DNA of 64,000 nucleotides. Origin: Pseudoroseomonas ludipueritiae (GTDB taxonomy: Bacteria > Pseudomonadota > Alphaproteobacteria > Acetobacterales > Acetobacteraceae). Under the pieces are notes generated by a model. The model did not search any database. It saw nothing but the letters and a program-made list of their open reading frames with translations, and had not been told where the DNA came from. Positions 1 through 64,000 of this stretch are shown piece by piece. Where the stretch lies: assembly GCF_014490445.1 (NCBI RefSeq), contig NZ_JACTUZ010000007.1:28503-92502 (forward strand), in the 5' to 3' direction. How positions within the stretch are numbered: the first letter of the stretch is position 1; each line of letters starts with the position of its first letter. A program made the position numbers and the translations under genes.

Positions 1-181
1 CGGTGACGGTATTGGTCTGATAGTTCCGCACGGTCGGCGGGCCACCGGCGGGATCGCCATAAGTGAAGCTGTTGCCGACAAAGAGAATGGTATCCGCCGA
101 TGCGGGATTGCAGTGCAGGGCCAGGGCCAACCCGGCTGCCGCCAGCGTCAGGCTTTTCTTGCTGAAGTGCAGCGCCATCAT
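1..181 (-). CDS. Secreted SGNH/GDSL-like hydrolase, N-terminal part (cut by window edge)
   Basis: Only about 60 N-terminal residues are inside the window; the gene runs off the left edge. The visible protein starts MMALHFSKKSLTLAAAG and has a typical Sec signal peptide (basic start, Ala/Leu core, likely cleavage after NPASA). The mature part then opens with ILFVGNSFTYGD, which matches the first block of SGNH-fold hydrolases in the GNSFT variant, where the Asp of GDS is Asn. The start is supported by a CGGAGAA ribosome-binding site six bases upstream. Function is probably hydrolysis of an ester or glycan outside the cytoplasm; the substrate cannot be inferred from this fragment. The upstream region (about 182-372) is less GC-rich than its surroundings and probably carries the promoter. 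Confidence 0.6.
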   Translation of the reverse strand, partial: MMALHFSKKSLTLAAAGLALALHCNPASADTILFVGNSFTYGDPAGGPPTVRNYQTNTVT

Positions 182-372
182 GTTGTTCTCCGAATCTTGG
201 GACGTTTTCCGCTGCGCCTCCCGCTTCGCGCGGACGACGCCCAGGAAGGGAGAGCAAACTTCATGCCGTGCAAAAATGAGGCGAATTCTCAAAGCATTAG
301 CGAAGTGTCAGCCGGTTTTTCGCCAAAACTGTAAAAAGTGACGACGCTGCCGCTGAGCCCGCAGCCATGGCG

Positions 373-1257
373 TCATGCTCCGTCCGCGGATGCTCCTGCC
401 TGCGCCAGCAGCCACTCCCGGAAAGCCAGCATGGCCTGCGTTTCACGGCGGGATTTCAGGCGGGTCAGCCAATAGCCGCCCAGCGTCACTTCCGCCGTGA
501 AGGGCCGCAGGAGCCGCCCCTGGCGCAGGTCATGCTCGAACATCCGCGCCGGCAGCAGGCCGATGCCGAGGCCCTGCACCGCCGCTTCCGCCATGGTCAG
601 TGATGAGTCGAAGACGAAGCCGCGGATATTCGGCGCTGGCAGTTCCACCGCCGCGAACCAGTGCGCCCATTCATCGGTGCGGTAGGAGCGCAACAGGGTC
701 TCCCGCATCAGGTCCGCTGGCTGCCGCAGCCGCCGCGCCAGGGCCGGGGCGCAAAGCGGCGACAGCGGCGCGGTCAGGAGCGGCGTGGCCTCCGTGCCAT
801 GCCAGGCGCCGTCTCCGAAGCGGATGGCGTAGTCCAGCCCCTCGCCGGCCAGGTCCACGCGGTTGTTGTTGGTCAGCAGGCGCAGGTCCACGAAGGGATG
901 GGCGGCCCGGAAGTCCGGCAGGCGGGACAAGAGCCAACCGGTCACGAAGGTGCCGACGGCGCCGAGCGTCAGCACCTCCCGCAGCCGCCCGCCCTCGAAG
1001 CGGTCGAGCGTCCCGGCGATGCGGTGGAAGGCATCGGTCAGCACTGGCAGCAGCGCCTCTCCTTCCTCAGTCAGCGCCAGGCCGCGCGGCAGGCGGCGGA
1101 ACAGCGGCACGCCCAAGATTTCCTCAAGCGCCTTCACCTGATGGCTCACGGCCGCCTGGGTGACGCGCAGTTCCAGGCCCGCGCGGGTGAAGCTGAGCTG
1201 GCGTGCCGCTGCTTCGAAGGCGCGCAGCGCATTGAGGGGAAGATGCGAAAGGGTCAT
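373..1257 (-). CDS. ampR: LysR-family regulator, AmpR-type, of the adjacent beta-lactamase
   Basis: The 294-residue protein resembles enterobacterial AmpR along its whole length: PLNALRAFEAAARQLSFTRA in the winged-helix N-terminus (about 5-64), then TNNNRVDLAGEGLDYAIRFG, LLRSYRTDEWAHW and FDSSLTMAEAA in the effector domain. In AmpR systems the regulator senses muropeptides released from the cell wall and controls a divergently transcribed beta-lactamase gene. That arrangement is present here, with bla starting about 100 bases away on the other strand. The start is set by homology (MTLSHLPLNALRAFEAA); the frame is open further upstream but that extension is low-complexity and non-homologous. 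Assignment to AmpR rather than a generic GcvA-like LysR rests on the motifs plus the neighbour. Confidence 0.88.
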   Translation of the reverse strand: MTLSHLPLNALRAFEAAARQLSFTRAGLELRVTQAAVSHQVKALEEILGVPLFRRLPRGLALTEEGEALLPVLTDAFHRIAGTLDRFEGGRLREVLTLGAVGTFVTGWLLSRLPDFRAAHPFVDLRLLTNNNRVDLAGEGLDYAIRFGDGAWHGTEATPLLTAPLSPLCAPALARRLRQPADLMRETLLRSYRTDEWAHWFAAVELPAPNIRGFVFDSSLTMAEAAVQGLGIGLLPARMFEHDLRQGRLLRPFTAEVTLGGYWLTRLKSRRETQAMLAFREWLLAQAGASADGA

Positions 1258-1267
1258 GCGGCAAGGA

Positions 1268-1280
1268 TTAGTTTTTCTAG
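1268..1280. promoter_or_regulatory. Candidate AmpR operator in the ampR-bla intergenic region
   Basis: The 102-base gap between ampR and bla contains TTAG-TTTTT-CTAG, a short AT-rich inverted repeat in otherwise GC-rich sequence, just ahead of the ampR start. AmpR-type LysR proteins bind one site between the divergent genes, repressing themselves and controlling bla. The site is inferred from position and symmetry only. Confidence 0.4.
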
Positions 1281-1359
1281 GGCGAGTTGCGAAGGATGAT
1301 CGTTTGCCGCGCCCCCCGCTCCTCCCGCAGTTTCCGGCCGGCAAGACGGGAGGGAATGC

Positions 1360-2238
1360 ATGGTCGGCCGAAGGCAATGGATGATGGGCATGGCGCTGGC
1401 CCTGGCTGGCTGCGGCGCGCGCGCGGGCCAGGCGCAGGCCGGCTTCGCCAGCCTGCCCGCGGATTTCGCGCGGATCGAGGCGGCGCATGGCGGACGGCTG
1501 GGTGTCGCCGTGCTGGATACCGGCAGCGGCCAGCGGACAGGCTACCGGCAGGATGAACGCTTCCCCCTGACCAGCACCTTCAAGCTGCTGGCGGCGGCGG
1601 TGCTGGCGCGGGTGGATGCCGGGCAGGATGACCTGGAGCGCCGCATCCGCTTTTCACGCGAGGAGCTGGTGACCTTTTCCCCCGCCACCGGCCCCCGTGC
1701 CGGCGCCGAGGGCATGACCCTGGCGGAGATCGCGGCGGCGGCGGTCACGCTCAGCGACAATACCGCCGGCAACCTCCTGCTGAACGTCCTGGAAGGCCCC
1801 ATGGGGCTGACTGCCTGGCTGCGCCAGCGGGGCGACGAGGTCAGCCGGCTGGACCGGATGGAAACGGAGCTGAACGAAGCGCGGGAAGGCGATCCGCGCG
1901 ACACCACCAGCCCGGCTGCCATGCTGGCACACCTGCACGCCCTGACGCTGGGCGATGCGCTTTCCGTCCCTTCCCGCGCCCGGCTGCGCGGCTGGATGCG
2001 GGCCAGCAAGACCGGCGACAACTGCCTGAAAGCGCGGCTGCCGCGGGGCTGGGTGGTGGAGGACAAGACCGGCGCCGGTGAGAATGGAACCCGGAACGAT
2101 GTCGGCCTGCTCTGGCCGCCGGGGGGCGGCGCGCCGGTGCTGGTCGCCGCCTACCTGACCGGCGGCGCGGCCATGCTCGCGGCCCGTGACGCCGTCCTTG
2201 CGGAGGTCGGCGCGGCTGTCGCCGCTGCAGTGCGTTAG
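1360..2238 (+). CDS. Class A serine beta-lactamase
   Basis: All class A hallmarks are present in a 292-residue protein of normal length: S72-T-F-K75 (nucleophile motif), S132-D-N134, E168-T-E-L-N172 (the Omega-loop ExxLN with the general base) and K236-T-G238. It hydrolyses the beta-lactam ring in the periplasm. The N-terminus has an RR pair and a hydrophobic stretch ending LAGC (Cys18), so it may be a lipoprotein or a Tat substrate rather than a simple Sec-secreted enzyme. The start is supported by GGGAGGGA five bases upstream. Expression is probably inducible through the divergent ampR. The resistance spectrum cannot be read from sequence alone, and the pair may be intrinsic chromosomal rather than acquired since base composition matches the surroundings. 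Confidence 0.93.
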   Translation: MVGRRQWMMGMALALAGCGARAGQAQAGFASLPADFARIEAAHGGRLGVAVLDTGSGQRTGYRQDERFPLTSTFKLLAAAVLARVDAGQDDLERRIRFSREELVTFSPATGPRAGAEGMTLAEIAAAAVTLSDNTAGNLLLNVLEGPMGLTAWLRQRGDEVSRLDRMETELNEAREGDPRDTTSPAAMLAHLHALTLGDALSVPSRARLRGWMRASKTGDNCLKARLPRGWVVEDKTGAGENGTRNDVGLLWPPGGGAPVLVAAYLTGGAAMLAARDAVLAEVGAAVAAAVR

Positions 2239-2320
2239 CGGATGGGCGAGCTGGCCTTCCTGGCGGATCTGCGTGCGCATGCGTACAGACCGCGCCGGAA
2301 GGCCGTGCCTATCAGGACCC

Positions 2321-2728
2321 ATGACAGACTGGCACGACGATCAATGCCGAACAGAACTCCGGAACCAGCGCATCCTCGTGGCCGAAGATGAAGCGCTGGT
2401 GGCCATGATGATGGAGGACTGCATCGTCGAGGCCGGCGGCATGGTCCTGGGCCCGGTGATCTCGGTGCCCGACGCCCTTCGCCTCCTGGATGCCGCCATG
2501 GCGGATGGCGGCGTCAGCGCGGCGGTCATCAACCTTCGCCTCGGGCGGGAAAACACCCTGCGGCTTGCCGATGCCCTGGCCGCGCGGCGCGTACCCTTCA
2601 TCTACGCCACGGGCTATGTCAGCCACCACGACCTTGAGCTGCATCAGGAAGCGCCGGTGCTTGCCAAGCCCTATAATGCCGCCGACCTGATCCAGGCCCT
2701 GGGCGACCTGCTCGTGGGCCAGGCCTAG
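2321..2728 (+). CDS. Stand-alone receiver-domain protein without phospho-acceptor Asp
   Basis: A 135-residue single-domain protein with the CheY-like fold pattern: RILVAEDEALVAMMMED (acidic pair E22/D23), YATGY with T97, and LAKPYN with K116. The strand that normally ends in the phosphorylated Asp reads AAVINLRLGRE. Aligned on the following LADALAARRVPF, residue 71 is Asn (codon AAC) where relatives have Asp. There is no output domain and no adjacent kinase. It could work as an unphosphorylated pseudo-receiver or be a loss-of-function copy. The start at MTDWHDDQ is chosen because the upstream extension has no homology. It runs convergently with the acyltransferase gene, 25 bases apart. Confidence 0.8.
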   Translation: MTDWHDDQCRTELRNQRILVAEDEALVAMMMEDCIVEAGGMVLGPVISVPDALRLLDAAMADGGVSAAVINLRLGRENTLRLADALAARRVPFIYATGYVSHHDLELHQEAPVLAKPYNAADLIQALGDLLVGQA

Positions 2729-2753
2729 CGCGGCGCCGGGCGCGCCGGCCTCC

Positions 2754-3689
2754 TCACCCCGCCGTGGGCCTGGCCTTCTGATAGAAGGACTTCGGCAGCC
2801 GCCGGTGCATCCAGAGCCATTCCTCCGGGCGTTCGCGGATCCACGCCTCGATGCGCGCATTCATCTGGCGCGTGAGGCTCAGCACGTCCTCGGAGGCGAT
2901 GCCGCTCTTCTCCACCACCAGGGGCGGTTCCACGATGATGCGGAATCGGCAGGGGCCGATCCGCAGCACCCGCACCGGGATCAGCGGGCAATCGAAGCGC
3001 AGCGCCAACTCGGCCGGCGCCGTGGTGGTCATGGCGGGCTCGCCGAAGAATGGCAGGGCGATGCCTTCGTTGAACTTCTGGTCCGTCAGCAGGCCCAGCG
3101 CCCCGCCCCCGGCCAGATGCTTCAGCGCCATTCGCGTGCCGCGCGCGCCCTTGGGAAAGAGCTGCTGGCCAGGGCCGGAACCCCGCACCTCCCGCATCAG
3201 CGCATCGACGCCCGGGTTATTGGCGGCGCGGTACATCCCAGCCATCGAGAGGCCCGCGGCTGTGGCAGCCTTCGGCAGCAGTTCCCAATTGGCCAGATGC
3301 GCCGAGACCAGCACGGCACGGCCGGCACGCGGCAGGTGGTGCTCCCCCTCCAGCTCCCAGCCCGGGCCGGATGCGGTGCGCGCCAGCCCCTGCACATGCG
3401 GCAGCTCCAGCGCTGTGCGCCCCAGGTTCTCCCAGGCGGCGCGCATGATCCGCCGCCGCTCGGCCTCCGGCATCTCCGGAAAGGCCAGCGCCAGGTTGCG
3501 CAGCGCGGTGCGGGAGGCCGGCAGCAAAGGCCCCACCCAGCGGGTGACGGTGCCGCCGAGCCAGGAGGCCCAGCGCGGCGGCACGGCGCGCGACAGCCCT
3601 ATCGCACAGCGGGCAAGGGCGACTTCGATGCCCCAGAAGAATTTGCCCACGAACTGTCCTTCTCGGTACTGCGGAAGCGCATGGGCCAT
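2754..3689 (-). CDS. Lipid A biosynthesis acyltransferase (LpxL/HtrB family)
   Basis: The 311-residue protein belongs to the lysophospholipid acyltransferase superfamily branch that adds secondary acyl chains to lipid A at the inner membrane. It shows the catalytic H-x4-E box (HLANWE, 131-136), the GLLTDQKFNEG segment, PFFGEPAMTTTAPAELA and a C-terminal RPEEWLWMHRR, all typical of the family. An N-terminal hydrophobic segment (about 15-55) would anchor it to the membrane. It lies alone between the receiver gene and ilvE, with no other lipid A genes nearby. Whether it transfers lauroyl, myristoyl or another chain cannot be told from sequence. Confidence 0.88.
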   Translation of the reverse strand: MAHALPQYREGQFVGKFFWGIEVALARCAIGLSRAVPPRWASWLGGTVTRWVGPLLPASRTALRNLALAFPEMPEAERRRIMRAAWENLGRTALELPHVQGLARTASGPGWELEGEHHLPRAGRAVLVSAHLANWELLPKAATAAGLSMAGMYRAANNPGVDALMREVRGSGPGQQLFPKGARGTRMALKHLAGGGALGLLTDQKFNEGIALPFFGEPAMTTTAPAELALRFDCPLIPVRVLRIGPCRFRIIVEPPLVVEKSGIASEDVLSLTRQMNARIEAWIRERPEEWLWMHRRLPKSFYQKARPTAG

Positions 3690-3798
3690 AACATCGAGGC
3701 CGTGGCAAGGCAGCCGTGCCGCAGGTCCCGCCGGGCGGCATCCGGGCGGCCGCGCGGCGATCCCGTGGCCGGGCCTCCAGGGCCCGGCCAGGAAGAGG

Positions 3799-4893
3799 TC
3801 AGGCCGTCGCCGGCACCTTCACCACGCTGGTCCAGCCATGCTTGTCGGGCTGCTGGCCGTACTGGATGCCAACAATGGCGTCGTAGAGCTTCTGGGTCAG
3901 CATGCCCGTCTGGCCATTGCCGATGCTGATCTTCTCGCCCTTGTAGCCCAGCTCGCCCACCGGGGAGACGACGGCGGCGGTGCCCGTGCCCCACATCTCG
4001 CGCAGGGTGCCGTTGCGGCCGGCTTCCATCACCTCGTCGATGCTGACCTTGCGCTCGGAGACCTTGTGGCCCCAGTCGCGCAGCAGTTGGAGGATGGAGT
4101 TGCGCGTGACGCCATCGAGGATCGTGCCGGCCAGCGGCGGCGTGATCACCTCGTCGCCGATCTGCATCATGATGTTCATGGTGCCGACCTCGTCGATATA
4201 CTTGCGCTCGACGCCATCCAGCCACAGCACCTGGGTGTAGCCAGCCTGCTCGGCCTCCTGCTGGGCGGAAAGGGAGGCGGCGTAGTTGGCGGCCGTCTTG
4301 GCCTCGCCCAGCCCGCCCTGCACGGCGCGGACATGGGTGTCGGTGGCCAGGATGCGCACTGGCTTCACGCCTTCCTTGTAATAGGCACCGACCGGCGAGC
4401 AGATCACGAAGTAGGTGTAGCTATGGGCCGGGTGCACGCCCAGCATCACGTCCGTCGCGATCACGGTGGGGCGGATGTAGAGCGAGGTGCCCTGGGTGGA
4501 GGGCACCCATTCATGGTCGGCCGCCACGATCGCCTCAAAGGAGCGGCGCACCAGGTCAACATCCATCTCGGGGATGCAGAGGGCGCGGCAGGACTTGTTC
4601 AGCCGCTCGGCATGGCGCTGGGCGCGGAAGAGGCGGATCTGGCCATCGGCGCCACGGAAGGCCTTCAGCCCATCGAAGACCGCCTGCCCGTAGTGCAGCA
4701 CCGAGGTGGCGGGGTCGAGCGTCAGCGGGCCATAGGGCACCACGCGCGGGTCATGCCAGCCTTTGCCCTCGGTGTAGTTCATGACGAACATATGGTCCGT
4801 GAAGACCTTGCCGAAGGAGAGGGAGGAATCCGCGGGGCGCTGGCCGGGCGTCCGGGTCCGGGTCACGCTGATCGGGGTCTCAGATGAGGTCAT
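3799..4893 (-). CDS. ilvE: Branched-chain amino acid aminotransferase
   Basis: A 364-residue PLP enzyme of fold type IV, larger BCAT subgroup. It shows GKVFTDHMFVMNYTEGKGW near the N-terminus, the catalytic lysine K199 in GGLGEAKTAANYA, and YIDEVGTMN followed by LDGVTRNSIL in the cofactor-binding part. It catalyses the last step of Leu, Ile and Val synthesis and the first step of their breakdown in the cytoplasm. The start at MTSSETPIS is chosen by family length. The frame stays open upstream with an in-frame ATG at 4929, but that would run through the folded leader at 4914-4955, so it is less likely. Monocistronic, with its own leader. Confidence 0.92.
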   Translation of the reverse strand: MTSSETPISVTRTRTPGQRPADSSLSFGKVFTDHMFVMNYTEGKGWHDPRVVPYGPLTLDPATSVLHYGQAVFDGLKAFRGADGQIRLFRAQRHAERLNKSCRALCIPEMDVDLVRRSFEAIVAADHEWVPSTQGTSLYIRPTVIATDVMLGVHPAHSYTYFVICSPVGAYYKEGVKPVRILATDTHVRAVQGGLGEAKTAANYAASLSAQQEAEQAGYTQVLWLDGVERKYIDEVGTMNIMMQIGDEVITPPLAGTILDGVTRNSILQLLRDWGHKVSERKVSIDEVMEAGRNGTLREMWGTGTAAVVSPVGELGYKGEKISIGNGQTGMLTQKLYDAIVGIQYGQQPDKHGWTSVVKVPATA

Positions 4894-4913
4894 GATGCCG
4901 GTGCTCGCAGTTT

Positions 4914-4955
4914 TGTTGCGTCTTACCATATTCTGCCGCAACACACCTGCGGCAG
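4914..4955 (-). promoter_or_regulatory. ilvE leader with two overlapping, mutually exclusive hairpins
   Basis: On the transcribed strand, CTGCCGCA (4955-4948) can pair with TGCGGCAG (4940-4933) as a perfect 8-bp stem with a 7-base loop. TGTTGCG (4943-4937) can instead pair with CGCAACA (4920-4914) as a perfect 7-bp stem with a 16-base loop. The two stems share bases 4937-4940, so only one can form. The second ends 20 bases before the chosen ilvE start. This could be an attenuator-like switch or overlapping dyad operators. Confidence 0.5.
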
Positions 4956-5062
4956 GCTTCCCTTTCGCTTTACATTCCACCTATGCGCCTGGGTTCTGAT
5001 GGGTCAGCCTTGCTGTCCGTCAGGCAGGGCGCGGCAGCCGCGCGGCCGCCGCGCCGGCGGCA

Positions 5063-6115
5063 TCAGGCCACGCTGTTGGCCAGCAGCCCCACCGCCAGCC
5101 CGTAGTTCATGGGGGAATTGTAGCGGCGGATCACCCGCAGGTTCGGCAGGCCCAGGAAGACCTGGCCGGAGGAGCGCGTCGGCACCGCCAGGCTGGCCTC
5201 GGGCCCGCTGGCCGGCAGCGGCGAGCCATCGGCCCGGCGCCAGCCCAGGCGGCTCCATTCCGCCATGGAGCGCTTGCTCTCGGTATCCACCCGCTCGATG
5301 TCGAAACCGGCGGGCGGGCGCGCCTCGATGGCCCAGCCCTGCCCCGCCTGCCAGCCGCTGCGGGCCAGGTAATTGGCGATGGAGGCCAGGGCATCGGCCT
5401 TGTTGTCCCAGATGTCGCGGTGGCCATCGCCGTCGAAATCCACCGCCAGCCGCTCGAAGCTGGTCGGCATGAACTGCGGGTGGCCCATGGCGCCGGCCCA
5501 GGAGCCCTGCATCCGCTCGGGCGCGACATGGCCGGCATCCAGGATGCGCAGCGCCGCCATCAGCTCCTTGCGGAAGAACTCGGCGCGGCGCCCTTCCCAG
5601 GCCAAGGTCGCCAGGGCCTCGACGACATTAAAGCCGCCGGTATTGCTGCCGTAGTTGGTTTCCATGCCCCAGATCGCGACGATGACGCGCGGGGAGACGT
5701 TGTAGCGCGCCTCGATGGACTGCAGCAGCGCGCGGTTCTCGGCATAGGCGCGGCGGCCGTTCTCGATGCGCGTGGAAGAGACGATGCGGTCGCGATACTG
5801 CTCCCAGGTCAGCACGCCCTCGGGCTGCTTGCGGTCCAGCTCCAGCACGCGCGGCAGCGGGCGGATATTGCCCAGGGCGCGCTGCAGGATGGCCTGGGAG
5901 ACACCGGCGCGGCCCGCATCGGCGCGGACGCCGGCCAGGAAGGTGTCGAAGCCCGTGGTGTCGAGCGCCGGGCTCTCCGGCAGCGGCGTGGGCGTGGCCA
6001 CCACGGGGCGGGCGGCGGGCATCACCGGCGCCAGGCTAGGGGCCGGGGGAGCGGCGGTGGAGCAACCCGCGAGCAGGGCGCCAGTGCCGGTGAGGAGAAG
6101 GCGACGGTTCAGCAT
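5063..6115 (-). CDS. Lytic murein transglycosylase, MltB-like lipoprotein
   Basis: The 350-residue protein carries a lipoprotein signal peptide (MLNRRLLLTGTGALLAGC, acylated Cys18) and an SLT type 2 domain. The catalytic Glu is E152 in AIWGMETNYGSNTGGF, followed by WAGAMGHPQFMPTSF and a DFDGDGHRDIWD stretch resembling the calcium-binding loop of MltB. It cleaves the glycan strand of peptidoglycan in the periplasm, forming 1,6-anhydro ends. Those products are the kind of muropeptides that feed the AmpR pathway seen at the start of the window. The alternative start eight codons upstream lacks a signal-peptide charge pattern, so the MLNRR start is preferred. Confidence 0.9.
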   Translation of the reverse strand: MLNRRLLLTGTGALLAGCSTAAPPAPSLAPVMPAARPVVATPTPLPESPALDTTGFDTFLAGVRADAGRAGVSQAILQRALGNIRPLPRVLELDRKQPEGVLTWEQYRDRIVSSTRIENGRRAYAENRALLQSIEARYNVSPRVIVAIWGMETNYGSNTGGFNVVEALATLAWEGRRAEFFRKELMAALRILDAGHVAPERMQGSWAGAMGHPQFMPTSFERLAVDFDGDGHRDIWDNKADALASIANYLARSGWQAGQGWAIEARPPAGFDIERVDTESKRSMAEWSRLGWRRADGSPLPASGPEASLAVPTRSSGQVFLGLPNLRVIRRYNSPMNYGLAVGLLANSVA

Positions 6116-6165
6116 GGGCGAGACGTGACATGCCGCCACCCGCGATGCAACCGCGCCTCTCCCGC

Positions 6166-7230
6166 TCAGTCCTCCGCCGGCCGGCTCCGCATGAAGCGGG
6201 CGCGGTGAAGCGCGGCGGAGCCGAACTGGTTGGCCAGCACCATCGCCTTCCGCAGGAAAAGGCCCACGTCGTATTCGTCGGTGTAGCCAATGGCGCCATG
6301 CATCTGCACCGCTTCCTGCGTCACCTTCATGGCCGCCTCGGCCGCGCGGGCCTTGGCGCGGGAGACAACGGCCTGCCGCGCCAGGCCATTGGCGCCATCA
6401 TCCAGGGCGGCGGCGGCGCCTTCCACGCTGGCGCGGGTCAGGGCCAGTTGGATCTTCAGATCCGCCGCGCGGTGTTGCAGCGCCTGGAAGCTGCCCAGCG
6501 GCTTGCCGAACTGATGGCGGGCCCGCAGGTAGTCCAGCGTCATGGCGAAGGCGCGCTCCATCAGCCCCAGCAGATAGGCGGCGGTGCCGAGCGCGGCCTC
6601 GTCCAGCGCTTCCGGCAGCACGGCGGCCACATCGCCCTCCAGCCGGCGGGCGCTGGCGAGGTCCGGGCGCAGTGTGCCGTAGTGGCCGCCATCCTGAGTC
6701 TTCTGGATCTCGGCTGCCGGGGCCTCGGCGGCGTAGAGCACCATCGCCGCCCCTTCCCGCACCGGCAGCAGCACATGGCTGGCGGCTGAGGCCATGGGGA
6801 TGAACAGGCGCGGCGCTTCCGCGTCCCCCGGCGTTTCCAGGGTGTCGGGCTGTTGCTGCCAGGCGGTCAGGACAAGGTTCTCCCCCGCCACCAGCGCCGG
6901 CAGCAGCGTCTCGTCGCCGATCGCGGCCAGCAGGCGGGCGGAAAGCGCGCCGGCCACCAGCGGCTCCGGCACCAGGGCGCGGCCGAGTTCCTCATAAAGG
7001 GCGCAGGCCTCGGACATGCCGAGGCCGATGCCTCCCGCCTCCTCCGGCAGCCGCAGCCCGACCCAGCCCAGGGCGCCCATCCCGGCCCAGGTCGCCGGGT
7101 CGATGCCGGGCAGGCCGTAGCGCAGGCGGCGCACCCGCTCCAGGCTGCCATCGGCCGGCACCACGGCGGCGGCGCTGTCCCGGATCATGCGCAGGGATTC
7201 GGCGCGGTCCTCGATCATGCTGGCGGACAT
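6166..7230 (-). CDS. Acyl-CoA dehydrogenase, small-subunit type
   Basis: A 354-residue flavoprotein with the acyl-CoA dehydrogenase fold. It has the N-terminal helical domain (WVGLRLPEEAGGIGLG), a mid-domain that is poorly conserved, and a C-terminal helical domain with RHQFGKPLGSFQALQHRAADL and QMHGAIGYTDEYDVGLFLRKA. It is shorter and more divergent in the substrate-binding mid-domain than the 387-residue paralogue at 11634-12797. Such pairs often form a heteromeric dehydrogenase, but here the two genes are separated by the CoA-ligase and TTT receptor genes. It would oxidise the acyl-CoA made by the neighbouring CoA transferases or ligase. It lies 10 bases downstream of the TTT receptor gene, so it is probably cotranscribed. 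Confidence 0.85.
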   Translation of the reverse strand: MSASMIEDRAESLRMIRDSAAAVVPADGSLERVRRLRYGLPGIDPATWAGMGALGWVGLRLPEEAGGIGLGMSEACALYEELGRALVPEPLVAGALSARLLAAIGDETLLPALVAGENLVLTAWQQQPDTLETPGDAEAPRLFIPMASAASHVLLPVREGAAMVLYAAEAPAAEIQKTQDGGHYGTLRPDLASARRLEGDVAAVLPEALDEAALGTAAYLLGLMERAFAMTLDYLRARHQFGKPLGSFQALQHRAADLKIQLALTRASVEGAAAALDDGANGLARQAVVSRAKARAAEAAMKVTQEAVQMHGAIGYTDEYDVGLFLRKAMVLANQFGSAALHRARFMRSRPAED

Positions 7231-7240
7231 CCCGGCAACC

Positions 7241-8218
7241 TCAATCCAGCTTCACATTGGCCAGGCGGATCAGCTCGCCCCACTTGGCGCGTTCCGCCTG
7301 CACGAAGGCGCCAAGCTGCTCCGGCGTGCCGCCGGCAACGGTGCCGCCCTGGTCGGCCAGGCTGCGGCGCACGTCATTGTCCTGCAGCGCCGCGACAGCG
7401 GCATCGTGCAGGATGCGGATGCGGTCCGGTGGCGTGCCGGAGGGCGCGAACATGGCGTACCAGGTCTCGGAGATCACATCCGGCGCCCCGGCCTCGGCCA
7501 TGGTGGGCACATCGGGCAGGATGGCGGCGCGTTCCTTCGCGGTGACGCCGAGGGCCAGCAGCTCGCCGCCCCGGATATGCGGCAGCACCACCGGCACGTC
7601 GGCCAGGATCATGTCGATGGTGCCGGACAGCAGGTCCGTCACCGCCGGCGCGGCGCCGCGATACGGCACGTGCACGATGTCGATGCCGGTCTTCAGCTTG
7701 AACAGCTCGCCCGCCAGATGCAGGGAGGAACCATTGCCGGCGGAACCATAGGTCAGTTGCCCGGGCTGCTTCCTGGCCAGCGCCACCAGCTCGGCTACCG
7801 ACTTCACGCCCTTCTTCCTGCTGACCACCAGGATCTGCGGCACCGACAGCACATGCGTGATGGGCGCCAGGTCCTTCTGTACGTCATAGGCCATGCGCGG
7901 CATCAGCTGCGGCAGCACCACCAGCGCGCCGGTGGAGGCCAGCACCGTGGTCAGCCCATCCGGCCGGCTGCGCGCTGTGGCCTCGACGCCCACCATGCCG
8001 CCGGCGCCGGAGCGGCTGTCCACCACCACCGGCTGCCCGAGCTTGGTGCTCATCACCTGCCCGATGATGCGGGCGATGATATCGGCCGGGCCGCCGGCGG
8101 CGAAGGGCACGATCATCTTCACCGGCTGGTCGGGAAAAGCAGGCTGCGCCATGGCGGGCACCGCCGGCATCGCGCAGCCGGCGGCGAGCAGGGCAAGGCT
8201 CTGGCGTCGGGTCAGCAT
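7241..8218 (-). CDS. TTT-family (Bug/TctC) periplasmic binding protein
   Basis: A 325-residue Bug protein. It has an N-terminal MLTRRQSLALLAAGC signal (RR pair, possible lipobox or cleavage at AMA-QP), then the family blocks PVKMIVPFAAGGPADIIAR, GGMVGVEATARSRPDG, HVPYRGAAPAVTDLLSG and LPDVPTMAEAG. Bug proteins bind carboxylates in the periplasm and deliver them to TctA/TctB membrane partners. No TctA or TctB gene is adjacent, so this receptor must borrow a remote membrane pair or act in sensing. Start supported by GGAGGAGAG upstream. Its place inside a CoA-linked catabolic run suggests it imports the acid degraded by that run. Confidence 0.9.
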   Translation of the reverse strand: MLTRRQSLALLAAGCAMPAVPAMAQPAFPDQPVKMIVPFAAGGPADIIARIIGQVMSTKLGQPVVVDSRSGAGGMVGVEATARSRPDGLTTVLASTGALVVLPQLMPRMAYDVQKDLAPITHVLSVPQILVVSRKKGVKSVAELVALARKQPGQLTYGSAGNGSSLHLAGELFKLKTGIDIVHVPYRGAAPAVTDLLSGTIDMILADVPVVLPHIRGGELLALGVTAKERAAILPDVPTMAEAGAPDVISETWYAMFAPSGTPPDRIRILHDAAVAALQDNDVRRSLADQGGTVAGGTPEQLGAFVQAERAKWGELIRLANVKLD

Positions 8219-8281
8219 CCTGGATCTCTCCTCCGCGCCTTTCATGAGGCGACTTTCTTTAATAAACTAGCTTATTGGCTT

Positions 8282-10441
8282 TTATGATGCCGTGCCCGCC
8301 GCGTCCATGGCTTTCACGCGCTGCGACAGCGCGATCAACGCATCGACCGCCAGCACCCGTCGGCCGGTGCAGATGAGCGGATTGATATCCAGTTCCGTGA
8401 TCGCCGGCTCCGCCGCGACAAGCTCCGCCACCCGGCACAGAATGGCCGCGAGCTGTTCGAGATCCGCCCCCGCGCCCCCGCGAAACCCCTCCAGCAGCGG
8501 GTAGCCGCGCAGGCCGCGCAGCATGCGCTGCGCCTGCTGCAGGCTCAGCGGCGCCGGGGCAACGGCGGTATCCTGCAGCAATTCCACCAGAACGCCGCCG
8601 AGGCCGACAGCAACCACCGGGCCGAAGACCGGGTCCCGCCGCGCGCCGATGATGAGTTCCACACCGCGTGGCACCATCGGCTGCACCAGCATGCCCCGCA
8701 GGCGTGGCTGAGGGGCGATGGCGGCAATCGCGGCCTCGATGCCGGCATAAGCCTCCCGCAGCATGGCGGCGTCACGCAGGTCCAGGCGCACCACGCCGGC
8801 TTCGGTCTTGTGCGGCAGGTCGGGGCTCTCGGCCTTCAAGGCCACGGGGTAGCCGAGACGCCCGGCGGCGCGCAGGGCGGTATCGAGGTCGGGCACCAGT
8901 TCCTCGGGCACCACCGGCAGGCCGCATTCCGCCAGCACCGCCTTGGCCGCCGATTCCGGCAGCACCGCCCCTGGGGCGGAGGCCAGCAGAGCCCCTGCCC
9001 GCGCCAGGGCCGCGGCATCCAGCAGTCGCGTCGGCGCCTCCGCCGGCCGGGTGGCCCAGGTGGCGCGCTCCCGCCAGGCCGCCAGGGCGGCGAAGCAGCG
9101 GTCCATGGAGGAGAAGATGGCGGCGTCCTGCACCGCCTCCGCCGCGCGCAGCACGTCTCCTTCCCGCCGCTCGGCCAGCCAGGGCACGCAGAGGAAGCGG
9201 CCATGGCGGGCGGCGATCCCGGCCATCACCGGGATGCGGGCGGCCGAGAAGGCATAGCCATGGGTATTGGGATACAGCAGCACGCCGTAGCCAGGGTCGG
9301 AGGCCAGGGCATCGGTGCAGGCCAACAGGGCTTCGGCATCGTTCAGCACCTGTGCCGTCAGGTCGCAAGGGTTGCGGGTGGAACCGTATTCCGGAATGCG
9401 CGCGGCCAGCACCGCCGCGGCACCCTCCTCCGGCTGCGGCAGGGATATGCTGTGCCGCTCCGCCGCATCGGCCGCCAGGATGCCGGCGCCACCGGAGGTG
9501 GAGACCACCGCCACCCCGGCACCACGCGGCACCGCCGGGGCCTTGGCGAAGAAGGCTGCCGTTTCGACCAGGGCCGAGAAGTCGTCGACCAGAATGGCCC
9601 CCACCTCGGCCAGTGCGGCGCGCCAGACGGCATGGCCGCCGGCCACGGCCCCGGTATGGGACAGCGCGGCGGCCGCGCCGCCCTCGCCCGAGGCCATCTT
9701 GTGCACCAACAAAGGCTTGCCCGCCCGTGCCGCGCGCCCGGCGGCCGCCAGCATCCGGCGCGGCTCGGCCAAGCCCTCCAGCACGCAGACGATGGCGGCG
9801 CAGCCCGGCTCCTCCGCCAGGTAGGCAACCAGATCTGCGGTATCCAGCCCGGCCGCATTGCCCGAGGTCAGCACATGGCTGACCGCCACGCCGCGCTCCA
9901 CCGCCTGCGCCAGGGCGAAGCCCAGGGCGCCGGACTGGCTGACGATGCCGATGGCGCGCCCCTGCGGCACCAATGGCTTTGGCCCGCCGGAGAACGTGAC
10001 GCCAGCGCCCAGCAGGAAATTTCCGAAGCCCAAGCAATTCGGCCCCAGCAGCGGCAGGCGTCCAGCAAGCGCGCCCACGGCTTCCTGTTCCGCCACACGC
10101 TCCGGCAATCCGGTCTCGGCATAGCCGGCGGCGAAGACCACCGCGCCGCCGGCACTTCGGGCGAGGCAATCCTGCAGCACCGCAGTGACACCCTCCCGTG
10201 GCGCGGCGATGGCGACGCAGTCCGGCGCCGCCGGCAGCGCGGCCAGGGAGGGATAGCAGCGCCGTCCGCCCAACGTGTCGTAGCGCGGATTCACCGGCCA
10301 GATCTCGCCGGTGAAGCCTTCCAGATTTTCCAGCACCCGCGCGCCGAAGGCCCCGGCCCGTGTGCTGGCACCAACCACGGCGATGCTGCGGGGATGCAGC
10401 AACCGCCGCAGCGCGGCATGGGAAGGCAGCGGGCGCGTCAC
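8282..10441 (-). CDS. ADP-forming acyl-CoA ligase, fused alpha-beta (acetate-CoA ligase family)
   Basis: The 719-residue protein contains, in order: a CoA-binding Rossmann domain (SIAVVGASTRAGAFGARVL, about 25-120), a succinyl-CoA-ligase-like domain with LGPNCLGF and SQSGALGF, a segment with SHTGAVAGG carrying the conserved His expected to be phosphorylated, and a C-terminal ATP-grasp domain (ALKAESPDLPHKTEAGVVRL onward, about 510-719). It makes acyl-CoA from acid plus CoA and ATP, giving ADP, or runs in reverse to harvest ATP. The start is GTG at 10441, overlapping the stop of the CoA transferase gene as GTGA, so the two are translationally coupled. Substrate unknown. A paralogue lies at 36807-38918. 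Confidence 0.88.
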   Translation of the reverse strand: MTRPLPSHAALRRLLHPRSIAVVGASTRAGAFGARVLENLEGFTGEIWPVNPRYDTLGGRRCYPSLAALPAAPDCVAIAAPREGVTAVLQDCLARSAGGAVVFAAGYAETGLPERVAEQEAVGALAGRLPLLGPNCLGFGNFLLGAGVTFSGGPKPLVPQGRAIGIVSQSGALGFALAQAVERGVAVSHVLTSGNAAGLDTADLVAYLAEEPGCAAIVCVLEGLAEPRRMLAAAGRAARAGKPLLVHKMASGEGGAAAALSHTGAVAGGHAVWRAALAEVGAILVDDFSALVETAAFFAKAPAVPRGAGVAVVSTSGGAGILAADAAERHSISLPQPEEGAAAVLAARIPEYGSTRNPCDLTAQVLNDAEALLACTDALASDPGYGVLLYPNTHGYAFSAARIPVMAGIAARHGRFLCVPWLAERREGDVLRAAEAVQDAAIFSSMDRCFAALAAWRERATWATRPAEAPTRLLDAAALARAGALLASAPGAVLPESAAKAVLAECGLPVVPEELVPDLDTALRAAGRLGYPVALKAESPDLPHKTEAGVVRLDLRDAAMLREAYAGIEAAIAAIAPQPRLRGMLVQPMVPRGVELIIGARRDPVFGPVVAVGLGGVLVELLQDTAVAPAPLSLQQAQRMLRGLRGYPLLEGFRGGAGADLEQLAAILCRVAELVAAEPAITELDINPLICTGRRVLAVDALIALSQRVKAMDAAGTAS

Positions 10442-11637
10442 GGCTCGGCCGCCGCCCCAGTGCCCAGCCATTCCTCCAGCACTTCCCGCGTGTGCTCGCC
10501 CAGTTGCGGCGGCACGCGGCCGTACTCGACCGGCGTGTCCGAGAAGCGCACCGGGTTAGCCACGAAGGGCATGGTGCCCACGCGCGGATGCGGCATTTCC
10601 TGCCACATGCCACGATGGCGCAACTGCGGGTCCTGCACCGCCGCGCCGAAGTCATTGAGCGGGCCGGAGGAAATGCCGGCTGCGTTCAGCAGATCTACCC
10701 ATTCCCCGGCGGTGCGGGCCAGCAGCGCCTGTTGCAACAGCGGCAGCAGTTCCGTCTTATGCGCCATGCGCTGGCGATTGGTCGCGAAGCGCGGGTCGGC
10801 GGGCACTTCCGGCACACCGATCACGGTGCAGAACTGCGCGAACTGCCGGTCGTTGCCCACCGCCACCATCAGCGGCCGGTCGGCGGTATCGAAGCTCTGC
10901 CAGGGCGTGTTGATCTGGGAGGCAGTGCCGGCGCGCACCGGCATCTTGCCGGAGATCATGTAGTTCATCGCGATATGCGAATGCGCCGCCACCTGCGCGT
11001 CCAGCAGCGCCAGGTCGATATGCTGGCCCTTGCCGGAGACGGTATCCCGGTGGTGCAGCGCCGCCAGGATGGCGATGGTGGCATAGAAGCCGGCATTGAT
11101 GTCCGACACGCTATAGCCCACCAGCGCCGGCCCGGCGCCGGGTGCGCCATCCGGATTGCCGGTGACGCTCAGCAAGCCGCTCATGGCCTGGAAGATCGGG
11201 TCATAGCCCGGCAGTGCGGCGTAGGGGCCGTCTTGCCCGAAGCCGGTGATGGAGCAGTAGATCAGCTGCGGGTTCACCTGGGCCAGCGAGGCGTAGTCCA
11301 GCCCATAGCGCGCGAGGCCGCCGGCCTTGAAGTTCTCGATGAAGACATCCGCCTTGCCGGCCAGCGCTCGCAGGTCCGCCTGCCCTTCCGGCGTCGCGAT
11401 ATCCAGCGCCACCGAGCGCTTGCCGCGGTTCATCGCCAGGAAGGAGGAGGTATCGCCGGTCTCCCTGCCCTCCGCGTCCTTCTGCGGAAAGCCCATTCGC
11501 CGCACGTCGTCGCCGCCTTTCGGGTGCTCGACCTTCACGACTTCCGCGCCGAAGTCGGCCAGGATCTGCGCCGCCCAGGGGCCGGCGAAGATGCGCGTCA
11601 TGTCCAGCACGCGGATGCGCGGCAGCGGGCCGCTCAT
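10438..11637 (-). CDS. Family III (CaiB/BaiF) CoA transferase, copy 1
   Basis: A 399-residue family III CoA transferase. It opens with IRVLDMTRIFAGPWAAQILADFGAEV, contains NRGKRSVALDI and CSITGFGQDGPY, and has D179 (SDINAG), which aligns with the aspartate that carries the CoA-thioester intermediate in formyl-CoA transferase and is the catalytic Asp of the racemase relatives. It moves CoA between carboxylic acids. Its start overlaps the upstream acyl-CoA dehydrogenase stop as ATGA and its stop overlaps the ligase start as GTGA. That makes a tightly coupled dehydrogenase-transferase-ligase unit. About 45% of positions by eye match the second copy at 14227-15465, so they may handle different acids. 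Confidence 0.9.
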   Translation of the reverse strand: MSGPLPRIRVLDMTRIFAGPWAAQILADFGAEVVKVEHPKGGDDVRRMGFPQKDAEGRETGDTSSFLAMNRGKRSVALDIATPEGQADLRALAGKADVFIENFKAGGLARYGLDYASLAQVNPQLIYCSITGFGQDGPYAALPGYDPIFQAMSGLLSVTGNPDGAPGAGPALVGYSVSDINAGFYATIAILAALHHRDTVSGKGQHIDLALLDAQVAAHSHIAMNYMISGKMPVRAGTASQINTPWQSFDTADRPLMVAVGNDRQFAQFCTVIGVPEVPADPRFATNRQRMAHKTELLPLLQQALLARTAGEWVDLLNAAGISSGPLNDFGAAVQDPQLRHRGMWQEMPHPRVGTMPFVANPVRFSDTPVEYGRVPPQLGEHTREVLEEWLGTGAAAEP

Positions 11638-12797
11638 GCCGGCAGGTCCAGCACGTTGCGCGCCAGGATGTTGCGCAGGATCTCGGAGGAACCGCCAAAG
11701 ATAGTGGAAGGCCGCGCCAGCAGGAACTGCCCGGCAGGGTGCAGGCCCTCGCCCGGCATCGGGTCCAGCAGGCCCGCGTTCTCGCCGGCGATCTCCAGCA
11801 TGGCGTCCGTGATGCGCTGGAAGAGTTCCGTCTGCACGATCTTCAGGATTGAGACATCGGGGCCCAGCGTTTCCCCGCGCTTCAGCTTCGCCACGAAGGA
11901 TTCATAGAGTTCCTTCAGGTCCGCCAGTTCCATGCTGAAGCGGGCATACTGGTCCAGGAAGGCAGGGTCCTGGTCCTTGCCCACCGCCACAGCTATGGCC
12001 TTCAGCCGCGCCAGCCCGTTGGAGGAGAGCTTGGGGGAGCCGATGGCGATGCGCTCGAAGCCCAGCAGCGCCTTGGCATAGGTCCAGCCCTGGTTGACCT
12101 CGCCCACCACCATGTCCTTAGGCACGCGGACATTGTCGAAGAAGACCTCGCAGAACTCGTCATGCAGGTCGAGATTGATGATCGGCCGCACCGAGACGCC
12201 CGGCGCATCCATCGGCAGCAGCAGGAAGGAAATGCCCTGCTGCTTCTTGCCCGATTTGTCGGTGCGGGCGAGCACAAAAATCCAGTTGGCGTCGTTGGCC
12301 AGCGTGATCCAGGTCTTCTGGCCGTTCAGCACCCAGTGGTCGCCGGCATCCGCCGCATCCAGCCGCAGCGCCGCGAGGTCGGAACCGGCGTTCGGCTCGG
12401 AATAACCCTGGCACCAGATATCCTCGCCCGAGAGGATGCGTGGCAGGAAGCGCTGCTTCTGCTCCTCCGTTCCGTGCTTGATCAGCATCGGGCCGAGCAT
12501 GATCAGGCCCATGTCGCTGACACGGGCGCAGCCGTGGCGCTCCAGTTCCTCGATCATGATGAGCTGCTTGGTGGCGCCGAGGCCTATGCCGCCGTATTCA
12601 CGCGGCCAGTTCGGTGCCAGCCAGCCCTGGCGGGAAAGCGCCATGTACCAGGGCTTGTTCTCGTGCCAGTGCAGGCGGCGGCGCGGGAAGCGCATCTCGG
12701 GCGGGTAGTTCGCCTCGATCCAGCGGCGCACATGCAGGCGGAAGGCGTTGTCTTCCATCTGGTCCAGCGCCTCGGGCGGCAGCGTGTCCTGGTCCAT
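11634..12797 (-). CDS. Acyl-CoA dehydrogenase, large-subunit type
   Basis: A 387-residue flavoprotein with complete acyl-CoA dehydrogenase architecture. The N-terminal helical domain has PNWPREYGGIGLG, the mid-domain signature is CQGYSEPNAGSDLA, the FAD contact region is WVLNGQKTWITLANDANW, and the C-terminal domain ends in STIFGGSSEILRNILAR. It catalyses alpha,beta-dehydrogenation of an acyl-CoA, passing electrons to ETF. The long hydrophilic insert LPMDAPGVSVRPIINLDLHDEF is of the kind found in dehydrogenases of dicarboxyl-CoA or branched substrates, though that is a weak pointer. ATGA overlap with the following CoA transferase; four bases separate it from the upstream crotonase gene. Confidence 0.9.
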   Translation of the reverse strand: MDQDTLPPEALDQMEDNAFRLHVRRWIEANYPPEMRFPRRRLHWHENKPWYMALSRQGWLAPNWPREYGGIGLGATKQLIMIEELERHGCARVSDMGLIMLGPMLIKHGTEEQKQRFLPRILSGEDIWCQGYSEPNAGSDLAALRLDAADAGDHWVLNGQKTWITLANDANWIFVLARTDKSGKKQQGISFLLLPMDAPGVSVRPIINLDLHDEFCEVFFDNVRVPKDMVVGEVNQGWTYAKALLGFERIAIGSPKLSSNGLARLKAIAVAVGKDQDPAFLDQYARFSMELADLKELYESFVAKLKRGETLGPDVSILKIVQTELFQRITDAMLEIAGENAGLLDPMPGEGLHPAGQFLLARPSTIFGGSSEILRNILARNVLDLPA

Positions 12798-12801
12798 GCT
12801 G

Positions 12802-13602
12802 TCAGACTCCCTTGAAGACGGCGGGGCGCTTCTCCATGAAGGCGCGTTGCGCCTCCTTGGTATCCTCGGCGCTGGAGAGGGCCGCCGTCTGCGTCTGCTC
12901 GAAACGGTAGCCTTCGTGCAGCGGCATTTCCTCGGTCAGGAAGAAGGAGCGCTTGGCCGCTTGCACCGCCAGCGGGCTCTTGGCCGCGATCTGCTTCGCG
13001 ATGGCCTGCGCTTCCGCCAGCAGCCGGTCCTTAGGCAGGCAGGCGGAGGCGACATTCATCCGCAGCAGTTCCGGCCCCGGAATACGGCGGGCGGTATAGA
13101 TCATCAGCCGCGCATCGGACTGCGAGAAGAAGCGCAGGATATGCCGCACGCCGCCGGCGAGGCCGACATCCACCTCAGTCATGGCGAAGAAGGCTTCTTC
13201 CGCCACCAGCACGATGTCACAGCACAGCGCCAGCACGCAGCCCGCGCCGATGGCCGGGCCATTGACGGCGGCGATGACCGGCTTGCCGCATTCCATCACG
13301 GCGTCGAAGGCGGCACGCACCCGGCGGTTGTGGCCGGGATAGGCACCGGCCTCGCCGGCCAGGTTCGGCCGCTCCCGCAGGTCGGCGCCGGCGGAGAAGG
13401 CACGGCCCTCGCCAGTCAGCACCACGGCGCGCACCTCGCGCGTGTCGTGCAGCACGTCGAAGATGCGCGGCAACTCGTCGCGGAAGATGCGATCCTGCGC
13501 ATTCACTGGCGGGGCCGTCATGGTGACGGTGGCGACATGGTCTTCCAGCGTCACGGAGAAGCGCTGCAGGTCCTCAAGGCCCTTGATCGGCGCGGCGCTC
13601 AT
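12802..13602 (-). CDS. Enoyl-CoA hydratase/isomerase (crotonase) family protein
   Basis: A 266-residue crotonase-fold enzyme. The two oxyanion-hole segments are RAFSAGADL and AIGAGCVLAL. Of the two acidic residues used by classical hydratases, the first position is Val123 (GCVLA instead of GCELA) while the second, E143 in AMTEVDVGLAGG, is kept. A single-Glu active site is common in crotonase members that are isomerases, hydrolases or lyases. The true reaction is therefore open, though a hydration step after the acyl-CoA dehydrogenase remains the default guess. Its start overlaps the CMD-family gene stop as ATGA. Confidence 0.85.
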   Translation of the reverse strand: MSAAPIKGLEDLQRFSVTLEDHVATVTMTAPPVNAQDRIFRDELPRIFDVLHDTREVRAVVLTGEGRAFSAGADLRERPNLAGEAGAYPGHNRRVRAAFDAVMECGKPVIAAVNGPAIGAGCVLALCCDIVLVAEEAFFAMTEVDVGLAGGVRHILRFFSQSDARLMIYTARRIPGPELLRMNVASACLPKDRLLAEAQAIAKQIAAKSPLAVQAAKRSFFLTEEMPLHEGYRFEQTQTAALSSAEDTKEAQRAFMEKRPAVFKGV

Positions 13603-14207
13603 TCGGCGGCATCCGCGTGACTGCGGGCGGGCGGCAGCGGGAAGAGGCCCTCCGCCGGCGCCTGCACCGGTTCCGCGACGCCGTCCGGCAGCGGGATCTC
13701 ATGCGCGTTCAGCGTCATGGAGACCATGGTGTAATAGCCGATGACGCCGGTCAGCTCGACCACGCCGCGCGCGCCCCAGCGGCGCTCCACCGCGTGATAG
13801 GCGGCCTCGTCCACGCGGCCATGCAGTTGCAGCTGGCGGGCGTATTCGTAGATGGCGGCGTCATCGGCATCGCCGAAAAGCGGTGCCTCGCCGTTGCGGA
13901 TCGCCTCGATCACCGCATCCGGCAGGCCGGCGGCGGCGGCGGCGCGGGCATGCACCCACCATTCGATCTGGCTGCTCCAGCGGCGGCCGGTCACGATGAT
14001 GGCCAGCTCGTTCAGCCGCGGCGGCAGGCAGGTGCCGAAGCGCAGGAACTCGCCCAGCTTCGACCAGCGGTCGGCAAGGTCGGGGCTGTGGATCACGGCG
14101 CGCAGCGGGCCGATCATCTGCCCGCGCGGGCCGGACACCACGGCGTCATGAACGCGAAGCTGTTCCGGCGACATCTCGGCCGGCGAGGGCAAGGGGATAC
14201 GCGGCAT
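13599..14207 (-). CDS. Carboxymuconolactone decarboxylase (CMD/AhpD-like) family protein
   Basis: A 202-residue all-helical protein of the CMD family. It shows LPPRLNELAIIVTGRRWSSQ followed by EWWVHARAAAAAGLPDAVIEAI and GVVELTGVIGYYTMVSMTLNAHEIPLP. It lacks the CxxC redox pair of AhpD peroxidases, so peroxidase activity is unlikely; members of this group often accompany CoA- or lactone-metabolising genes without a proven reaction. The start MPRIPLPSPAE is chosen by family match. A close relative lies at 59693-60241, with the same N-terminal (MPRL..P..MTPEQ) and C-terminal pattern, in another catabolic cluster. Couples to the crotonase gene by an ATGA overlap. Confidence 0.85.
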   Translation of the reverse strand: MPRIPLPSPAEMSPEQLRVHDAVVSGPRGQMIGPLRAVIHSPDLADRWSKLGEFLRFGTCLPPRLNELAIIVTGRRWSSQIEWWVHARAAAAAGLPDAVIEAIRNGEAPLFGDADDAAIYEYARQLQLHGRVDEAAYHAVERRWGARGVVELTGVIGYYTMVSMTLNAHEIPLPDGVAEPVQAPAEGLFPLPPARSHADAAE

Positions 14208-14226
14208 CAGTGTTTCTTCCTCGGCC

Positions 14227-15465
14227 TCAGACAATTCCACGGGATTGAAGGTCCTGGCGGCGGGCGGCATCCAGGCCCAGCTCTTCCAGGATCTCGGCGG
14301 TATGCTGGCCCAGCAGCGGCGGCGGGCGCTCGAAGGCCAGCGGGTTGGTGGCGAAGCGCATCGGGCTGACCACCTGCGGCACGGTGCCGGCCAGCGGATG
14401 CGGCAGGTGCCGCAGCATCTGCCGGTGCTGGATCTGCGGGTCCTCGAAGACCTGCGGGATCTCGTTGATGGGGGCGCAGGGCACGCCTGCGGCATCCAGC
14501 TTCGCCGCAAGTTCGGCGCGCGTGAAATCCGCGAAGCGGGCAGTCAGCAGCGGCGTCAGTTCCGCGTTGTTGCGCACGCGGTCGGGGTTCTTCGCGAAGC
14601 GGGCGTCGGTGGCCCATTCCGGCCGGCCCAGCGCCTCGCAGAGCTTCACGAACTGCCCGTCATTGCCCACTGCCAGCACCAGATGCCCATCAGCGCAGGC
14701 GAAGACATCCTGCGGCTGGATGTTCGGGTGGCGGTTGCCGCCGCGCTTCGGCGTGCGGCCGGAGACCAGCCAGTTCATGGCCTGATTGGCCAGGAAGGCC
14801 GATTGCACGTCCAGCATGGCGAGGTCGATGGTCTCGCCCTCCCCGCTCTCCGCCCGCCGCGCCAGGGCGGCCAGGACGGATACGGCGGCGTACATGCCGG
14901 TCATCAGGTCCACGATGGGTACGCCGACCTTCTGCGGGCCGCCGCCGGGCATGTCGTCCCGCTCGCCGGTCACGCTCATCAGCCCACCCATGGCCTGGAT
15001 GGCGAAGTCATAGGCGGCCTGGTCGGCGCGCGGCCCGTCCTGGCCGAAGCCGGTGACGGAGCAATAGATCAGGCGCGGGTTGACGGCGCGGAGCGAGGCG
15101 GCATCCAGCCCATACTTCGCCAGGGCGCCGGCCTTGAAGTTCTCCAGCACGATATCGGCGGACTTGGCCAGTTCGCGGATGATGGCCTGCCCTTCGGGCT
15201 TGGCCATGTCCACGGTGACGGAACGCTTGCCGCGATTGACGGAGAGGAAATAGCCGGCCTCCCGCGTCGGCTGGCCATCCTGGTCCTTCAGGAAAGGCGG
15301 GCCCCAGGAGCGGGTGTCGTCGCCAGCGCCCGGCCGCTCCACCTTGATCACATCGGCGCCAAGGTCGGCCAGGATCTGCGTGGCCCAGGGCGCGGCCATG
15401 ATCCGGCTGAGGTCCAGCACCCGCACATGCGCCAGCGGGCCCTGGCGCTTCGGTGCCTCAGTCAT
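14227..15465 (-). CDS. Family III (CaiB/BaiF) CoA transferase, copy 2
   Basis: A 412-residue CaiB/BaiF protein with VRVLDLSRIMAAPWATQILADLGADV, VNRGKRSVTVDMAKPEGQ, CSVTGFGQDGP and D186 (IVDLMTG) as the predicted covalent-intermediate aspartate. It differs from copy 1 in the residues around the acyl pocket and has a longer C-terminus. It overlaps the glutathione S-transferase gene by eight bases upstream and is 19 bases from the CMD gene downstream, so it is embedded in the operon. Two CoA transferases in one run suggest either two acids are activated or that one primes and the other recycles CoA. Neither acid can be named from sequence. Confidence 0.9.
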   Translation of the reverse strand: MTEAPKRQGPLAHVRVLDLSRIMAAPWATQILADLGADVIKVERPGAGDDTRSWGPPFLKDQDGQPTREAGYFLSVNRGKRSVTVDMAKPEGQAIIRELAKSADIVLENFKAGALAKYGLDAASLRAVNPRLIYCSVTGFGQDGPRADQAAYDFAIQAMGGLMSVTGERDDMPGGGPQKVGVPIVDLMTGMYAAVSVLAALARRAESGEGETIDLAMLDVQSAFLANQAMNWLVSGRTPKRGGNRHPNIQPQDVFACADGHLVLAVGNDGQFVKLCEALGRPEWATDARFAKNPDRVRNNAELTPLLTARFADFTRAELAAKLDAAGVPCAPINEIPQVFEDPQIQHRQMLRHLPHPLAGTVPQVVSPMRFATNPLAFERPPPLLGQHTAEILEELGLDAARRQDLQSRGIV

Positions 15466-16087
15466 CGACGGCTTCCGTGGCCTGGGCGGAGGGACGGGCG
15501 CGGAAGGTGTCGTGCCAGGCGGTCAGCGCCGGGCGGCCTTCGCGCCAGCCGAGGTCAGGGAAGCGGAAATCGAGATAGGAGAGCGCGCAGCCGATGGAGA
15601 TATGGCCGATGTCGAAGGGCAGCGCCGCCAGGGCGGGTGCGTCCTTCTCCAGCCGCGCCAGGGTGGCCTCGGTCTTGGTGGCGAAGCTCTTGAGCCATTC
15701 CTCGGTCTGCTGCGCGGCAGGCTTGTCCCGCTCGTTGCGCCAGAGGATCAGCAGGTCCAGGAAGCCGGTGCCCAGGGCATGCCGCGTCAGCGCCGCCCAG
15801 CGCTCTGGCCCTGCCGGCGGGAACAGGCCGCCGCCTGCCATGTGGTCCAGGTATTCGCAAATGGTCAGGGAGTCGAAGATCGCCGAGCCATCCGGCAGCA
15901 CCAGGGTCGGGATCTTGCTCAGCGGGTTGTCGGGCAGCAGGTCCTGGTTGGGCATGCCCATGCGCACCACGGTGCGCACCCGCGTGATCCGGTCCTCCAG
16001 CCCCAGCTCATGCGCCGCCACCATCACCTTGCGGACGAAGGGGGAGCGCGGGGACCAGTGCAGCGTCAGGCTTGAATCGGCAGTCAT
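15458..16087 (-). CDS. Glutathione S-transferase family protein
   Basis: A 209-residue protein with a thioredoxin-fold N-terminal domain (LTLHWSPRSPFVRKVMVAAHELGL; the glutathione-contact segment IPTLVLPDGSAIFDSLTICEYLD) and an all-helical C-terminal domain (about 88-205). The SPRSPFVRK motif places Ser where catalytic Ser or Cys sits in bacterial GSTs. Such GSTs in catabolic operons act as isomerases, dehalogenases or detoxifiers of reactive acyl intermediates; which applies here is unknown. It is the first gene after the promoter region at 16088-16167, so it leads the transcript that continues through the two CoA transferases, the dehydrogenase and the ligase. Confidence 0.85.
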   Translation of the reverse strand: MTADSSLTLHWSPRSPFVRKVMVAAHELGLEDRITRVRTVVRMGMPNQDLLPDNPLSKIPTLVLPDGSAIFDSLTICEYLDHMAGGGLFPPAGPERWAALTRHALGTGFLDLLILWRNERDKPAAQQTEEWLKSFATKTEATLARLEKDAPALAALPFDIGHISIGCALSYLDFRFPDLGWREGRPALTAWHDTFRARPSAQATEAVDD

Positions 16088-16102
16088 CAGGCCGCATCCT
16101 CC

Positions 16103-16134
16103 AAAAGGTCTTTAGGTCATTTGTATAACCTTTT
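16103..16134. promoter_or_regulatory. Candidate GntR operator and promoter region ahead of the GST-led operon
   Basis: In the 80-base gap between gntR and the GST gene, AAAAGGT (16103-16109) and ACCTTTT (16128-16134) form a perfect 7-bp inverted repeat. Inside it sit CTTTAGG (16110-16116) and GTATAA (16123-16128). The same two elements occur ahead of the fumarase-like gene pair at 19485-19497. The block is strikingly AT-rich for this genome. The regulator encoded immediately upstream is the obvious candidate to bind it. Confidence 0.5.
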
Positions 16135-16167
16135 AGACTTGGAGGAAGACGAGGTCCAGCCCTGGCG

Positions 16168-16938
16168 CTACTTCAACTTGATGTCGATCCGCACGGTATC
16201 GCCGCGATAGATACCGTCCGCCACCAGCACCAGCACGCCATTGGCATCCACCGCCGCGCGATGCACCAGCGCCACCGGGGCATTCAGCGGCACCTGCAGC
16301 GCGGCGGCCGTTTCCACATCGGCCGTGCCGATGGTCAGGGTCTGGCGGGCATCCACGATCTTCACGCCCTCCAGCCCCGCCACCAGCCGCAGCGCGGTCT
16401 TGCTGCGGAGGTCCTCCGGCGTCACCAGCGGCGCCAGCCGCTCATCCAGATAGACATCGGCCAGCAGGAAGGGGCGGCCATCGCGCCAGTGGCGGCGGCG
16501 GATATGGCGATAGGCCGGCGCCGGCTCCCCGATGGTGTCGGGCAGCGTGCTGCCGGGCACGTCGCCCTCCTCTCCCAGGATCTCGATCTCGGCGCCTTCG
16601 CGGGAGCGGAGCAGGCCGTTCCAGTCCGTCTCCACCGCGCACCAGATCGGGCTTTCCGGCCCCTTGCGCACGAAGGTGCCCTTGGCGCGGTAGCGCTCGA
16701 TCAGCCCTTCCTGCTCCAGCTGCCCCAGAGCCTGGCGGATGGTGGCGCGGGCCACGCCACATTCTGCGGCCAGGTCGTCCACCGTGGGGATCTGCTGGCC
16801 CAGCTTCCAGGTCCCCTGCTCAATCCGCCGGCGGAAGAGCGTGGCCAACTGGATGTAGCGGGAGACGGCGCTGCGGCTGAGATCGACCTTGCCGGTCGTG
16901 GTGGCACCGCCGGAGGGTCGGGTGGTGATCGGGTCCAT
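16168..16938 (-). CDS. GntR-family regulator, HutC type with UTRA domain
   Basis: A 256-residue regulator. The winged helix (about 25-95) contains YIQLATLFRRRIEQGTWKLG, QIPTVDDLAAECGVARATIR and QALGQLEQEGLIERYRAKGTF. The C-terminal UTRA ligand domain (about 110-250) contains YRHIRRRHWRDGRPFLLADVYLDERLAPLV. HutC-type regulators usually repress a neighbouring catabolic operon and release it on binding a small acid. The start MDPITTRPSG is supported by AGAAGG five bases upstream. It sits between the hydroxyacid dehydrogenase and GST genes, with an AT-rich inverted repeat just downstream and a related element ahead of the hydro-lyase pair, so it probably controls both halves of the 6166-19432 run. 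Confidence 0.9.
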   Translation of the reverse strand: MDPITTRPSGGATTTGKVDLSRSAVSRYIQLATLFRRRIEQGTWKLGQQIPTVDDLAAECGVARATIRQALGQLEQEGLIERYRAKGTFVRKGPESPIWCAVETDWNGLLRSREGAEIEILGEEGDVPGSTLPDTIGEPAPAYRHIRRRHWRDGRPFLLADVYLDERLAPLVTPEDLRSKTALRLVAGLEGVKIVDARQTLTIGTADVETAAALQVPLNAPVALVHRAAVDANGVLVLVADGIYRGDTVRIDIKLK

Positions 16939-16970
16939 GCCGCCTTCTCTCATACCCAGGGGGCGCTGCG

Positions 16971-17906
16971 CTACCCGGCGCCGGCCGTGGCAAGGGCGGC
17001 GACATTCAGGAAGGGCTCGCCCGCCCGGAAGCGCCCGATATCGGCCAGCAAGCGGCCGATGATGGCCTGCCGCGTCTCCCCGGTCAGGGAGGCGTAATGC
17101 GGCGCCAGCACGGCGTTCCGCAACGGCAGGAAGCGCGGGTCCAGCTTCGGCTCGGTGGCGAAGACATCCAGGCCGGCCCCGGCGATGGTCTGGCCTTCCA
17201 GCGCCGCCAGCAGCGCCGCCTCATCCACCACCGAGCCCCGGGCGATATTCACCAGGAAGCCGCGCGGCCCCAGCGCCGCCAGTACCCGCGCATCGACGGC
17301 ATGGTGCGTGGCCGGGCCGCCGGGGCAGGCCAGCACCAGCACATCGGCGGCGGCGGCCAGGGCGGCGATATCCGGCAGATAGGTCCAGGGCAGTTCCGGC
17401 TTTGGGCGTGGGCCGCTCCAGGCCACAACCATGCCCAGGCCGGCCGCGCGGCGGGCGATGGCCTGGCCGATCTTGCCCATGCCGAAGACGCCTACCGTCT
17501 TACCAGACAGACCAACACCTAGCCCCATTCGCTCCGGCCCCCAGCGGCCGTCGCGGACGAAGCGGTCGGCCTCCACGATGCGGCGGGCGGCGGCATACAT
17601 CAGGCCGATGGCGAAATCGGCCACGTCCTCGGTCAGCTCATCCGGCGTGTGGCAGACGGCGATGCCCCGGCGCGCCGCGGCGGCGAGGTCGATCTTGTCC
17701 AGCCCCACGCCCTGGGAAGCAATCAGCCGCAGGTCCGGCAGGCTTTCCATCAGTGCCGCATCGGCCCCGGCCATGCCCGTGGTGATGGCGATGCGGACGC
17801 CTTCCGCCGGGGTGCCGCCCTTTTCCACGAGCGTGTAATGCTCCGCCAGCGCGGCGCGAAGGTCCGCTGGAATCGGCGCCAGCAACAGGATGGGTTCGGA
17901 TGTCAT
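16971..17906 (-). CDS. D-2-hydroxyacid dehydrogenase (glyoxylate/hydroxypyruvate reductase type)
   Basis: A 311-residue NAD(P)-dependent dehydrogenase. The nucleotide-binding site is GMGKIG (142-147), and the catalytic triad is R223 (NIARGSVVDE), E252 (FATEP) and H270 (APHYAS). Family members reduce 2-oxoacids such as glyoxylate or hydroxypyruvate to D-hydroxyacids, or the reverse. The ATG at 17906 is used; a GTG at 17927 that overlaps the upstream stop as GTGA would add seven residues and is equally possible. Placement directly after a class I hydro-lyase pair suggests it acts on the keto acid or hydroxyacid linked to that reaction, for example a tartrate- or malate-like compound. Confidence 0.88.
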   Translation of the reverse strand: MTSEPILLLAPIPADLRAALAEHYTLVEKGGTPAEGVRIAITTGMAGADAALMESLPDLRLIASQGVGLDKIDLAAAARRGIAVCHTPDELTEDVADFAIGLMYAAARRIVEADRFVRDGRWGPERMGLGVGLSGKTVGVFGMGKIGQAIARRAAGLGMVVAWSGPRPKPELPWTYLPDIAALAAAADVLVLACPGGPATHHAVDARVLAALGPRGFLVNIARGSVVDEAALLAALEGQTIAGAGLDVFATEPKLDPRFLPLRNAVLAPHYASLTGETRQAIIGRLLADIGRFRAGEPFLNVAALATAGAG

Positions 17907-17923
17907 CGCGGCATGTTCCTGCG

Positions 17924-18556
17924 TCACGGGTTTGTCGCCGCGCGGCGTGCCGCCAGCCCGGCCATGATCTCCGGCATCCTGTCGGCCGCCTGTTGTTGCA
18001 GGCTGTCATAGAGGCTGTTGCCATGGGCATCGATGCCCACCGTCAGCGGCCCCAGATCCTCCACCCGCAGCTTCACCAGACGGAAATGCGCGATCAGGTC
18101 GGGCCAATGGACCGAGACCACGCCCTTCACCGCGTCCGACAGCAGTGGAGAGCCGCCGCCGACGAAGGAGAGGTAAACGCAGCCCACGTCCTTCATCGCC
18201 GCCGCGCTGGCCGCGTCCAGCCCGCCCTTGCCGCCCACCATGCGCAGGCCGAAATGGCGGATGAAGCGTGGCATGTAGCTGTTGAAGCGTGTGCTGGTGG
18301 TGGGGTTGATGTAGAGCACCTCCAGCCCGCCATCCGCCGCATCGCGCGAATAGCTGCCGAGGTGGAACAGTGTCTGGCCATGCAGGCCCAGCGGAAGGTC
18401 CTTGCCGGCATCGAGATATTCCTCGATGCGCTTATGCGTCGGCAGGCCGGCGGTGAGGATGATGTCGCCGCTCAGCAACACCATCTCGCCCGCGCGCAGC
18501 GAACGGACTTCCTCGACATCCAGCGGCAGGCGCAGGCGGCGGATCTCGTCGGACAT
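17924..18556 (-). CDS. Class I fumarase/tartrate dehydratase family, beta subunit
   Basis: A 210-residue subunit corresponding to the C-terminal half of single-chain class I fumarases. It contains LSGDIILTAGLPTHKRIEEYL, GHSLFH-like LHGQTLFHLGSYS, NPTTSTRFNSYMPRFIRHFGLRMVGGKGGL and the C-terminal VGIDAHGNSLY. With the alpha subunit it forms an oxygen-sensitive [4Fe-4S] hydro-lyase that adds water to or removes water from a dicarboxylic acid such as fumarate, tartrate or mesaconate. Six bases separate it from the alpha gene. Split-subunit forms are more typical of tartrate dehydratase and of fumarases in archaea and some bacteria, so fumarate should not be assumed. Confidence 0.88.
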   Translation of the reverse strand: MSDEIRRLRLPLDVEEVRSLRAGEMVLLSGDIILTAGLPTHKRIEEYLDAGKDLPLGLHGQTLFHLGSYSRDAADGGLEVLYINPTTSTRFNSYMPRFIRHFGLRMVGGKGGLDAASAAAMKDVGCVYLSFVGGGSPLLSDAVKGVVSVHWPDLIAHFRLVKLRVEDLGPLTVGIDAHGNSLYDSLQQQAADRMPEIMAGLAARRAATNP

Positions 18557-18562
18557 GCCCCC

Positions 18563-19432
18563 CTACTCCACCCGCTCGATGCGGCCATCATTGTAGATCC
18601 GGGCACGGGTGCGGCGGTTGATCCAGCAATTGAAGCAGACCGCGACAGGCGTGAAGCCATGCCCGGCGGCATATTCGATATGCACGCCGAGAGTGGTGGT
18701 GTCGCCCCCCGTACCCATCGGGCCGAAGCCGGTCTTGTTGGTGGCCTCGGTCAGCCGGGCTTCCATCGCGGCCAGGATGGGCTCGGGGTTCACGGAGCCG
18801 AGGGGGCGCAGCGTCGCCAGCTTCGCCAGCTTGGCGCAGTAATCGAAGCTGCCGCCGATGCCGACACCCATGATGACCGGCGGGCAATGCTGCGAGCCGG
18901 CTTTCAGCACGCAATCCATCACAAAGGCTTCGATCTGTTCCAGGCTGGGACTGGTGAAAATCTCCAGCGCCGCCCAGCGGCCGGAGCCCAGCGCCTTCGG
19001 CTGGCAGGTGATGTCGATGTAGTCCGCGCCGCTCAGCACATCCCAGGTAACCAGCGGCATGTCCTTGCCGCGGTAGCTGCGCTCATTGGTCAGAGGATTG
19101 GTGACGTGCTTCAGGATGGGTGGGCTGATGGTCTCCACCAGGTGGTCGAAGCCGTCCCTGATGGCCTGCTTGATGTCGCCCTCGATGCGGGCGCCAGTGC
19201 CAAGCTGCACGAAATAGACCGGCACGCCGGAGTCAGAGCAGACCAGACGCTCCGACTGTTCCGCCACCTCCGCGCTGCGCAAGAGGATGCCGAGCGTGCG
19301 CTTGGCGAGAGGGTTGCTTTCGGCGGCCTCGGCGCGGCGCAGGGCATCCTTGGTATCGTCCGGCACCTTCTTCAGGGACCAGTCGTAGAGCTGCGCCGTG
19401 ACGCTCTTCATCAGCTCATAGGTGATCGCCAC
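18563..19432 (-). CDS. Class I fumarase/tartrate dehydratase family, alpha subunit
   Basis: A 289-residue subunit holding the iron-sulfur site. Predicted cluster ligands are C65 (LVCSDSGVP), C183 (HCPPVIMGVGIGG) and C266 or C269 (VAVCFNCW), spaced as in TtdA-type subunits. Substrate-site motifs include NKTGFGPMGTGGDTTTLG. The start is GTG with a purine-rich GGGGAGCGAGG upstream. Its genome context (GntR regulator, hydroxyacid dehydrogenase, CoA transferases) suggests it works on a scavenged hydroxy-diacid rather than being the main TCA fumarase. Class I enzymes of this family can also hydrate mesaconate. Substrate assignment remains open. Confidence 0.88.
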   Translation of the reverse strand: MAITYELMKSVTAQLYDWSLKKVPDDTKDALRRAEAAESNPLAKRTLGILLRSAEVAEQSERLVCSDSGVPVYFVQLGTGARIEGDIKQAIRDGFDHLVETISPPILKHVTNPLTNERSYRGKDMPLVTWDVLSGADYIDITCQPKALGSGRWAALEIFTSPSLEQIEAFVMDCVLKAGSQHCPPVIMGVGIGGSFDYCAKLAKLATLRPLGSVNPEPILAAMEARLTEATNKTGFGPMGTGGDTTTLGVHIEYAAGHGFTPVAVCFNCWINRRTRARIYNDGRIERVE

Positions 19433-19484
19433 CTTCGCCTCGCTCCCCTGGCCCGGACAAAGGCCATAAAACTGATTATTATTA

Positions 19485-19497
19485 CTTTAGGGTATAA
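19485..19497. promoter_or_regulatory. Candidate second GntR element ahead of the hydro-lyase operon
   Basis: CTTTAGG is directly followed by GTATAA about 55-65 bases upstream of the alpha-subunit start, inside an AT-rich block with a run of TAATAATAAT on the minus strand. The same two words occur, more widely spaced, in the inverted repeat at 16103-16134. The whole gap 19433-19655 has no convincing gene. Confidence 0.4.
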
Positions 19498-19620
19498 GGC
19501 TCCGGGGGACGCTTCGGCAAGGCCCAGATTCGTTTCGCAATCACGCTGCGCCGGCAGGGGGTGCCTGCCAACGGAGAACTTCCGTAATATACTGTTTTTA
19601 AAGCCCCTTACGAAGTGGGA

Positions 19621-19645
19621 AGGGCGGCGTTACCTTGGCCGCCCT
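19621..19645 (-). terminator. Hairpin terminator after the alpha/beta hydrolase gene
   Basis: AGGGCGGC (19621-19628) and GCCGCCCT (19638-19645) form a perfect 8-bp stem with a 9-base loop, starting 11 bases beyond the hydrolase stop. No long T tract follows, as is common in this GC-rich sequence. Confidence 0.6.
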
Positions 19646-19655
19646 CCTGTTGACC

Positions 19656-20486
19656 TCAAGTGGCGGGCGTCACCTTCTGCTCCAGGAAGCGGCGCATGGC
19701 GGCGTTGAAGGCCTCCGGCTCCTCGATGCAAGGGAGATGGCCGGCGCCGGGAATCTCCACATAGGAGGCATCCGGGATGATGCCGGCCAGCTCCTGCATG
19801 GTCTTGGGCATGGCGCCGTCCTTTTCCCCGGCGATCAGCAGCGCGGGCTGGCGCAGCCCCGGCAGCGCGCCGTGGATATCGTAGGATTGCAGCGCCTGCG
19901 CGCAGGCCACGAAGCCGCCTTCCGGCGTGTTCAGGACCATCTCATGCACGCGAGGGATGGCCGGCCCATTGGCTTCCAACGCGGCCGGCGCGAACCAGCG
20001 CTTCAGCGTGGCATCGGCGAAGGCGGCCATGCCGTTCTGCCGTGCGAAGTCGATGCGCTCCTGCCACGCCTGGACGCCGCCCGGCACGGTGCGGGACTGG
20101 CCATCGGAAGCCACCACCGCCTTCACCAAGTCCGGGTGGCGGGCCGCCATATAGAAGGCCGTCGCCGCGCCCATGGAGACGCCGACAAAGACAGCACCGG
20201 AGATTCCGAAATGCCGCATCAGCGCGGCGGCATCCTCGGTGAGCTGGTCCAGGGAAGCCGGGCCGGGCGGGACGGTGGTGCCGCCATGGCCGCGCTGATC
20301 GTAGCGCAGGATGCGGAAGCGGTCCCCGAAGGCCGCGACCTGGGCATCCCAGAGGCTCAAGTTGGTCAGCAGCGAGTTGCTGAAGACCATCCAGGGCGCG
20401 CCCTCCCGCCCATCCAGGCGGCAACGGAAGGTCAGGCCGTTCACGTCGATCTGTTGGAAGCCAGTGTCCACAAGCGTCTCCGTCAT
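19656..20486 (-). CDS. Alpha/beta hydrolase, 3-oxoadipate enol-lactonase-like
   Basis: A 276-residue alpha/beta hydrolase. The nucleophile S104 lies in GVSMGA, the oxyanion region is VFSNSLLTNLSLWD, the RYDQRGHGGT block is typical of the PcaD/epoxide hydrolase branch, GEKDGAMP carries the acid and GAGHLPCIEEP the histidine. The closest pattern is 3-oxoadipate enol-lactone hydrolase of the beta-ketoadipate pathway, but no other pca genes are nearby, so another small ester or lactone is possible. It is divergent from the marR gene with about 150 bases between starts. A regulator-controlled pair (hydrolase one way, MarR plus an efflux pump the other) suggests response to an aromatic acid or its lactone. 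Confidence 0.8.
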   Translation of the reverse strand: MTETLVDTGFQQIDVNGLTFRCRLDGREGAPWMVFSNSLLTNLSLWDAQVAAFGDRFRILRYDQRGHGGTTVPPGPASLDQLTEDAAALMRHFGISGAVFVGVSMGAATAFYMAARHPDLVKAVVASDGQSRTVPGGVQAWQERIDFARQNGMAAFADATLKRWFAPAALEANGPAIPRVHEMVLNTPEGGFVACAQALQSYDIHGALPGLRQPALLIAGEKDGAMPKTMQELAGIIPDASYVEIPGAGHLPCIEEPEAFNAAMRRFLEQKVTPAT

Positions 20487-20611
20487 CCTTTGGCTAGGGC
20501 GGCGGTCGCGGAAGTCCCACCACGCCCCAGCGAATTTCGCCGGATCAGACACGGCATCGCTCTGCGCCGCAAGCCCCTGCGACCGCCTCACCCAATTACA
20601 TTGAATTCCAA

Positions 20612-20622
20612 ATCATTTTGAT
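20612..20622. promoter_or_regulatory. Candidate MarR operator between hydrolase and marR
   Basis: ATCA-TTT-TGAT is a perfect inverted repeat in an AT-rich block (about 20597-20632) placed 15 bases before the marR start and 126 bases before the divergent hydrolase start. MarR proteins usually bind short AT-rich palindromes overlapping their own promoter. Inferred from symmetry and position. Confidence 0.4.
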
Positions 20623-20636
20623 GTTAATGCATTGCG

Positions 20637-21098
20637 ATGCCAGCCAGCCCCGCATCGCCCCGCTCCCGCTTCGGAATCGAATTCGTGCTGCTCGCCCGCC
20701 GCTGGCGCCGTGCGCTGGACCAGAGGCTGGCGACCGTGGGCCTGACGGACGCGACCTGGGCGCCGCTGGTGCATCTCTCGGAATCCGGCGACGGTATCAG
20801 CCAGAAGGACCTTGCCGCGCTGGTCGGCATCGATGGTTCGAGCCTGGTGCGGCTGCTTGATCTACTGGTGGAGCAGGGGCTGGTGGAGCGGCGGATGGAT
20901 CAGAATGACCGTCGCGCCCGGCTGATCTTCCTCACCAAGGCAGGGCGCGCCGCCGTGGCCCGTATCCGGCGCGAACTCTCGCGCGGTGAGGCCGAGATGC
21001 TGGTGGACCTCAGCGACGAGGATATCGCGGCATTGCTCGACGCCTTCGCGCGCATCGACCGCCGGCTGCGGCTGGGGCAGGAGGGACAGCGACCATGA
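20637..21098 (+). CDS. MarR-family transcriptional regulator
   Basis: A 153-residue winged-helix protein. It has an N-terminal dimerisation helix (FGIEFVLLARRWRRALDQRL), a recognition region GISQKDLAALVGIDGSSLVRLLDLL, and a wing with RRMDQNDRRARLIFLTKAG, the D-x-R-D-RR pattern typical of MarR. It probably represses the downstream FUSC efflux gene, with which it overlaps as ATGA, and perhaps the divergent hydrolase. The inducer is likely a phenolic or other aromatic acid, by analogy with MarR-FUSC pairs such as those controlling aromatic-acid efflux. Confidence 0.9.
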   Translation: MPASPASPRSRFGIEFVLLARRWRRALDQRLATVGLTDATWAPLVHLSESGDGISQKDLAALVGIDGSSLVRLLDLLVEQGLVERRMDQNDRRARLIFLTKAGRAAVARIRRELSRGEAEMLVDLSDEDIAALLDAFARIDRRLRLGQEGQRP

Positions 21099-23038
21099 CG
21101 TCCGCCTTCCTGGCACGGCTGGGCTTCGACCCGGCCCGGATGGGCTTCGCGCTGCGTACCGCGCTGGCGGCCTGCCTGGGCCTGCTGCTGGCCTGGCTGA
21201 TGGGGCTGGAGCATCCGCAATGGACGGCGATGAGCGTCTGGGCGGCCTCCCAGCCCACGCGCGGGCTGCTGATCGAGAAAGGCTTCTTCCGTGCGCTCGG
21301 CACAGTCGCCGGGGTCATCGTGGGCGTGCTGCTGATCCTGGTGTCGGATGGAAACCCCGCGCTGATGGTGCTGGGCCTGGCCATCTGGATCGGCCTTTGT
21401 GCCGCGCTCGGCAATGTGCTGCATGGCTTCGTGTCCTATGGCGTCATCCTCGCGGGTTATTCCGCCTCCATGGTGGCGCTGCTGGATGCTGCCGATCCCG
21501 GCCATCTCTTACCGTTGGGGATCGACCGGCTGCTGACGGTGCTGGTGGGCGTCCTGGTCGCCACCCTGGCAGGCCTGCTGCTGACCCCGCGTGAGGCGGA
21601 GGATGCCTTGGTCGGCGAGACCCGCCGGCTGCTGGCGCGGCTACTGCGCGCCATGGCGGCACGCCTTTCGGGGGAGGCGGATGGGCTGGACCAGCGCGCT
21701 ACCCTCTCCGACATGGCCAGGATCGACGATGCGCTGGACCGGCATGGCGCCGGCTCGCTCCGTACGCGGCGATCGGCGCGGCTGCTGCGCGGGGTCTTGT
21801 CCGCCCAGGTGCCGGCCTTGCTCTGGCTCCGGAGCACCCAGGTCGTCACACCGCATGCCAACCTGGCCGCCGCCCTGACCCGGGCGGCCGAAGTGCTCGA
21901 AAGCGCGGCGCCAGTGAATGTGGTCCTCTCGGCGCTGCGGGAGGCCGAGGAACTTTCGGCCAGCCAGCCAAGGCTGCATGAGATCGTGGCGGGGCTGCAC
22001 GCGGCGCTGCGGGCGCGCCTGCGGCCGGGCGAGACGCATCTGGAGCGGCCTGGCAGGCTGCATCCGGTGGTGGTGCATCGCGATTGGGTGGGCGCCCGCC
22101 AGGCTGGGCTGCGCGCCGCCGGCACGCTGCTGTTGCTGGGGACGGGCTGGCTGCTGAGCGGCTGGAGCGGCGGGCCTTACGTGATGCTTGGCACTTCGGT
22201 GATGATCACGATCTTCTCCACTGCCGAGAATCCCACGCTGACCATGCGCGCCATTTTCCTGGGCCAGTTCTTCGGCGCGGCGGCGGCGCTGGCTTGCCGC
22301 TGGCTGGCCTGGCCGCTGGCCGGTGGGGAGTTGCAATTGATCCTGCTGACGATGCCTTTCATCGTCCTGGGCGCCCTGCCCTCGTCGCACCGCCGCACCA
22401 TCGCGGGTGCCTATGACTACAACATGATCATGCTGTTGCTGTTGCAGCCATCCTTTCCGCTGGCAGGCAGCTTCGCCAGTTCACTGGCCACGGCGGCGGC
22501 CGTGGTGGCGGCGCCGCTGATCGCCATGGCCGCCTTCCGCTTCGCCTTCCCGGCCGATGCGCGGCGGCGCATGCAGGTACTGATGGGCATGATGGTGCAT
22601 GAGTTGCAGGACATGGCAGGCGACCGTCAGGCCGCGGCGCATGACCGCATCTGGCGCGCGCGCCTCTACCACCGCCTGCTGCGGCTGGTGCGCTGGGCGG
22701 AGAAGACGGGCGAGCAGCCGCTTTCTGCCGTGAATGGCAGCATGGCGGTGATGCAGATCGGCGGCGCCATTCTGCGGATGCAGGCGATGTCGCAGCAGCC
22801 GGCGCTGCCGCCGGGCACCCGGAGAAGCCTCGACGCCGCGCTGCGTCGGCTGCGACGGATCGGCCATGAGCCCAGGCGCGCGCAGCGGGCGCTGGCCGCC
22901 GCCGCCCAGCGCCTTTCCACCGCGTCGCGGGCAGAGGCCGAAGCGCTGGCGGGCTCCGCCGAGGCTCTGCACGCCAACCTCGCCTTCTTTCAGCAGGCTG
23001 GCGGCCAGCGGCGTCCTGCCAGGAGCATCGGCGTGTAA
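21095..23038 (+). CDS. FUSC-family inner-membrane transporter (aromatic acid exporter-like)
   Basis: A 647-residue FUSC protein with the family's duplicated layout. There is a first block of about six hydrophobic helices (about 18-165), a cytoplasmic helical linker (about 170-330, including THLERPGRLHPVVVHRDWVGA), a second hydrophobic block (about 335-485), and a long soluble tail rich in Arg and Ala. PQWTAMSVWAASQPTRG and YVMLGTSVMITIFSTAENP are characteristic. Such proteins export aromatic carboxylates, often with a separate periplasmic adaptor. No HlyD-type adaptor gene is next to it. Translation is coupled to marR by ATGA. Confidence 0.88.
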   Translation: MTSAFLARLGFDPARMGFALRTALAACLGLLLAWLMGLEHPQWTAMSVWAASQPTRGLLIEKGFFRALGTVAGVIVGVLLILVSDGNPALMVLGLAIWIGLCAALGNVLHGFVSYGVILAGYSASMVALLDAADPGHLLPLGIDRLLTVLVGVLVATLAGLLLTPREAEDALVGETRRLLARLLRAMAARLSGEADGLDQRATLSDMARIDDALDRHGAGSLRTRRSARLLRGVLSAQVPALLWLRSTQVVTPHANLAAALTRAAEVLESAAPVNVVLSALREAEELSASQPRLHEIVAGLHAALRARLRPGETHLERPGRLHPVVVHRDWVGARQAGLRAAGTLLLLGTGWLLSGWSGGPYVMLGTSVMITIFSTAENPTLTMRAIFLGQFFGAAAALACRWLAWPLAGGELQLILLTMPFIVLGALPSSHRRTIAGAYDYNMIMLLLLQPSFPLAGSFASSLATAAAVVAAPLIAMAAFRFAFPADARRRMQVLMGMMVHELQDMAGDRQAAAHDRIWRARLYHRLLRLVRWAEKTGEQPLSAVNGSMAVMQIGGAILRMQAMSQQPALPPGTRRSLDAALRRLRRIGHEPRRAQRALAAAAQRLSTASRAEAEALAGSAEALHANLAFFQQAGGQRRPARSIGV

Positions 23039-23106
23039 CCCACAGCCAACTCTGCCAGGCAGGACGAAGCTTAGCGGCCAAAGCAGCGTCAACTCTCACT
23101 ATTTGG

Positions 23107-23150
23107 GATGAACTTCACCTATTTGACACAAACTCCGCCTCGCCATAAGC
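23107..23150 (+). promoter_or_regulatory. Putative promoter of the iclR-dgo operon
   Basis: TTGACA (23123-23128) is followed 17 bases later by TAAGCC, a strong -35 with a weak -10. Around it, CACTATTTG (about 23097-23105) and CACCTATTTG (about 23116-23125) form an imperfect direct repeat that could be an IclR binding region. The 125-base gap has no gene. Confidence 0.35.
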
Positions 23151-23184
23151 CTCGCGCCCAGCCGTGACCGGGGAACAGGACACC

Positions 23185-23988
23185 GTGCCGAGAGCAGCGC
23201 AGACCGAGCTTGGCGGTTCTTCCGCCGGTGCCGCCGGCACGCAGACTCTGCTGCGCGGCCTGAGGGTGCTCGAACACGTGGCCGCCGGCATCAGTGACGT
23301 GCAGGGCATAGCCGCCGCGCTGGGCACGCCGCGCAGCACCACCCATCGCATCCTCAGCAGCCTGGTGGCGGCCAGATACCTGCACCACATGCCGCACAGG
23401 GGCTATCTGCTCGGCCCCATGCCGATCCACCTGGGCAACCGCGCGCTGGAGCAGCGCCCGCTGGTGGCCCTTGCCCAGCCGCATTGCGAGACCCTGTCGC
23501 GGCAGACCGGCGATACCGTGCATCTCGGCATCGTCGATGGCAGCGAGGTGGTTTATCTCGTGAAGATCTCCGGCACGCGCGGCTTCGAGATGCGCTCCCG
23601 CGTGGGCCAGCGCATGCCGCTGGCCACCACCGGAGTCGGCAAGGCGCTGATGCTGGACATGTCGGAATCGCGCTGGCGCAGCCTCTACGACGCCGCCGCG
23701 GCCGCCAATGCCCGGCACCCGGAGCGCCCGCCGATCCCGGACTGGGACCTTTTCCTGGAGCGGATGCGGGCCTACCGGAAGCGCGGCCTTGTCTTCGACC
23801 TGGAGGAGAACGAGGCCGGCATCCGCTGCGCCGGCGCGCCGGTGCGGGACATGGATAAGCGGGTGGTGGCGGCGGTCAGCCTGGCCAGCGCATCGCCCTT
23901 CATGCCGGAGACGCGGCTGGAAGAGGTGGCGCCGCTGGTGCGGGACGCCGCCCTGGCCGTGTCGCGGGAACTGGGTTGGATGGAATGA
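23185..23988 (+). CDS. IclR-family regulator of the galactonate-type operon
   Basis: A 267-residue IclR regulator. The helix-turn-helix (about 17-75) contains GLRVLEHVAAGISDVQGIAA and TPRSTTHRILSSLVAARYL. The effector domain contains HLGIVDGSEVVYLVKI, TTGVGKALMLDMSESRW and LDLEENEAGIRCAGAPVRD-like text. Two GTG starts are possible: 23164 (longer by seven residues, no ribosome-binding site) and 23185, used here because AGGA lies four bases upstream. It leads the operon with dgoK and dgoA and overlaps dgoK by ATGA, so it likely responds to galactonate or 2-keto-3-deoxygalactonate and autoregulates. Confidence 0.85.
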   Translation: MPRAAQTELGGSSAGAAGTQTLLRGLRVLEHVAAGISDVQGIAAALGTPRSTTHRILSSLVAARYLHHMPHRGYLLGPMPIHLGNRALEQRPLVALAQPHCETLSRQTGDTVHLGIVDGSEVVYLVKISGTRGFEMRSRVGQRMPLATTGVGKALMLDMSESRWRSLYDAAAAANARHPERPPIPDWDLFLERMRAYRKRGLVFDLEENEAGIRCAGAPVRDMDKRVVAAVSLASASPFMPETRLEEVAPLVRDAALAVSRELGWME

Positions 23989-24962
23989 CAGGCATGGACC
24001 CCAAGCTCATCGCGCTGGACTGGGGAACCTCCAGCCTGCGCGGCTTCCTGATGGATGCACAGGGCGCGGTGCTGGAGCAGCGCGGCAGCCCGCATGGCAT
24101 CACCGCCCTGCCAGAGCCCGGCGACGCCGGCTTCGAAGCGGCCTTCGAGGCCCTTTGCGGTGAATGGCTGGCCCGCTGGCCCGCCCTGCCGGTGGTGGCG
24201 GGCGGCATGGTGGGCAGCAGCCAGGGCTGGCGGGAAGCGCCCTACGTCCGCTGCCCCGCCGATGTCAGCCTCTTGGCCGCCGAGGCCGTGGAGGTGCCGA
24301 CCCGGCGCGGCCCCTCCATCCTGATCGCCCCCGGCGTGCTCTCCCACCCCTCCGGCCGGGCGCCGGACGTGATGCGGGGCGAGGAGATTCAGATCGCCGG
24401 CGCCCTGCGGCTGCACCCGCAGCTGGCGGCACGGGGCCATTTCCTGATGCCCGGCACCCATTCCAAATGGGTGGATGTGCGGGACGGCCGCATCACCGGC
24501 TTCGAGACCTACATGACCGGCGAGTTGTTCGCGGTGCTGTGCCGCCATTCGCTGCTCGGCCGCCTGATGACGGCGGAGGCGGCGGCGCCGGAGGCCGCTG
24601 AGGCCGCCTTCGCACGCGGCGTCGAGGCCGCGCGGCACAGCCGCCCCGGCGACCTGGCGCACCAGATCTTCGCCGCCCGCACGCTGGGCCTGACCGGCGA
24701 GATGCCCGGCGCGGCGCTGCGGGACTTTCTTTCGGGCCTGCTCATCGGCCAGGAGGTTGTCTCCGCCCTCGGCCATTCCGCCCAGGCCGACACGCCGCTG
24801 GCGCTGATCGGGGAGGAAAGCCTCTGCCGCCGCTATGCCGGCGTGCTGCAAAGCTTCGGCGCCGTGCCGGCCTTGCAGCTTGGCAATACCGCCCCCGCCG
24901 GCCTCTTCCATTTCGCCATTGCCGCCGGCCGTGTCGCCGCGGCCGGAGACTCCGCCCGATGA
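23985..24962 (+). CDS. dgoK: 2-dehydro-3-deoxygalactonokinase
   Basis: A 325-residue sugar-acid kinase of the DgoK family. The N-terminal phosphate-binding segment is IALDWGTSSLRGFLMD. Family motifs VVAGGMVGSSQGWREAPYV, ILIAPGVLSHP, VMRGEEIQIAGAL, FLMPGTHSKWVDVRDGRI and FETYMTGELFAVL follow. It phosphorylates 2-keto-3-deoxy-D-galactonate on O6 in the cytoplasm. Three ATG codons lie close together; 23985 overlaps the iclR stop as ATGA and is preferred over 23976 and 23994. The next gene, the matching aldolase, overlaps its end, so kinase and aldolase are coupled. The first step, galactonate dehydratase, is not in this window. Confidence 0.92.
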   Translation: MTGMDPKLIALDWGTSSLRGFLMDAQGAVLEQRGSPHGITALPEPGDAGFEAAFEALCGEWLARWPALPVVAGGMVGSSQGWREAPYVRCPADVSLLAAEAVEVPTRRGPSILIAPGVLSHPSGRAPDVMRGEEIQIAGALRLHPQLAARGHFLMPGTHSKWVDVRDGRITGFETYMTGELFAVLCRHSLLGRLMTAEAAAPEAAEAAFARGVEAARHSRPGDLAHQIFAARTLGLTGEMPGAALRDFLSGLLIGQEVVSALGHSAQADTPLALIGEESLCRRYAGVLQSFGAVPALQLGNTAPAGLFHFAIAAGRVAAAGDSAR

Positions 24963-25609
24963 CCGCATCCCCTTCGCAGGCGCGCCTCGACGCGGCCTTC
25001 GACAGCCTGCCCCTGGTCGCCATCCTGCGCGGCCTGAAGCCCGAGGAAGCGGAGCCGGTGGCCACGGCACTCTATGAGGCAGGCTTCCGGCTGATCGAGG
25101 TGCCGCTCAACTCGCCGCAGCCCTTCGACAGCATCAAGGCCATCCGCCGCCTCTTGCCGCAGGACGCGCTGGTGGGGGCCGGCACCGTGCTCCAGGCCGC
25201 CGATGTGGGCCGGCTGGCGGACCTGGGCGCCGAGCTGGTGGTGATGCCGCATGCCGATACGGCCGTGATCTCCGCCGCCGCCCGGGCCGGCCTGCTCTGC
25301 ACCCCCGGCGTCGCCACGCCCACGGAAGCCTTCGCGGCGCTCGCCGCCGGCGCCGCCGCGCTGAAGATCTTTCCCGCCGAGATGGTCACCCCCAGCGTCG
25401 TGAAGGCGATGCGGGCCGTGCTGCCGGCGGGGACCCGCCTGCTGCCCGTCGGCGGCATCACGCCGGACAATATGGCGCCGTTCCTGGAAGCGGGCGTCGC
25501 CGGCTTCGGGCTGGGTTCCGCGCTGTTCAAGCCCGGCATGACTGCCGCCGATGTCGCAACACGCGCCGCCCGCTTCACGGCGGCCTGGCGCGCCCTCCGG
25601 CCGCGCTGA
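24959..25609 (+). CDS. dgoA: 2-dehydro-3-deoxy-6-phosphogalactonate aldolase
   Basis: A 216-residue class I aldolase of the KDPG/KDPGal family. The active-site Glu is E47 (RLIEVPLNSP), the Schiff-base Lys is K136 (ALKIFPAE), and the phosphate site is LPVGGITPDNM with GFGLGSALF. It splits 2-keto-3-deoxy-6-phosphogalactonate into pyruvate and glyceraldehyde 3-phosphate. Assignment to galactonate rather than gluconate degradation rests on the neighbouring dgoK and on PLNSPQP in place of the usual KDPG aldolase segment PLRTP. Overlaps dgoK as ATGA. Confidence 0.9.
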   Translation: MTASPSQARLDAAFDSLPLVAILRGLKPEEAEPVATALYEAGFRLIEVPLNSPQPFDSIKAIRRLLPQDALVGAGTVLQAADVGRLADLGAELVVMPHADTAVISAAARAGLLCTPGVATPTEAFAALAAGAAALKIFPAEMVTPSVVKAMRAVLPAGTRLLPVGGITPDNMAPFLEAGVAGFGLGSALFKPGMTAADVATRAARFTAAWRALRPR

Positions 25610-25640
25610 CCCCGGCCATAGCTTACCGGAACGGGAGGCT

Positions 25641-25665
25641 GGCGGGGCGGAGGCCTTGCCCCGCC
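25641..25665 (+). terminator. Hairpin after dgoA
   Basis: GGCGGGGC (25641-25648) pairs with GCCCCGCC (25658-25665), a perfect 8-bp stem with a 9-base loop, 31 bases after the dgoA stop. It probably ends or attenuates the iclR-dgo transcript before the transporter genes. Confidence 0.6.
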
Positions 25666-25677
25666 TTCCATGCCGCT

Positions 25678-25696
25678 GCCCCGGCTTAAACGGGGC
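25678..25696 (+). promoter_or_regulatory. Second small hairpin just before the tctC-like ribosome-binding site
   Basis: GCCCCG (25678-25683) pairs with CGGGGC (25691-25696) around the loop GCTTAAA, ending about 12 bases before the AAGGA of the binding-protein gene. It may protect the 5' end of the message or tune initiation. Confidence 0.4.
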
Positions 25697-25715
25697 AAGA
25701 CCCAAGGATATCCTT

Positions 25716-26684
25716 ATGCTGACCTACCGTAACCGACTGCACCTGATGGCCGGCCTCGGCGCGGCCACCCTCTTCGGCGCCCGGGCCCAGGCCGCAAGCA
25801 ACTATCCGCGCCGGCCGATCGAGCTGATCGTCCCCTATGCCCCTGGCGGCGGCACCGACCTGCTCGCCCGCGCCTTCGCCGAGGCGGCGAAGCCGCATCT
25901 GGAAAAGGCCATCGGCGTGGTGAACCGCACGGGCGGCGCCGGCGCGGTGGGCCTGTCGGAAATCATGGCGGCGCGCCCGGACGGCTACAAACTCGGCCTC
26001 GGCACCGCCGAGCTGACCATGCTGCCGCATATGGGCCTCGTCAGCTTCAAGGCGGAGGACTTCCTGCCCATCGCGCGGCTGAACGCGGACCCGGCCGCCG
26101 TGACGGTGAAGGCCGACGCGCCCTGGAAGACGCTCCAGGAATACCTCGACCACGCCAAGGCCAACCCGGGCAAGGTGCGCGTCGGCAATTCCGGCACCGG
26201 CGCCATCTGGCACCTCTCCACCGAGGCCCTGGCCGACAAGACCGGCGCCAAGTTCAACAGCATCCCCTATGACGGCGCCGCGCCGGCGGTGACGGCGCTG
26301 CTGGGCGGCCATATCGAAGCGGTTGGCGTCAGCCCCGCCGAGGTCAGCGCACAGGTGGCGGCGGGCCAGCTGCGCATCCTGGCCGTCCTGGCCGATGAGC
26401 GCCTCGAAGCCTTCCCGGATGTGCCGACCTGCAAGGAAAGCGGCACCGATATCTCCATCGGCACCTGGCGCGGCATCTTCGTGCCGAAGCGCACGCCGGA
26501 CGATGTGGTGCAGATCCTGCGCGAGGCTTCGCGCAAGACGGCGAACGAGCAGTCCTTCAAGGACACGCTGAAGAAGCTGAACCTGAACTGGGCCTATCTG
26601 GATGGCCTCGAGTTCGGTGAGCAGGTCAAGGCGCATAACGCCACCTTCGCCACCCTGATGAAGCGGATCGGCCTGGCCCGCTGA
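25716..26684 (+). CDS. TTT-family (Bug/TctC) periplasmic binding protein of the TctBA operon
   Basis: A 322-residue Bug receptor. It has the signal peptide MLTYRNRLHLMAGLGAATLFGARAQA, then PIELIVPYAPGGGTDLLAR, NRTGGAGAVGLSEIMAARPDG, YDGAAPAVTALLGGHIEAV and AFPDVPTCKESG. It is the only one of the four Bug proteins in this window with its own membrane partners, TctB and TctA, directly downstream. It is most likely the sugar-acid or carboxylate receptor for the dgo catabolic genes upstream. The start is supported by AAGGA. The gap to tctB contains a strong hairpin that may raise the receptor to membrane-subunit ratio. Confidence 0.9.
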   Translation: MLTYRNRLHLMAGLGAATLFGARAQAASNYPRRPIELIVPYAPGGGTDLLARAFAEAAKPHLEKAIGVVNRTGGAGAVGLSEIMAARPDGYKLGLGTAELTMLPHMGLVSFKAEDFLPIARLNADPAAVTVKADAPWKTLQEYLDHAKANPGKVRVGNSGTGAIWHLSTEALADKTGAKFNSIPYDGAAPAVTALLGGHIEAVGVSPAEVSAQVAAGQLRILAVLADERLEAFPDVPTCKESGTDISIGTWRGIFVPKRTPDDVVQILREASRKTANEQSFKDTLKKLNLNWAYLDGLEFGEQVKAHNATFATLMKRIGLAR

Positions 26685-26692
26685 CCGATCCA

Positions 26693-26732
26693 GGCCGCCC
26701 GCGACGCCCCTTCAAGGGTATGGCGGGCGGTC
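26693..26732 (+). terminator. Intercistronic hairpin between tctC-like and tctB-like genes
   Basis: CCGCCCGC (26695-26702) pairs with GCGGGCGG (26723-26730), extendable by one G-U and one G-C pair. An inner CCCTT/AAGGG stem fits in the loop. Hairpins at this position often stabilise the receptor message or partly terminate, giving more receptor than membrane protein. Confidence 0.6.
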
Positions 26733-26764
26733 CCGGGCCCCGCATTCCAACGAGAACACGCCCC

Positions 26765-27277
26765 ATGAGCAGTCTTCCCGCCGGCCAGGATCAGGCCGCC
26801 CAGGGCCAGACCGGTTTCGACCGGATGGCCCATTTGGTCATCGTGGCGCTGCTCTGCGCCATCTCCGCCGCCGTTATCGTCACCGCCTGGGGCTTCCCCG
26901 CGCCCATGCCGGGCAGCAGCGATGTCGGCGCCGCCCGCTTCCCGCTGATCTATGCCGTGGCGCTGCTGGGACTGACAGGCGTCCTGCTGGCACAGACCCT
27001 GGCGAAACCGGTGGTCGCCGCCGTGGCGCCGGCCGAGAAGCCGCATTACGCCCGCGTCGCCATTGGCATGCTACTGATGCTGCTGATGCTGCTGGCCATC
27101 GGCTACGTCGGCTATTTCCCCTCCGCATTCGTGCTGCTGATGGCGCTGATGTTCCTGATGGGGCAGCGCAGCCCGGTCTGGAACCCGGTGATCGCGCTGG
27201 CCATCACCACGATCATCTACTTCCTGTTCGACTACGCGCTGAACGTGCCGCTGCCGGCCGGCAGCCTGTTCGAATAA
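26765..27277 (+). CDS. TctB-like small membrane subunit of TTT transporter
   Basis: A 170-residue membrane protein with four predicted hydrophobic helices (about 21-42, 62-80, 95-115 and 120-165, the last region probably split). It contains SSDVGAARFPLIYAVALL, the family's conserved early segment, and GYVGYFPSAFVLLMALMFLMG. TctB is the small partner of TctA in sodium-driven uptake of carboxylates. The start MSSLPAGQDQ is chosen because the upstream in-frame ATG would add residues encoded in the hairpin region. 22 bases separate it from tctA. Confidence 0.88.
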   Translation: MSSLPAGQDQAAQGQTGFDRMAHLVIVALLCAISAAVIVTAWGFPAPMPGSSDVGAARFPLIYAVALLGLTGVLLAQTLAKPVVAAVAPAEKPHYARVAIGMLLMLLMLLAIGYVGYFPSAFVLLMALMFLMGQRSPVWNPVIALAITTIIYFLFDYALNVPLPAGSLFE

Positions 27278-27299
27278 CAGCACCGCCGGAATCATTCTC

Positions 27300-28811
27300 A
27301 TGGAAAATCTGCAGCTGCTGCTGGGGGGCATGCAGACGCTGGCCTCCCACCCGATGGCCATCCTGCTCTCCATCTTCGGCGTCGCCGTCGGCATCGTCAT
27401 CGGCGCGCTGCCGGGGCTGACGGCGACCATGGGTGTCGCCATCCTGCTTCCCTTTACCTTCGGCATGGATGCCGTCTCCGGCCTGCTGATGATCTCGGGC
27501 GTCTTCTTCGGCGGTGTCTATGGCGGCTCCATCACCGCTATCCTGCTGAAGATCCCCGGCACGCCCGCGGCGGCGGCGACGGCCATGGACGGCTATGCGC
27601 TGACGCAGAAGGGCAAGGCTGGCGTGGCGCTGGGTGTCGCCACCATCTCCTCCTTCATCGGCGGCACGATCAGCGTGATGATCCTGATCTTCCTGGCGCC
27701 GGTGCTGGCGAGCATCGCGCTGGAATTCAGCGCTTCCGAGACTTTCGCCCTGGCCTGCTTCGGCCTGTCCATCATCGCCAGCATTTCCTCGGGTTCCCTC
27801 GTGAAAGGGCTGATCGCCGGCTTCCTCGGCCTGCTGGTAGCTTCCATCGGGCTCGACCCGATGGGCGGCTTTCCCCGCTTCACCGGCGGCTATACCGAGT
27901 TGTTCAACGTGCCCTTTATCCCTGTGATGATCGGCCTCTTCGCCGCCGCCGAGGCCTTCAAGGCCATGGAGGGTTCCGAGCTGCGCACCACCGCGGCCGC
28001 CAAGCTGGGGCGGCTGATCCCGAATGGGGCGGAGTTCCGTGGGCTGATCGGCACCTTGCTGCGCTCCAGCGGCCTCGGCGCCTTCATCGGCGCGGTGCCG
28101 GGCGCGGGTTCCGACATCGCGGCCTATGTCAGCTACAACGAGGCGCGGCGCTTCAGCCGCAACCCGGAGAATTTCGGCAAGGGCGAGCTGGCCGGCATCT
28201 CGGCCTGCGAGGCCGGCGCCAATGCCTGCACGGGCGGCGCGCTGCTGACCATGATGACGCTGGGCATCCCAGGCGATGCCGTCACCGCCGTGATGATGGG
28301 CGCGCTGACGCTGCAGGGCCTGCAGCCAGGCCCGCTGCTGTTCAAGGACCACAGCGACCTGGTCTTCACCCTCTTCGCCGGCATGCTCTTCTGCTACGTG
28401 ATGCTGCTGGTGCTGGGCCTGGGCTCGCTGCGCTTCATTGGCCGCGTGCTGATGATGCCGAAGTCGGTGCTGACGCCGCTGATCCTGGTGCTGTGCATCG
28501 TTGGCACCTATGCCATCAACAACAGCATCTTCGACATCGGCATCATGCTCGCGGCCGGCGTTGTCGGCTACTTCATGCAGCGCTGGGACTTCCCGGCCTC
28601 GCCCATCGTGCTGGCGCTGATCATGGGGCCGATGGCGGAAGCGAGCTTCCGGCGCGCCCTCTCCCTGTCCAACGGCAGCTACGACTTCCTCTGGACCCGC
28701 CCGATCACCGTGGGCCTGCTGCTGCTGGCGCTGGTGACGCTGCTGCTGCCCATCCTCCGGCAGCGCCGCCGGGCTTCTCCCACGGCGGCCCAGTCCGGCG
28801 TGGAGGTGTGA
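27300..28811 (+). CDS. TctA-like large membrane subunit of TTT transporter
   Basis: A 503-residue, roughly 12-helix membrane protein. It carries the TctA signatures GALPGLTATMGVAILLPFTFGMD, GGVYGGSITAILLKIPGTPA, a repeat-like AVPGAGSDIAAYVSYNEARR, and TLGIPGDAVTAVMMGALTLQGLQPGP. These paired glycine/proline loops are thought to form the substrate pathway. Together with TctB and the upstream receptor it forms a complete uptake system. It may also serve the three orphan receptors in the window, since Bug proteins can share membrane components. Ends with a short hydrophilic tail. The gene is followed by a strong hairpin. Confidence 0.93.
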   Translation: MENLQLLLGGMQTLASHPMAILLSIFGVAVGIVIGALPGLTATMGVAILLPFTFGMDAVSGLLMISGVFFGGVYGGSITAILLKIPGTPAAAATAMDGYALTQKGKAGVALGVATISSFIGGTISVMILIFLAPVLASIALEFSASETFALACFGLSIIASISSGSLVKGLIAGFLGLLVASIGLDPMGGFPRFTGGYTELFNVPFIPVMIGLFAAAEAFKAMEGSELRTTAAAKLGRLIPNGAEFRGLIGTLLRSSGLGAFIGAVPGAGSDIAAYVSYNEARRFSRNPENFGKGELAGISACEAGANACTGGALLTMMTLGIPGDAVTAVMMGALTLQGLQPGPLLFKDHSDLVFTLFAGMLFCYVMLLVLGLGSLRFIGRVLMMPKSVLTPLILVLCIVGTYAINNSIFDIGIMLAAGVVGYFMQRWDFPASPIVLALIMGPMAEASFRRALSLSNGSYDFLWTRPITVGLLLLALVTLLLPILRQRRRASPTAAQSGVEV

Positions 28812-28818
28812 GCACCCT

Positions 28819-28840
28819 GGTCCGGGCCTCGGCCCGGACC
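28819..28840 (+). terminator. Terminator hairpin after tctA
   Basis: GGTCCGGGCC (28819-28828) and GGCCCGGACC (28831-28840) are perfect inverted complements, giving a 9-bp stem with a CTCG tetraloop, eight bases after the tctA stop. No U tract follows. Confidence 0.6.
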
Positions 28841-28964
28841 GCCTGCCGCAGAGCATCCGCGGCCACTGGTTTCGCTTCCACCACAGCCATCTTTGACGGC
28901 ACGCCTGGCGCCCTGGAACCACATCTCAGTACGTCAACGAGTACCGCTTTCGCTTTCCATGCGG

Positions 28965-29020
28965 TGCCATGCACGGCACAGATGAGCGGCGGCGGCCCGG
29001 GACCCGGGCCGCCGTGCCGC
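28965..29020 (+). promoter_or_regulatory. Structured 5' leader of nhaA
   Basis: Within the 241-base gap before nhaA, GTGCC (about 28961-28965) and GGCAC (about 28972-28976) can form a small stem. Then GGCGGCCCGG (28991-29000) pairs with CCGGGCCGCC (29004-29013) around a GAC loop. The stem extends by GCGGC (28986-28990) with GCCGC (29016-29020) across a two-base bulge, giving 15 bp in all. The hairpin ends about 32 bases before the nhaA start, too close to be the terminator of the previous operon alone. Confidence 0.45.
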
Positions 29021-29052
29021 TTCATGACACACCAGCCAAGGAACCCTTGCCG

Positions 29053-30258
29053 ATGACAACAGCCCGCCCCGGCCTGATCCGATCTGTCATGCGAGGGTTT
29101 CTGGACAGCGAGGCCTCTGGCGGTCTGGTGCTGATGGCGGTGGCGGCGCTGGCCATCCTGGTGGCCAATTCGCCACTGGCGGAAGCTTACTTCCACACGC
29201 TGCACCTTTATGTCGGCCCGCTCTCCGTCGCGCATTGGATCAACGACGCGCTGATGGCGGTGTTCTTTCTGCTGGTCGGCCTGGAGATCAAGCGGGAGAT
29301 GCTGGACGGCCAGCTCTCCTCCTGGAGCCGCCGCGTGCTGCCCGGCGTGGCAGCGGCCGGCGGCATGCTGGTGCCGGCGCTGATCTACACCGCCTTCAAC
29401 CACGGCAATGCCGAGGCGATGCGCGGCTGGGCCATCCCGACCGCCACCGACATCGCCTTCGCACTCGGCGTGCTGTCGCTGCTGGGCTCGCGCGTGCCGG
29501 CATCCCTCAAGGTGTTCCTGGCGGCGCTGGCCATCATCGACGACCTCGGCGCCGTAGTCATCATCGCGCTGTTCTACACCAGCAACCTGTCGCTGCCGGA
29601 CCTGGCGGGTGCCGCGGTGCTGCTGGCCGTGCTGTACGGGATGAATCGCGGCGGCGTCCGCTCGCTGCTGCCTTACCTGCTGCTCGGCCTGGTGCTCTGG
29701 GTGCTGGTCTTCCGCTCCGGCGTGCATGCCACCGTGGCGGGCGTGCTGCTGGCGCTGACCATCCCGATCCAGAAGACCCCTGGCACGCCGGAAGCGCACG
29801 GCGATATCTCGCCCCTGCACAAGCTGGAACATGCGCTGAGCAAGCCTGTGGCCTTCATCATCGTGCCCATCTTCGGCTTCGCCAATGCCGGCGTGTCCTT
29901 CACCGGCATCTCCGGCGATGTGCTGCTGGCGCCGTTGACGCTCGGCGTGGCGCTGGGCCTGCTGCTGGGCAAGGTGGTCGGCGTGTTCGGCTTCTCCACC
30001 CTGATGATCCGTCTGAAGCTGGCGGACCTGCCGGCGGGGGCGAGCTGGAGGCAGTTGCTGGGCGTCGCCATTCTCTGCGGCATCGGCTTCACCATGAGCC
30101 TCTTCATCGGCCTGCTGGCCTTTGCCGAGCAGCCGCTGCTGCAGGCGGAGGTGAAGTTCGGCATCCTCGGCGGCTCCATCCTCGCCGGCCTGCTGGGCTA
30201 CCTGCTGCTGAACGTGGTGAAGCGCGAGGCGATCCAGCCCGCCCGCGCCAGGGGCTGA
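29053..30258 (+). CDS. nhaA: Na+/H+ antiporter NhaA
   Basis: A 401-residue NhaA protein with the key residues at the same numbers as in Escherichia coli: D133 ([12 protein letters not shown]) and the D163-D164 pair ([16 protein letters not shown]). Other family text includes [19 protein letters not shown] and the amphipathic N-terminal helix [10 protein letters not shown]. It exports Na+ or Li+ in exchange for protons at the inner membrane. The start [13 protein letters not shown] is placed after the leader hairpin; an earlier in-frame ATG at 28969 would run through the hairpin and is not credible. It has its own leader and is probably regulated separately from the transporter genes upstream. 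Confidence 0.94.
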
Positions 30259-30274
30259 ACCCGCATCCGGCCTC

Positions 30275-30296
30275 GCCGCCCACGCGGGCGGGCGGC
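30275..30296 (+). terminator. Terminator hairpin after nhaA
   Basis: GCCGCCC (30275-30281) can pair with GGGCGGC (30290-30296), or a shorter register with GGGCGG at 30286-30291 around an ACGC loop. It lies about 16 bases after the nhaA stop, before the pseudogene remnant on the other strand. Confidence 0.5.
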
Positions 30297-30306
30297 AACC
30301 GCTACT

Positions 30307-30866
30307 TCACCAGAAGATGCGGTTCTCGCCCGCATCGTAGTCACTACGCCATCCCACGGCAGGGCACGCTGAAGTTCCGCGATGATCCGCTGCGGCATCA
30401 CCGGCGTTCCCTGCCTGCCGGGCTGGCTGGCCGAAGAAGCCATGCGCGACGCGATAAGGCGGCCCTTCGCGCCGCCCCTCCTCCAGCCGTGACAGCCCGT
30501 CACCGGCGGCAAGAAGCTGCTCCATCACCACCCCCGCCTCGCCCAGCAGCGGGTGATCCACCGGGAAGGTCCAGGAGAGGTTGCGGGGCTCCACGTCGAT
30601 CTGGATGAAGGTCTGGCGCTCCGGGTTCAGCAGCGCCGGGTTCTCCCTGGCCGTGTCGAAGGCGGTCATCTTGGAGCCGGCGATCAGCACCAGGTCCGCC
30701 TCCGCCACGCAGGCATTGGCCACGGCGGCGCCGAAGACGCCGAGCGCCAGCGGATGCCGAAGAGCAGGTAGGCCAGTTGGTTGGCGGGGGAAAGGCTCTG
30801 GCCGAAGGTGGCGGTGACGTCATGCCTCTGCAGGCCGGCGGCCGTGAACGACCATGGTTTGCTCAT
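30307..30866 (-). pseudogene. Decayed thiamine-pyrophosphate-dependent enzyme (acetolactate-synthase-like)
   Basis: About 560 bases remain of what is normally a gene of roughly 1.6 kb. The 5' part encodes MSKPWSFTAAGLQRHDVTA then TFGQSLSPANQLAYLLFGIR, the usual start of a TPP-binding N-domain. At about 30750 the frame changes and jumps straight to the central domain (ALGVFGAAVANACVAEAD, then DLVLIAGSKMTAFDTA and FIQIDVEPRNLSW), so most of the N-domain, including the usual catalytic Glu segment, has been deleted. A second shift near 30460 leads to AELQRALPWDG in one frame, then DYDAGENRIFW in another, and a stop at 30307. The C-terminal TPP-binding GDG segment is gone. It cannot make a working enzyme. 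Confidence 0.85.
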
Positions 30867-30887
30867 CGTCCCCCTCTCCGGCATGCG

Positions 30888-30907
30888 TTATTTGATATAT
30901 TCCATAA
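30888..30907. promoter_or_regulatory. Candidate GntR operator upstream of the FCD regulator
   Basis: TTATTTGATATATTCCATAA is AT-rich with TTAT/ATAA ends and a GATATATTC core. It sits 50-69 bases before the gntR start and just upstream of the divergent pseudogene. FCD-type GntR proteins commonly bind such imperfect AT-rich palindromes at their own promoter. Confidence 0.4.
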
Positions 30908-30956
30908 TGGGCTGGCAGTGCATGTTAACAGTCGCCTTGCGTTGGTTCAGGATGGG

Positions 30957-31655
30957 ATGAAGCAGAAGCAACAGGCCGCAGGCCCCGCCGCCGAAGGCCT
31001 CGATACGGTTGAGCGGAGTTCCCTGAGCAACCAGGCCTATCAGCAGATCCGGAAAGCGCTGATGGTGGGAGAGTTGAAGCCGGGCCAGAAGCTGAACGGA
31101 CGCGAGATCGCGCTGCGGCTGGGCACCAGCCTGACCCCGGTGCGGGAGGCGCTGTTGCAGATGGTGGCGGAAGGCGTGCTGGAATTCCGGGCCGGCCAGT
31201 CCATCACCGTGCCCCAGCCGCCTCGCCGGGTTTATGCCGAGCTGCGCGGTATTCGCGTGGAAGTGGAAGGCCTCGCCGCCGAGCGCGCGGCACAGCGGAT
31301 CAGCGCCGCCGGCATCGATGAACTGGCGGCACTGCATAACGAATTGGTGCGCGGCAAGGCGGAGCACGATTACGGCCTCGCGCTGCGTTGCAACGAGGCT
31401 TTTCACCTCGGCATCGCCCGCGAAGCCGGGATGCCGCGCCTCTACAGAGTGGTCGAAGGCCTGTGGGCGCAGAGTGGGCCTTTCCTCAACTCTCTCTACA
31501 ATGGCCCGGAAGGCTGGCCGGCGGGTGACGACCCGCATACGCATGTTCTGGTGATGGAGGCGCTGCGTCGCCGCGATGGTGCCGCAGCGCGTGCCGCCAT
31601 TGTCCAGGACATCGTGCGTGGCGGTGCCGGATTGCTGAGCCGCCTGCCTGAGTGA
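30957..31655 (+). CDS. GntR-family regulator, FadR/FCD type
   Basis: A 232-residue regulator. The winged helix (about 20-85) contains NQAYQQIRKALMVGELKPGQ, LNGREIALRLGTSLTPVREAL and LQMVAEGVLEFRAGQSI. The all-helical FCD domain (about 95-220) has metal-type ligands in EDYGLALRCNEAFHLGIAR-like text (D/H pattern EHDYG, NEAFH) and HTHVLVMEALRRRD. FCD regulators sense small carboxylates. It overlaps the next gene's frame by GTGA and probably once controlled the oxidoreductase plus the two now-broken genes on either side. Confidence 0.88.
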   Translation: MKQKQQAAGPAAEGLDTVERSSLSNQAYQQIRKALMVGELKPGQKLNGREIALRLGTSLTPVREALLQMVAEGVLEFRAGQSITVPQPPRRVYAELRGIRVEVEGLAAERAAQRISAAGIDELAALHNELVRGKAEHDYGLALRCNEAFHLGIAREAGMPRLYRVVEGLWAQSGPFLNSLYNGPEGWPAGDDPHTHVLVMEALRRRDGAAARAAIVQDIVRGGAGLLSRLPE

Positions 31656-31675
31656 CGTCCAAGGAAGGAGAAGCC

Positions 31676-32683
31676 GTGTCAGTTCCCGAAAGCATGCGCC
31701 ATATCGAGGTTTCCGCGACCGGCGGGCCGGAGGCCCTACGGCTCGTCACCGGCCCTGTGCCTGCGCCGAAGCCGGACGAAGTGCTGCTGCGAGTCCTGGC
31801 GGCCGGCGTGAACCGGCCGGATGTGCAGCAGCGGCGCGGCCTTTATCCGCCGCCCCCCGGCGCCAGCCCTCTGCTAGGGCTGGAAGTGGCTGGCGAGATC
31901 ATGGCCCTGGGCGGCGATGTCACCGGCCTGAGGCTGGGGGACCGCGTCTGCGCGCTAGCGAATGGCGGCGGCTATGCCGAATACTGCGCCGTGCCGGCGG
32001 CGCAGTGCCTTCCCTGGCCCAAGGGCTACGATGCCCTGCGTGCCGCCGCGCTGCCGGAAACCTATTTCACCGTCTGGGCCAACCTGTTCCAGATCGGCCG
32101 CCTCGCCAAAGGCGAGGCCGCGCTGGTGCATGGCGGCAGCAGCGGCATCGGCGTCACAGCCATCAAGCTGGCCAAGGCTTTCGGGGCGACGGTCTATGTG
32201 ACCGCCGGCTCGGATGAAAAATGCGACGCCTGCCGCCGCTTCGGCGCCGATGCCGCCATCAACTACCGCAGCGCCAGCTTCGAGGAAGAGGTCAAGCGCC
32301 TGACCGGCGGGCGCGGCGTCGATGTGGTGCTGGACATGGTGGGCGCGGATTACGCCGCGGCCAATCTCCGCTGCCTCGCGCAGGGCGGGCGTCTGGTCGT
32401 CATCGGCTTCATGGGCGGGCGCATGGCGGAAGGGGTTGACCTGGCGCGCATCGCTTCCCGCCGGCTGACGATCACGGGTTCCACCATGCGGCCCCGCAGC
32501 ACGGAGGAGAAAGGCGGCATCGCGGCGGAACTGCGCGCGCAGGTCTGGCCCCTGCTCGACCGTGGCGAATGCGCGCCGGAGATCCATGAGGTCCTGCCCC
32601 TGGCCGAAGCGGGCGCGGCGCACCGCCTGATGGAGGACAGCCAGCACATCGGCAAGATCGTGCTGCGCGTCAGCCCTGAATAA
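31676..32683 (+). CDS. NAD(P)H quinone oxidoreductase, zinc-free MDR (PIG3-like) family
   Basis: A 335-residue medium-chain reductase without the zinc ligands. It contains MRHIEVSATGGPEALRLVTG, VNRPDVQQRRGLYPPPPGAS (PIG3/quinone reductase signature), the nucleotide-binding loop HGGSSGIGVTAIKLAKAFG, and VVIGFMGGRMAEGVDLARI. It transfers electrons from NADPH to quinones or enones in the cytoplasm. GTG at 31676 is preferred because AAGGAGA lies five bases upstream; a GTG at 31652 overlapping the gntR stop, or the ATG at 31694, are alternatives. Cotranscribed with gntR and followed by a broken lactonase gene. Confidence 0.85.
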   Translation: MSVPESMRHIEVSATGGPEALRLVTGPVPAPKPDEVLLRVLAAGVNRPDVQQRRGLYPPPPGASPLLGLEVAGEIMALGGDVTGLRLGDRVCALANGGGYAEYCAVPAAQCLPWPKGYDALRAAALPETYFTVWANLFQIGRLAKGEAALVHGGSSGIGVTAIKLAKAFGATVYVTAGSDEKCDACRRFGADAAINYRSASFEEEVKRLTGGRGVDVVLDMVGADYAAANLRCLAQGGRLVVIGFMGGRMAEGVDLARIASRRLTITGSTMRPRSTEEKGGIAAELRAQVWPLLDRGECAPEIHEVLPLAEAGAAHRLMEDSQHIGKIVLRVSPE

Positions 32684-32715
32684 GAAAACAAGAACGCGGG
32701 GAGGAACGAACAAGA

Positions 32716-33064
32716 ATGAAGATCATCACCGAAGGGGTGGAATTCCCTGAAGGCCCATCAGCATGCCGGATGGTTCCCTGCTGCTGGTCGAGATCGCGCG
32801 CCAGACACTGACGCGCGTGCTGCCGGAGGGCGGCTTCCGGCGCTGTCTACGTGGCGGCGCTGGAGAGTTGCACGTGATGAAGATCTCCCCCGATGGCTCG
32901 CGCGTCGTGCCGCACCGGTTGCCGGACATGCTGGTCACCAATCTCTGCTTCGGCAGCCAGGATCTCCGCAGCGCCTTTACCACCATGTCCTACGAAGGCC
33001 GGCTCTGCCAGATGAACTGGCACGAGCCGAGCCTCGCCCTGGCCTATGATTGGGACAGCAATGT
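32716..33064 (+). pseudogene. Decayed SMP-30/gluconolactonase-like gene
   Basis: The remnant starts MKIITEGVEFPEGPS, the usual N-terminus of SMP-30 lactonases. A frameshift near 32760 moves reading to MPDGSLLLVEIARQTLTRVL. Then the middle of the propeller (calcium and substrate residues in NGPNG and the N/D blades) is missing; the text jumps to MKISPDGSRVVPHRLPDML, then VTNLCFGSQDLRSAFTT and SYEGRLCQMNW, which belong to the C-terminal blades. It has no stop of its own and runs into the antisense of the esterase gene. Roughly 340 of an expected 850-900 bases remain. It is in the position of a third gene of the gntR-oxidoreductase operon. Confidence 0.82.
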
Positions 33065-34006
33065 TCAGGGCGCCCAGGCCTGCCGCAGGCAGCCGGCGGC
33101 AAAGCTCAGCACTGCCGGCACGGTGCTGCTGACCTTGTCCATGGTCAGGATGGCATGGGTCTGGTCGTTCAGGTCCAGGCGGATGACCTGGACGCCGTCC
33201 TGTTCCAGCCGGTCGGCATAGCGCAGCCCCTCTTCCCGCAGGGGGTCATGGCCGCAGGTCATCACCAGCGCTGGCGGCATGTCATGCAGGCTGGCGGCCC
33301 TGAGCGGCGAGGCCTGCCATTCCAGCCCCGCCTCCGCCGAAGGCAGATAATGGCCGATGAAGTAGCGCATGGTGGCTGGCGTCAGCACCATGCTCTCAGT
33401 CGGCGGCCCATAGCTGCCGGGGCGCAGCGCCAGGTCCATGGCGGGGTAGAAGAGCAGTTGGAACATGGCGCGCGGCACCGCGCCATCCCGCCCCATCAGC
33501 GCCAGAACGGCGGCGAGGTTGCCGCCGGCGCTGTCCCCGCCCAGCGCGATCCGCTCCGGGTCGATGCCCAGCGATGACGCCTGGCCCACCAGCCAGCGCA
33601 GCGCGGCGGCGCAATCCTCCACCGCGGCGGGATAAGGGTGCTCCGGCGCCAGGCGGTAATCCACCGCCAGCACGCAGGCCCCGAGTTCCCGCGCCAGCCG
33701 GCGGCACACCCAGTCATGCGTCTCCAGGCTGCCCAGCACCCAGCCGCCACCATGCATGAAGAAGAGGCAGGGCGAGCGTGCCGGCGCATCGGCAGGCCGG
33801 TAGAGGCGCACCGGCACCTCGATGCCGCCATCGGCGGCCCGCAGATCCTGGACGGAAGGCAGAACATCGCCCGGCGACTGCAAGGCCCGGGCGCGGGCCG
33901 CATGCGCCTTGCGGGCCTCGACGGGCGGCAGGCTCTCGTAAGTCGGGCTGTTGTTCTGCCGCATCAGTTGCAGCAGGTTGATCAGGTCCGGATGGAGCGC
34001 GGGCAT
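33065..34006 (-). CDS. Alpha/beta hydrolase of the hormone-sensitive lipase (HSL) family
   Basis: A 313-residue esterase. The oxyanion-hole HGGG motif is at 85-88, the nucleophile S159 in GGDSAGGN, the acid in CGHDPLREEG, and the histidine in LNDQTHAI. HSL-type carboxylesterases cleave short to medium acyl esters in the cytoplasm. The gene is downstream of the Baeyer-Villiger monooxygenase on the same strand, so it is well placed to hydrolyse the ester or lactone that enzyme makes. A strong hairpin lies between the two genes. Start supported by GGGAGAGAGG. Confidence 0.9.
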   Translation of the reverse strand: MPALHPDLINLLQLMRQNNSPTYESLPPVEARKAHAARARALQSPGDVLPSVQDLRAADGGIEVPVRLYRPADAPARSPCLFFMHGGGWVLGSLETHDWVCRRLARELGACVLAVDYRLAPEHPYPAAVEDCAAALRWLVGQASSLGIDPERIALGGDSAGGNLAAVLALMGRDGAVPRAMFQLLFYPAMDLALRPGSYGPPTESMVLTPATMRYFIGHYLPSAEAGLEWQASPLRAASLHDMPPALVMTCGHDPLREEGLRYADRLEQDGVQVIRLDLNDQTHAILTMDKVSSTVPAVLSFAAGCLRQAWAP

Positions 34007-34026
34007 CCTCTCTCCCTATGGCGAAG

Positions 34027-34054
34027 GGCCGCCGGGCAGCAACGCCCGGCGGCC
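34027..34054 (-). terminator. Strong hairpin between monooxygenase and esterase genes
   Basis: GGCCGCCGGGC (34027-34037) and GCCCGGCGGCC (34044-34054) form a perfect 11-bp stem with a 6-base loop, about 43 bases beyond the monooxygenase stop and 21 bases before the esterase start. It may partly terminate, giving less esterase than monooxygenase, or mark separate transcription units. Confidence 0.65.
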
Positions 34055-34096
34055 TCGTGGCATGATTCCGATGGCAGGTGCTGCCGGCGCGCCCTT

Positions 34097-35740
<1,644 letters not shown>

Positions 35741-35874
35741 GATGCGCAACTCCCTGAAATGTTCTTGCTTTGCTTCGGACGTCTTGGGCCCGGTGCGCAT
35801 GAGCATCCGCCAGGGCCTGCTGGAACGTTAGGGGCTTGCCCCCGGCTCGGCAATTTCCGAAGCTTCCAAGCAGA

Positions 35875-35891
35875 TGTGAATTTTCGTCACA
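35875..35891. promoter_or_regulatory. TGTGA-N7-TCACA dyad between the monooxygenase and lysR genes
   Basis: TGTGA (35875-35879) and TCACA (35887-35891) form a perfect inverted repeat with a 7-base spacer, ending nine bases before the lysR GTG start. It overlaps the lysR ribosome-binding region. Candidate LysR autoregulatory site; it also resembles a CRP/FNR half-site pair but with one base too many between the halves. Confidence 0.4.
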
Positions 35892-35900
35892 GGAGATGGC

Positions 35901-36794
35901 GTGGACCGTCTGGGGGAGATGCTGGTCTTCGTGCGCGCGGTGGAGGATGGCGGCTTCTCCGCCGCCGGCCGCTCCCTCTCGCTCTCGCCTTCCGCCGTCA
36001 GCAAGCTGATCGCGCGCCTGGAGAACCGCCTGGGCGTGGTGCTGTTCAACCGCTCCCTCCGCAGCCTGGCCCTGACGCCGGAAGGCGAGGCCTTCTACCC
36101 CGCCGCCCGCCGCGCCATCTCGGCGGTGGAAGATGCGGAGGCCATGGCCGTCACCGGCGTGGCGGCACATGAGGTGCTGCGCATCCGTTCCGTGCCCACC
36201 TTCGCGGTGCACAAGCTGGCGCCGCTGGTGCCCCGTTTTCGCCGCCAGCATCCAATGCTTCGGCTTGAATTCCTGCTCAGCAACGAGCCAGGAAATCTGC
36301 TGGAAGGTGGTGTCGATGTAGCGATCTCCATCGGCCATCTGCCGGACTCTTCCCTGGTGGCACGGCCGGTCATGGATATGTGCTGGGTCATCTGCGCCGC
36401 GCCGGCCTACCTGGAGGAGCACGGCATGCCGGCCAGCCCCGCCGAGCTGGCCAACCGGGAATGCCTGAACTTCAACAAGCAGATGCCCTGGAGCACCTGG
36501 ACATTGCAGGACGGCGGGCGCTCGCCTCAGCGCATCCGCGCGCGAGGCAGCGTCACCGCCAATCAGGGGCAGATGCTGATGGCACTGGCGCTATCCGGGG
36601 CCGGCATCGCGCGGCTGGCGGATTTCCAGATCGCCTCGCATCTGGCCGCCGGGCGCCTGGTCAGGCTGTTTCCCGACCACGACGCGCTGATGAAGGATAC
36701 GATCTATGCCGTCTATCAAAGCAAGCGCCACCTGAGCCAGCGGGTGCGGGTCTTCCTTGATTTCCTGGAAGCGTCCTTCTCCCGCCAGCCATGA
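35901..36794 (+). CDS. LysR-family regulator divergent from the Baeyer-Villiger operon
   Basis: A 297-residue LysR protein. The winged helix (about 1-60) has MLVFVRAVEDGGFSAAGRSL and SPSAVSKLIARLENRLGVVL; the effector domain (about 90-290) has IRSVPTFAVHKLAPLVPRF, VDVAISIGHLPDSSLVARP and LSGAGIARLADFQIASHL. This is the CrgA/DsdC-like branch typical of single-gene regulators. The start is GTG with AGGAGA upstream. It probably activates the divergent monooxygenase-esterase operon in response to the ketone or its product. It ends 12 bases from a convergent ligase gene. Confidence 0.9.
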   Translation: MDRLGEMLVFVRAVEDGGFSAAGRSLSLSPSAVSKLIARLENRLGVVLFNRSLRSLALTPEGEAFYPAARRAISAVEDAEAMAVTGVAAHEVLRIRSVPTFAVHKLAPLVPRFRRQHPMLRLEFLLSNEPGNLLEGGVDVAISIGHLPDSSLVARPVMDMCWVICAAPAYLEEHGMPASPAELANRECLNFNKQMPWSTWTLQDGGRSPQRIRARGSVTANQGQMLMALALSGAGIARLADFQIASHLAAGRLVRLFPDHDALMKDTIYAVYQSKRHLSQRVRVFLDFLEASFSRQP

Positions 36795-36806
36795 TGGCCG
36801 GCTGTC

Positions 36807-38918
36807 CTAGTCCGCCACGGCCATGGGCTGCGCCGCCTCTTCTCGTGGCGCGATCAGCGCGTCCAGGGCAAGGGCGCCCTCCTCCCGCACCAGGAACGGA
36901 TTGATCTCGACGCTGGCGACGGAATCCTCATGCGCCACCGCGAATTCCGAGATGTGGCACAGCGCATCCACCAGGGCGCGGCGGTCCAGCGGGCGGGAAC
37001 CGCGCCAGCCTTCCAGCAGCCTTGCCCCCTTCACGGCATCGATCAGCGCTTCCGCCCGCGCCGGGGTAAGCGGCGCGGTGGCGAAGGCCACGTCGCTGAA
37101 GAGTTCCACAGCCACGCCACCGAGCCCGAACATCACCATGGGCCCGAAGACCGGGTCGCGCTGCACGCCGATGATGGTCTCCAGGCCGCCGCGAACCATC
37201 GGCGCGACCAGGACACCGTCGAGCCGGGCCGAGGGCTTCGCCGCCTTCGCGCGGCGCAGCAGCTCGTGGAAGCCTTCGGTGACCGACGCGGCGTTGGCCA
37301 GGTTCAGCAGCACACCGCCGACCTCGGTCTTGTGCGGAATATCGGCGGACAGGATCTTCATCACGACCGGATAGCCGAGCATTTCGGCCGCGGCCTGTGC
37401 TTCCTCTGGGCTGGCACAGGCATGTTCGGGCAGCACCGGGATGCCGGCGGCGCCGAGCACGGCCTTGGCCGCGGCCTCGTTGCCGGCTTCCAGGCGCAGG
37501 GGCGCTGCCCTCGCCACGTCCGGGGCCGACATGGCCGCCTGTTGCAGGATGCGCGAGAAGGTGGCGCCGGCCACGGCCTTCACCGCCCGCGTCGGGTCCT
37601 CGAAGACCGGAATACCCAGGGCTTCCAGCCTCAGGCGGATCTCCTCCACATGCGTCATGACCGCCACGACCAGGCGGTCGGGGAAGTTCCGCCGCAGCGC
37701 CGCCAGCGACTGCTCCAGCGGCGGGAAGCGTTCCAGGTTGCGGCCGAGATGCGCCATATAAGCCATGACGGTGCCGAGATCGGCGCCGCGCATCATCTCC
37801 TGGCTGATGCCCTCGAAGATCTGCAGGCCACGGTTGAGCTGCGCCGTGGTGTCGATCGGGTTTCGCCCGCCCGCCACTGGCTGGATCTCAAGGATGGCTT
37901 CCATTGTGGCAGCCGGCATTGGCGGCAGCGCCAGCCCGGCCCCGATGCAGGCATCCGCCATCAGGACGCCAATGCCGCCGGAGAGGGTGAGGATACCCAC
38001 ATCGCGCGAAGGCGGCCGTGGCCCGGTGGCGCAGACATAGGCGATGTCGATCATCTCCTCGATGGAAGCGGCGCGATAGGCGCCGCATTCCCGGAAGACG
38101 GTGTCGATGATCCGGTCCTCGCCGGCCAGGGAGCCGGTATGGGTGGCCGCCGCCGCCGCGCCCGCCTCGGTGCTGCCGACCTTCATGATGACCACGGGCT
38201 TCCGGGCCGCCGCTGCCTTCAGCAGCGCACGGCGCAGCTTCCCACCATCCTGGCACCCTTCCAGCGCGGCGCAGATGACGGTGGTGCCCGCATCCTCAAC
38301 TAGGTAGTCGATGCAATCGGCGACATCGAGATCCGCCTCGTTGCCGGTGGCGATGGCACGGCTGATGCCCAGGCCACGGAAGCTGGCGGCGGCATAGACA
38401 TGGGAGCCGTAGGCGCCGCTCTGGGTCGCGACGCCGATGCGCCCCGGCCCGGGACGCGCGGTGTCCAGCAGGCTGGAGAAAGTGCCAAAGAAGCCATCCG
38501 CCGGGCTGATGCTGCCCAGGGCATTGGGGCCAGTGAAGCGCATGCCGTGGCGGCGGGCGATCCGCACCAGTTCCTCCTGCATCGCGGGGCCTTCGCCGCC
38601 TTCCTCGGCAAAGCCGGAGGAGAGGATCTGCACCTGCAGGATGCCCTTGGTGGCGCAATCTTCCAGCGCCCTGGCCACCAGCGGTGCCGGCAGCACGATC
38701 AGGGCGCTGTCCGGCACCTCAGGCAGGCCCAGCACGCTTGGCCAGGATGGGTGTCCCTGCACGGGCTTGCCGCTGAGATTGATGGGGAAGATGCGCCCGG
38801 AATAGCCAAAGCTCGTCAGGTGGCGCAGCACGCGCCCGCCCAGCTTGGCCGGGTCGCCTGAGGCGCCGACCACGGCAATGGAACCCGGGCGGAACAGCTT
38901 CTCAAGCCTGTGCACCAC
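36807..38918 (-). CDS. ADP-forming acyl-CoA ligase, fused alpha-beta, second copy
   Basis: A 703-residue fused ligase with the same order as the copy at 8282-10441: CoA-binding domain (SIAVVGASGDPAKLGGRVL), GPNALGSISP, SQSGAYGSHV, ATHTGSLAGED with the conserved His, then a C-terminal ATP-grasp domain (VVMKILSADIPHKTEVGGVL onward). Differences such as GPNALG for GPNCLG suggest a different acid. The start is GTG (a second GTG follows immediately) with GGGGAGATGA upstream. It lies 76 bases downstream of an orphan extracytoplasmic binding protein on the same strand, so it may form a two-gene transport-activation unit. Confidence 0.87.
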   Translation of the reverse strand: MVHRLEKLFRPGSIAVVGASGDPAKLGGRVLRHLTSFGYSGRIFPINLSGKPVQGHPSWPSVLGLPEVPDSALIVLPAPLVARALEDCATKGILQVQILSSGFAEEGGEGPAMQEELVRIARRHGMRFTGPNALGSISPADGFFGTFSSLLDTARPGPGRIGVATQSGAYGSHVYAAASFRGLGISRAIATGNEADLDVADCIDYLVEDAGTTVICAALEGCQDGGKLRRALLKAAAARKPVVIMKVGSTEAGAAAAATHTGSLAGEDRIIDTVFRECGAYRAASIEEMIDIAYVCATGPRPPSRDVGILTLSGGIGVLMADACIGAGLALPPMPAATMEAILEIQPVAGGRNPIDTTAQLNRGLQIFEGISQEMMRGADLGTVMAYMAHLGRNLERFPPLEQSLAALRRNFPDRLVVAVMTHVEEIRLRLEALGIPVFEDPTRAVKAVAGATFSRILQQAAMSAPDVARAAPLRLEAGNEAAAKAVLGAAGIPVLPEHACASPEEAQAAAEMLGYPVVMKILSADIPHKTEVGGVLLNLANAASVTEGFHELLRRAKAAKPSARLDGVLVAPMVRGGLETIIGVQRDPVFGPMVMFGLGGVAVELFSDVAFATAPLTPARAEALIDAVKGARLLEGWRGSRPLDRRALVDALCHISEFAVAHEDSVASVEINPFLVREEGALALDALIAPREEAAQPMAVAD

Positions 38919-38994
38919 TCATCTCCCCTTCACCTGTCATGGCTGGCTGGCGCCGGTGGCGGCCTGGAATGCGGCCCGCGCCGGCGCCGTGGCA

Positions 38995-40593
38995 TCAAGG
39001 ACGCGCCGGACGCACGCCATTCGGGTCATTGCGCTCATCCACCCGCGCCTCGTAGGTCAGGCCGGCACGCATGGCCCAGAGCGCCTTCTGGATGTAAAGC
39101 GGCACCACCGCGCCATCCTCGATGACGATGCGGCTCGCTTCCCGCAGCAGGGCCTCCCGCTTGGCATCATCCAACTGGATCTCGGCATCCTCCAGTTTCC
39201 GGTCCATCGCCGGGTTGGAATAGCGGATGCGGTTGGCCGCGCCTCGCCCCTTCCCGGCATCGACCGTGCTGAAGACGGAACTCAGCAGCACCGAGACTTC
39301 GCCGGTGGAGTTGCCCCAGCTCAGCAGCGCCGCTGGCATCTCGCGCCGCGTGGCGCGGCCGATGAAGGCGGCATAGGGCTGCGCCTCCACCGTGGTGCGC
39401 ACGCCGATGCGCGTCCACATCTGCCCCACGGCCTGCACCACCCGGGCATCGTTCATGTAGCGGTCGTTGGAACCGGCCAGGGTCATCTGGAAGCCCTGCG
39501 GATAGCCGGCCTCGGCCAGCAGCTTCCTGGCCGCCTCCGGCTCGGCGGCGGGAACGGGAAGGTCGGGGATATGGCTGTAGCTGCCGGGCGGCATGAACTG
39601 CCCCGTGGGCACGGCCATGCCCTGCATCACCCGGTCCACCAGGGCCTGCCGGTCGATGGCCAGCGACAGCGCCCGGCGTACACGCGGGTCGGCCAGCGGG
39701 TTGCGCTCCAGCGGTGCGCCGGCATGGTCGGCCAGCAGCGGCACCTGCCCTTCGCGCGTGGCGTCGAGAGTGATGTACATGCTGCGCAGGCTGGTGGTTT
39801 CCGCCACGTGGAAGCGGTTGTCCTTGCGGATGCGGTCCATGTCGCCAGTCGGGATCTGGTCGATGAAATCGACATCGCCCGCCATCAGCGCCGCCATGCG
39901 CGCGCCGCTGTTGGTGATGAAGCGGTAATTGACCTGCGCCCAGTGCGAGGCCTCGCCCCAATAGTTGCTGTTGCGGGCAAAGACGATGCGGTCTCCCGGC
40001 GTATAGGACACCAGCCGGAAAGGGCCGGTGCCGATGGCCAGCTTGCCATTGTTGAAGTCCGCCGTGGCGGCATTGGCGTGGATCTGCCGGCTCAGCATCA
40101 TCACCTGGCTGAAATAGACCGGCAGCAGCGGGTAAGGGCCGTTGGTCCGCAGGCGAATGGTCTGCGCATCCACCACCTCCACGCCCCGCACCGGACGGAC
40201 ATGGGTGCTGAAGGAGGCGCCGGGCCCGCTGATCTGCGGAATACGCTCCAGCGTGAAGGCCACATCATCGGCCGTGAAGGGCGCGCCGTTGTGGAATGTC
40301 ACGCCGGGGCGCAGCTTGAACTCCCAGCCGTCGTCGCCCAACGGCTTCCAGCTCTCCGCCAGACCAGGCCGCATCCGCGCCTGCGCATCACTGATGATCA
40401 GCGCGTCAAACAGCATCTGCGACACTTCGCTGTTGGAGCGGAGCTGGTGGTAATGCGGATCAAGCGAGGAGACGGGCGAGCCCATCCCCATGGTCAGGGT
40501 CTGCGCCGCCGCGCCGGTCGGCAGGGTCAGAATGGCGAGCAACAGGCGGCACGTTTGGCGGGCCCGGCCTTTCGGCCAATCCTGACGAAACAT
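38995..40593 (-). CDS. Orphan ABC-type family 5 (peptide/nickel/opine) binding protein
   Basis: A 532-residue periplasmic binding protein. The signal peptide ends near TGAAAQ; the mature part has MGSPVSSLDPHYHQLRSNSE, LAESWKPLGDDGWEFKLRPG, VTFHNGAPFTADDVAFTLER, GTGPFRLVSYTPGDRIVF and NPLADPRVRRALSLAIDR, the standard family 5 blocks. It would capture a peptide-like or other solute for an ABC importer, but no permease or ATPase gene is adjacent. Partners may be the Gsi-type genes a few kb away or elsewhere in the genome. The neighbouring gene downstream is an acyl-CoA ligase, an unusual partner. Upstream are two TetR-type palindromes. Confidence 0.9.
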   Translation of the reverse strand: MFRQDWPKGRARQTCRLLLAILTLPTGAAAQTLTMGMGSPVSSLDPHYHQLRSNSEVSQMLFDALIISDAQARMRPGLAESWKPLGDDGWEFKLRPGVTFHNGAPFTADDVAFTLERIPQISGPGASFSTHVRPVRGVEVVDAQTIRLRTNGPYPLLPVYFSQVMMLSRQIHANAATADFNNGKLAIGTGPFRLVSYTPGDRIVFARNSNYWGEASHWAQVNYRFITNSGARMAALMAGDVDFIDQIPTGDMDRIRKDNRFHVAETTSLRSMYITLDATREGQVPLLADHAGAPLERNPLADPRVRRALSLAIDRQALVDRVMQGMAVPTGQFMPPGSYSHIPDLPVPAAEPEAARKLLAEAGYPQGFQMTLAGSNDRYMNDARVVQAVGQMWTRIGVRTTVEAQPYAAFIGRATRREMPAALLSWGNSTGEVSVLLSSVFSTVDAGKGRGAANRIRYSNPAMDRKLEDAEIQLDDAKREALLREASRIVIEDGAVVPLYIQKALWAMRAGLTYEARVDERNDPNGVRPARP

Positions 40594-40644
40594 CGGATGA
40601 TTCCTCCAGCGGCACCCTTGAGGGTGCTCTCCGCACGACCGCAG

Positions 40645-40662
40645 ACCGACCGATCGTTCGGT
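40645..40662. promoter_or_regulatory. TetR-type palindrome 1
   Basis: ACCGACCGATCGTTCGGT matches its own reverse complement at 16 of 18 positions. This ACCGA...TCGGT pattern is typical of TetR/AcrR operators. It lies about 52 bases upstream of the binding-protein start on the minus strand, a good place for repression. Confidence 0.6.
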
Positions 40663-40759
40663 AGCAGCCTATGCCGCTTCCGTCCTGCCCCGCAAGGCGC
40701 CGCGGCGGCCTGCTTTTGGTTGCGTGGTAAAAACCCGGAACGATACTGTCGCTCACAAA

Positions 40760-40775
40760 CCGACCGGACGGTCGG
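40760..40775. promoter_or_regulatory. TetR-type palindrome 2
   Basis: CCGACCG-GA-CGGTCGG is a perfect 7-bp inverted repeat with a 2-base centre, 98 bases from palindrome 1 and about 100 bases upstream of the Bug receptor gene on the plus strand. The rest of the 281-base gap (40594-40874) shows no gene. Confidence 0.6.
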
Positions 40776-40874
40776 GAAGGGAAGGACGGCCAGCACGGCC
40801 GCCAGAAAAGGAAACGCCATGATAGTGCTGAAGATCTGGCCTGCGCCCTCATGCCTCCTCCAGGAGGCTGGCCG

Positions 40875-41861
40875 ATGAGCGCCGGCATCTCGCGCCGCTT
40901 GGCCATGGCGGGGGCGGCGGGCATGGCTGCTACTTTGCGCATAGGTCCTGTGCAGGCGCAGGCCTATCCGGCCCGGTCCATCCGCATGGTGGTGCCCTTC
41001 GTGCCGGGCGGCGGCGCCGATGCCACGGCGCGCTTCGTGGCGGCTCCCCTGGGGGCCGAGCTGGGGCAGTCCATCGTCATCGAAAACCGGGGCGGCGCCG
41101 GGGGCGCCATTGGCACGGCCGCCGTGGCACAGGCCCCGGCCGATGGCTACACGCTGCTCTATGGCACGCCAGGACCGCTGATCACCAACCCGATCCTGAT
41201 GCCCTCCCTGCCCTATGACGCGGCCGCCGATTTCGCGCCGGTCAGCCTGCTGACGCGTGGCGCCTACCTGATGGTGGTGAACCGGGATGTGCCGGCGCGG
41301 ACGGTGGCGGAGGTGATCGCGCTCGCGAAGTCCCGTCCGGGGCAACTTTCCTATGCCAACTCCGGCATCGGCGCCGGGAGCCATCTGGCCGGGGAGCTTC
41401 TTTGCATGGAAGCGGGGCTGCGGATGACTCATGTGCCCTATCGCGGCACCGGCCTGGCGGTGCAGGACGTGGCGAGCGGCCGTGTCACCATGTCCATCGA
41501 CACCTATGGCGCCATGATCCCGCTGATCCAGGCCGGCAACCTGCGCCCGATCGCGGTGACCAGCGCGCGGCGGATGCCGGAGCTGCCGGATGTTCCCACC
41601 ATCGGGGAAACGCTGCCCGCCTTCGAGGTGACGGTGGTGAACTATATCTGCGTCCGCAGCGGCACGCCCCGGCCGATCATCGACCGGCTCAATACCGCCC
41701 TGGTCAAGGTTCTTGCCGATCCTGGCCTCAAGGAAGCCATGAGGCTGGCGGGCAGCAGCCCCCCGGTTTCCAGCACACCGGAAGAGCTTGGCGAGATCCT
41801 GAACTCGGAATCCATGAAGTGGCGCAGAGTGATCGACAAGGCTGGCATCCGCGTGGAATAA
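40875..41861 (+). CDS. TTT-family (Bug/TctC) periplasmic binding protein, orphan
   Basis: A 328-residue Bug receptor. It has a twin-arginine-like start MSAGISRRLAMAGAAGMA, then SIRMVVPFVPGGGADATAR, NRGGAGGAIGTAAVAQAPADG, HVPYRGTGLAVQDVASGRV and LPDVPTIGETLPAF. AGGAGG ahead of the ATG fixes the start. No TctA or TctB is adjacent. It is divergent from the orphan ABC binding protein, with two TetR-type palindromes in the shared gap, so both receptors may be controlled by the same unlinked regulator. Confidence 0.9.
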   Translation: MSAGISRRLAMAGAAGMAATLRIGPVQAQAYPARSIRMVVPFVPGGGADATARFVAAPLGAELGQSIVIENRGGAGGAIGTAAVAQAPADGYTLLYGTPGPLITNPILMPSLPYDAAADFAPVSLLTRGAYLMVVNRDVPARTVAEVIALAKSRPGQLSYANSGIGAGSHLAGELLCMEAGLRMTHVPYRGTGLAVQDVASGRVTMSIDTYGAMIPLIQAGNLRPIAVTSARRMPELPDVPTIGETLPAFEVTVVNYICVRSGTPRPIIDRLNTALVKVLADPGLKEAMRLAGSSPPVSSTPEELGEILNSESMKWRRVIDKAGIRVE

Positions 41862-41873
41862 ACCATCCGGTAC

Positions 41874-41912
41874 GTCATGCCGGGCCGGGCCGCAGGTCCT
41901 TCGCGGCATGAC
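41874..41912 (+). terminator. Terminator-like inverted repeat after the Bug gene
   Basis: GTCATGCCG (41874-41882) pairs perfectly with CGGCATGAC (41904-41912), 9 bp with a 21-base GC-rich loop, starting 13 bases after the stop. Confidence 0.5.
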
Positions 41913-42032
41913 AGACCCTTGCCCTCCGGCCGGGGTACGGGCGGAAGGGCACTGTCGTGGCGGTTGGAAGCGATTTGGCTCTGGCTGCCAGTGGATCTAT
42001 AGGCGCCCCGCTTCAGGGGACGAGTTGATCCA

Positions 42033-43865
<1,833 letters not shown>

Positions 43866-43879
43866 ACAAGGAGGACCCC

Positions 43880-45439
43880 GTGACCCATTCTCCCTCTCTC
43901 CCCCGGCGCAGCCTGATGGCGGCGCTGGGCGTCACCGCCGCCCTGCCCTGGCTGGGACATGTGACGCCGGCCCAGGCCGCCGCCAATGACCTGGTCGTGG
44001 GCGTGCCGGACAACCTGACCGGGCTGGACCCGGCGGATGTCAACGACACGCTCTCGCAATCCGCCTGCCGGCTGATGTTCCAGGGCCTCTATGGCTTCGA
44101 CGCCGACATGAAGCTCGTCCCCGTGCTGGCCGAGAGCTACGAGGCGGATGAGGCGGCCAAGGTCTTCACCTTCAAGCTGCGCCAGGGCGTCACCTTCCAT
44201 GACGGCACGCCCTTCGACGCCGAGGCGGTGAAGGTGAACTTCGAGCGCGTCGCCAACCCCGAGAACCGCCTGAAGCGCCAGAGCCTGCTGGCCATGCTCG
44301 ACCGTGTCGAGGTGGTGGATCCGCAGACCGCGCGCGTTCACCTGAAGGAGCCCTTCGGCGCCTTCGTGAACACCATCGCCCACCCGGCCGGCATGATGCT
44401 GAGCCCGAAGGCCATCGCGCAGTTCGGCAAGGAGATCAACCGCAACCCCGTCGGCACCGGCCCCTTCACCTTCGTCTCCTGGAACGCCGACACGCTGCGC
44501 ACCAAGAAGAACGAGAAGTATTGGCGCCAGGGCCTGCCCAAGGTGCAGAGCGTGACCTTCCGCTCCGTTCCCGAGAATGGCGCGCGCATCGCCATGCTGC
44601 AGGCCGGCGAAGCGCAGTTCATCTACCCGCTGCCGACCGAGATGGCGCCGGTGGTGCAGCGCAGCCCGAATGTCGAGATCGTGGACAGCCCCTCGATCAT
44701 CGCGCGCTATGTCTCGATGAACTGCATGCAGAAGCCGTTCAACGATGTGCGCGTCCGCCAGGCGCTGAACCATGCGGTGAACAAGGAAGCCTTCGCCAAG
44801 ATCGTCTACAACGGCTTCGCCGTGCCGCTGGACGCGCCGATCCCGGCTAAGCTGGGCTTCTACAGCAAGCAGGACCCCTATCCCTACGACGTCGCGAAAG
44901 CCAAGAAGCTGCTGGCCGAGGCCGGCTACCCGAACGGCTTCGAGACGGAGATGTGGGCCAACAACAACACGCTCTCCCAGCGCGGCATGCAGTTCATGCA
45001 GCAGCAGCTGGCGGCCGTGGGCGTGAAGGTCACCGTGCTGCCGATGGAAGCGGGCGTGCTGAACGACCGCATCTGGTCCGTGCAGAAGCCGGAAGACGCC
45101 CAGCTCAAGATGTACTACGGCGGCTGGTCCTCCTCCACCGGCGATGCCGACTGGGGCCTGCGTCCGCTGCTGTGGGGCCAGGGCTATCCGCCCAAGCTGT
45201 ATAACACCGCCTATTACAGCAACCCCGAGGTGGACAAGGCGCTGGAAGCCGCCATTGCCACGGCTGACCCGGCCAAGCGCGAGGAATTCTACAAGCAGGC
45301 CCAGGCGCTGATCTGGAAGGATGCGCCCTGGATCTTCCTGGGCGTGGAGAATGTGCTGTCGGCCAGGAGCAAGCGCCTGAGCGGGCTGCACCGTCTCCCT
45401 GACGGCGGGTTGCTCATCGAGGAAGCGGCTCTCTCCTGA
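43880..45439 (+). CDS. gsiB: Peptide ABC transporter, family 5 binding protein (GsiB-like)
   Basis: A 519-residue periplasmic receptor. The signal region SLPRRSLMAALGVTAALPWL carries an RR pair, so Tat export is possible. Mature blocks include GLDPADVNDTLSQSACRLMF, VTFHDGTPFDAEAVKVNFER, NPVGTGPFTFVSWNADTL and NDVRVRQALNHAVNKEAF. GTG at 43880 is chosen because AAGGAGGA precedes it by four bases; an in-frame TTG at 43862 has none. It delivers peptides to the GsiC/GsiD pore. Ends in a TGATG overlap with the first permease gene. Confidence 0.88.
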   Translation: MTHSPSLPRRSLMAALGVTAALPWLGHVTPAQAAANDLVVGVPDNLTGLDPADVNDTLSQSACRLMFQGLYGFDADMKLVPVLAESYEADEAAKVFTFKLRQGVTFHDGTPFDAEAVKVNFERVANPENRLKRQSLLAMLDRVEVVDPQTARVHLKEPFGAFVNTIAHPAGMMLSPKAIAQFGKEINRNPVGTGPFTFVSWNADTLRTKKNEKYWRQGLPKVQSVTFRSVPENGARIAMLQAGEAQFIYPLPTEMAPVVQRSPNVEIVDSPSIIARYVSMNCMQKPFNDVRVRQALNHAVNKEAFAKIVYNGFAVPLDAPIPAKLGFYSKQDPYPYDVAKAKKLLAEAGYPNGFETEMWANNNTLSQRGMQFMQQQLAAVGVKVTVLPMEAGVLNDRIWSVQKPEDAQLKMYYGGWSSSTGDADWGLRPLLWGQGYPPKLYNTAYYSNPEVDKALEAAIATADPAKREEFYKQAQALIWKDAPWIFLGVENVLSARSKRLSGLHRLPDGGLLIEEAALS

Positions 45440-46359
45440 TGCTTGGCTACGCCCTGCGCCGTTTGGCTGGCGCCGTGCCCGTTCTGGTCGCGGTGTCGAT
45501 CTTTGTGTTTGCCTTTGTCCGCCTGCTGCCGGGCGATCCGGCGCGCCTGGTGGCCGGGCCGGACGCGACGGCGCAGGACGTGGCCCTGGTCCGGGAGGAG
45601 ATGGGCCTGGACCGCCCGATCTGGGAGCAGTACCTGCGCTATCTCGGCCAGACGCTCCAGGGCGATCTCGGCCGCTCCACCAAGACCAAGCTTCCGGTGG
45701 CCGAGGAAATCGGCCAGCGCTTCATGCCGACCTTCTGGCTGACGGTGGTGGCCATGCTTTGGGCGACCGTGATCGGCGTGCTGATCGGCGTGATCTCGGG
45801 CGTGAAGCGCGGCAAGTGGCAGGACAGGCTCGGCATGGTCTTTGCCGTGTCGGGCATCTCCTTCCCCTCCTTCTGGATGGGGCTGCTGCTGATCAACATC
45901 TTCTCGGTGCGGCTGGGCTGGCTGCCCACCGGTGGCTACACCGATTGGAAGAGCCTGATCCTGCCTTCCTTCACCCTGGGCACCACTGTGGCCGCCATCC
46001 TGGCCCGCTTCTCCCGCTCCGCCTATGTCGAGGTGGCGCAGGAGGATTACGTGCGCACCGCGCGCATGAAGGGCGTGCCGGAGCGGCGGGTGGTCTGGCA
46101 CCACACGCTGCGCAACGCGTTGATCCCGGTCATCACCATGACGGGGCTGGAATTCGGCTCGCTGCTGGGCGGCGCCATCGTCATCGAGACGGTCTTCGCC
46201 TGGCCCGGCCTGGGGCGGCTGCTGATCGACAGCGTCTCCTACCGCGACTACCCCGTGATCCAGGCGCTGATCCTGCTCTTCGCCCTGGAATTCGTGATCA
46301 TCAACATCGTCGTGGATCAGCTCTACGCCGTCGTGAACCCGGAGATCCGCCTGCGATGA
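45439..46359 (+). CDS. gsiC: Peptide ABC transporter permease 1 (GsiC-like)
   Basis: A 306-residue inner-membrane permease of the DppB/GsiC type with about six helices. It has the N-terminal MLGYALRRLAGAVPVLVAVS, RLLPGDPARLVAGPDAT, and the ATPase-contact EAA loop RTARMKGVPERRVVWHHTLR then NALIPVITM. The start A is shared with the receptor stop (TGATG). It pairs with the next permease to form the channel. Confidence 0.92.
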   Translation: MLGYALRRLAGAVPVLVAVSIFVFAFVRLLPGDPARLVAGPDATAQDVALVREEMGLDRPIWEQYLRYLGQTLQGDLGRSTKTKLPVAEEIGQRFMPTFWLTVVAMLWATVIGVLIGVISGVKRGKWQDRLGMVFAVSGISFPSFWMGLLLINIFSVRLGWLPTGGYTDWKSLILPSFTLGTTVAAILARFSRSAYVEVAQEDYVRTARMKGVPERRVVWHHTLRNALIPVITMTGLEFGSLLGGAIVIETVFAWPGLGRLLIDSVSYRDYPVIQALILLFALEFVIINIVVDQLYAVVNPEIRLR

Positions 46360-47267
46360 GCGAGACCCGCATGGAGGATATCACCGACACGGATCTCGAC
46401 AGCGGCACCGCCGTGCCGCTGGAGATCCGCTCCCCCCTGGCCGAGTTCTGGCGCCGGCTGCTGCGCCAGCGGGTCGCGCTGGTGGCGGGCCTGCTGATCC
46501 TGGTGGTGATCGTGGCGGCCATCGCCGCGCCCTGGATCGCGCCCTTCGACCCGGCGGAGCCGGACTACAACAATGTCCTCGCCGGTCCCTCCGCCCTGCA
46601 CTGGGCGGGGACGGATGCCTATGGCCGCGACATCTTCAGCCGCATCATCTGGGGCGCCCGCATCTCCATCTCCGTGGGCTTCCTTTCGGTGCTGCTGGGC
46701 GGGGTGCTGGGCGTGACCTTGGGCCTGGTCAGCGGCTTCTTCGGCGGCTGGGTGGACAGCCTGATCATGCGGCTCTGCGACGTGATGCTGGCCTTCCCCG
46801 GCATCCTGCTGGCCATCGCCGTCGTGGCGCTTCTGGGGCCGGGCGTGGCGAACGTGATCTATGCCGTCGCGGTCTTCAGCATCCCCATCTATGCCCGCGT
46901 GGTGCGCGGCAGCACCCTGGCGGTTAAGCAGACGCTTTACGTGCAGGCGGCGCGCAGCATTGGCGTGAAGGGACTGAAGCTGGTGCTGCGGCATATCCTG
47001 CCCGGCACCCTGCCCGGCATCATCGTCACCACCTCGCTGCGCATGGGGACGGCGATTCTGGTGGCGGCGGGGCTGAGCTTCCTCGGCCTCGGCGCGCAGC
47101 CGCCCTCCCCGGAATGGGGCGCCATGCTGGCGGATGGGCGTTCCTACCTGGGCGTTGCGGATCACCTGACCTTCTTCCCCGGTCTGGCGATCTTTCTGAT
47201 CGTGCTGGCCTTCAACCTGCTGGGCGACGGGCTGCGCGACGCGCTGGACCAGAAGCTGCGGCCCTGA
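46356..47267 (+). CDS. gsiD: Peptide ABC transporter permease 2 (GsiD-like)
   Basis: A 303-residue permease of the DppC/GsiD type: a short cytoplasmic N-terminus, a first helix (LVAGLLILVVIVAAIAAPWI), AGTDAYGRDIFSRIIWGAR, five further helices, and the EAA loop VQAARSIGVKGLKLVLRHILP. Translation is coupled to the first permease by an ATGA overlap. The long in-frame extension upstream of MSETRMEDIT overlaps the previous gene and is not used. Confidence 0.92.
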   Translation: MSETRMEDITDTDLDSGTAVPLEIRSPLAEFWRRLLRQRVALVAGLLILVVIVAAIAAPWIAPFDPAEPDYNNVLAGPSALHWAGTDAYGRDIFSRIIWGARISISVGFLSVLLGGVLGVTLGLVSGFFGGWVDSLIMRLCDVMLAFPGILLAIAVVALLGPGVANVIYAVAVFSIPIYARVVRGSTLAVKQTLYVQAARSIGVKGLKLVLRHILPGTLPGIIVTTSLRMGTAILVAAGLSFLGLGAQPPSPEWGAMLADGRSYLGVADHLTFFPGLAIFLIVLAFNLLGDGLRDALDQKLRP

Positions 47268-47276
47268 GGACGGGTC

Positions 47277-48101
47277 ATGAAGATCTATATCTCGGCCGAT
47301 ATCGAGGGCGTCGCCGGCGTCGTCTCTCCGCAGCAGGGGCAGCCGGGCAACCCTGAATACGAGCGGGCGCGGCGGCTGATGACCGAGGAGGTCAGCGCCG
47401 CCATCGACGGCGCCTTTGCCGGCGGCGCCACCGAGGTGCTGGTCAATGACAGCCACGGGCCGATGACCAACATCATCCCCGAATTGCTGGACCCGCGGGC
47501 GGAGCTGATCCTCGGCAAGCCCAAGGCGGCGAATATGTGCGCCGGGCTGGATGCCAGCTTCGGAGGCGCCTTCTTCCTCGGCTACCACACTGGCGCGCGC
47601 CGCCAGGGTGTGCTGGCGCATACGGTGAACGGCTTTGCCTTCGGCGCCATCCGGGTGAATGGCCAGCTCTGCTCGGAGGCCACGCTGAACGGTGCTTATG
47701 CCGGCAGCATGGGCGTGCCGGTGCTGCTGCTCTCCGGCGACGACCGCACAGCCGAGGAATGCGGCGAACACTTCCCGCAGGCGCATCGTGTCATCACCAA
47801 GCAGGCGCTGGGTGCCCGCGCCGCCCGCGCCATCGCCCCCAGCCTGGCGCGGGAGCGCCTGCGCGCGGCGGCGGAAGCGGCGGTACGCGAGGCCGGCACG
47901 GCATCGCTCCAGCCTTTCGTCATGCCGGGTCCCTTCCGGCTGGAGATCACGCTGACCAGCCCGGCCCTGGCCGATCTGGCAGCCATCATTCCCGTCGCAC
48001 AGCGACTGGATGCTGTTTCCGTGGCCTTTGACGCTCCCGACATGGCGGGCGTGCTTGGCTGGGTGAACACAGTCTCCGCCCTCTCGGCCTTTCTGCGCTG
48101 A
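47277..48101 (+). CDS. M55 family D-aminopeptidase (DppA-like)
   Basis: A 274-residue zinc peptidase. The binuclear metal ligands seen in DppA of Bacillus subtilis are all present at matching numbers: D8 and E10 (SADIEGVAG), H60 (NDSHGPMTN), H104 (GYHTGARR) and E134 (LCSEATLNG), plus H115 (VLAHTVNG) at the proposed active site. DppA-type enzymes release D-Ala or other D-amino acids from short peptides in the cytoplasm. Sitting nine bases after a peptide importer, it suggests the imported peptides contain D-residues, for example cell-wall peptides. Confidence 0.92.
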   Translation: MKIYISADIEGVAGVVSPQQGQPGNPEYERARRLMTEEVSAAIDGAFAGGATEVLVNDSHGPMTNIIPELLDPRAELILGKPKAANMCAGLDASFGGAFFLGYHTGARRQGVLAHTVNGFAFGAIRVNGQLCSEATLNGAYAGSMGVPVLLLSGDDRTAEECGEHFPQAHRVITKQALGARAARAIAPSLARERLRAAAEAAVREAGTASLQPFVMPGPFRLEITLTSPALADLAAIIPVAQRLDAVSVAFDAPDMAGVLGWVNTVSALSAFLR

Positions 48102-48376
48102 AGCGGTGCCGCAGGGCAGATCGCGTCATGGCTGTGCCGCGGAAGGGTTCATCCACCGCTGCCACAGCGAACTTCTGTCTGATTCCGAACTGAATCACCA
48201 AACCACGTGTGACGTGATCTCGCGCTCACCACCCGGCCGTCCCCCTGCCGCGAGCACATCCGGTTGTTCCCAGCCGGATGGTGAGGCGCGGGGCGCCGGT
48301 ATGGTCAATTCGTGCCATTGGCGATACTTCCTCCGCCGGGCGGCGCCTGCCGGCCCCAGTGACCGGAGGAGAATGC

Positions 48377-49831
48377 ATGGAAGCCGTTTCGTTCGACACG
48401 CGGCAGAATCTCATCGGCGGTGAATGGCGCGAGCCCCTGGGCCGCGAAACCATGCCGCTGCTGAATCCCTCCGATGGAACACGCCTCGCCGAGATCGCGC
48501 GCAGCGACGCCGGTGATATCGACCGCGCCGTGGCCGCCGCGCAGGAAGCCCGCCGTGGCGCCTGGGGCCGCATGACGGCCACCGAGCGCGGCCGCCTGCT
48601 TTCCATCATGTCCCGCATCGTGCTGGAGCGGGCGGATGAGCTGGCGCGGCTGGAAGCCCTGGATGTCGGCAAGCCGCTGCGCCAGGCCAAGGCGGATGCG
48701 CTGGCCCTGGCGCGCTACCTGGAGTTCTATGCCGGCGCCGCCGACAAGCTGCATGGCGACACCATCCCCTATCTGGATGGCTATACCGTGCTGACGATCT
48801 ATGAGCCGCTGGGCGTCACGGGCCATATCGTACCCTGGAACTACCCGATGCAGATCATCGGCCGTTCCGTCACCGCCTCGCTGGCCATGGGCAATGCGGT
48901 CGTGATCAAGCCGGCGGAGGAAGCCTGCCTCACCGCCCTGGCCTATGCGCGCATCGCCGAGGAAGCGGGCTTCCCGGCCGGCGCCATCAACATCGTCTCC
49001 GGCACCGGCGAGGAAGCCGGCGCGGCCCTGGCGGCGCATCCCGGCATCAACCATATCTCCTTCACCGGCTCCGTGGTGGTCGGCGGGCTGGTGCAGGCGG
49101 CGGCGGCGAAGAACGCCGTGCCGGTGACGCTGGAGCTTGGCGGCAAGTCGCCGCAGATTGTCTTCGCCGACGCGGACCTCGACGCCGCCCTGCCCTTCCT
49201 GGTCAATGCCGGCATCCAGAACGCCGGGCAAACCTGCTCCGCCGCCTCCCGCATCCTCGTGCAGCGCTCGGTGCATGACCGTGTGCTGGCCGCCATGGCG
49301 GAGCGCTACAGCGCTCTCCGCGTCGGCACCGCCATGTCCGACCTCGACATGGGGCCGCTGGTCTCTGGCCGGCAGCAGGAGATCGTGCAGGGCTACCTGG
49401 ACGCCGCCCGGCAGGATGGGCTGGAAATCGCCGCCCAGGGCCGCATCGGCGCCGAGGCGCCCTCCGGTGGCTACTACGTGCCGCCGACTCTGGTCTCCGG
49501 CGCGCAGGGCAGCAGCCGGCTGGCGCAAGAAGAGATCTTCGGCCCGGTGCAGGTCGTCATTCCTTTCGAGGATGAAGCCGAGGCGCTGCGCCTCGCCAAT
49601 GGCACCGACTATGGCCTCGTCGCCGGTGTCTGGACGGCCGATGGCAGCCGCGCACTGCGCATGGCGCGCGGCATCGAGACCGGGCAGGTCTTCGTGAACA
49701 ACTACGGCGCCGGCGGCGGCGTGGAACTTCCCTTCGGTGGCGTCAAGCGCTCCGGCCACGGGCGCGAGAAGGGGTTCGAGGCGCTCTACAGCTTCGCTTC
49801 GCTGAAGACCATCGCGATCCGGCACGGCTGA
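48377..49831 (+). CDS. NAD(P)-dependent aldehyde dehydrogenase
   Basis: A 484-residue ALDH with catalytic C287 (NAGQTCSAASR), general base E253 (LELGGKSP), N155 (PWNYPMQ) and the cofactor segment ITFTGS-like HISFTGSVVVGG. C-terminal QVFVNNYGAGGGVELPFGGVKRSGHGREKG is typical of betaine/gamma-aminobutyraldehyde-type ALDHs. It oxidises an aldehyde to an acid in the cytoplasm. The start MEAVSFDTRQ has CGGAGGAGAA upstream. It has its own 275-base upstream gap and a strong terminator, so it is monocistronic; the MFS gene downstream may be functionally related. Confidence 0.9.
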   Translation: MEAVSFDTRQNLIGGEWREPLGRETMPLLNPSDGTRLAEIARSDAGDIDRAVAAAQEARRGAWGRMTATERGRLLSIMSRIVLERADELARLEALDVGKPLRQAKADALALARYLEFYAGAADKLHGDTIPYLDGYTVLTIYEPLGVTGHIVPWNYPMQIIGRSVTASLAMGNAVVIKPAEEACLTALAYARIAEEAGFPAGAINIVSGTGEEAGAALAAHPGINHISFTGSVVVGGLVQAAAAKNAVPVTLELGGKSPQIVFADADLDAALPFLVNAGIQNAGQTCSAASRILVQRSVHDRVLAAMAERYSALRVGTAMSDLDMGPLVSGRQQEIVQGYLDAARQDGLEIAAQGRIGAEAPSGGYYVPPTLVSGAQGSSRLAQEEIFGPVQVVIPFEDEAEALRLANGTDYGLVAGVWTADGSRALRMARGIETGQVFVNNYGAGGGVELPFGGVKRSGHGREKGFEALYSFASLKTIAIRHG

Positions 49832-49838
49832 CCTATCA

Positions 49839-49870
49839 GGCGGCGCGCGGCCTGAGGGCCGGGCGCCGCC
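49839..49870 (+). terminator. Terminator hairpin after the aldehyde dehydrogenase gene
   Basis: GGCGGCGC (49839-49846) pairs with GCGCCGCC (49863-49870), and an inner CGGCC/GGCCG stem closes a TGAG tetraloop. Together they make a long, nearly continuous hairpin starting seven bases after the stop. Confidence 0.75.
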
Positions 49871-49943
49871 ACCATGGGCCAGGCCGCTGCCCTCATCCGT
49901 GAACAAAGCGCCGATACGGGAAATGTCGTAATCGAGCTTCCGT

Positions 49944-49960
49944 TTGTTCAAAAGGAACAA
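49944..49960. promoter_or_regulatory. TTGTTC-N5-GAACAA dyad upstream of the MFS gene
   Basis: A perfect 6-bp inverted repeat with an AAAAG spacer, about 112 bases before the MFS start, in an AT-enriched part of the 241-base gap (49832-50072). A regulator site is plausible, but no regulator gene adjoins it. Confidence 0.4.
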
Positions 49961-50072
49961 TCGGACCCTTCTCCACGTCCTGCTCCTATCGACGCTGGGA
50001 CCAATCCGCTTCAAAATCTGTCCCGCCGGCGCTGTGCCGGAGTGAAAGCAAGCTTATTTTAGGGGAAACGCC

Positions 50073-51419
50073 ATGGCTGCAGCCTATGGCCAGACACCTG
50101 CCTCAGGCAGTTCGCCAAGCGTGAAGAGTGATGTCGAGCGCAGTGCCATGCGAAAGATCGCGTGGCGCCTGCTGCCGTTTCTGATCATCTGCTACTTCGT
50201 CTCATACCTGGACCGGGTGAATGTCGGCTTCGCCGGCCCGGCCATGCGCGCCGATCTCGGCCTCTCAGCCACAGCCTTCGGCACCGCCGCCGGCATTTTC
50301 TTCCTGGCCTATTTCGTCTTCGAGGTGCCAAGCAACCTGGCGCTGAACCGCTTCGGCGCCAGGATGTGGATCGCCCGCATCATGGTCACCTGGGGCCTGC
50401 TGTCCGGTGCCCAGGCCTTCGTGGTGGGTGAAACCAGCTTCAATATCATCCGGGTGCTTCTCGGGGCTGCGGAAGCGGGCTTCTTCCCTGGCGTGATCTT
50501 CTATCTCACGCTGTGGTTCCCCTCGGCCTATCGCGGGCGGATCGTCGGCTGGTTCATGTTCGCCATTCCGTTCTCCTCCGCGCTCGGCTCGCCGGTTTCC
50601 GGCTATCTGCTGAACATGGACGGCATCTGGGGCCTGCATGGCTGGCAGTGGATGTTCATCGTCGAGGCCATTCCCGCCATCCTGCTGACCTTCGGCGTGC
50701 TGTGGTACCTGACGGACCGGCCCTCCGAGGCGAAGTGGCTGACCCAGGCGGAGAAGGACTGGCTGGAAGGCACGCTGCGTGAGGAAGAGCGCCAGCGCGA
50801 GGCCGTGGTGCGCTACGAATGGTGGCAGACGCTGCTGAACCCGCGCGTCATCGGCTATGGCCTGGTCTACCTGGGGCTGGTCTCGCCGCTCTATACCCTG
50901 GGCTTCTTCCAGCCGCAGATCATCAAGGCGCTGGGCGAGGTTTCCAATGTCCAGCTCGGCTTCCTCAACGCCTTCCCCTATGCGGTGGGCGCGGTGACCA
51001 TGGTGCTCTGGGGCTTCTTCTCCGACCGCCTGCAGGAGCGGAAGTGGACCACGATCTTCGCCGCCGCCTGCGCCACGGCCGGGCTGCTGATCGCGGCCAG
51101 CAATGACGGGCTGGTGCTGAAGCTGCTGGGCTTGGCCCTGGCCAGCTACGGCATCTTCGCGGCGCTGCCGATCTTCTGGTCGTTGCCTACCGCTTTCCTC
51201 AGCGGCACCGCCGCCGCGGCGGGCATTGCCTGGATCAATTCCGTCGGCAACCTCGGTGGCTACTTCGGCCCGCAGGTCTTCGGCATCATCAAGGATGCCA
51301 GTGGCGGCGACTATTACGGCCTGCTCTTCATGGCCGCGCTGCCCGTCATGTCGATCCTGCTGATCCTGATCCTGGATCGCCAGCCGGCCCGCCGGGCCGC
51401 TTCCATGGCCGCAGAATGA
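50073..51419 (+). CDS. MFS transporter, anion:cation symporter (ACS) family
   Basis: A 448-residue, 12-helix major facilitator. It has the early ACS signature YLDRVNVGFAGPAMRADLGL, the loop 2-3 text FEVPSNLALNRFGARMWIAR, and FFPGVIFYLTLWFPSAYRGR. ACS members take up organic anions such as phthalate, 4-hydroxyphenylacetate, tartrate or galactarate with protons. The substrate cannot be assigned. It is transcribed after a 241-base gap with a TTGTTC/GAACAA dyad and ends at a strong bidirectional terminator. Confidence 0.92.
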   Translation: MAAAYGQTPASGSSPSVKSDVERSAMRKIAWRLLPFLIICYFVSYLDRVNVGFAGPAMRADLGLSATAFGTAAGIFFLAYFVFEVPSNLALNRFGARMWIARIMVTWGLLSGAQAFVVGETSFNIIRVLLGAAEAGFFPGVIFYLTLWFPSAYRGRIVGWFMFAIPFSSALGSPVSGYLLNMDGIWGLHGWQWMFIVEAIPAILLTFGVLWYLTDRPSEAKWLTQAEKDWLEGTLREEERQREAVVRYEWWQTLLNPRVIGYGLVYLGLVSPLYTLGFFQPQIIKALGEVSNVQLGFLNAFPYAVGAVTMVLWGFFSDRLQERKWTTIFAAACATAGLLIAASNDGLVLKLLGLALASYGIFAALPIFWSLPTAFLSGTAAAAGIAWINSVGNLGGYFGPQVFGIIKDASGGDYYGLLFMAALPVMSILLILILDRQPARRAASMAAE

Positions 51420-51425
51420 GCTGGT

Positions 51426-51455
51426 GGCGATGCCCCGATGCGCCGGGGCATCGCC
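51426..51455. terminator. Bidirectional terminator between the MFS gene and the ribose-type ABC operon
   Basis: GGCGATGCCCCG (51426-51437) and CGGGGCATCGCC (51444-51455) form a perfect 12-bp stem with a 6-base loop between two convergent genes, seven bases after the MFS stop and 11 bases before the permease stop on the other strand. Confidence 0.8.
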
Positions 51456-51465
51456 GCATGGAAGG

Positions 51466-52458
51466 CTACTCCGCCGGGGATGCTACCGGCGCCGGGGTGC
51501 GGCTGAGGGCCGCCACCTGTTTCCGCCGGCTCAACTGCTGGTCGGCGATGACGCCAAGCAGAATGACGCTCCCCATCACCGCGAAGTTGAGCGACGAGGG
51601 GATGCCAAGGATATTCACCAGGTTCTGCAGGATCTGCAGCAACACCGTGCCCAGCACGATGCCGAGGATGCTGCCCTCCCCGCCGCGCAGCGAGCATCCG
51701 CCCAGCACCGCCGCCGCGATGGCATAGAGCTCATAGAAGTTGCCGAAGGAGGACGGCGAGACGGAGCTGGTATAGAAAACCAGCAGCACCGTCGAGAGCC
51801 CCGCCAGCCCGCCGCCGATCAGATAGGCCCCGGCGATGACGGCATTGGTGCGGATGCCGGAATGGCGCGCCGCTTCCTCATTCCGTCCCACGGCGTAGAG
51901 ATAGCGCCCGAAGACGGAGCGGTGCAGCAGCACCGCCATGCAGGCCGCGACCACGAGCAGGATGATGAAAGGGTTCGGCACGCCGAAGCTGCGGCCGGAG
52001 GCCAGCCAGGTCAGCGTATCCAGGTCCCCGGTGGCATAGCCGAAGCCCATGGTGCCGTCCTGGGTATAGTAGCGCGCGATGCCGCGATAGATCAGCAGGC
52101 CGCAAAGGGTGACCACGAAGGGTTGCAGCCGCAGCCGCGTCACGAGCAGCCCGTGCAGCAGGCCCAGCGCCACGCCAGCGGCCAGGATCACCAGCACCGC
52201 CAGTGGCCAGGCCATTTCGAAGTTCACCAGCAGGTCCACCAGGATCACGCCCAGCAGCGCGAACATCGAGCCCACCGAAAGGTCGATGCCACCGGTGATG
52301 ATGATGATGCCCTGCCCGATGCTGAAGACACCGAAGAGGCCGATAAGATTGGCCATGTTCAGCAGATTGGTGCCCGAGAGGAACAGCGGGTTCAATGCCG
52401 CCGTGATGCCGCCGATGACGATCAGCAGCAGGCCGAGGCCGAGTTCCTTCTTGCTCAT
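51466..52458 (-). CDS. Sugar ABC transporter permease (RbsC-like)
   Basis: A 330-residue RbsC-family permease with about eight to ten helices. Signature text: IGQGIIIITGGIDLSVGSMFAL, GLLHGLLVTRLRLQPFVVTL, AVGRNEEAARHSGIRTN and LGGCSLRGGEGSILGIVLG. It forms the membrane channel of a ribose-type importer. Its start overlaps the ATPase stop as ATGA. Confidence 0.92.
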   Translation of the reverse strand: MSKKELGLGLLLIVIGGITAALNPLFLSGTNLLNMANLIGLFGVFSIGQGIIIITGGIDLSVGSMFALLGVILVDLLVNFEMAWPLAVLVILAAGVALGLLHGLLVTRLRLQPFVVTLCGLLIYRGIARYYTQDGTMGFGYATGDLDTLTWLASGRSFGVPNPFIILLVVAACMAVLLHRSVFGRYLYAVGRNEEAARHSGIRTNAVIAGAYLIGGGLAGLSTVLLVFYTSSVSPSSFGNFYELYAIAAAVLGGCSLRGGEGSILGIVLGTVLLQILQNLVNILGIPSSLNFAVMGSVILLGVIADQQLSRRKQVAALSRTPAPVASPAE

Positions 52459-54008
52459 GGATGTGCAGCCTCCGCACTGGCATGGATTTCCTCGGTCTGG
52501 CCGATGGCCAGCCGCAGCACCGCCTGTTCGCTGAAGGCATTGCGCTCCAGCATGCCGCTCACGCGGCCTTCATGCATCACCGCGATGCGGTCGCTGACAC
52601 CGATCACCTCCTCCATGTCAGAGGAGATCATCAGGATGGCCACACCGGAATCCGCCAGCTTCCGCATCAGCGCGTAGATCTCGCCGCGAGCGCCGACATC
52701 GATGCCGCGTGTCGGCTCGTCGAAGAGCATGACGCGTGGGGACATGCTGAGCCATTTGCCCAGCACCACCTTCTGCTGATTGCCGCCCGAGAGCGTGGCG
52801 GCCTTGATGGCGCATGATGGCGCCTTGATGCGCAGGGACTGGCGCTGCGCCTCGCTCGCCTCGTCTTCCCTCGCACGGTCCACCAGCCCCAGGCGCGCAT
52901 AGGAGGGCAGGCTGGCAAGGGTGACGTTCTGCACGATCGATAGGTCCAGCACCAATCCGGCCGCCTTGCGGTCTTCCGGCACCAGGTAGATGCCGACCGC
53001 GACCGCCTGCGCCGGCTCCCGGATCGTGAGAATCCTGCCGTCCAGCAGGATCTCGCCCCCCAGTGCCGGATCTATGCCGAAGAGGGTGCGGGCGAGCGAG
53101 GTGCGGCCCGAGCCCACGAGCCCCGCCAGGCCCAGGATCTCGCCGGGGCGGACATGCAGGTCCAGCGCCCGCTCCGGAAAAGCCGTGGTGCGCAGCCCGC
53201 GCAGTTCCAGCCCCCCCTCGCCGGGCATGCGTGCGGGTGGGGTATAGAGCGACCGCAGATCACGGCCGATCATCAGCCGGATCATGGCGGCGTGGCTGAT
53301 CTCCTCCCGCGCCAGCGCCCCCACCATGCGGCCGTCCCGCAGGCAAACGACGCGGTCGGCGCAGTCGATGATCTCGCCCAGCCGGTGGGTGATGTAGATG
53401 ATGCCGGTGCCGCTGGCCCGCAGTTCATGCACCAGGGACAGCAGCCGGGCCGTCTCCGACAGCGTCAGCGACGATGTTGGCTCGTCGAGAATGATGATCC
53501 GTGCCTCGGCGGCCAGCGCCTTGGCGATTTCGACAAGCTGCCGCTGCGCGATGGAAAGTTCCGCCACGCGCGCATCAGGGCCGAAGTCGGCGCCGAGTCG
53601 TTGCAGCAGTGGCGTCACGCGGGCCCGCGCCGCCGCGCGGTCGAGCAGCCGCAGCGGGCCGCCGTGCAGGGGCTCCCGCCCGAAAAGAACATTGGCGGCC
53701 ACATCGAGATTATCGAAGAGGTTGAGTTCCTGGTGCACGAAGGCGATGCCGGCGGCGCTGGCCTCGGCCACCGTCAGGGCCGGGTATTCGCGGCCGCCAA
53801 TTCTCACCTGCCCCTCGCTGGGTGGCACGACGCCACCCAGGATCTTCATCAGGGTGGACTTGCCGGCGCCATTCTCGCCGACAAGCCCCAGAACCTCGCC
53901 CGCGTGCAGGCGCAGGTCGACGCCATCCAGGGCGCGAACGCCGGGATAGCTCTTGCCGATTCCCTCCAGTTCCAGCAATGGAAGGCCCGGCGCCATGCTC
54001 GCGTCCAT
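52455..54008 (-). CDS. Sugar ABC transporter, duplicated ATPase (RbsA-like)
   Basis: A 517-residue protein with two ABC domains, as in RbsA/MglA. Domain 1 has Walker A GENGAGKST, signature ELSIAQRQLVEIAKAL and Walker B IIILDEPTSSL. Domain 2 has a degenerate Walker A (GLVGSGRTS), signature LSGGNQQKVVLGKWL and FDEPTRGIDVG. The degenerate second site is normal for the family. A start four codons later (ATG at 53996) is also possible. It energises import with the permease and receptor on either side. Confidence 0.93.
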   Translation of the reverse strand: MDASMAPGLPLLELEGIGKSYPGVRALDGVDLRLHAGEVLGLVGENGAGKSTLMKILGGVVPPSEGQVRIGGREYPALTVAEASAAGIAFVHQELNLFDNLDVAANVLFGREPLHGGPLRLLDRAAARARVTPLLQRLGADFGPDARVAELSIAQRQLVEIAKALAAEARIIILDEPTSSLTLSETARLLSLVHELRASGTGIIYITHRLGEIIDCADRVVCLRDGRMVGALAREEISHAAMIRLMIGRDLRSLYTPPARMPGEGGLELRGLRTTAFPERALDLHVRPGEILGLAGLVGSGRTSLARTLFGIDPALGGEILLDGRILTIREPAQAVAVGIYLVPEDRKAAGLVLDLSIVQNVTLASLPSYARLGLVDRAREDEASEAQRQSLRIKAPSCAIKAATLSGGNQQKVVLGKWLSMSPRVMLFDEPTRGIDVGARGEIYALMRKLADSGVAILMISSDMEEVIGVSDRIAVMHEGRVSGMLERNAFSEQAVLRLAIGQTEEIHASAEAAHP

Positions 54009-54010
54009 TC

Positions 54011-54967
54011 CTACCGCGTGCGCAGCAGATCCCGCATCTGCTTCTGGAAGTCCTCGACATTCGATTTGTCGATGATGCGGGTCGGGATAATGATCTGCTT
54101 GCTGGCCGGGATGAAGTCACGGTCGTTGTTCAGGTATTTCACCATGCCGACCATGCTCTGGTAGCCGAATTCGAAGGGCTGCTGCACCACAGTGGAATGG
54201 ATGGTGCCATCAGCGATGCCGCGCAGCGTCAGCCCGTCCTCGTCGAAGCCCACGACCTTCACGCGGCCTTCGCGCCCGGCGCCCTTCACCGCCTGGTAGA
54301 TCTGGGGCGTGTTATAGGCCCAGAGGCCAACCAGCAGGTCGATATCGGCATAACGGGCCAGGACATCCTCGACATTCCGCTTGGCACGGGCCATGTCCGA
54401 TTCGTCCGTGCGGATATCGACGACCTCGATATTGCCGCCCTGCAGCGCCTCACGGATGCCCTGCACGCGTTCCCGCGCGTTGTCCGCATCCATGGTGCCG
54501 ACGAAGAGCATGGCCTTGCCGCCATTCGGCAGTGCCTTCTTCATCTGCGCCCCGGCCTCGCGCCCGGCGGCGACATTGTCGGTGCCGATATAGACCACGC
54601 GGTTGCTGGCCGGTGCATCGCTGTCGGTGGTGAAGAGCACCGCCTGGGCAGCGGCGCGGTTTAGCATCTCGGTGGAATTACCCGGGTTGATGGCGGAGAT
54701 GGCGATGCCGGCCACCTTGCGCGCCAGCAGCTCGTCCACGATACGGCGCTGCTCGGCGGCGCTGGCCTGGCCGGGCACGATCATCTCCATGTTGAACTGG
54801 GGGTGTTCCCGGTTCGCCTTCTCGATGCCGCGCCGGGCGATGGTCCAGAAATCGGCGGAAACGTTGACGACGAAGGCCAGCGTCTTCTTTTCCTGCGCAT
54901 GCAGGACACGGGGGGCACCCGCCAGGGCAAGCGCCGCCGGGGCGGCAAGCAGACTGCGCCGTTTCAT
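54011..54967 (-). CDS. Sugar ABC transporter periplasmic receptor (RbsB-like)
   Basis: A 318-residue receptor with a signal peptide (MKRRSLLAAPAALALAG, cleaved near LHAQ) and a type 1 periplasmic binding fold: TLAFVVNVSADFWTIARRG, INPGNSTEMLNRAAAQ, FVGTMDADNARERVQGIREAL and VVGFDEDGLTLRGIADG. The ligand is probably a pentose, hexose or polyol; the usual aromatic stacking residues cannot be assigned with confidence. It leads the rbs-type operon with only two bases before the ATPase gene. Start supported by GGAGAGAG. An SDR gene lies 150 bases upstream on the same strand. Confidence 0.9.
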   Translation of the reverse strand: MKRRSLLAAPAALALAGAPRVLHAQEKKTLAFVVNVSADFWTIARRGIEKANREHPQFNMEMIVPGQASAAEQRRIVDELLARKVAGIAISAINPGNSTEMLNRAAAQAVLFTTDSDAPASNRVVYIGTDNVAAGREAGAQMKKALPNGGKAMLFVGTMDADNARERVQGIREALQGGNIEVVDIRTDESDMARAKRNVEDVLARYADIDLLVGLWAYNTPQIYQAVKGAGREGRVKVVGFDEDGLTLRGIADGTIHSTVVQQPFEFGYQSMVGMVKYLNNDRDFIPASKQIIIPTRIIDKSNVEDFQKQMRDLLRTR

Positions 54968-55117
54968 GCTCTCTCCTGAACGTCCTCGCGGCCCTTGTTT
55001 GGCGGGCCTTATGGCAGCCGGACCGGCTGTTGCGAGGAAGGCTAGCAGAGCAAGCTGGAGACTGGGAAGAACACGCTTCGGTCTTCACGTCTCCGTCATT
55101 CGTTGGAAAGGCTGATG

Positions 55118-55888
55118 TCAGGTCCAGCCACCATCCACAACAAATTCCTGGGCGGAGCACATGGAGGAAGCCGCCGAGCCGAGGAAAAGCGCCATGTCCG
55201 CGATATTCTCCGGCATCACCCGCCCGGCAAGGCACTGGCCGGCCTCGATCTGCTTCTCCGCCTCGGGCGTGACCCAGAGCGTCAGCTGCCGCTTGGTCAT
55301 GACCCAGCCGGGAACCAGTGTGTTCACGCGGATATTCTGCTTGCCGTAGTCCCTCGCCAGGCCACGCGTCAGGCCATGCACCGAAGCCTTCGCCATGGTA
55401 TAGGCCGGCATTCCCCCTTGCCCCAGCTTCCAGCTAACGGAACCGAAGTTGACGATGGCGCCGCCGCCCGCGTGCTGCATCTGGGGAATGACGGCCTGCG
55501 CGGCAAAGAACATGGGGCGCTGATTGATCGCCATGCGCTCGTCCCAGTATTCCGGCGTCACGTCCTCGGGCTTATGGCGCTGGTCATTGGCGGCATTGTT
55601 CAGCAGCACGGTGATGTCGCCATGCGCCTGCCGGGCCTGTTCCACGGAGGCGCGCAGGGCGGCGATGTCGCGCAGGTCGCAGCGGATGAACTTTGGTTCA
55701 TGCGTCACCCCTTCGCCGCGAATCTGGCGCACCAGTGCCGAGCTGTCTTCTTCCGCGATATCGACAAAGGCAACCTTCGCGCCCTGGTGGGCGAAGGCGC
55801 GGGTCAGCGCAGCGCCGATACCGCTGCCGCCACCTGTGATGAAGACGCTTCGGCCGGCGAGGTCGGGGTAGACCGCGTTGCTCTGCAT
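55118..55888 (-). CDS. Short-chain dehydrogenase/reductase
   Basis: A 256-residue classical SDR. Cofactor loop ITGGGSGIGAAL, an acidic residue after beta2 (FVDIAEED), which favours NAD(H), structural NNAAND, and the catalytic Ser-Tyr-Lys with Y-x3-K in MPAYTMAKAS. The C-terminal FVVDGGWT is typical. Start MQSNAVYPDL is used; an ATG 11 codons earlier lacks homology. Being upstream of a ribose-type importer, it could oxidise the imported sugar or polyol, as SDRs do in arabinose, fucose and xylose oxidative routes. Substrate unknown. Confidence 0.88.
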   Translation of the reverse strand: MQSNAVYPDLAGRSVFITGGGSGIGAALTRAFAHQGAKVAFVDIAEEDSSALVRQIRGEGVTHEPKFIRCDLRDIAALRASVEQARQAHGDITVLLNNAANDQRHKPEDVTPEYWDERMAINQRPMFFAAQAVIPQMQHAGGGAIVNFGSVSWKLGQGGMPAYTMAKASVHGLTRGLARDYGKQNIRVNTLVPGWVMTKRQLTLWVTPEAEKQIEAGQCLAGRVMPENIADMALFLGSAASSMCSAQEFVVDGGWT

Positions 55889-56026
55889 CCGGACATTCCC
55901 TTCAGGCTGTTGCTCCGGCACTCATGGAGTGGCGGTGCCGGCTCAAGCAGTCTGGCAGGCCATGGCAGGGCGTCAATGCCGCTCCCTCCTTCCGCAGCGG
56001 CACCTCACCACGATCTGTGCTGGCGC

Positions 56027-57001
56027 CTAGCCTTTTGCTTCGCTTCCGCCCAGCACATGCGATGTCGCCAGCGCGCCGTGCAGGATACCTTCCCTGGCGA
56101 AGCGGGAGAGCGTTTCGCGAATCAGCGCGCCGGTCGGTTCCAGCAGGAGATTCGCCGCGCGCCGCCGCAGCCTGACCAGGGCGAGGCTGGAGATCAGCGG
56201 CGGGCGTCCGATCGGCGAGGCTCGCAACCGGCCGGCCAAGGCATCGGCATGGACGGCGGCATGGGTCAGGATGGTGGCACCCAGGCCGGCGCCAACCATG
56301 GCCTTGGTGATGCTGACGCTGTCCACCTCCATGGCCGGGCGCACCGGCTGCATGCCGCGCGCCAGGGCGCTGTCCAGCAGCAGGCGGTTGGTATGCGGGT
56401 GGGTTGGCAGGATCAGCGGCAGTTGCAGCGCCTGGGCGAGGCTGATCTCCCCTGCGGGCGGCACCGGCCAGTCCGCCGGAGTGCCGGCAGGTGGCAGCAC
56501 CAGCACCATGCGCTCCACGATCAGCGGCTCCACCTCCAGTTCCGGCAGGCGCGGCGGATTATGGACCAGCGCCAGGTCCACCCGCTGCTCCAGCACCCAT
56601 TCCACCAGCCAGTGGCCCACGCCTTCCCGCACATGCAGCGCCGCCCGCGGCAAGGTGGCGCGGAAACGCCGCATCACCTCCGGCACCAGCATCACCCCCA
56701 TGGCGGGCGGCACCCCCAGGGAAAGGCGCCCCGTTCCCGCCAGGGTGTCGGAACGAAGCTCCTCCGCCGTTTCCCGCAGGGACCGGAACACCGCCTCGGC
56801 ACGCTCCAGCAGGCGGGCGCCGGCCGGGGTCAGTTCCACCCCGCGTGGGCGGCGGACCAGCAGCGTGACGCCCAACTCCTCTTCCAGCTTGCGGATCTGC
56901 CGGCTCAGGGCCGGTTGCGCGACGTTCAGCGCCTGGGCCGCGCGCGTGATGCCACCCAGCTGGGCCACCGAGAGGAAGTAGCGCAGCGCCCGCAGGTCCA
57001 T
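56027..57001 (-). CDS. LysR-family regulator (NAC/Cbl-like)
   Basis: A 324-residue LysR protein: winged helix MDLRALRYFLSVAQLGGITR then AAQALNVAQPALSRQIRKLE; effector domain with LSLGVPPAMGVMLVPEVM, VDLALVHNPPRL and AMVGAGLGATILTHAAV. It resembles the nitrogen assimilation control group by pattern. It is divergent from the hydrolase gene at 57125, with about 120 bases between starts, so it likely controls that gene and perhaps itself. Confidence 0.9.
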   Translation of the reverse strand: MDLRALRYFLSVAQLGGITRAAQALNVAQPALSRQIRKLEEELGVTLLVRRPRGVELTPAGARLLERAEAVFRSLRETAEELRSDTLAGTGRLSLGVPPAMGVMLVPEVMRRFRATLPRAALHVREGVGHWLVEWVLEQRVDLALVHNPPRLPELEVEPLIVERMVLVLPPAGTPADWPVPPAGEISLAQALQLPLILPTHPHTNRLLLDSALARGMQPVRPAMEVDSVSITKAMVGAGLGATILTHAAVHADALAGRLRASPIGRPPLISSLALVRLRRRAANLLLEPTGALIRETLSRFAREGILHGALATSHVLGGSEAKG

Positions 57002-57124
57002 CGTGGCTCCCCATCCATGCCGTGGCGGTATGGTTTGCCATAGAAGAAGGGCTTTTGTGTATGGCGCCCCGCCGCATTAGGTCACCTGCGCGAATGGCGG
57101 CGGCAGGGGAAGGAAAACGGCATC

Positions 57125-57916
57125 GTGGACTGGGCGGAGGTGAACGGCGTCTCCCTGCGTTACACGCTGCAGGGTCAAGGGCCGCTTCTGGTGCTGATCC
57201 ATGAGATCGGCGGCAGCCTGGAAAGCTGGGACGGCGTGGTGCCGGAACTCTCCCGCCGCTTCCACGTGCTGCGCTACGACCAGCGCGGCGCCGGCGGGTC
57301 GGAGAAACCACGCCAGCCCTTCGGCCTGGAGACCCTGGTTTCCGACCTCGATGCTTTGCTGGCGGCCCTGCGCCTGCACTCGCCTTTTCATCTCGTGGGC
57401 GCCGCCATGGGGGCCGCGCAGGCGGTGATGCTGGCGGCGCGGCGACCTGGGGAGGTGGCCTCCCTGGCGCTGCTGAACCCCGCGCTGGAAATCGACCCCG
57501 CCCGCGCTGGCCTGATGCGGGACCGCGCCCGGCAGGCCGAGGAGCAGGGGCTGCGCGCCACCCTGCCCATTACCCTGGACCGTTCCTGGCCGCCCGATGG
57601 CTCCGGGGCCCGCGCGCGTTACCGCGCCCGCTACCTGGCCAACGACCCCTATGGCTTTGCCCGCCAGAATGAGGCGCTGCTGGAGGTGGCGGTGGAAAGC
57701 CTGCTGGGCGTCCTCGCCTGCCCTGTGCTGCTGCTGGCTGGCACGCGGGATGCCGTGCGCCCGCCGGAACTGGTGCGGCGCGCGGCGCGGCGCATCCCCG
57801 GCAGCCGCTTCGCCGAGGTCGATGCGGCGCATTTCACCGCCGCCGAGGCTCCCGCCGCCCTGCTGCGGCACCTCGGCGCGTTCCATGATGAAGTCCTGGC
57901 CAAGGCGAAGTGCTGA
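57125..57916 (+). CDS. Alpha/beta hydrolase-fold protein lacking the nucleophile Ser
   Basis: A 263-residue protein of the PcaD/epoxide hydrolase branch. It keeps the fold markers LLVLIHEIGGSLESWDGVVP and VLRYDQRGAGGSEKP, the acid in AGTRDAVRPPE, and the histidine in VDAAHFTAAEAP. The nucleophile elbow, normally G-x-S-x-G, reads G92-A-A94-M-G96, so the catalytic Ser (or Asp) is Ala. Codon A94 is GCC. It may be a non-hydrolytic member (binding protein, C-C lyase without Ser) or an inactive copy. The reading frame is intact and well biased, which suggests recent or maintained function. Start is GTG with GGGGAAGGA upstream. Confidence 0.82.
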   Translation: MDWAEVNGVSLRYTLQGQGPLLVLIHEIGGSLESWDGVVPELSRRFHVLRYDQRGAGGSEKPRQPFGLETLVSDLDALLAALRLHSPFHLVGAAMGAAQAVMLAARRPGEVASLALLNPALEIDPARAGLMRDRARQAEEQGLRATLPITLDRSWPPDGSGARARYRARYLANDPYGFARQNEALLEVAVESLLGVLACPVLLLAGTRDAVRPPELVRRAARRIPGSRFAEVDAAHFTAAEAPAALLRHLGAFHDEVLAKAKC

Positions 57917-57963
57917 TCCGCGGTTCCACCGAAACCGCGTCGGCCCGCCGGCTTAGCCCTGCT

Positions 57964-58764
57964 TCAGCCGCAGCGCACGGACATGCCGCCATCCACCACC
58001 AGCTCGGTGCCGGTGATGAAGCGCGCTTCATCCGAAGCCAGGAAAAGCACGGCATTGGCGGTATCGCGCCCATCCCCCGCGAAGCCGAGCGGGATGCGCG
58101 CCAGGCGCTGCTTGATCAGTGCCTCGGCATCGCCACCGGCGCGCTGCTTGGCCAGCCGGACTTCCACCATCGGCGTGTGCATCTGGCCCGGCACCACCGT
58201 GTTCACCCGGATGCCCTTGGGCGCGTATTGCACGGCCACCACACGGCTGAACTGGATGATGCCGGCCTTGCAGGCCGCATAGGCCACCTGCGCCGCCCCG
58301 GTCCAGCGGATGCCGGAGGTGGAAGCCAGGTTGACAATGGCGCCCTGCCCCTGCGCCTCCATGATCGGCAGCGTGTATTTGCAGGTCAGGAAGACGCTCT
58401 TCAGGTTGAAGTCCACCTGCGCGTCCCAGACTTCCTCCGGCATCTCCACCGGGCCGCCGGGTGCGGAGCCGCCGACATTGTTGACCAGCACATCGATCCT
58501 GCCGAAGCGGGCATGGCAGCCCTCGACCATGCCGCGCACGGAGGAACTGTCCGTCACGTCGCATTCCACTGGCATGAACCGGCCACCCGCCTCGGCGATC
58601 AGCGCGGCCGTTTCTTCCATGGCGGCGAGGTTGCGGTCCACGCCGTAGACGGCGGCGCCCTCCCGCGCGAATTGCACGGCGGCGGCGCGGCCATTGCCCC
58701 AGCCGCTGCCGACGGAGCCGGCCCCGGTGACGATCACGACCTTGTCCGCGAACCTGTTCAGCAT
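57964..58764 (-). CDS. Short-chain dehydrogenase/reductase
   Basis: A 266-residue SDR. Cofactor loop VTGAGSVGSGWGNGRA is longer than the classical TGxxxGxG, with an inserted glycine-rich segment. Acidic D43 (YGVDRN) favours NAD. Then VNNVGGSAP, the catalytic Ser in LASTSG and Y-x3-K in AYAACKAG, and ELVVDGG at the C-terminus. The start MLNRFADKVV has AAGGAAGAACG upstream. It is divergent from an iclR gene 115 bases away and convergent with the nucleophile-less hydrolase. A sugar or hydroxyacid substrate feeding the SMP-30 lactonase is plausible. Confidence 0.88.
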   Translation of the reverse strand: MLNRFADKVVIVTGAGSVGSGWGNGRAAAVQFAREGAAVYGVDRNLAAMEETAALIAEAGGRFMPVECDVTDSSSVRGMVEGCHARFGRIDVLVNNVGGSAPGGPVEMPEEVWDAQVDFNLKSVFLTCKYTLPIMEAQGQGAIVNLASTSGIRWTGAAQVAYAACKAGIIQFSRVVAVQYAPKGIRVNTVVPGQMHTPMVEVRLAKQRAGGDAEALIKQRLARIPLGFAGDGRDTANAVLFLASDEARFITGTELVVDGGMSVRCG

Positions 58765-58844
58765 CGTTCTTCCTTGCAGTCTGGCAGGCACCGGGCCAGC
58801 CCCGCCGCGCAAGCTAGACGTCACTTCCACCAGGCGCAACACAC

Positions 58845-58860
58845 TTCCGAAAACCAGGAA
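58845..58860. promoter_or_regulatory. Candidate IclR operator between the SDR and iclR genes
   Basis: TTCC-N8-GGAA (58845-58860) is an inverted repeat with a GAAAACCA centre, 19-34 bases before the iclR start, in the 114-base divergent promoter region. An ACTTCCaCCAGG variant lies about 20 bases upstream. Position and symmetry only. Confidence 0.35.
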
Positions 58861-58878
58861 CGCCGCTATGATGCCGGG

Positions 58879-59676
58879 GTGAGCAAGCCACCCAGCACCC
58901 CGCGCCTAGGGCGCAGCCGCGCCGCCGCGAAACCCGAGGCCGAGAAGCCCACTGGCCTGAACGAGGGCAATGTCCGCGCCGTGGACCGTGCCCTGGCCCT
59001 CCTCTGCGCCTTCCGCGAGGAAGACGAGCCACTGGGGCTGGCCGAGCTTTCCCGCCGTGTCGGTCTCAACATGACCACGGCACTGCGGCTGCTGCAGACG
59101 CTGGAAAGCCAAGCCTTCATCCAACGCCTGCCGAATGGCGGCTACCTGCTGGGCCCCACCCTGATGCAACTGGGGGATCTCTTCCGCCGATCTCTGCGGC
59201 TGGAAGACCATGTACCGCCGGCGCTGGAACGGCTGCGCCAGGAGAGCGACGAAAGCGCCACCTTCTTCGTGCGGGATCGCGACCAGCGGCGCTGCGCCTT
59301 CCGCCTGGATTCACCGCAGATCGTGCGCGACTATGCCCGCGTCGGCGAGGTGCAGCCCCTGGGGCGCGGCGCGCACGGGCGCGCCCTGATCGCCTTCGAG
59401 GGCCCCGAGCCCCCACCGCTGCTGCCGGTGGTCACCAAGGGGGAACGGCACCGGGAGCTGGCCTCCACCGCTGCCCCGGTGCTCGGGGCCACAGGACAGG
59501 TGGCAGGCTCCATCGGCATCTCCGTGCCGCTCTACCGCTTCACGCCCGAGGTCGAGATGCTCTGCCGCCGGCTGGTGCTGCGGGAAGCATTGCAGGTGAC
59601 CCGGGGGCTTGGCGGCGATGCCGCGCGCATCGAGGCCACCGCGGCACCCGACCTGCTGCCCAAGACCGATCGCTAG
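58879..59676 (+). CDS. IclR-family regulator
   Basis: A 265-residue IclR regulator. Helix-turn-helix (about 30-90): VRAVDRALALLCAFREEDEP, LGLAELSRRVGLNMTTALRL; effector domain: SDESATFFVRDRDQRRCAFR, PLGRGAHGRALIAFEGPEPP and VAGSIGISVPLYRFTPEVE. The only sensible start is GTG at 58879; the much longer open frame upstream is antisense to the SDR gene. It precedes the CMD and SMP-30 genes by 16 bases and probably regulates them together with the divergent SDR. Confidence 0.87.
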   Translation: MSKPPSTPRLGRSRAAAKPEAEKPTGLNEGNVRAVDRALALLCAFREEDEPLGLAELSRRVGLNMTTALRLLQTLESQAFIQRLPNGGYLLGPTLMQLGDLFRRSLRLEDHVPPALERLRQESDESATFFVRDRDQRRCAFRLDSPQIVRDYARVGEVQPLGRGAHGRALIAFEGPEPPPLLPVVTKGERHRELASTAAPVLGATGQVAGSIGISVPLYRFTPEVEMLCRRLVLREALQVTRGLGGDAARIEATAAPDLLPKTDR

Positions 59677-59692
59677 ACAAGAAGGAAACGCC

Positions 59693-60241
59693 ATGCCCCG
59701 CCTTGCCCTGCCCGCCGAGGATGCAATGACCCCGGAGCAGCGAGAAGTCTGCGCCGAAGCGGCCGCCGGCATCCGGGGCCGCGTGCCCGCGCCGATGACG
59801 GCCTGGGTGCAGAGCCCGGAATTCGCCCGGCGCGGCCAGCGCCTGGGCGAGGTGCTGCGCTACCAGACGACGCTGCCGCCCACGCTCTCGGAACTGGCCA
59901 TCCTGATCACCGCCCGTTACTGGACCTCCCATTACGAATGGACGGTGCATAAGCGCGAGGGGCTGAAGGCGGGCATGGACCCCGCCACCATCGAGGCCAT
60001 CGCGGCACGGCGTCCGCCGCCGCTGCGCGATGCGCAGGAACGCGCCGTCTATGCCATTTCCACCAGCCTGCTGGAGACGCGCGAGGTGCCGGAGGCGCTT
60101 TATGCCGAGGGTGTCGCGGCGCTGGGTGAACGCGGCATGGTCGAGCTGGTCGGCATCCTTGGCTATTACGGCATGGTTTCGATGACGCTGAACACTTTCC
60201 AGATCGGCCTGCCCGAGGCCTTCGCGCCGGAACTCGCCTGA
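59693..60241 (+). CDS. Carboxymuconolactone decarboxylase (CMD/AhpD-like) family protein
   Basis: A 182-residue CMD-family protein, parallel in length and pattern to the one at 13599-14207: LPPTLSELAILITARYWTSH, YEWTVHKREGLKAGMDPATI, ERGMVELVGILGYYGMVSMT then LNTFQIGLP. No CxxC pair. AAGGAAACG precedes the ATG. It lies between iclR and the SMP-30 gene (two bases apart), which suggests a role in lactone or acid breakdown, but the reaction is unproven for this subgroup. Confidence 0.85.
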   Translation: MPRLALPAEDAMTPEQREVCAEAAAGIRGRVPAPMTAWVQSPEFARRGQRLGEVLRYQTTLPPTLSELAILITARYWTSHYEWTVHKREGLKAGMDPATIEAIAARRPPPLRDAQERAVYAISTSLLETREVPEALYAEGVAALGERGMVELVGILGYYGMVSMTLNTFQIGLPEAFAPELA

Positions 60242-60243
60242 CC

Positions 60244-61179
60244 ATGTGGGAGCCCAGCCAGCGCTACCCCGATCCGGCCATCCGCGTCCTGCGGCCGGAA
60301 TTCGAGCATTACCGGCTGCCCCTCGCGGCCGTGGAGCGCCTCGCCACCGGCTACCGCTGGGCGGAGGGGCCGGTCTGGTTCGGCGATGGCCGCTACCTGC
60401 TCTGGAGCGACGTACCGAACGACCGCATCCTGAAGTGGGAGGAGGAAACCGGCTCCGTCAGCACCTTCCGCGGCCCTTCCAACTTCGCCAATGGCAATAC
60501 GCGCGACCGGCAGGGCCGGCTCATCACCTGCGAGCATGGCGGCCGCCGCGTCACGCGCACGGAGTACGACGGCAGCATCACCGTGCTGCTGGACCGCTTC
60601 GAAGGCAAGCGCCTGAACTCGCCTAACGATGTGGTGGTGAAGTCGGACGGCTCCATCTGGTTCACCGATCCGCCCTTCGGCATCGTCAGCAATTACCAGG
60701 GGTTCGCGGCGGAGCAGGAGCTGCCGGCGAATATCTACCGCATCGACGGCGTCACCGGCAAAGCCACCGTGGTGGCGGCGGATGTGAACGGCCCCAATGG
60801 CCTCGCCTTCTCCCCGGATGAGAAGCAGCTCTACGTCATCGAATCCCGCGCGCGGCCGCGCAATATTCTGGCCTTCGATGTGGAGGCCGATGGCAGGCTT
60901 GGCGCCCGGCGGGTCCTGGTCGAGGCCGGACCCGGCACGCCCGATGGCTTCCGGGTCGATGTGCATGGCAATCTCTGGTGCGGCTGGGGCATGGGCGACG
61001 AGGAGCTGGACGGGGTGCGCGTCTTCTCGCCGGCCGGCGAGGCCATCGGCCATATCGCCCTGCCGGAGCGCTGCGCCAATCTCTGCTTCGGGGGCCGCGC
61101 CAGGAACCGCCTGTTCATGGCTTCCTGCCGTTCCATCTATTCTCTCTACGTCAATACCCAAGGGGTGGCGGGCGGCTAG
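60244..61179 (+). CDS. SMP-30/gluconolactonase-like lactonase
   Basis: A 311-residue six-bladed beta-propeller lactonase. The metal and substrate residues typical of the family are visible: E41 in AEGPVWFGDG, the N-x-G block SNFANGNTRD, CEHGGRRVTR, LNSPNDVVVKSDGSIWFTDP, DVNGPNGLAFSPD and GTPDGFRVDVHGNLWCGW. It opens sugar or other lactones using a divalent metal. No signal peptide is seen, so it is cytoplasmic. It is two bases after the CMD gene and 41 bases before the Bug receptor, all on one strand. An intact counterpart of the broken copy at 32716-33064. Confidence 0.9.
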   Translation: MWEPSQRYPDPAIRVLRPEFEHYRLPLAAVERLATGYRWAEGPVWFGDGRYLLWSDVPNDRILKWEEETGSVSTFRGPSNFANGNTRDRQGRLITCEHGGRRVTRTEYDGSITVLLDRFEGKRLNSPNDVVVKSDGSIWFTDPPFGIVSNYQGFAAEQELPANIYRIDGVTGKATVVAADVNGPNGLAFSPDEKQLYVIESRARPRNILAFDVEADGRLGARRVLVEAGPGTPDGFRVDVHGNLWCGWGMGDEELDGVRVFSPAGEAIGHIALPERCANLCFGGRARNRLFMASCRSIYSLYVNTQGVAGG

Positions 61180-61220
61180 AGCCTTTCGTCTTCATTCGCT
61201 GCTTTCAGGAGGAAACCTTA

Positions 61221-62219
61221 ATGAACCGTCGTCAGTTCACCGCGCTCGGCGCCGCATTCGGCGCCACGGCGCTGCTGCAGCCTTCCCTCTCCGCCCCCGC
61301 GCTGGCGCAGGGTGCCGCCACGCTGCCGGACGTGCCGCTGCGCCTCATCGTCCCCTTCCCGCCCGGCGGGCCGAATGACCTGCTGGCACGCCTGCTGGCC
61401 CAAAAGATGGGCCCGCGCCTGAAGCGCAATGTGGTGATCGAGAACCGCTCCGGCGCCGGCGGCGTCGTCGGCACCGACGCGGTGGCCAAGGGCCTGGCGG
61501 ATGGCACCAGCATGGTGCTCACCAGTGCCGGCGCCATCGCCATCTCGCCGACGCTGATGCCGAAGATGCCTTACGATGTCGAGAAGGACCTCGCGCCCAT
61601 CACGCTGGTGGCGCTGATGCCGGAGCTTCTGGCAGTCAATCCGAAGATGCCGGTGAAGAACCTGGCGGAGCTGATTGCCTATGCCAAGAAGAATCCTGGC
61701 AAGGTGAACTTCGCCTCCTCCGGCAATGGCAGCATGCCGCATCTGGCCGGTGAATCCCTGCGCTTCGCCGCAGATATCGACATTGTGCATGTTCCCTATC
61801 GCGGCGCCGCGCCCGCCGTGACCGACCTGATGGCCGGGCAGGTGCAGATGATGTTCGCCGATATGCCGGCGCTGCTCGCGCAGGTGCAATCGGGTGACCT
61901 GCGGCCCATCGCCGTGGCTGGTGACGCCCGCTCGCCGCTGCTGCCGGAGGTGCAGACCCTGGCCGAAGCAGGCCAGCCGGATGTCGCGCCGGTCAACTGG
62001 TATGGGCTGATGGTGCCGAGCCGAACTCCGGCGCCGATCCAGCAATTGCTGCACAGCGCGGCAACCGAGGCCCTGCGCGACCCCGAGCTGGTTTCCGCCT
62101 ATGAGCAGCAGGGTGCGCGCGCGGCTCCCGGCTCGCCGGAGGAATTCCGCCGCTTCGTCGCGGAGGAAACCAAGCGGTGGGGCGAGATCGGCCGCCGCGC
62201 CGGCGCCACCATCGACTGA
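61221..62219 (+). CDS. TTT-family (Bug/TctC) periplasmic binding protein, orphan
   Basis: A 332-residue Bug receptor with signal peptide MNRRQFTALGAAFGATALL (RR pair; cleavage near ALAQ), then LRLIVPFPPGGPNDLLAR, NRSGAGGVVGTDAVAKG, HVPYRGAAPAVTDLMAGQV and LPEVQTLAEAGQPD. AGGAGGAAACC fixes the start. No TctA/TctB partner adjoins it. It closes the SDR-IclR-CMD-lactonase cluster and may import the lactone-forming acid. Ends at a strong bidirectional terminator. Confidence 0.9.
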   Translation: MNRRQFTALGAAFGATALLQPSLSAPALAQGAATLPDVPLRLIVPFPPGGPNDLLARLLAQKMGPRLKRNVVIENRSGAGGVVGTDAVAKGLADGTSMVLTSAGAIAISPTLMPKMPYDVEKDLAPITLVALMPELLAVNPKMPVKNLAELIAYAKKNPGKVNFASSGNGSMPHLAGESLRFAADIDIVHVPYRGAAPAVTDLMAGQVQMMFADMPALLAQVQSGDLRPIAVAGDARSPLLPEVQTLAEAGQPDVAPVNWYGLMVPSRTPAPIQQLLHSAATEALRDPELVSAYEQQGARAAPGSPEEFRRFVAEETKRWGEIGRRAGATID

Positions 62220-62231
62220 TCCTATGATGTG

Positions 62232-62273
62232 CCGGAGCGTGTTGACGGCGACAAAGCCATCAACATGCTCCGG
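62232..62273. terminator. Bidirectional terminator between the Bug gene and zwf
   Basis: CCGGAGC (62232-62238) pairs with GCTCCGG (62267-62273), continuing inward through a G-U pair, a T-A pair, GTTGA with TCAAC, one mismatch, and GGC with GCC around a GACAAA loop. About 17 pairs in all, 12 bases from each convergent stop codon. Confidence 0.85.
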
Positions 62274-62285
62274 ATGCCGCCCGGC

Positions 62286-63764
62286 TTACTCGATGCCCTC
62301 ATACCAGGTGCGGCCATCGCGCTCGATCATGGCGATGGCGGCCGTGGGCCCCCAGGTGCCGGCGACATAGGGGCGCGGCGCCTCCGGTCGCTCCGCCCAG
62401 GCATGTAGCACCGGCTCCACCCAGTCCCAGGCGGCTTCCACCTCGTCACGCCGCATGAACAGGGTGGTATTGCCGCGCACCACATCCATCAGCAGGCGCT
62501 CATAGGCATCGGGATAGTGCTGCCCGAAGGTTTTCTCGAAGCTGATGTCGAGCCCGGTGGGGCGCAGGTGCAGGCCGCCGGGGCCAGGCTCCTTGGTCAT
62601 CATCTCCAGCCGCATGCCTTCCTCGGGTTGCAGGCGGATCAGCAGGCGGTTGGGCTGCAGGTCGTGCTGGTCACGCGGAAAGACGCTGAAGGGCGGCGTG
62701 CGGAACTGCACCACGATCTCGCTCATCTTGCGCGGCAACCGCTTGCCGGTGCGCAGGTAGAAGGGCACGCCCGCCCAGCGCCAGGAATTCACCTGCGCCT
62801 TCAGCGCCACGAAGGTTTCCGTCATGCTGCGCTCGGTGCTGCCGATATCGGCAAGATAGCCGGGCACCGGCCGCCCCTCGGCCGCACCCGCGACATACTG
62901 GCCACGCACGGTGAAGTTGTTCACCTCATGCGGTTCAAACCGCCGCAGCGCGCGCAGCACCTTCAGTTTCTCGTCGCGCACCGCGTCCGTGTCCAGCGAG
63001 AGCGGGCTTTCCATCGCCAGCAGGCAGAGCAGTTGCAGCATGTGGTTCTGCACCATGTCCCGCAGGGCGCCGGAGCGGTCGTAATAGCCCGCGCGCCCTT
63101 CTGCCCCGACGACCTCGGAGACAGTGATCTGCACGTGGTCGATGACATCGGCATTCCACAGCCGCTCGAAAATCGGGTTGGCGAAGCGTAGCGCCAGCAG
63201 GTTCTGCACCGTCTCCTTGCCGAGGTAGTGGTCGATGCGGAAGATCTGCGATTCCGGCAGGACTTCCCCAACCGCCTTGTTGATGGCGCGGGCGGAGGCA
63301 AGGTCGTGGCCGATGGGCTTCTCCAGCACCACGCGGGACAGGGCATTGAAGCCGCCATGCCTCGCCAGACGCTGGCAGATCGGGCCGTAGAGTTCAGGCG
63401 AGGTGGCCAGGTAGAATGGCCGCACCTGCCCGGGCCGCTCATCGAGCGTGGCGACCAGCGCCTCCCATCCCTCGTCCGAGAGGGCATCGACCTGACGGTA
63501 GTGGATGAGGGCCAGGAAGGCGCCCAGCGTTTCCTCGTCCAGGTTGGCGGGGCTCACATGCTGCCGCAGCGCCGCCTCGGCCCGCAGGCGGAAACCCTCA
63601 GTTTCCAGCCCGCTGCGCGCCGCGGCGATGATGCGGCTGGTATCGGGAAACTGCCGGTCGCGGTAGCGGTGGTACAAGGCCGCCAGCAGCTTCCGCATCG
63701 TCAGGTCGCCCGTCGCACCGAAGACCACGCAGTCGAACGATGCCACCGGAAGAATTCGCGCCAT
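62286..63764 (-). CDS. zwf: Glucose-6-phosphate 1-dehydrogenase
   Basis: A 492-residue G6PDH of standard length. NADP-binding GATGDL (16-21), substrate and catalytic motif RIDHYLGKE (176-184), and EKPIGHD (about 148-154). It oxidises glucose 6-phosphate to 6-phosphogluconolactone, the entry to the oxidative pentose phosphate and Entner-Doudoroff pathways in the cytoplasm. It lies 76 bases after the end of a DhaL-type kinase gene on the same strand. No 6-phosphogluconolactonase or edd gene is in the window. Confidence 0.95.
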   Translation of the reverse strand: MARILPVASFDCVVFGATGDLTMRKLLAALYHRYRDRQFPDTSRIIAAARSGLETEGFRLRAEAALRQHVSPANLDEETLGAFLALIHYRQVDALSDEGWEALVATLDERPGQVRPFYLATSPELYGPICQRLARHGGFNALSRVVLEKPIGHDLASARAINKAVGEVLPESQIFRIDHYLGKETVQNLLALRFANPIFERLWNADVIDHVQITVSEVVGAEGRAGYYDRSGALRDMVQNHMLQLLCLLAMESPLSLDTDAVRDEKLKVLRALRRFEPHEVNNFTVRGQYVAGAAEGRPVPGYLADIGSTERSMTETFVALKAQVNSWRWAGVPFYLRTGKRLPRKMSEIVVQFRTPPFSVFPRDQHDLQPNRLLIRLQPEEGMRLEMMTKEPGPGGLHLRPTGLDISFEKTFGQHYPDAYERLLMDVVRGNTTLFMRRDEVEAAWDWVEPVLHAWAERPEAPRPYVAGTWGPTAAIAMIERDGRTWYEGIE

Positions 63765-63840
63765 GCCGCATCCTTCGTTCAGCTCTGGCGCAGGATAACC
63801 CAGGGGGATGGCGGCCCTCCAGCCGGAAGGCCATCCTGCC

Positions 63841-64000
63841 TTATCTGACGAAGGGAGACAGCGCCCGCAACCAGATCACGGCCGCCGCGGCGCCGGCATC
63901 GGGCACGCCGATGGCACGGTCCCCGAGGTAGCTGGCGCGGCCCAGGCGGGGGCGCATGGCGGCGGTGGCCTCGGCCCCCGCTTCAGCGGCCCGCACCGCC
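63841..64000 (-). CDS. DhaL/DAK2-domain kinase, C-terminal end (cut by window edge)
   Basis: Only the last 52 codons or so are inside the window, ending in TAA at 63843-63841. The visible text AEATAAMRPRLGRASYLGDR then AIGVPDAGAAAAVIWLRAL is the C-terminal signature of DhaL, the nucleotide-binding subunit or domain of dihydroxyacetone-type kinases (the GRASYLG segment is diagnostic). These kinases phosphorylate dihydroxyacetone or related ketoses such as erythrulose. Whether it is a separate DhaL or a DhaK-DhaL fusion lies outside the window. Confidence 0.75.
   Translation of the reverse strand, partial: AVRAAEAGAEATAAMRPRLGRASYLGDRAIGVPDAGAAAAVIWLRALSPFVR

Follow-up and report, generated by a model that had tools for sequence, protein, structure and literature searches.

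Thirteen genes that follow one another in a run in Pseudoroseomonas ludipueritiae look like one jointly controlled, undescribed route that carries lactones and ring-cleavage acids, probably derived from aromatic compounds, into central metabolism. With a probability of about 0.57, we read the run as the lower part of a GntR-controlled regulon for acids or lactones of the kind released when an aromatic acid undergoes intradiol cleavage; these would be processed via CoA thioesters. The run lies in a stretch of 64,000 nucleotides, the whole of which is called the window here. All thirteen genes were verified on the minus strand with intergenic gaps of at most 80 bp, and the earlier note, which had described a nearly contiguous thirteen-gene run, was right about the genes, their places and their common strand. 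No account of the cluster was found in the open-licence literature, searched mostly by titles and abstract openings, and the public names of its genes (fumarate hydratase, CaiB/BaiF CoA-transferase, carboxymuconolactone decarboxylase family protein) are uninformative or misleading. The features are listed in the order of transcription.

19656..20591, minus strand: PcaD-like alpha/beta hydrolase just upstream of the run (TIGR02427, 242.2 bits, cut-off 255.85)
18563..19432, minus strand: hydA, class I (Fe-S) hydro-lyase alpha subunit (PF05681, 2.1e-66)
17924..18556, minus strand: hydB, class I hydro-lyase beta subunit (PF05683, 8.6e-27)
16971..17927, minus strand: HADH, D-2-hydroxyacid dehydrogenase family protein (PF02826/PF00389)
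16168..16953, minus strand: GntR/UTRA (HutC-type) regulator (PF07702 and PF00392)
16112..16133, minus strand: palindromic operator-like site AAAGGTTATACAAATGACCTAA between GntR and GST, matching 11 of 12 half-site positions
15458..16087, minus strand: GST, glutathione S-transferase family protein, proposed cis-trans isomerase (PF13409/PF13410)
14227..15465, minus strand: CoAT1, family III CoA transferase, nearest to the succinate-glutarate type (PF02515; NF052585, 503.9 bits, cut-off 750)
13599..14207, minus strand: CMD, carboxymuconolactone-decarboxylase/AhpD-fold protein without conserved Cys (AF2 model and fold match)
12802..13602, minus strand: ECH, single-Glu crotonase (PF00378; NF005073, 331.4 bits, above the cut-off of 296)
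11634..12797, minus strand: ACAD1, acyl-CoA dehydrogenase, PimC-like (TIGR03204, 284.6 bits, cut-off 623.85)
10438..11637, minus strand: CoAT2, family III CoA transferase (PF02515)
8282..10471, minus strand: ADP-forming acyl-CoA ligase, fused alpha-beta (PF13607, PF13549)
7241..8245, minus strand: TctC-type solute-binding protein (PF03401)
6166..7230, minus strand: ACAD2, partner-type acyl-CoA dehydrogenase, IpdE2/PimD-like (PF00441; IpdE2 and PimD models best, below cut-off)

Enzyme families and conserved residues

Conserved residues were read from alignments, from which rows with an internal stop or coverage below 80% were left out for hydA, HADH and CMD. The three cysteines of a class I hydro-lyase, C65, C183 and C269, are invariant in 45 rows of hydA, and we take them to be the Fe-S ligands; against the NCBIfam fumarate hydratase model hydA scored 219 bits (cut-off 276). 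R230, E259 and H277 are invariant in 28 rows of HADH, and the crotonase has the E143/V123 pair in 65/65 rows. CMD retains E67, E82 and H86 throughout 104 rows, in which no column exceeds 25% Cys, so that despite its AhpD fold it lacks CxxC, the redox motif of AhpD peroxidase. The CMD fold matches come from a VIA-align re-examination of Foldseek's matches, and a family's absence from that list does not exclude it, because VIA-align only revisits what Foldseek returned. PF02515 covers the whole of CoAT1 and CoAT2 (450.8 and 423 bits), as expected for family III CoA transferases. ACAD1 resembles PimC, and ACAD2 resembles IpdE2 and PimD, with all scores below cut-off, and the two may be dissimilar subunits of a heteromeric PimCD/IpdE1E2-type acyl-CoA dehydrogenase; their genes lie apart in the window, and genes of the two types adjoin in loci L131, L136 and L047.

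Modules, dioxygenases and lactone hydrolases in relatives

All thirteen genes keep the same order in Pseudoroseomonas wenyumeiae, Roseomonas rosea and R. haemaphysalidis (L080, L073 and L030/L082), in line with the earlier proposal of one CoA-dependent organic-acid pathway of conserved order. Beyond these close relatives, the run breaks up into modules that can occur separately. A core of GST, CoAT1, CMD, crotonase, GntR and TctC genes appears repeatedly among alpha- and betaproteobacteria (in Roseomonas-type Acetobacteraceae, Bradyrhizobium, Rhodoplanes, Bosea, Phreatobacter and Alcaligenaceae), and a catabolic route with this core may be widespread, given its spread over so many groups. Two further modules, the hydro-lyase with the 2-hydroxyacid dehydrogenase and the acyl-CoA dehydrogenase/CoAT2 set, are present in some loci and missing from others; among full-length loci, 21 of the 22 bearing HADH also bear hydA. 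These counts refer to the best 80 of 275 confirmed stretches, 22 of them shorter than 19.5 kb and 58 full-length. CMD is in all 80 by construction, since the CMD alignment served to find the loci, and more distant members are scored absent throughout because identity cut-offs were applied (for example hydA 55%, CMD 50%, ECH 60%). Two overlapping locus sets were used, L082, L087, L096, L097, L105, L113, L126 and L159 repeating L030, L032, L029, L031, L034, L035, L036 and L037. The Paracoccus cluster has an additional PcaF thiolase and a FadB-like enzyme, and the Variovorax cluster a tannase-family hydrolase. When the other neighbouring genes were clustered, few more recurrent families emerged, four of them in 6–7 loci: one MaoC dehydratase, one MFS-type transporter and two that resemble mis-called frames.

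The cluster of some relatives also includes a PcaHG-like dioxygenase pair and lactone hydrolases, a finding that supports the aromatic-derived acid named among the earlier candidates. A divergent intradiol dioxygenase pair lies within or beside the cluster in five loci (L031, L034–L037), four of which also have an alpha/beta hydrolase, and in 16/80 loci of the second set, which includes the same five. The order TctC-dioxBA-hydAB-HADH-GntR-GST-CoAT1-CMD-ECH is collinear in L083, L090, L092 and L095. Of 17 genomes with the divergent dioxygenase, 10 carry it in retrieved stretches that contain no CMD gene (L061–L070). The relatives' beta subunits form a clade apart from the canonical ones (29 rows, after removal of identical rows from 35, versus 19; support 100/100). 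Y109, Y148, H161 and H163, presumably the Fe ligands (Tyr, Tyr, His-x-His) of an intradiol dioxygenase, are present in 29/29 relatives' and 19/19 canonical rows. Two of the relatives' beta subunits score 226–236 bits against a PcaH cut-off of 296.4, while in L034 and L035 the alpha subunit does pass the PcaG model (128.6 and 146.5 bits, cut-off 126.25). The divergent dioxygenase is a directly testable candidate for the entry enzyme.

Among lactone hydrolases, a LigI-like protein occurs in 34/58 full-length loci and the dioxygenase in 12/58, and both in only 2 (about 7 expected if independent); the PcaD-like hydrolase is found in 7/80 cluster loci and is the possible lactone hydrolase of the window version. 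The run in the window contains no dioxygenase or LigI-like gene. R. rosea has only a remnant, a dioxA stump ahead of hydA, whereas in the window the matches listed for the 223 bp upstream of hydA include no convincing dioxygenase relic. The dioxygenase has probably been lost from the window lineage, which would feed into the pathway at a later step.

A palindromic operator-like site

The palindrome AGGTCA-N6-TGACCT lies upstream of GST, hydA, ABH, CoAT1 and ACAD1. Cluster genes follow 9/9 exact and 30/36 near-exact sites, and 179 permuted half-sites gave at most 2 at the near-exact level, a control that guards against composition and not against the choice of the palindrome, whose consensus is not independent of the data because it was spotted by eye in the very upstream regions under test; nor are the sites independent events, since related loci share orthologous ones. 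At two mismatches or fewer, the site precedes GST in 21/45, hydA in 9/25 and DIOXB in 3/12 cases, compared with 1.8%, 2.0% and 0.4% of letter shuffles, in a comparison that counts some hydA/GST pairs with a common intergenic region twice. At this level it occurs in 31/41 GntR-bearing and 5/17 other full-length loci (Fisher p 0.002), while at one mismatch or fewer the figures are 17/41 and 5/17 (p 0.55), showing no association with the GntR gene. It is absent from the Achromobacter/Bordetella-type loci with a LysR gene (0/9). A search for guessed HutC-type words before the genes was unsuccessful, and promoter and terminator scans of the run gave nothing informative. A one-mismatch site also precedes an unlinked TctC-dioxB-dioxA operon in genome G011; its presence there and before cluster genes suggests that they form a regulon, in which the GntR protein may act through the predicted operator at 16112–16133. 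The palindrome is a cheap handle for finding further parts of the route.

Proposed route and alternatives

We infer the substrate, every reaction step, their order and the control by GntR from gene content and conservation. Several of the results above weigh against this reading: the window run has neither a dioxygenase nor a LigI-like gene, the stretches of 10 genomes have the dioxygenase and no CMD gene, two alpha subunits pass the PcaG model, the nine LysR-type loci lack the palindrome, its link with GntR disappears at one mismatch, and hydA is not seen in 44/80 loci. The TctC protein would capture an acid or lactone, or, in relatives, the PcaHG-like dioxygenase would make it inside the cell. 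A lactone hydrolase (PcaD-like in the window, ABH or LigI-like elsewhere) and CMD could then open the lactone and decarboxylate or rearrange it, after which GST may isomerise a cis double bond with glutathione. CoAT1 would load CoA, and the single-Glu crotonase would isomerise or split the thioester. HydAB is expected to hydrate the leftover trans-butenedioate-type acid, which the 2-hydroxyacid dehydrogenase would oxidise to a 2-oxo acid. A saturated relative may join through a side branch, in which the ligase, CoAT2 and the paired ACAD1 and ACAD2 would activate and desaturate it. More tentatively, the system could be a further intradiol lower pathway that runs parallel to the protocatechuate and gallate/2-pyrone-4,6-dicarboxylate (PDC) pathways and coexists with their genes in one genome. 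In it, an altered-pocket PcaHG-like dioxygenase would yield a muconate, interchangeable hydrolases would open the lactone of this muconate, and glutathione isomerisation, family III CoA transfer, a single-Glu crotonase split, and class I hydro-lyase and 2-hydroxyacid dehydrogenase steps would follow, all under one GntR operator.

The PcaHG-like genes of relatives, the PcaD-like and CMD-like proteins, and a LigI-type gene adjoining hydAB in L032 would also fit a branch of the protocatechuate (3-oxoadipate) or gallate/PDC pathway with HydAB in place of 4-oxalomesaconate hydratase, but this is improbable, as canonical protocatechuate and PDC-type genes are present elsewhere in the same genome. 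Contig C375 carries pobA, pcaDC, pcaH and pcaG above NCBIfam cut-offs (a pcaK-like gene falls below its own), and the run was rejected as the genome's protocatechuate route. Contig C150 carries TctC, LigI-like, PIG-L (which we take to be of the GalB type) and RraA-like genes, and because this set is present HydAB was rejected as a missing 4-oxalomesaconate hydratase. The window contains no canonical-clade PcaH or PcaG, and its CMD has no NCBIfam match at 1e-3, PcaC included, whereas the same library gives this genome's PcaDC 165.9 bits for PcaC. The 3-oxoadipate pathway shares with the cluster a PcaHG-type dioxygenase (relatives), a CMD-fold protein, a PcaD-like hydrolase, CoA transfer and a gene annotated PcaF (Paracoccus); unlike it, the run has family III CoA transferases, GST and a class I hydro-lyase, and its 13 proteins include no PcaIJ (family I CoA transferase) or PcaF thiolase domain, PcaF-like proteins being confined to some relatives. 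Nor do they include a PDC hydrolase, a PIG-L or LigJ hydratase or an RraA-type aldolase, as the LigI-GalB-LigK route would have.

Somewhat less improbable, though still unlikely, is a branched C5 dicarboxylate route ending in acetyl-CoA and pyruvate, with HydAB as mesaconase, CoAT1/CoAT2 forming citramalyl- or methylsuccinyl-CoA, and ACAD1 as methylsuccinyl-CoA dehydrogenase. According to excerpts of PMC4682846 and PMC12290011, class I fumarases hydrate mesaconate, and the pseudomonad itaconate/methylsuccinate cluster, as excerpted from PMC12290011 and PMC9875883, shares with the run a CoA transferase, an acyl-CoA dehydrogenase and a class I fumarase, there serving as mesaconase. An HpcH/HpaI lyase gene lies near hydAB in Candidimonas (L136, L154), Mameliella and Parasedimentitalea plasmids with hydAB also have citrate-lyase-family genes, and a MaoC-family gene occurs in 8/80 loci. 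However, HpcH/HpaI and MaoC domains are missing from the 13 window proteins, which also lack the MmgE/PrpD domain, the citramalyl-CoA lyase and the itaconyl-CoA hydratase of the pseudomonad cluster; three types of lyase query together found a lyase in 3/80 loci (L108, L136, L154), and CMD, GST, the lactone hydrolases and the dioxygenase are left unexplained. Use of L-tartrate or a similar hydroxy-diacid, which the HydAB family, the 2-hydroxyacid dehydrogenase and TctC would suit, is very improbable: TtdA and TtdB scored 151.7 and 106.9 bits, far below cut-offs of 365 and 264, and the core occurs without detected hydA in 44/80 loci (at 55% identity, with 22/80 loci short). At the level of sequence comparison, the tartrate and itaconate/methylsuccinate routes thus fail their defining tests, and the earlier suggestions of tartrate and of mesaconate, the latter by the known mesaconate/itaconate route, find no support. 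Chance adjacency of two transcription units for unrelated substrates, hydA to ECH and ACAD1 to ACAD2, also has a low probability. Only 5/80 loci have the ligase close to the core and only 8/80 have ACAD2 there (at least 50% identity), which tells against the earlier idea of a unit, and in L032 an ACAD1-CoAT2-ligase block is divergent and separate; but ACAD1-CoAT2 follows GST-CMD-LigI-like in Alcaligenaceae (L131, L136), and the exact palindrome precedes ACAD1 in L118 and L140. On balance, the order kept in close relatives and the operator-like site shared between modules speak rather for one unit.

The regulon reading preferred here also has partial likenesses among other systems. The 4-sulfocatechol route (PcaH2G2, 4-sulfomuconolactone hydrolase, maleylacetate) likewise has a second PcaHG-like pair and a LigI/SLH-family lactonase; to our knowledge it has no counterpart of the CoA transferase, crotonase or hydro-lyase. 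The only NCBIfam match of the two LigI-like proteins of L032 is NF042924 (184.1 and 309.4 bits, cut-off 500). Benzylsuccinate beta-oxidation (bbs) uses a family III CoA transferase, an acyl-CoA dehydrogenase and a crotonase on a dicarboxylic acid, as the run might, whereas the run has no bbsCD/bbsAB-like genes. CoAT1 is distant from the benzylsuccinate pair, scoring 172.6 and 139.8 bits with PDB 9fn0 compared with 394.3 for its best match.

Architecture and conservation of the gene run

Thirteen open reading frames occupy the minus strand at 6166-19432, confirming the thirteen-gene run described in the earlier note, and the gene families named there were found again: a two-subunit hydro-lyase (hydA, hydB), a D-2-hydroxyacid dehydrogenase (HADH), a GntR regulator, GST, two family III CoA transferases (CoAT1, CoAT2), an AhpD-fold protein (CMD), a single-Glu crotonase (ECH), two acyl-CoA dehydrogenases (ACAD1, ACAD2), an ADP-forming ligase and TctC. 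Neighbouring genes are separated by at most 80 bp and overlap by up to 34 bp, three of the overlaps being 4 bp long; the widest gap, the 80 bp between GntR and GST, contains an operator-like palindrome. The run is flanked as follows:

One side: MltB, IlvE, lipid A acyltransferase
Other side: PcaD-like hydrolase, 153-aa ORF, FUSC-family protein

The earlier note had proposed gene-order conservation as a check, and the order of all thirteen genes is kept in Pseudoroseomonas wenyumeiae (92-100% identity), the nearest named relative met, as well as in R. rosea and R. haemaphysalidis p546-1; in R. marmotae p1318-1 the crotonase is split and no GntR is annotated. Of 150 genomes in the family, 11 have a CMD relative at 61% identity or more and 7 a hydA relative at 67% or more, the CMD gene adjoining in all seven. 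A scan of genome contigs with the CMD alignment yielded 275 loci, of which the best 80, from alpha- and betaproteobacteria, were kept; CMD is thus present in each by construction, and 58 of them are full-length.

Genes detected in the best 80 of 275 CMD loci
Core: TctC 72, GST 71, CoAT1 68, ECH 53, GntR 51
Hydration set: hydA 36, hydB 35, HADH 25
Hydrolases: LigI-like 40, alpha/beta hydrolase 31, PcaD-like 7
Others: ACAD1 23, CoAT2 22, ACAD2 8, ligase 5
Dioxygenase: alpha subunit 16, beta subunit 16

GST, CoAT1 and CMD are consecutive in 47 of the 80. The presence of TctC is weak evidence because TctC matches are common in the fetched stretches. Seven control loci with CMD paralogues (45-53% identity) lacked GST, CoAT1, ECH and hydA at the identities used. 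Among the flanking genes only the PcaD-like one recurs with the cluster (7/80); MltB, IlvE and FUSC lie near it in a single locus, that of P. wenyumeiae.

Modules, dioxygenase and lactone hydrolases

Among the full-length loci, hydA accompanies HADH in 21 of 22, and CoAT2 and ACAD1 occur together in 22 of 22. On Martelella and Mameliella plasmids hydAB adjoins a different 2-hydroxyacid dehydrogenase family (Ldh), which suggests that hydration yields a 2-hydroxy acid that is then oxidised. Two Alcaligenaceae loci have the order GST-CMD-LigI-like-ACAD2-like-ACAD1-CoAT2, so the link between the acyl-CoA dehydrogenase set and the core extends to a distant lineage, but does not include the ligase.

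Five loci (L031, L034-L037) carry a Dioxygenase_C protein pair inside or next to the cluster, four of them with an alpha/beta hydrolase as well, and in four others (L083, L090, L092, L095) the pair immediately precedes hydA. The beta subunits form a clade separate from canonical PcaH (29 versus 19 rows, support 100/100); the Fe-ligand positions are kept in both, whereas position 150 is Val in 29/29 divergent and Trp in 18/19 canonical sequences. In the alpha subunit a Thr aligns to an Arg of PcaG sequences that may contact the substrate, and the divergent alpha subunits of L034 and L035 nonetheless pass the PcaG model. This dioxygenase clade occurs in 17 of 150 genomes (59-100% identity): five CMD-linked, one (G059) on a neighbouring-numbered contig, one (G011) unlinked, and ten with no CMD in the fetched stretches. 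One dioxygenase stretch without CMD (L066) holds a crotonase relative at 69%. What R. rosea retains before hydA corresponds to no more than the final 47 residues of the alpha subunit; the window has no dioxygenase, and no convincing remnant of this type was found there. LigI-like genes (34/58 full-length loci) and the dioxygenase (12/58) rarely co-occur (2/58). The alpha/beta, PcaD-like and LigI-like hydrolases may be interchangeable lactone openers.

Operator-like palindrome

The locus sequence searched totals 1.45 Mb and contains nine exact copies of the palindrome AGGTCA-N6-TGACCT, from nine loci of which several are closely related. All nine lie upstream of cluster genes, in regions that add up to 54,642 bases. 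Allowing up to one mismatch, 30 of 36 copies are so placed, while the other 179 half-site permutations gave a mean of 0.095 upstream sites at one mismatch (maximum 2). Copies precede GST, hydA, the alpha/beta hydrolase gene, CoAT1, GntR and ACAD1, the last with exact copies in two loci (L118, L140). The window genome is a draft whose 394 contigs total 5.35 Mb; in it the longer pattern has one-mismatch places at 16112-16133 and on one other contig (C2); the 12-position half-sites alone give a second one-mismatch window site at 32289, within an ORF.

At two mismatches the palindrome is found in 31/41 GntR-bearing versus 5/17 other loci (p 0.002); at one mismatch there was no association with the GntR gene (17/41 versus 5/17, p 0.55), and none of nine LysR-type loci has it. 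Whole-genome counts were little above a reversed-pattern control in most of ten genomes, so two-mismatch palindromes outside clusters mean little. G011 has copies with one or two mismatches: one sits 10 bp ahead of the unlinked TctC-dioxB-dioxA operon, counted from its called start, and others lie between flavin-reductase-family and TctC genes, before an alpha/beta hydrolase and before a GDSL-type protein. The last three may be chance. By eye, this hydrolase and the GDSL-type protein look exported.

Known routes, substrate and related loci

Judged from sequence, the run is read as a conserved, modular, apparently co-regulated catabolic pathway linked to intradiol cleavage and lactone chemistry. 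This sharpens the earlier interpretation, of which the CoA-dependent organic-acid pathway and the aromatic-derived acid as a candidate are supported. Tartrate and the mesaconate/itaconate route as known are not supported: the hydro-lyase does not pass tartrate dehydratase models, and the known itaconate route has a citramalyl-CoA lyase and an itaconyl-CoA hydratase, both absent from the run. PMC12290011 terms these two enzymes specific for itaconate degradation. Protocatechuate genes lie elsewhere in the window genome (contig C375: pobA, pcaDC, pcaH, pcaG, pcaK-like), and contig C150 carries TctC, LigI-like, PIG-L and RraA-like genes. As far as tested, the run is distinct from known routes. 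Its enzymes are of known kinds, and literature searches found no record of the gene combination, the candidate regulon or the divergent dioxygenase clade. The Variovorax version has a tannase-family hydrolase and L032 a PDC-hydrolase-like gene, and these hint weakly at gallate-like or ester-bound phenolic acids as substrates.

Related genes were also seen elsewhere in the window:

59609-61179, plus strand: CMD paralogue (42% to the run CMD), then directly an SMP-30/gluconolactonase gene; second CMD-lactonase pair of the window
23164-28811, plus strand: IclR regulator, 2-keto-3-deoxygalactonokinase, KDPG/KHG-type aldolase, then TctC, TctB, TctA; probably an operon for sugar acids, which has a TTT transporter of its own, whereas the run has TctC only
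36807-38918, minus strand: another ADP-forming acyl-CoA ligase, also fused and of the run ligase's family

On contig C57 of the same genome (L047, 5358-11546) lies a paralogous ligase-ACAD2-ACAD1-TctC block (38%, 61%, 66%, 38%) without core genes. In R. marmotae (L072, 5792-8502), R. haemaphysalidis (L073, 4237-6727) and L084 the cluster has as neighbours a gene of the aconitase family, which is accompanied by a small ORF, a flavin-reductase-family gene and TctC; in L084 hydAB went undetected. Two Rhodobacterales plasmids have HydAB relatives (hydA 61-66%) adjoining a flavin reductase (L077) or an Ldh-family dehydrogenase (L078); citrate-lyase-family and TRAP/TAXI transporter genes accompany them, and the pathway is probably a different one sharing the hydro-lyase subfamily.
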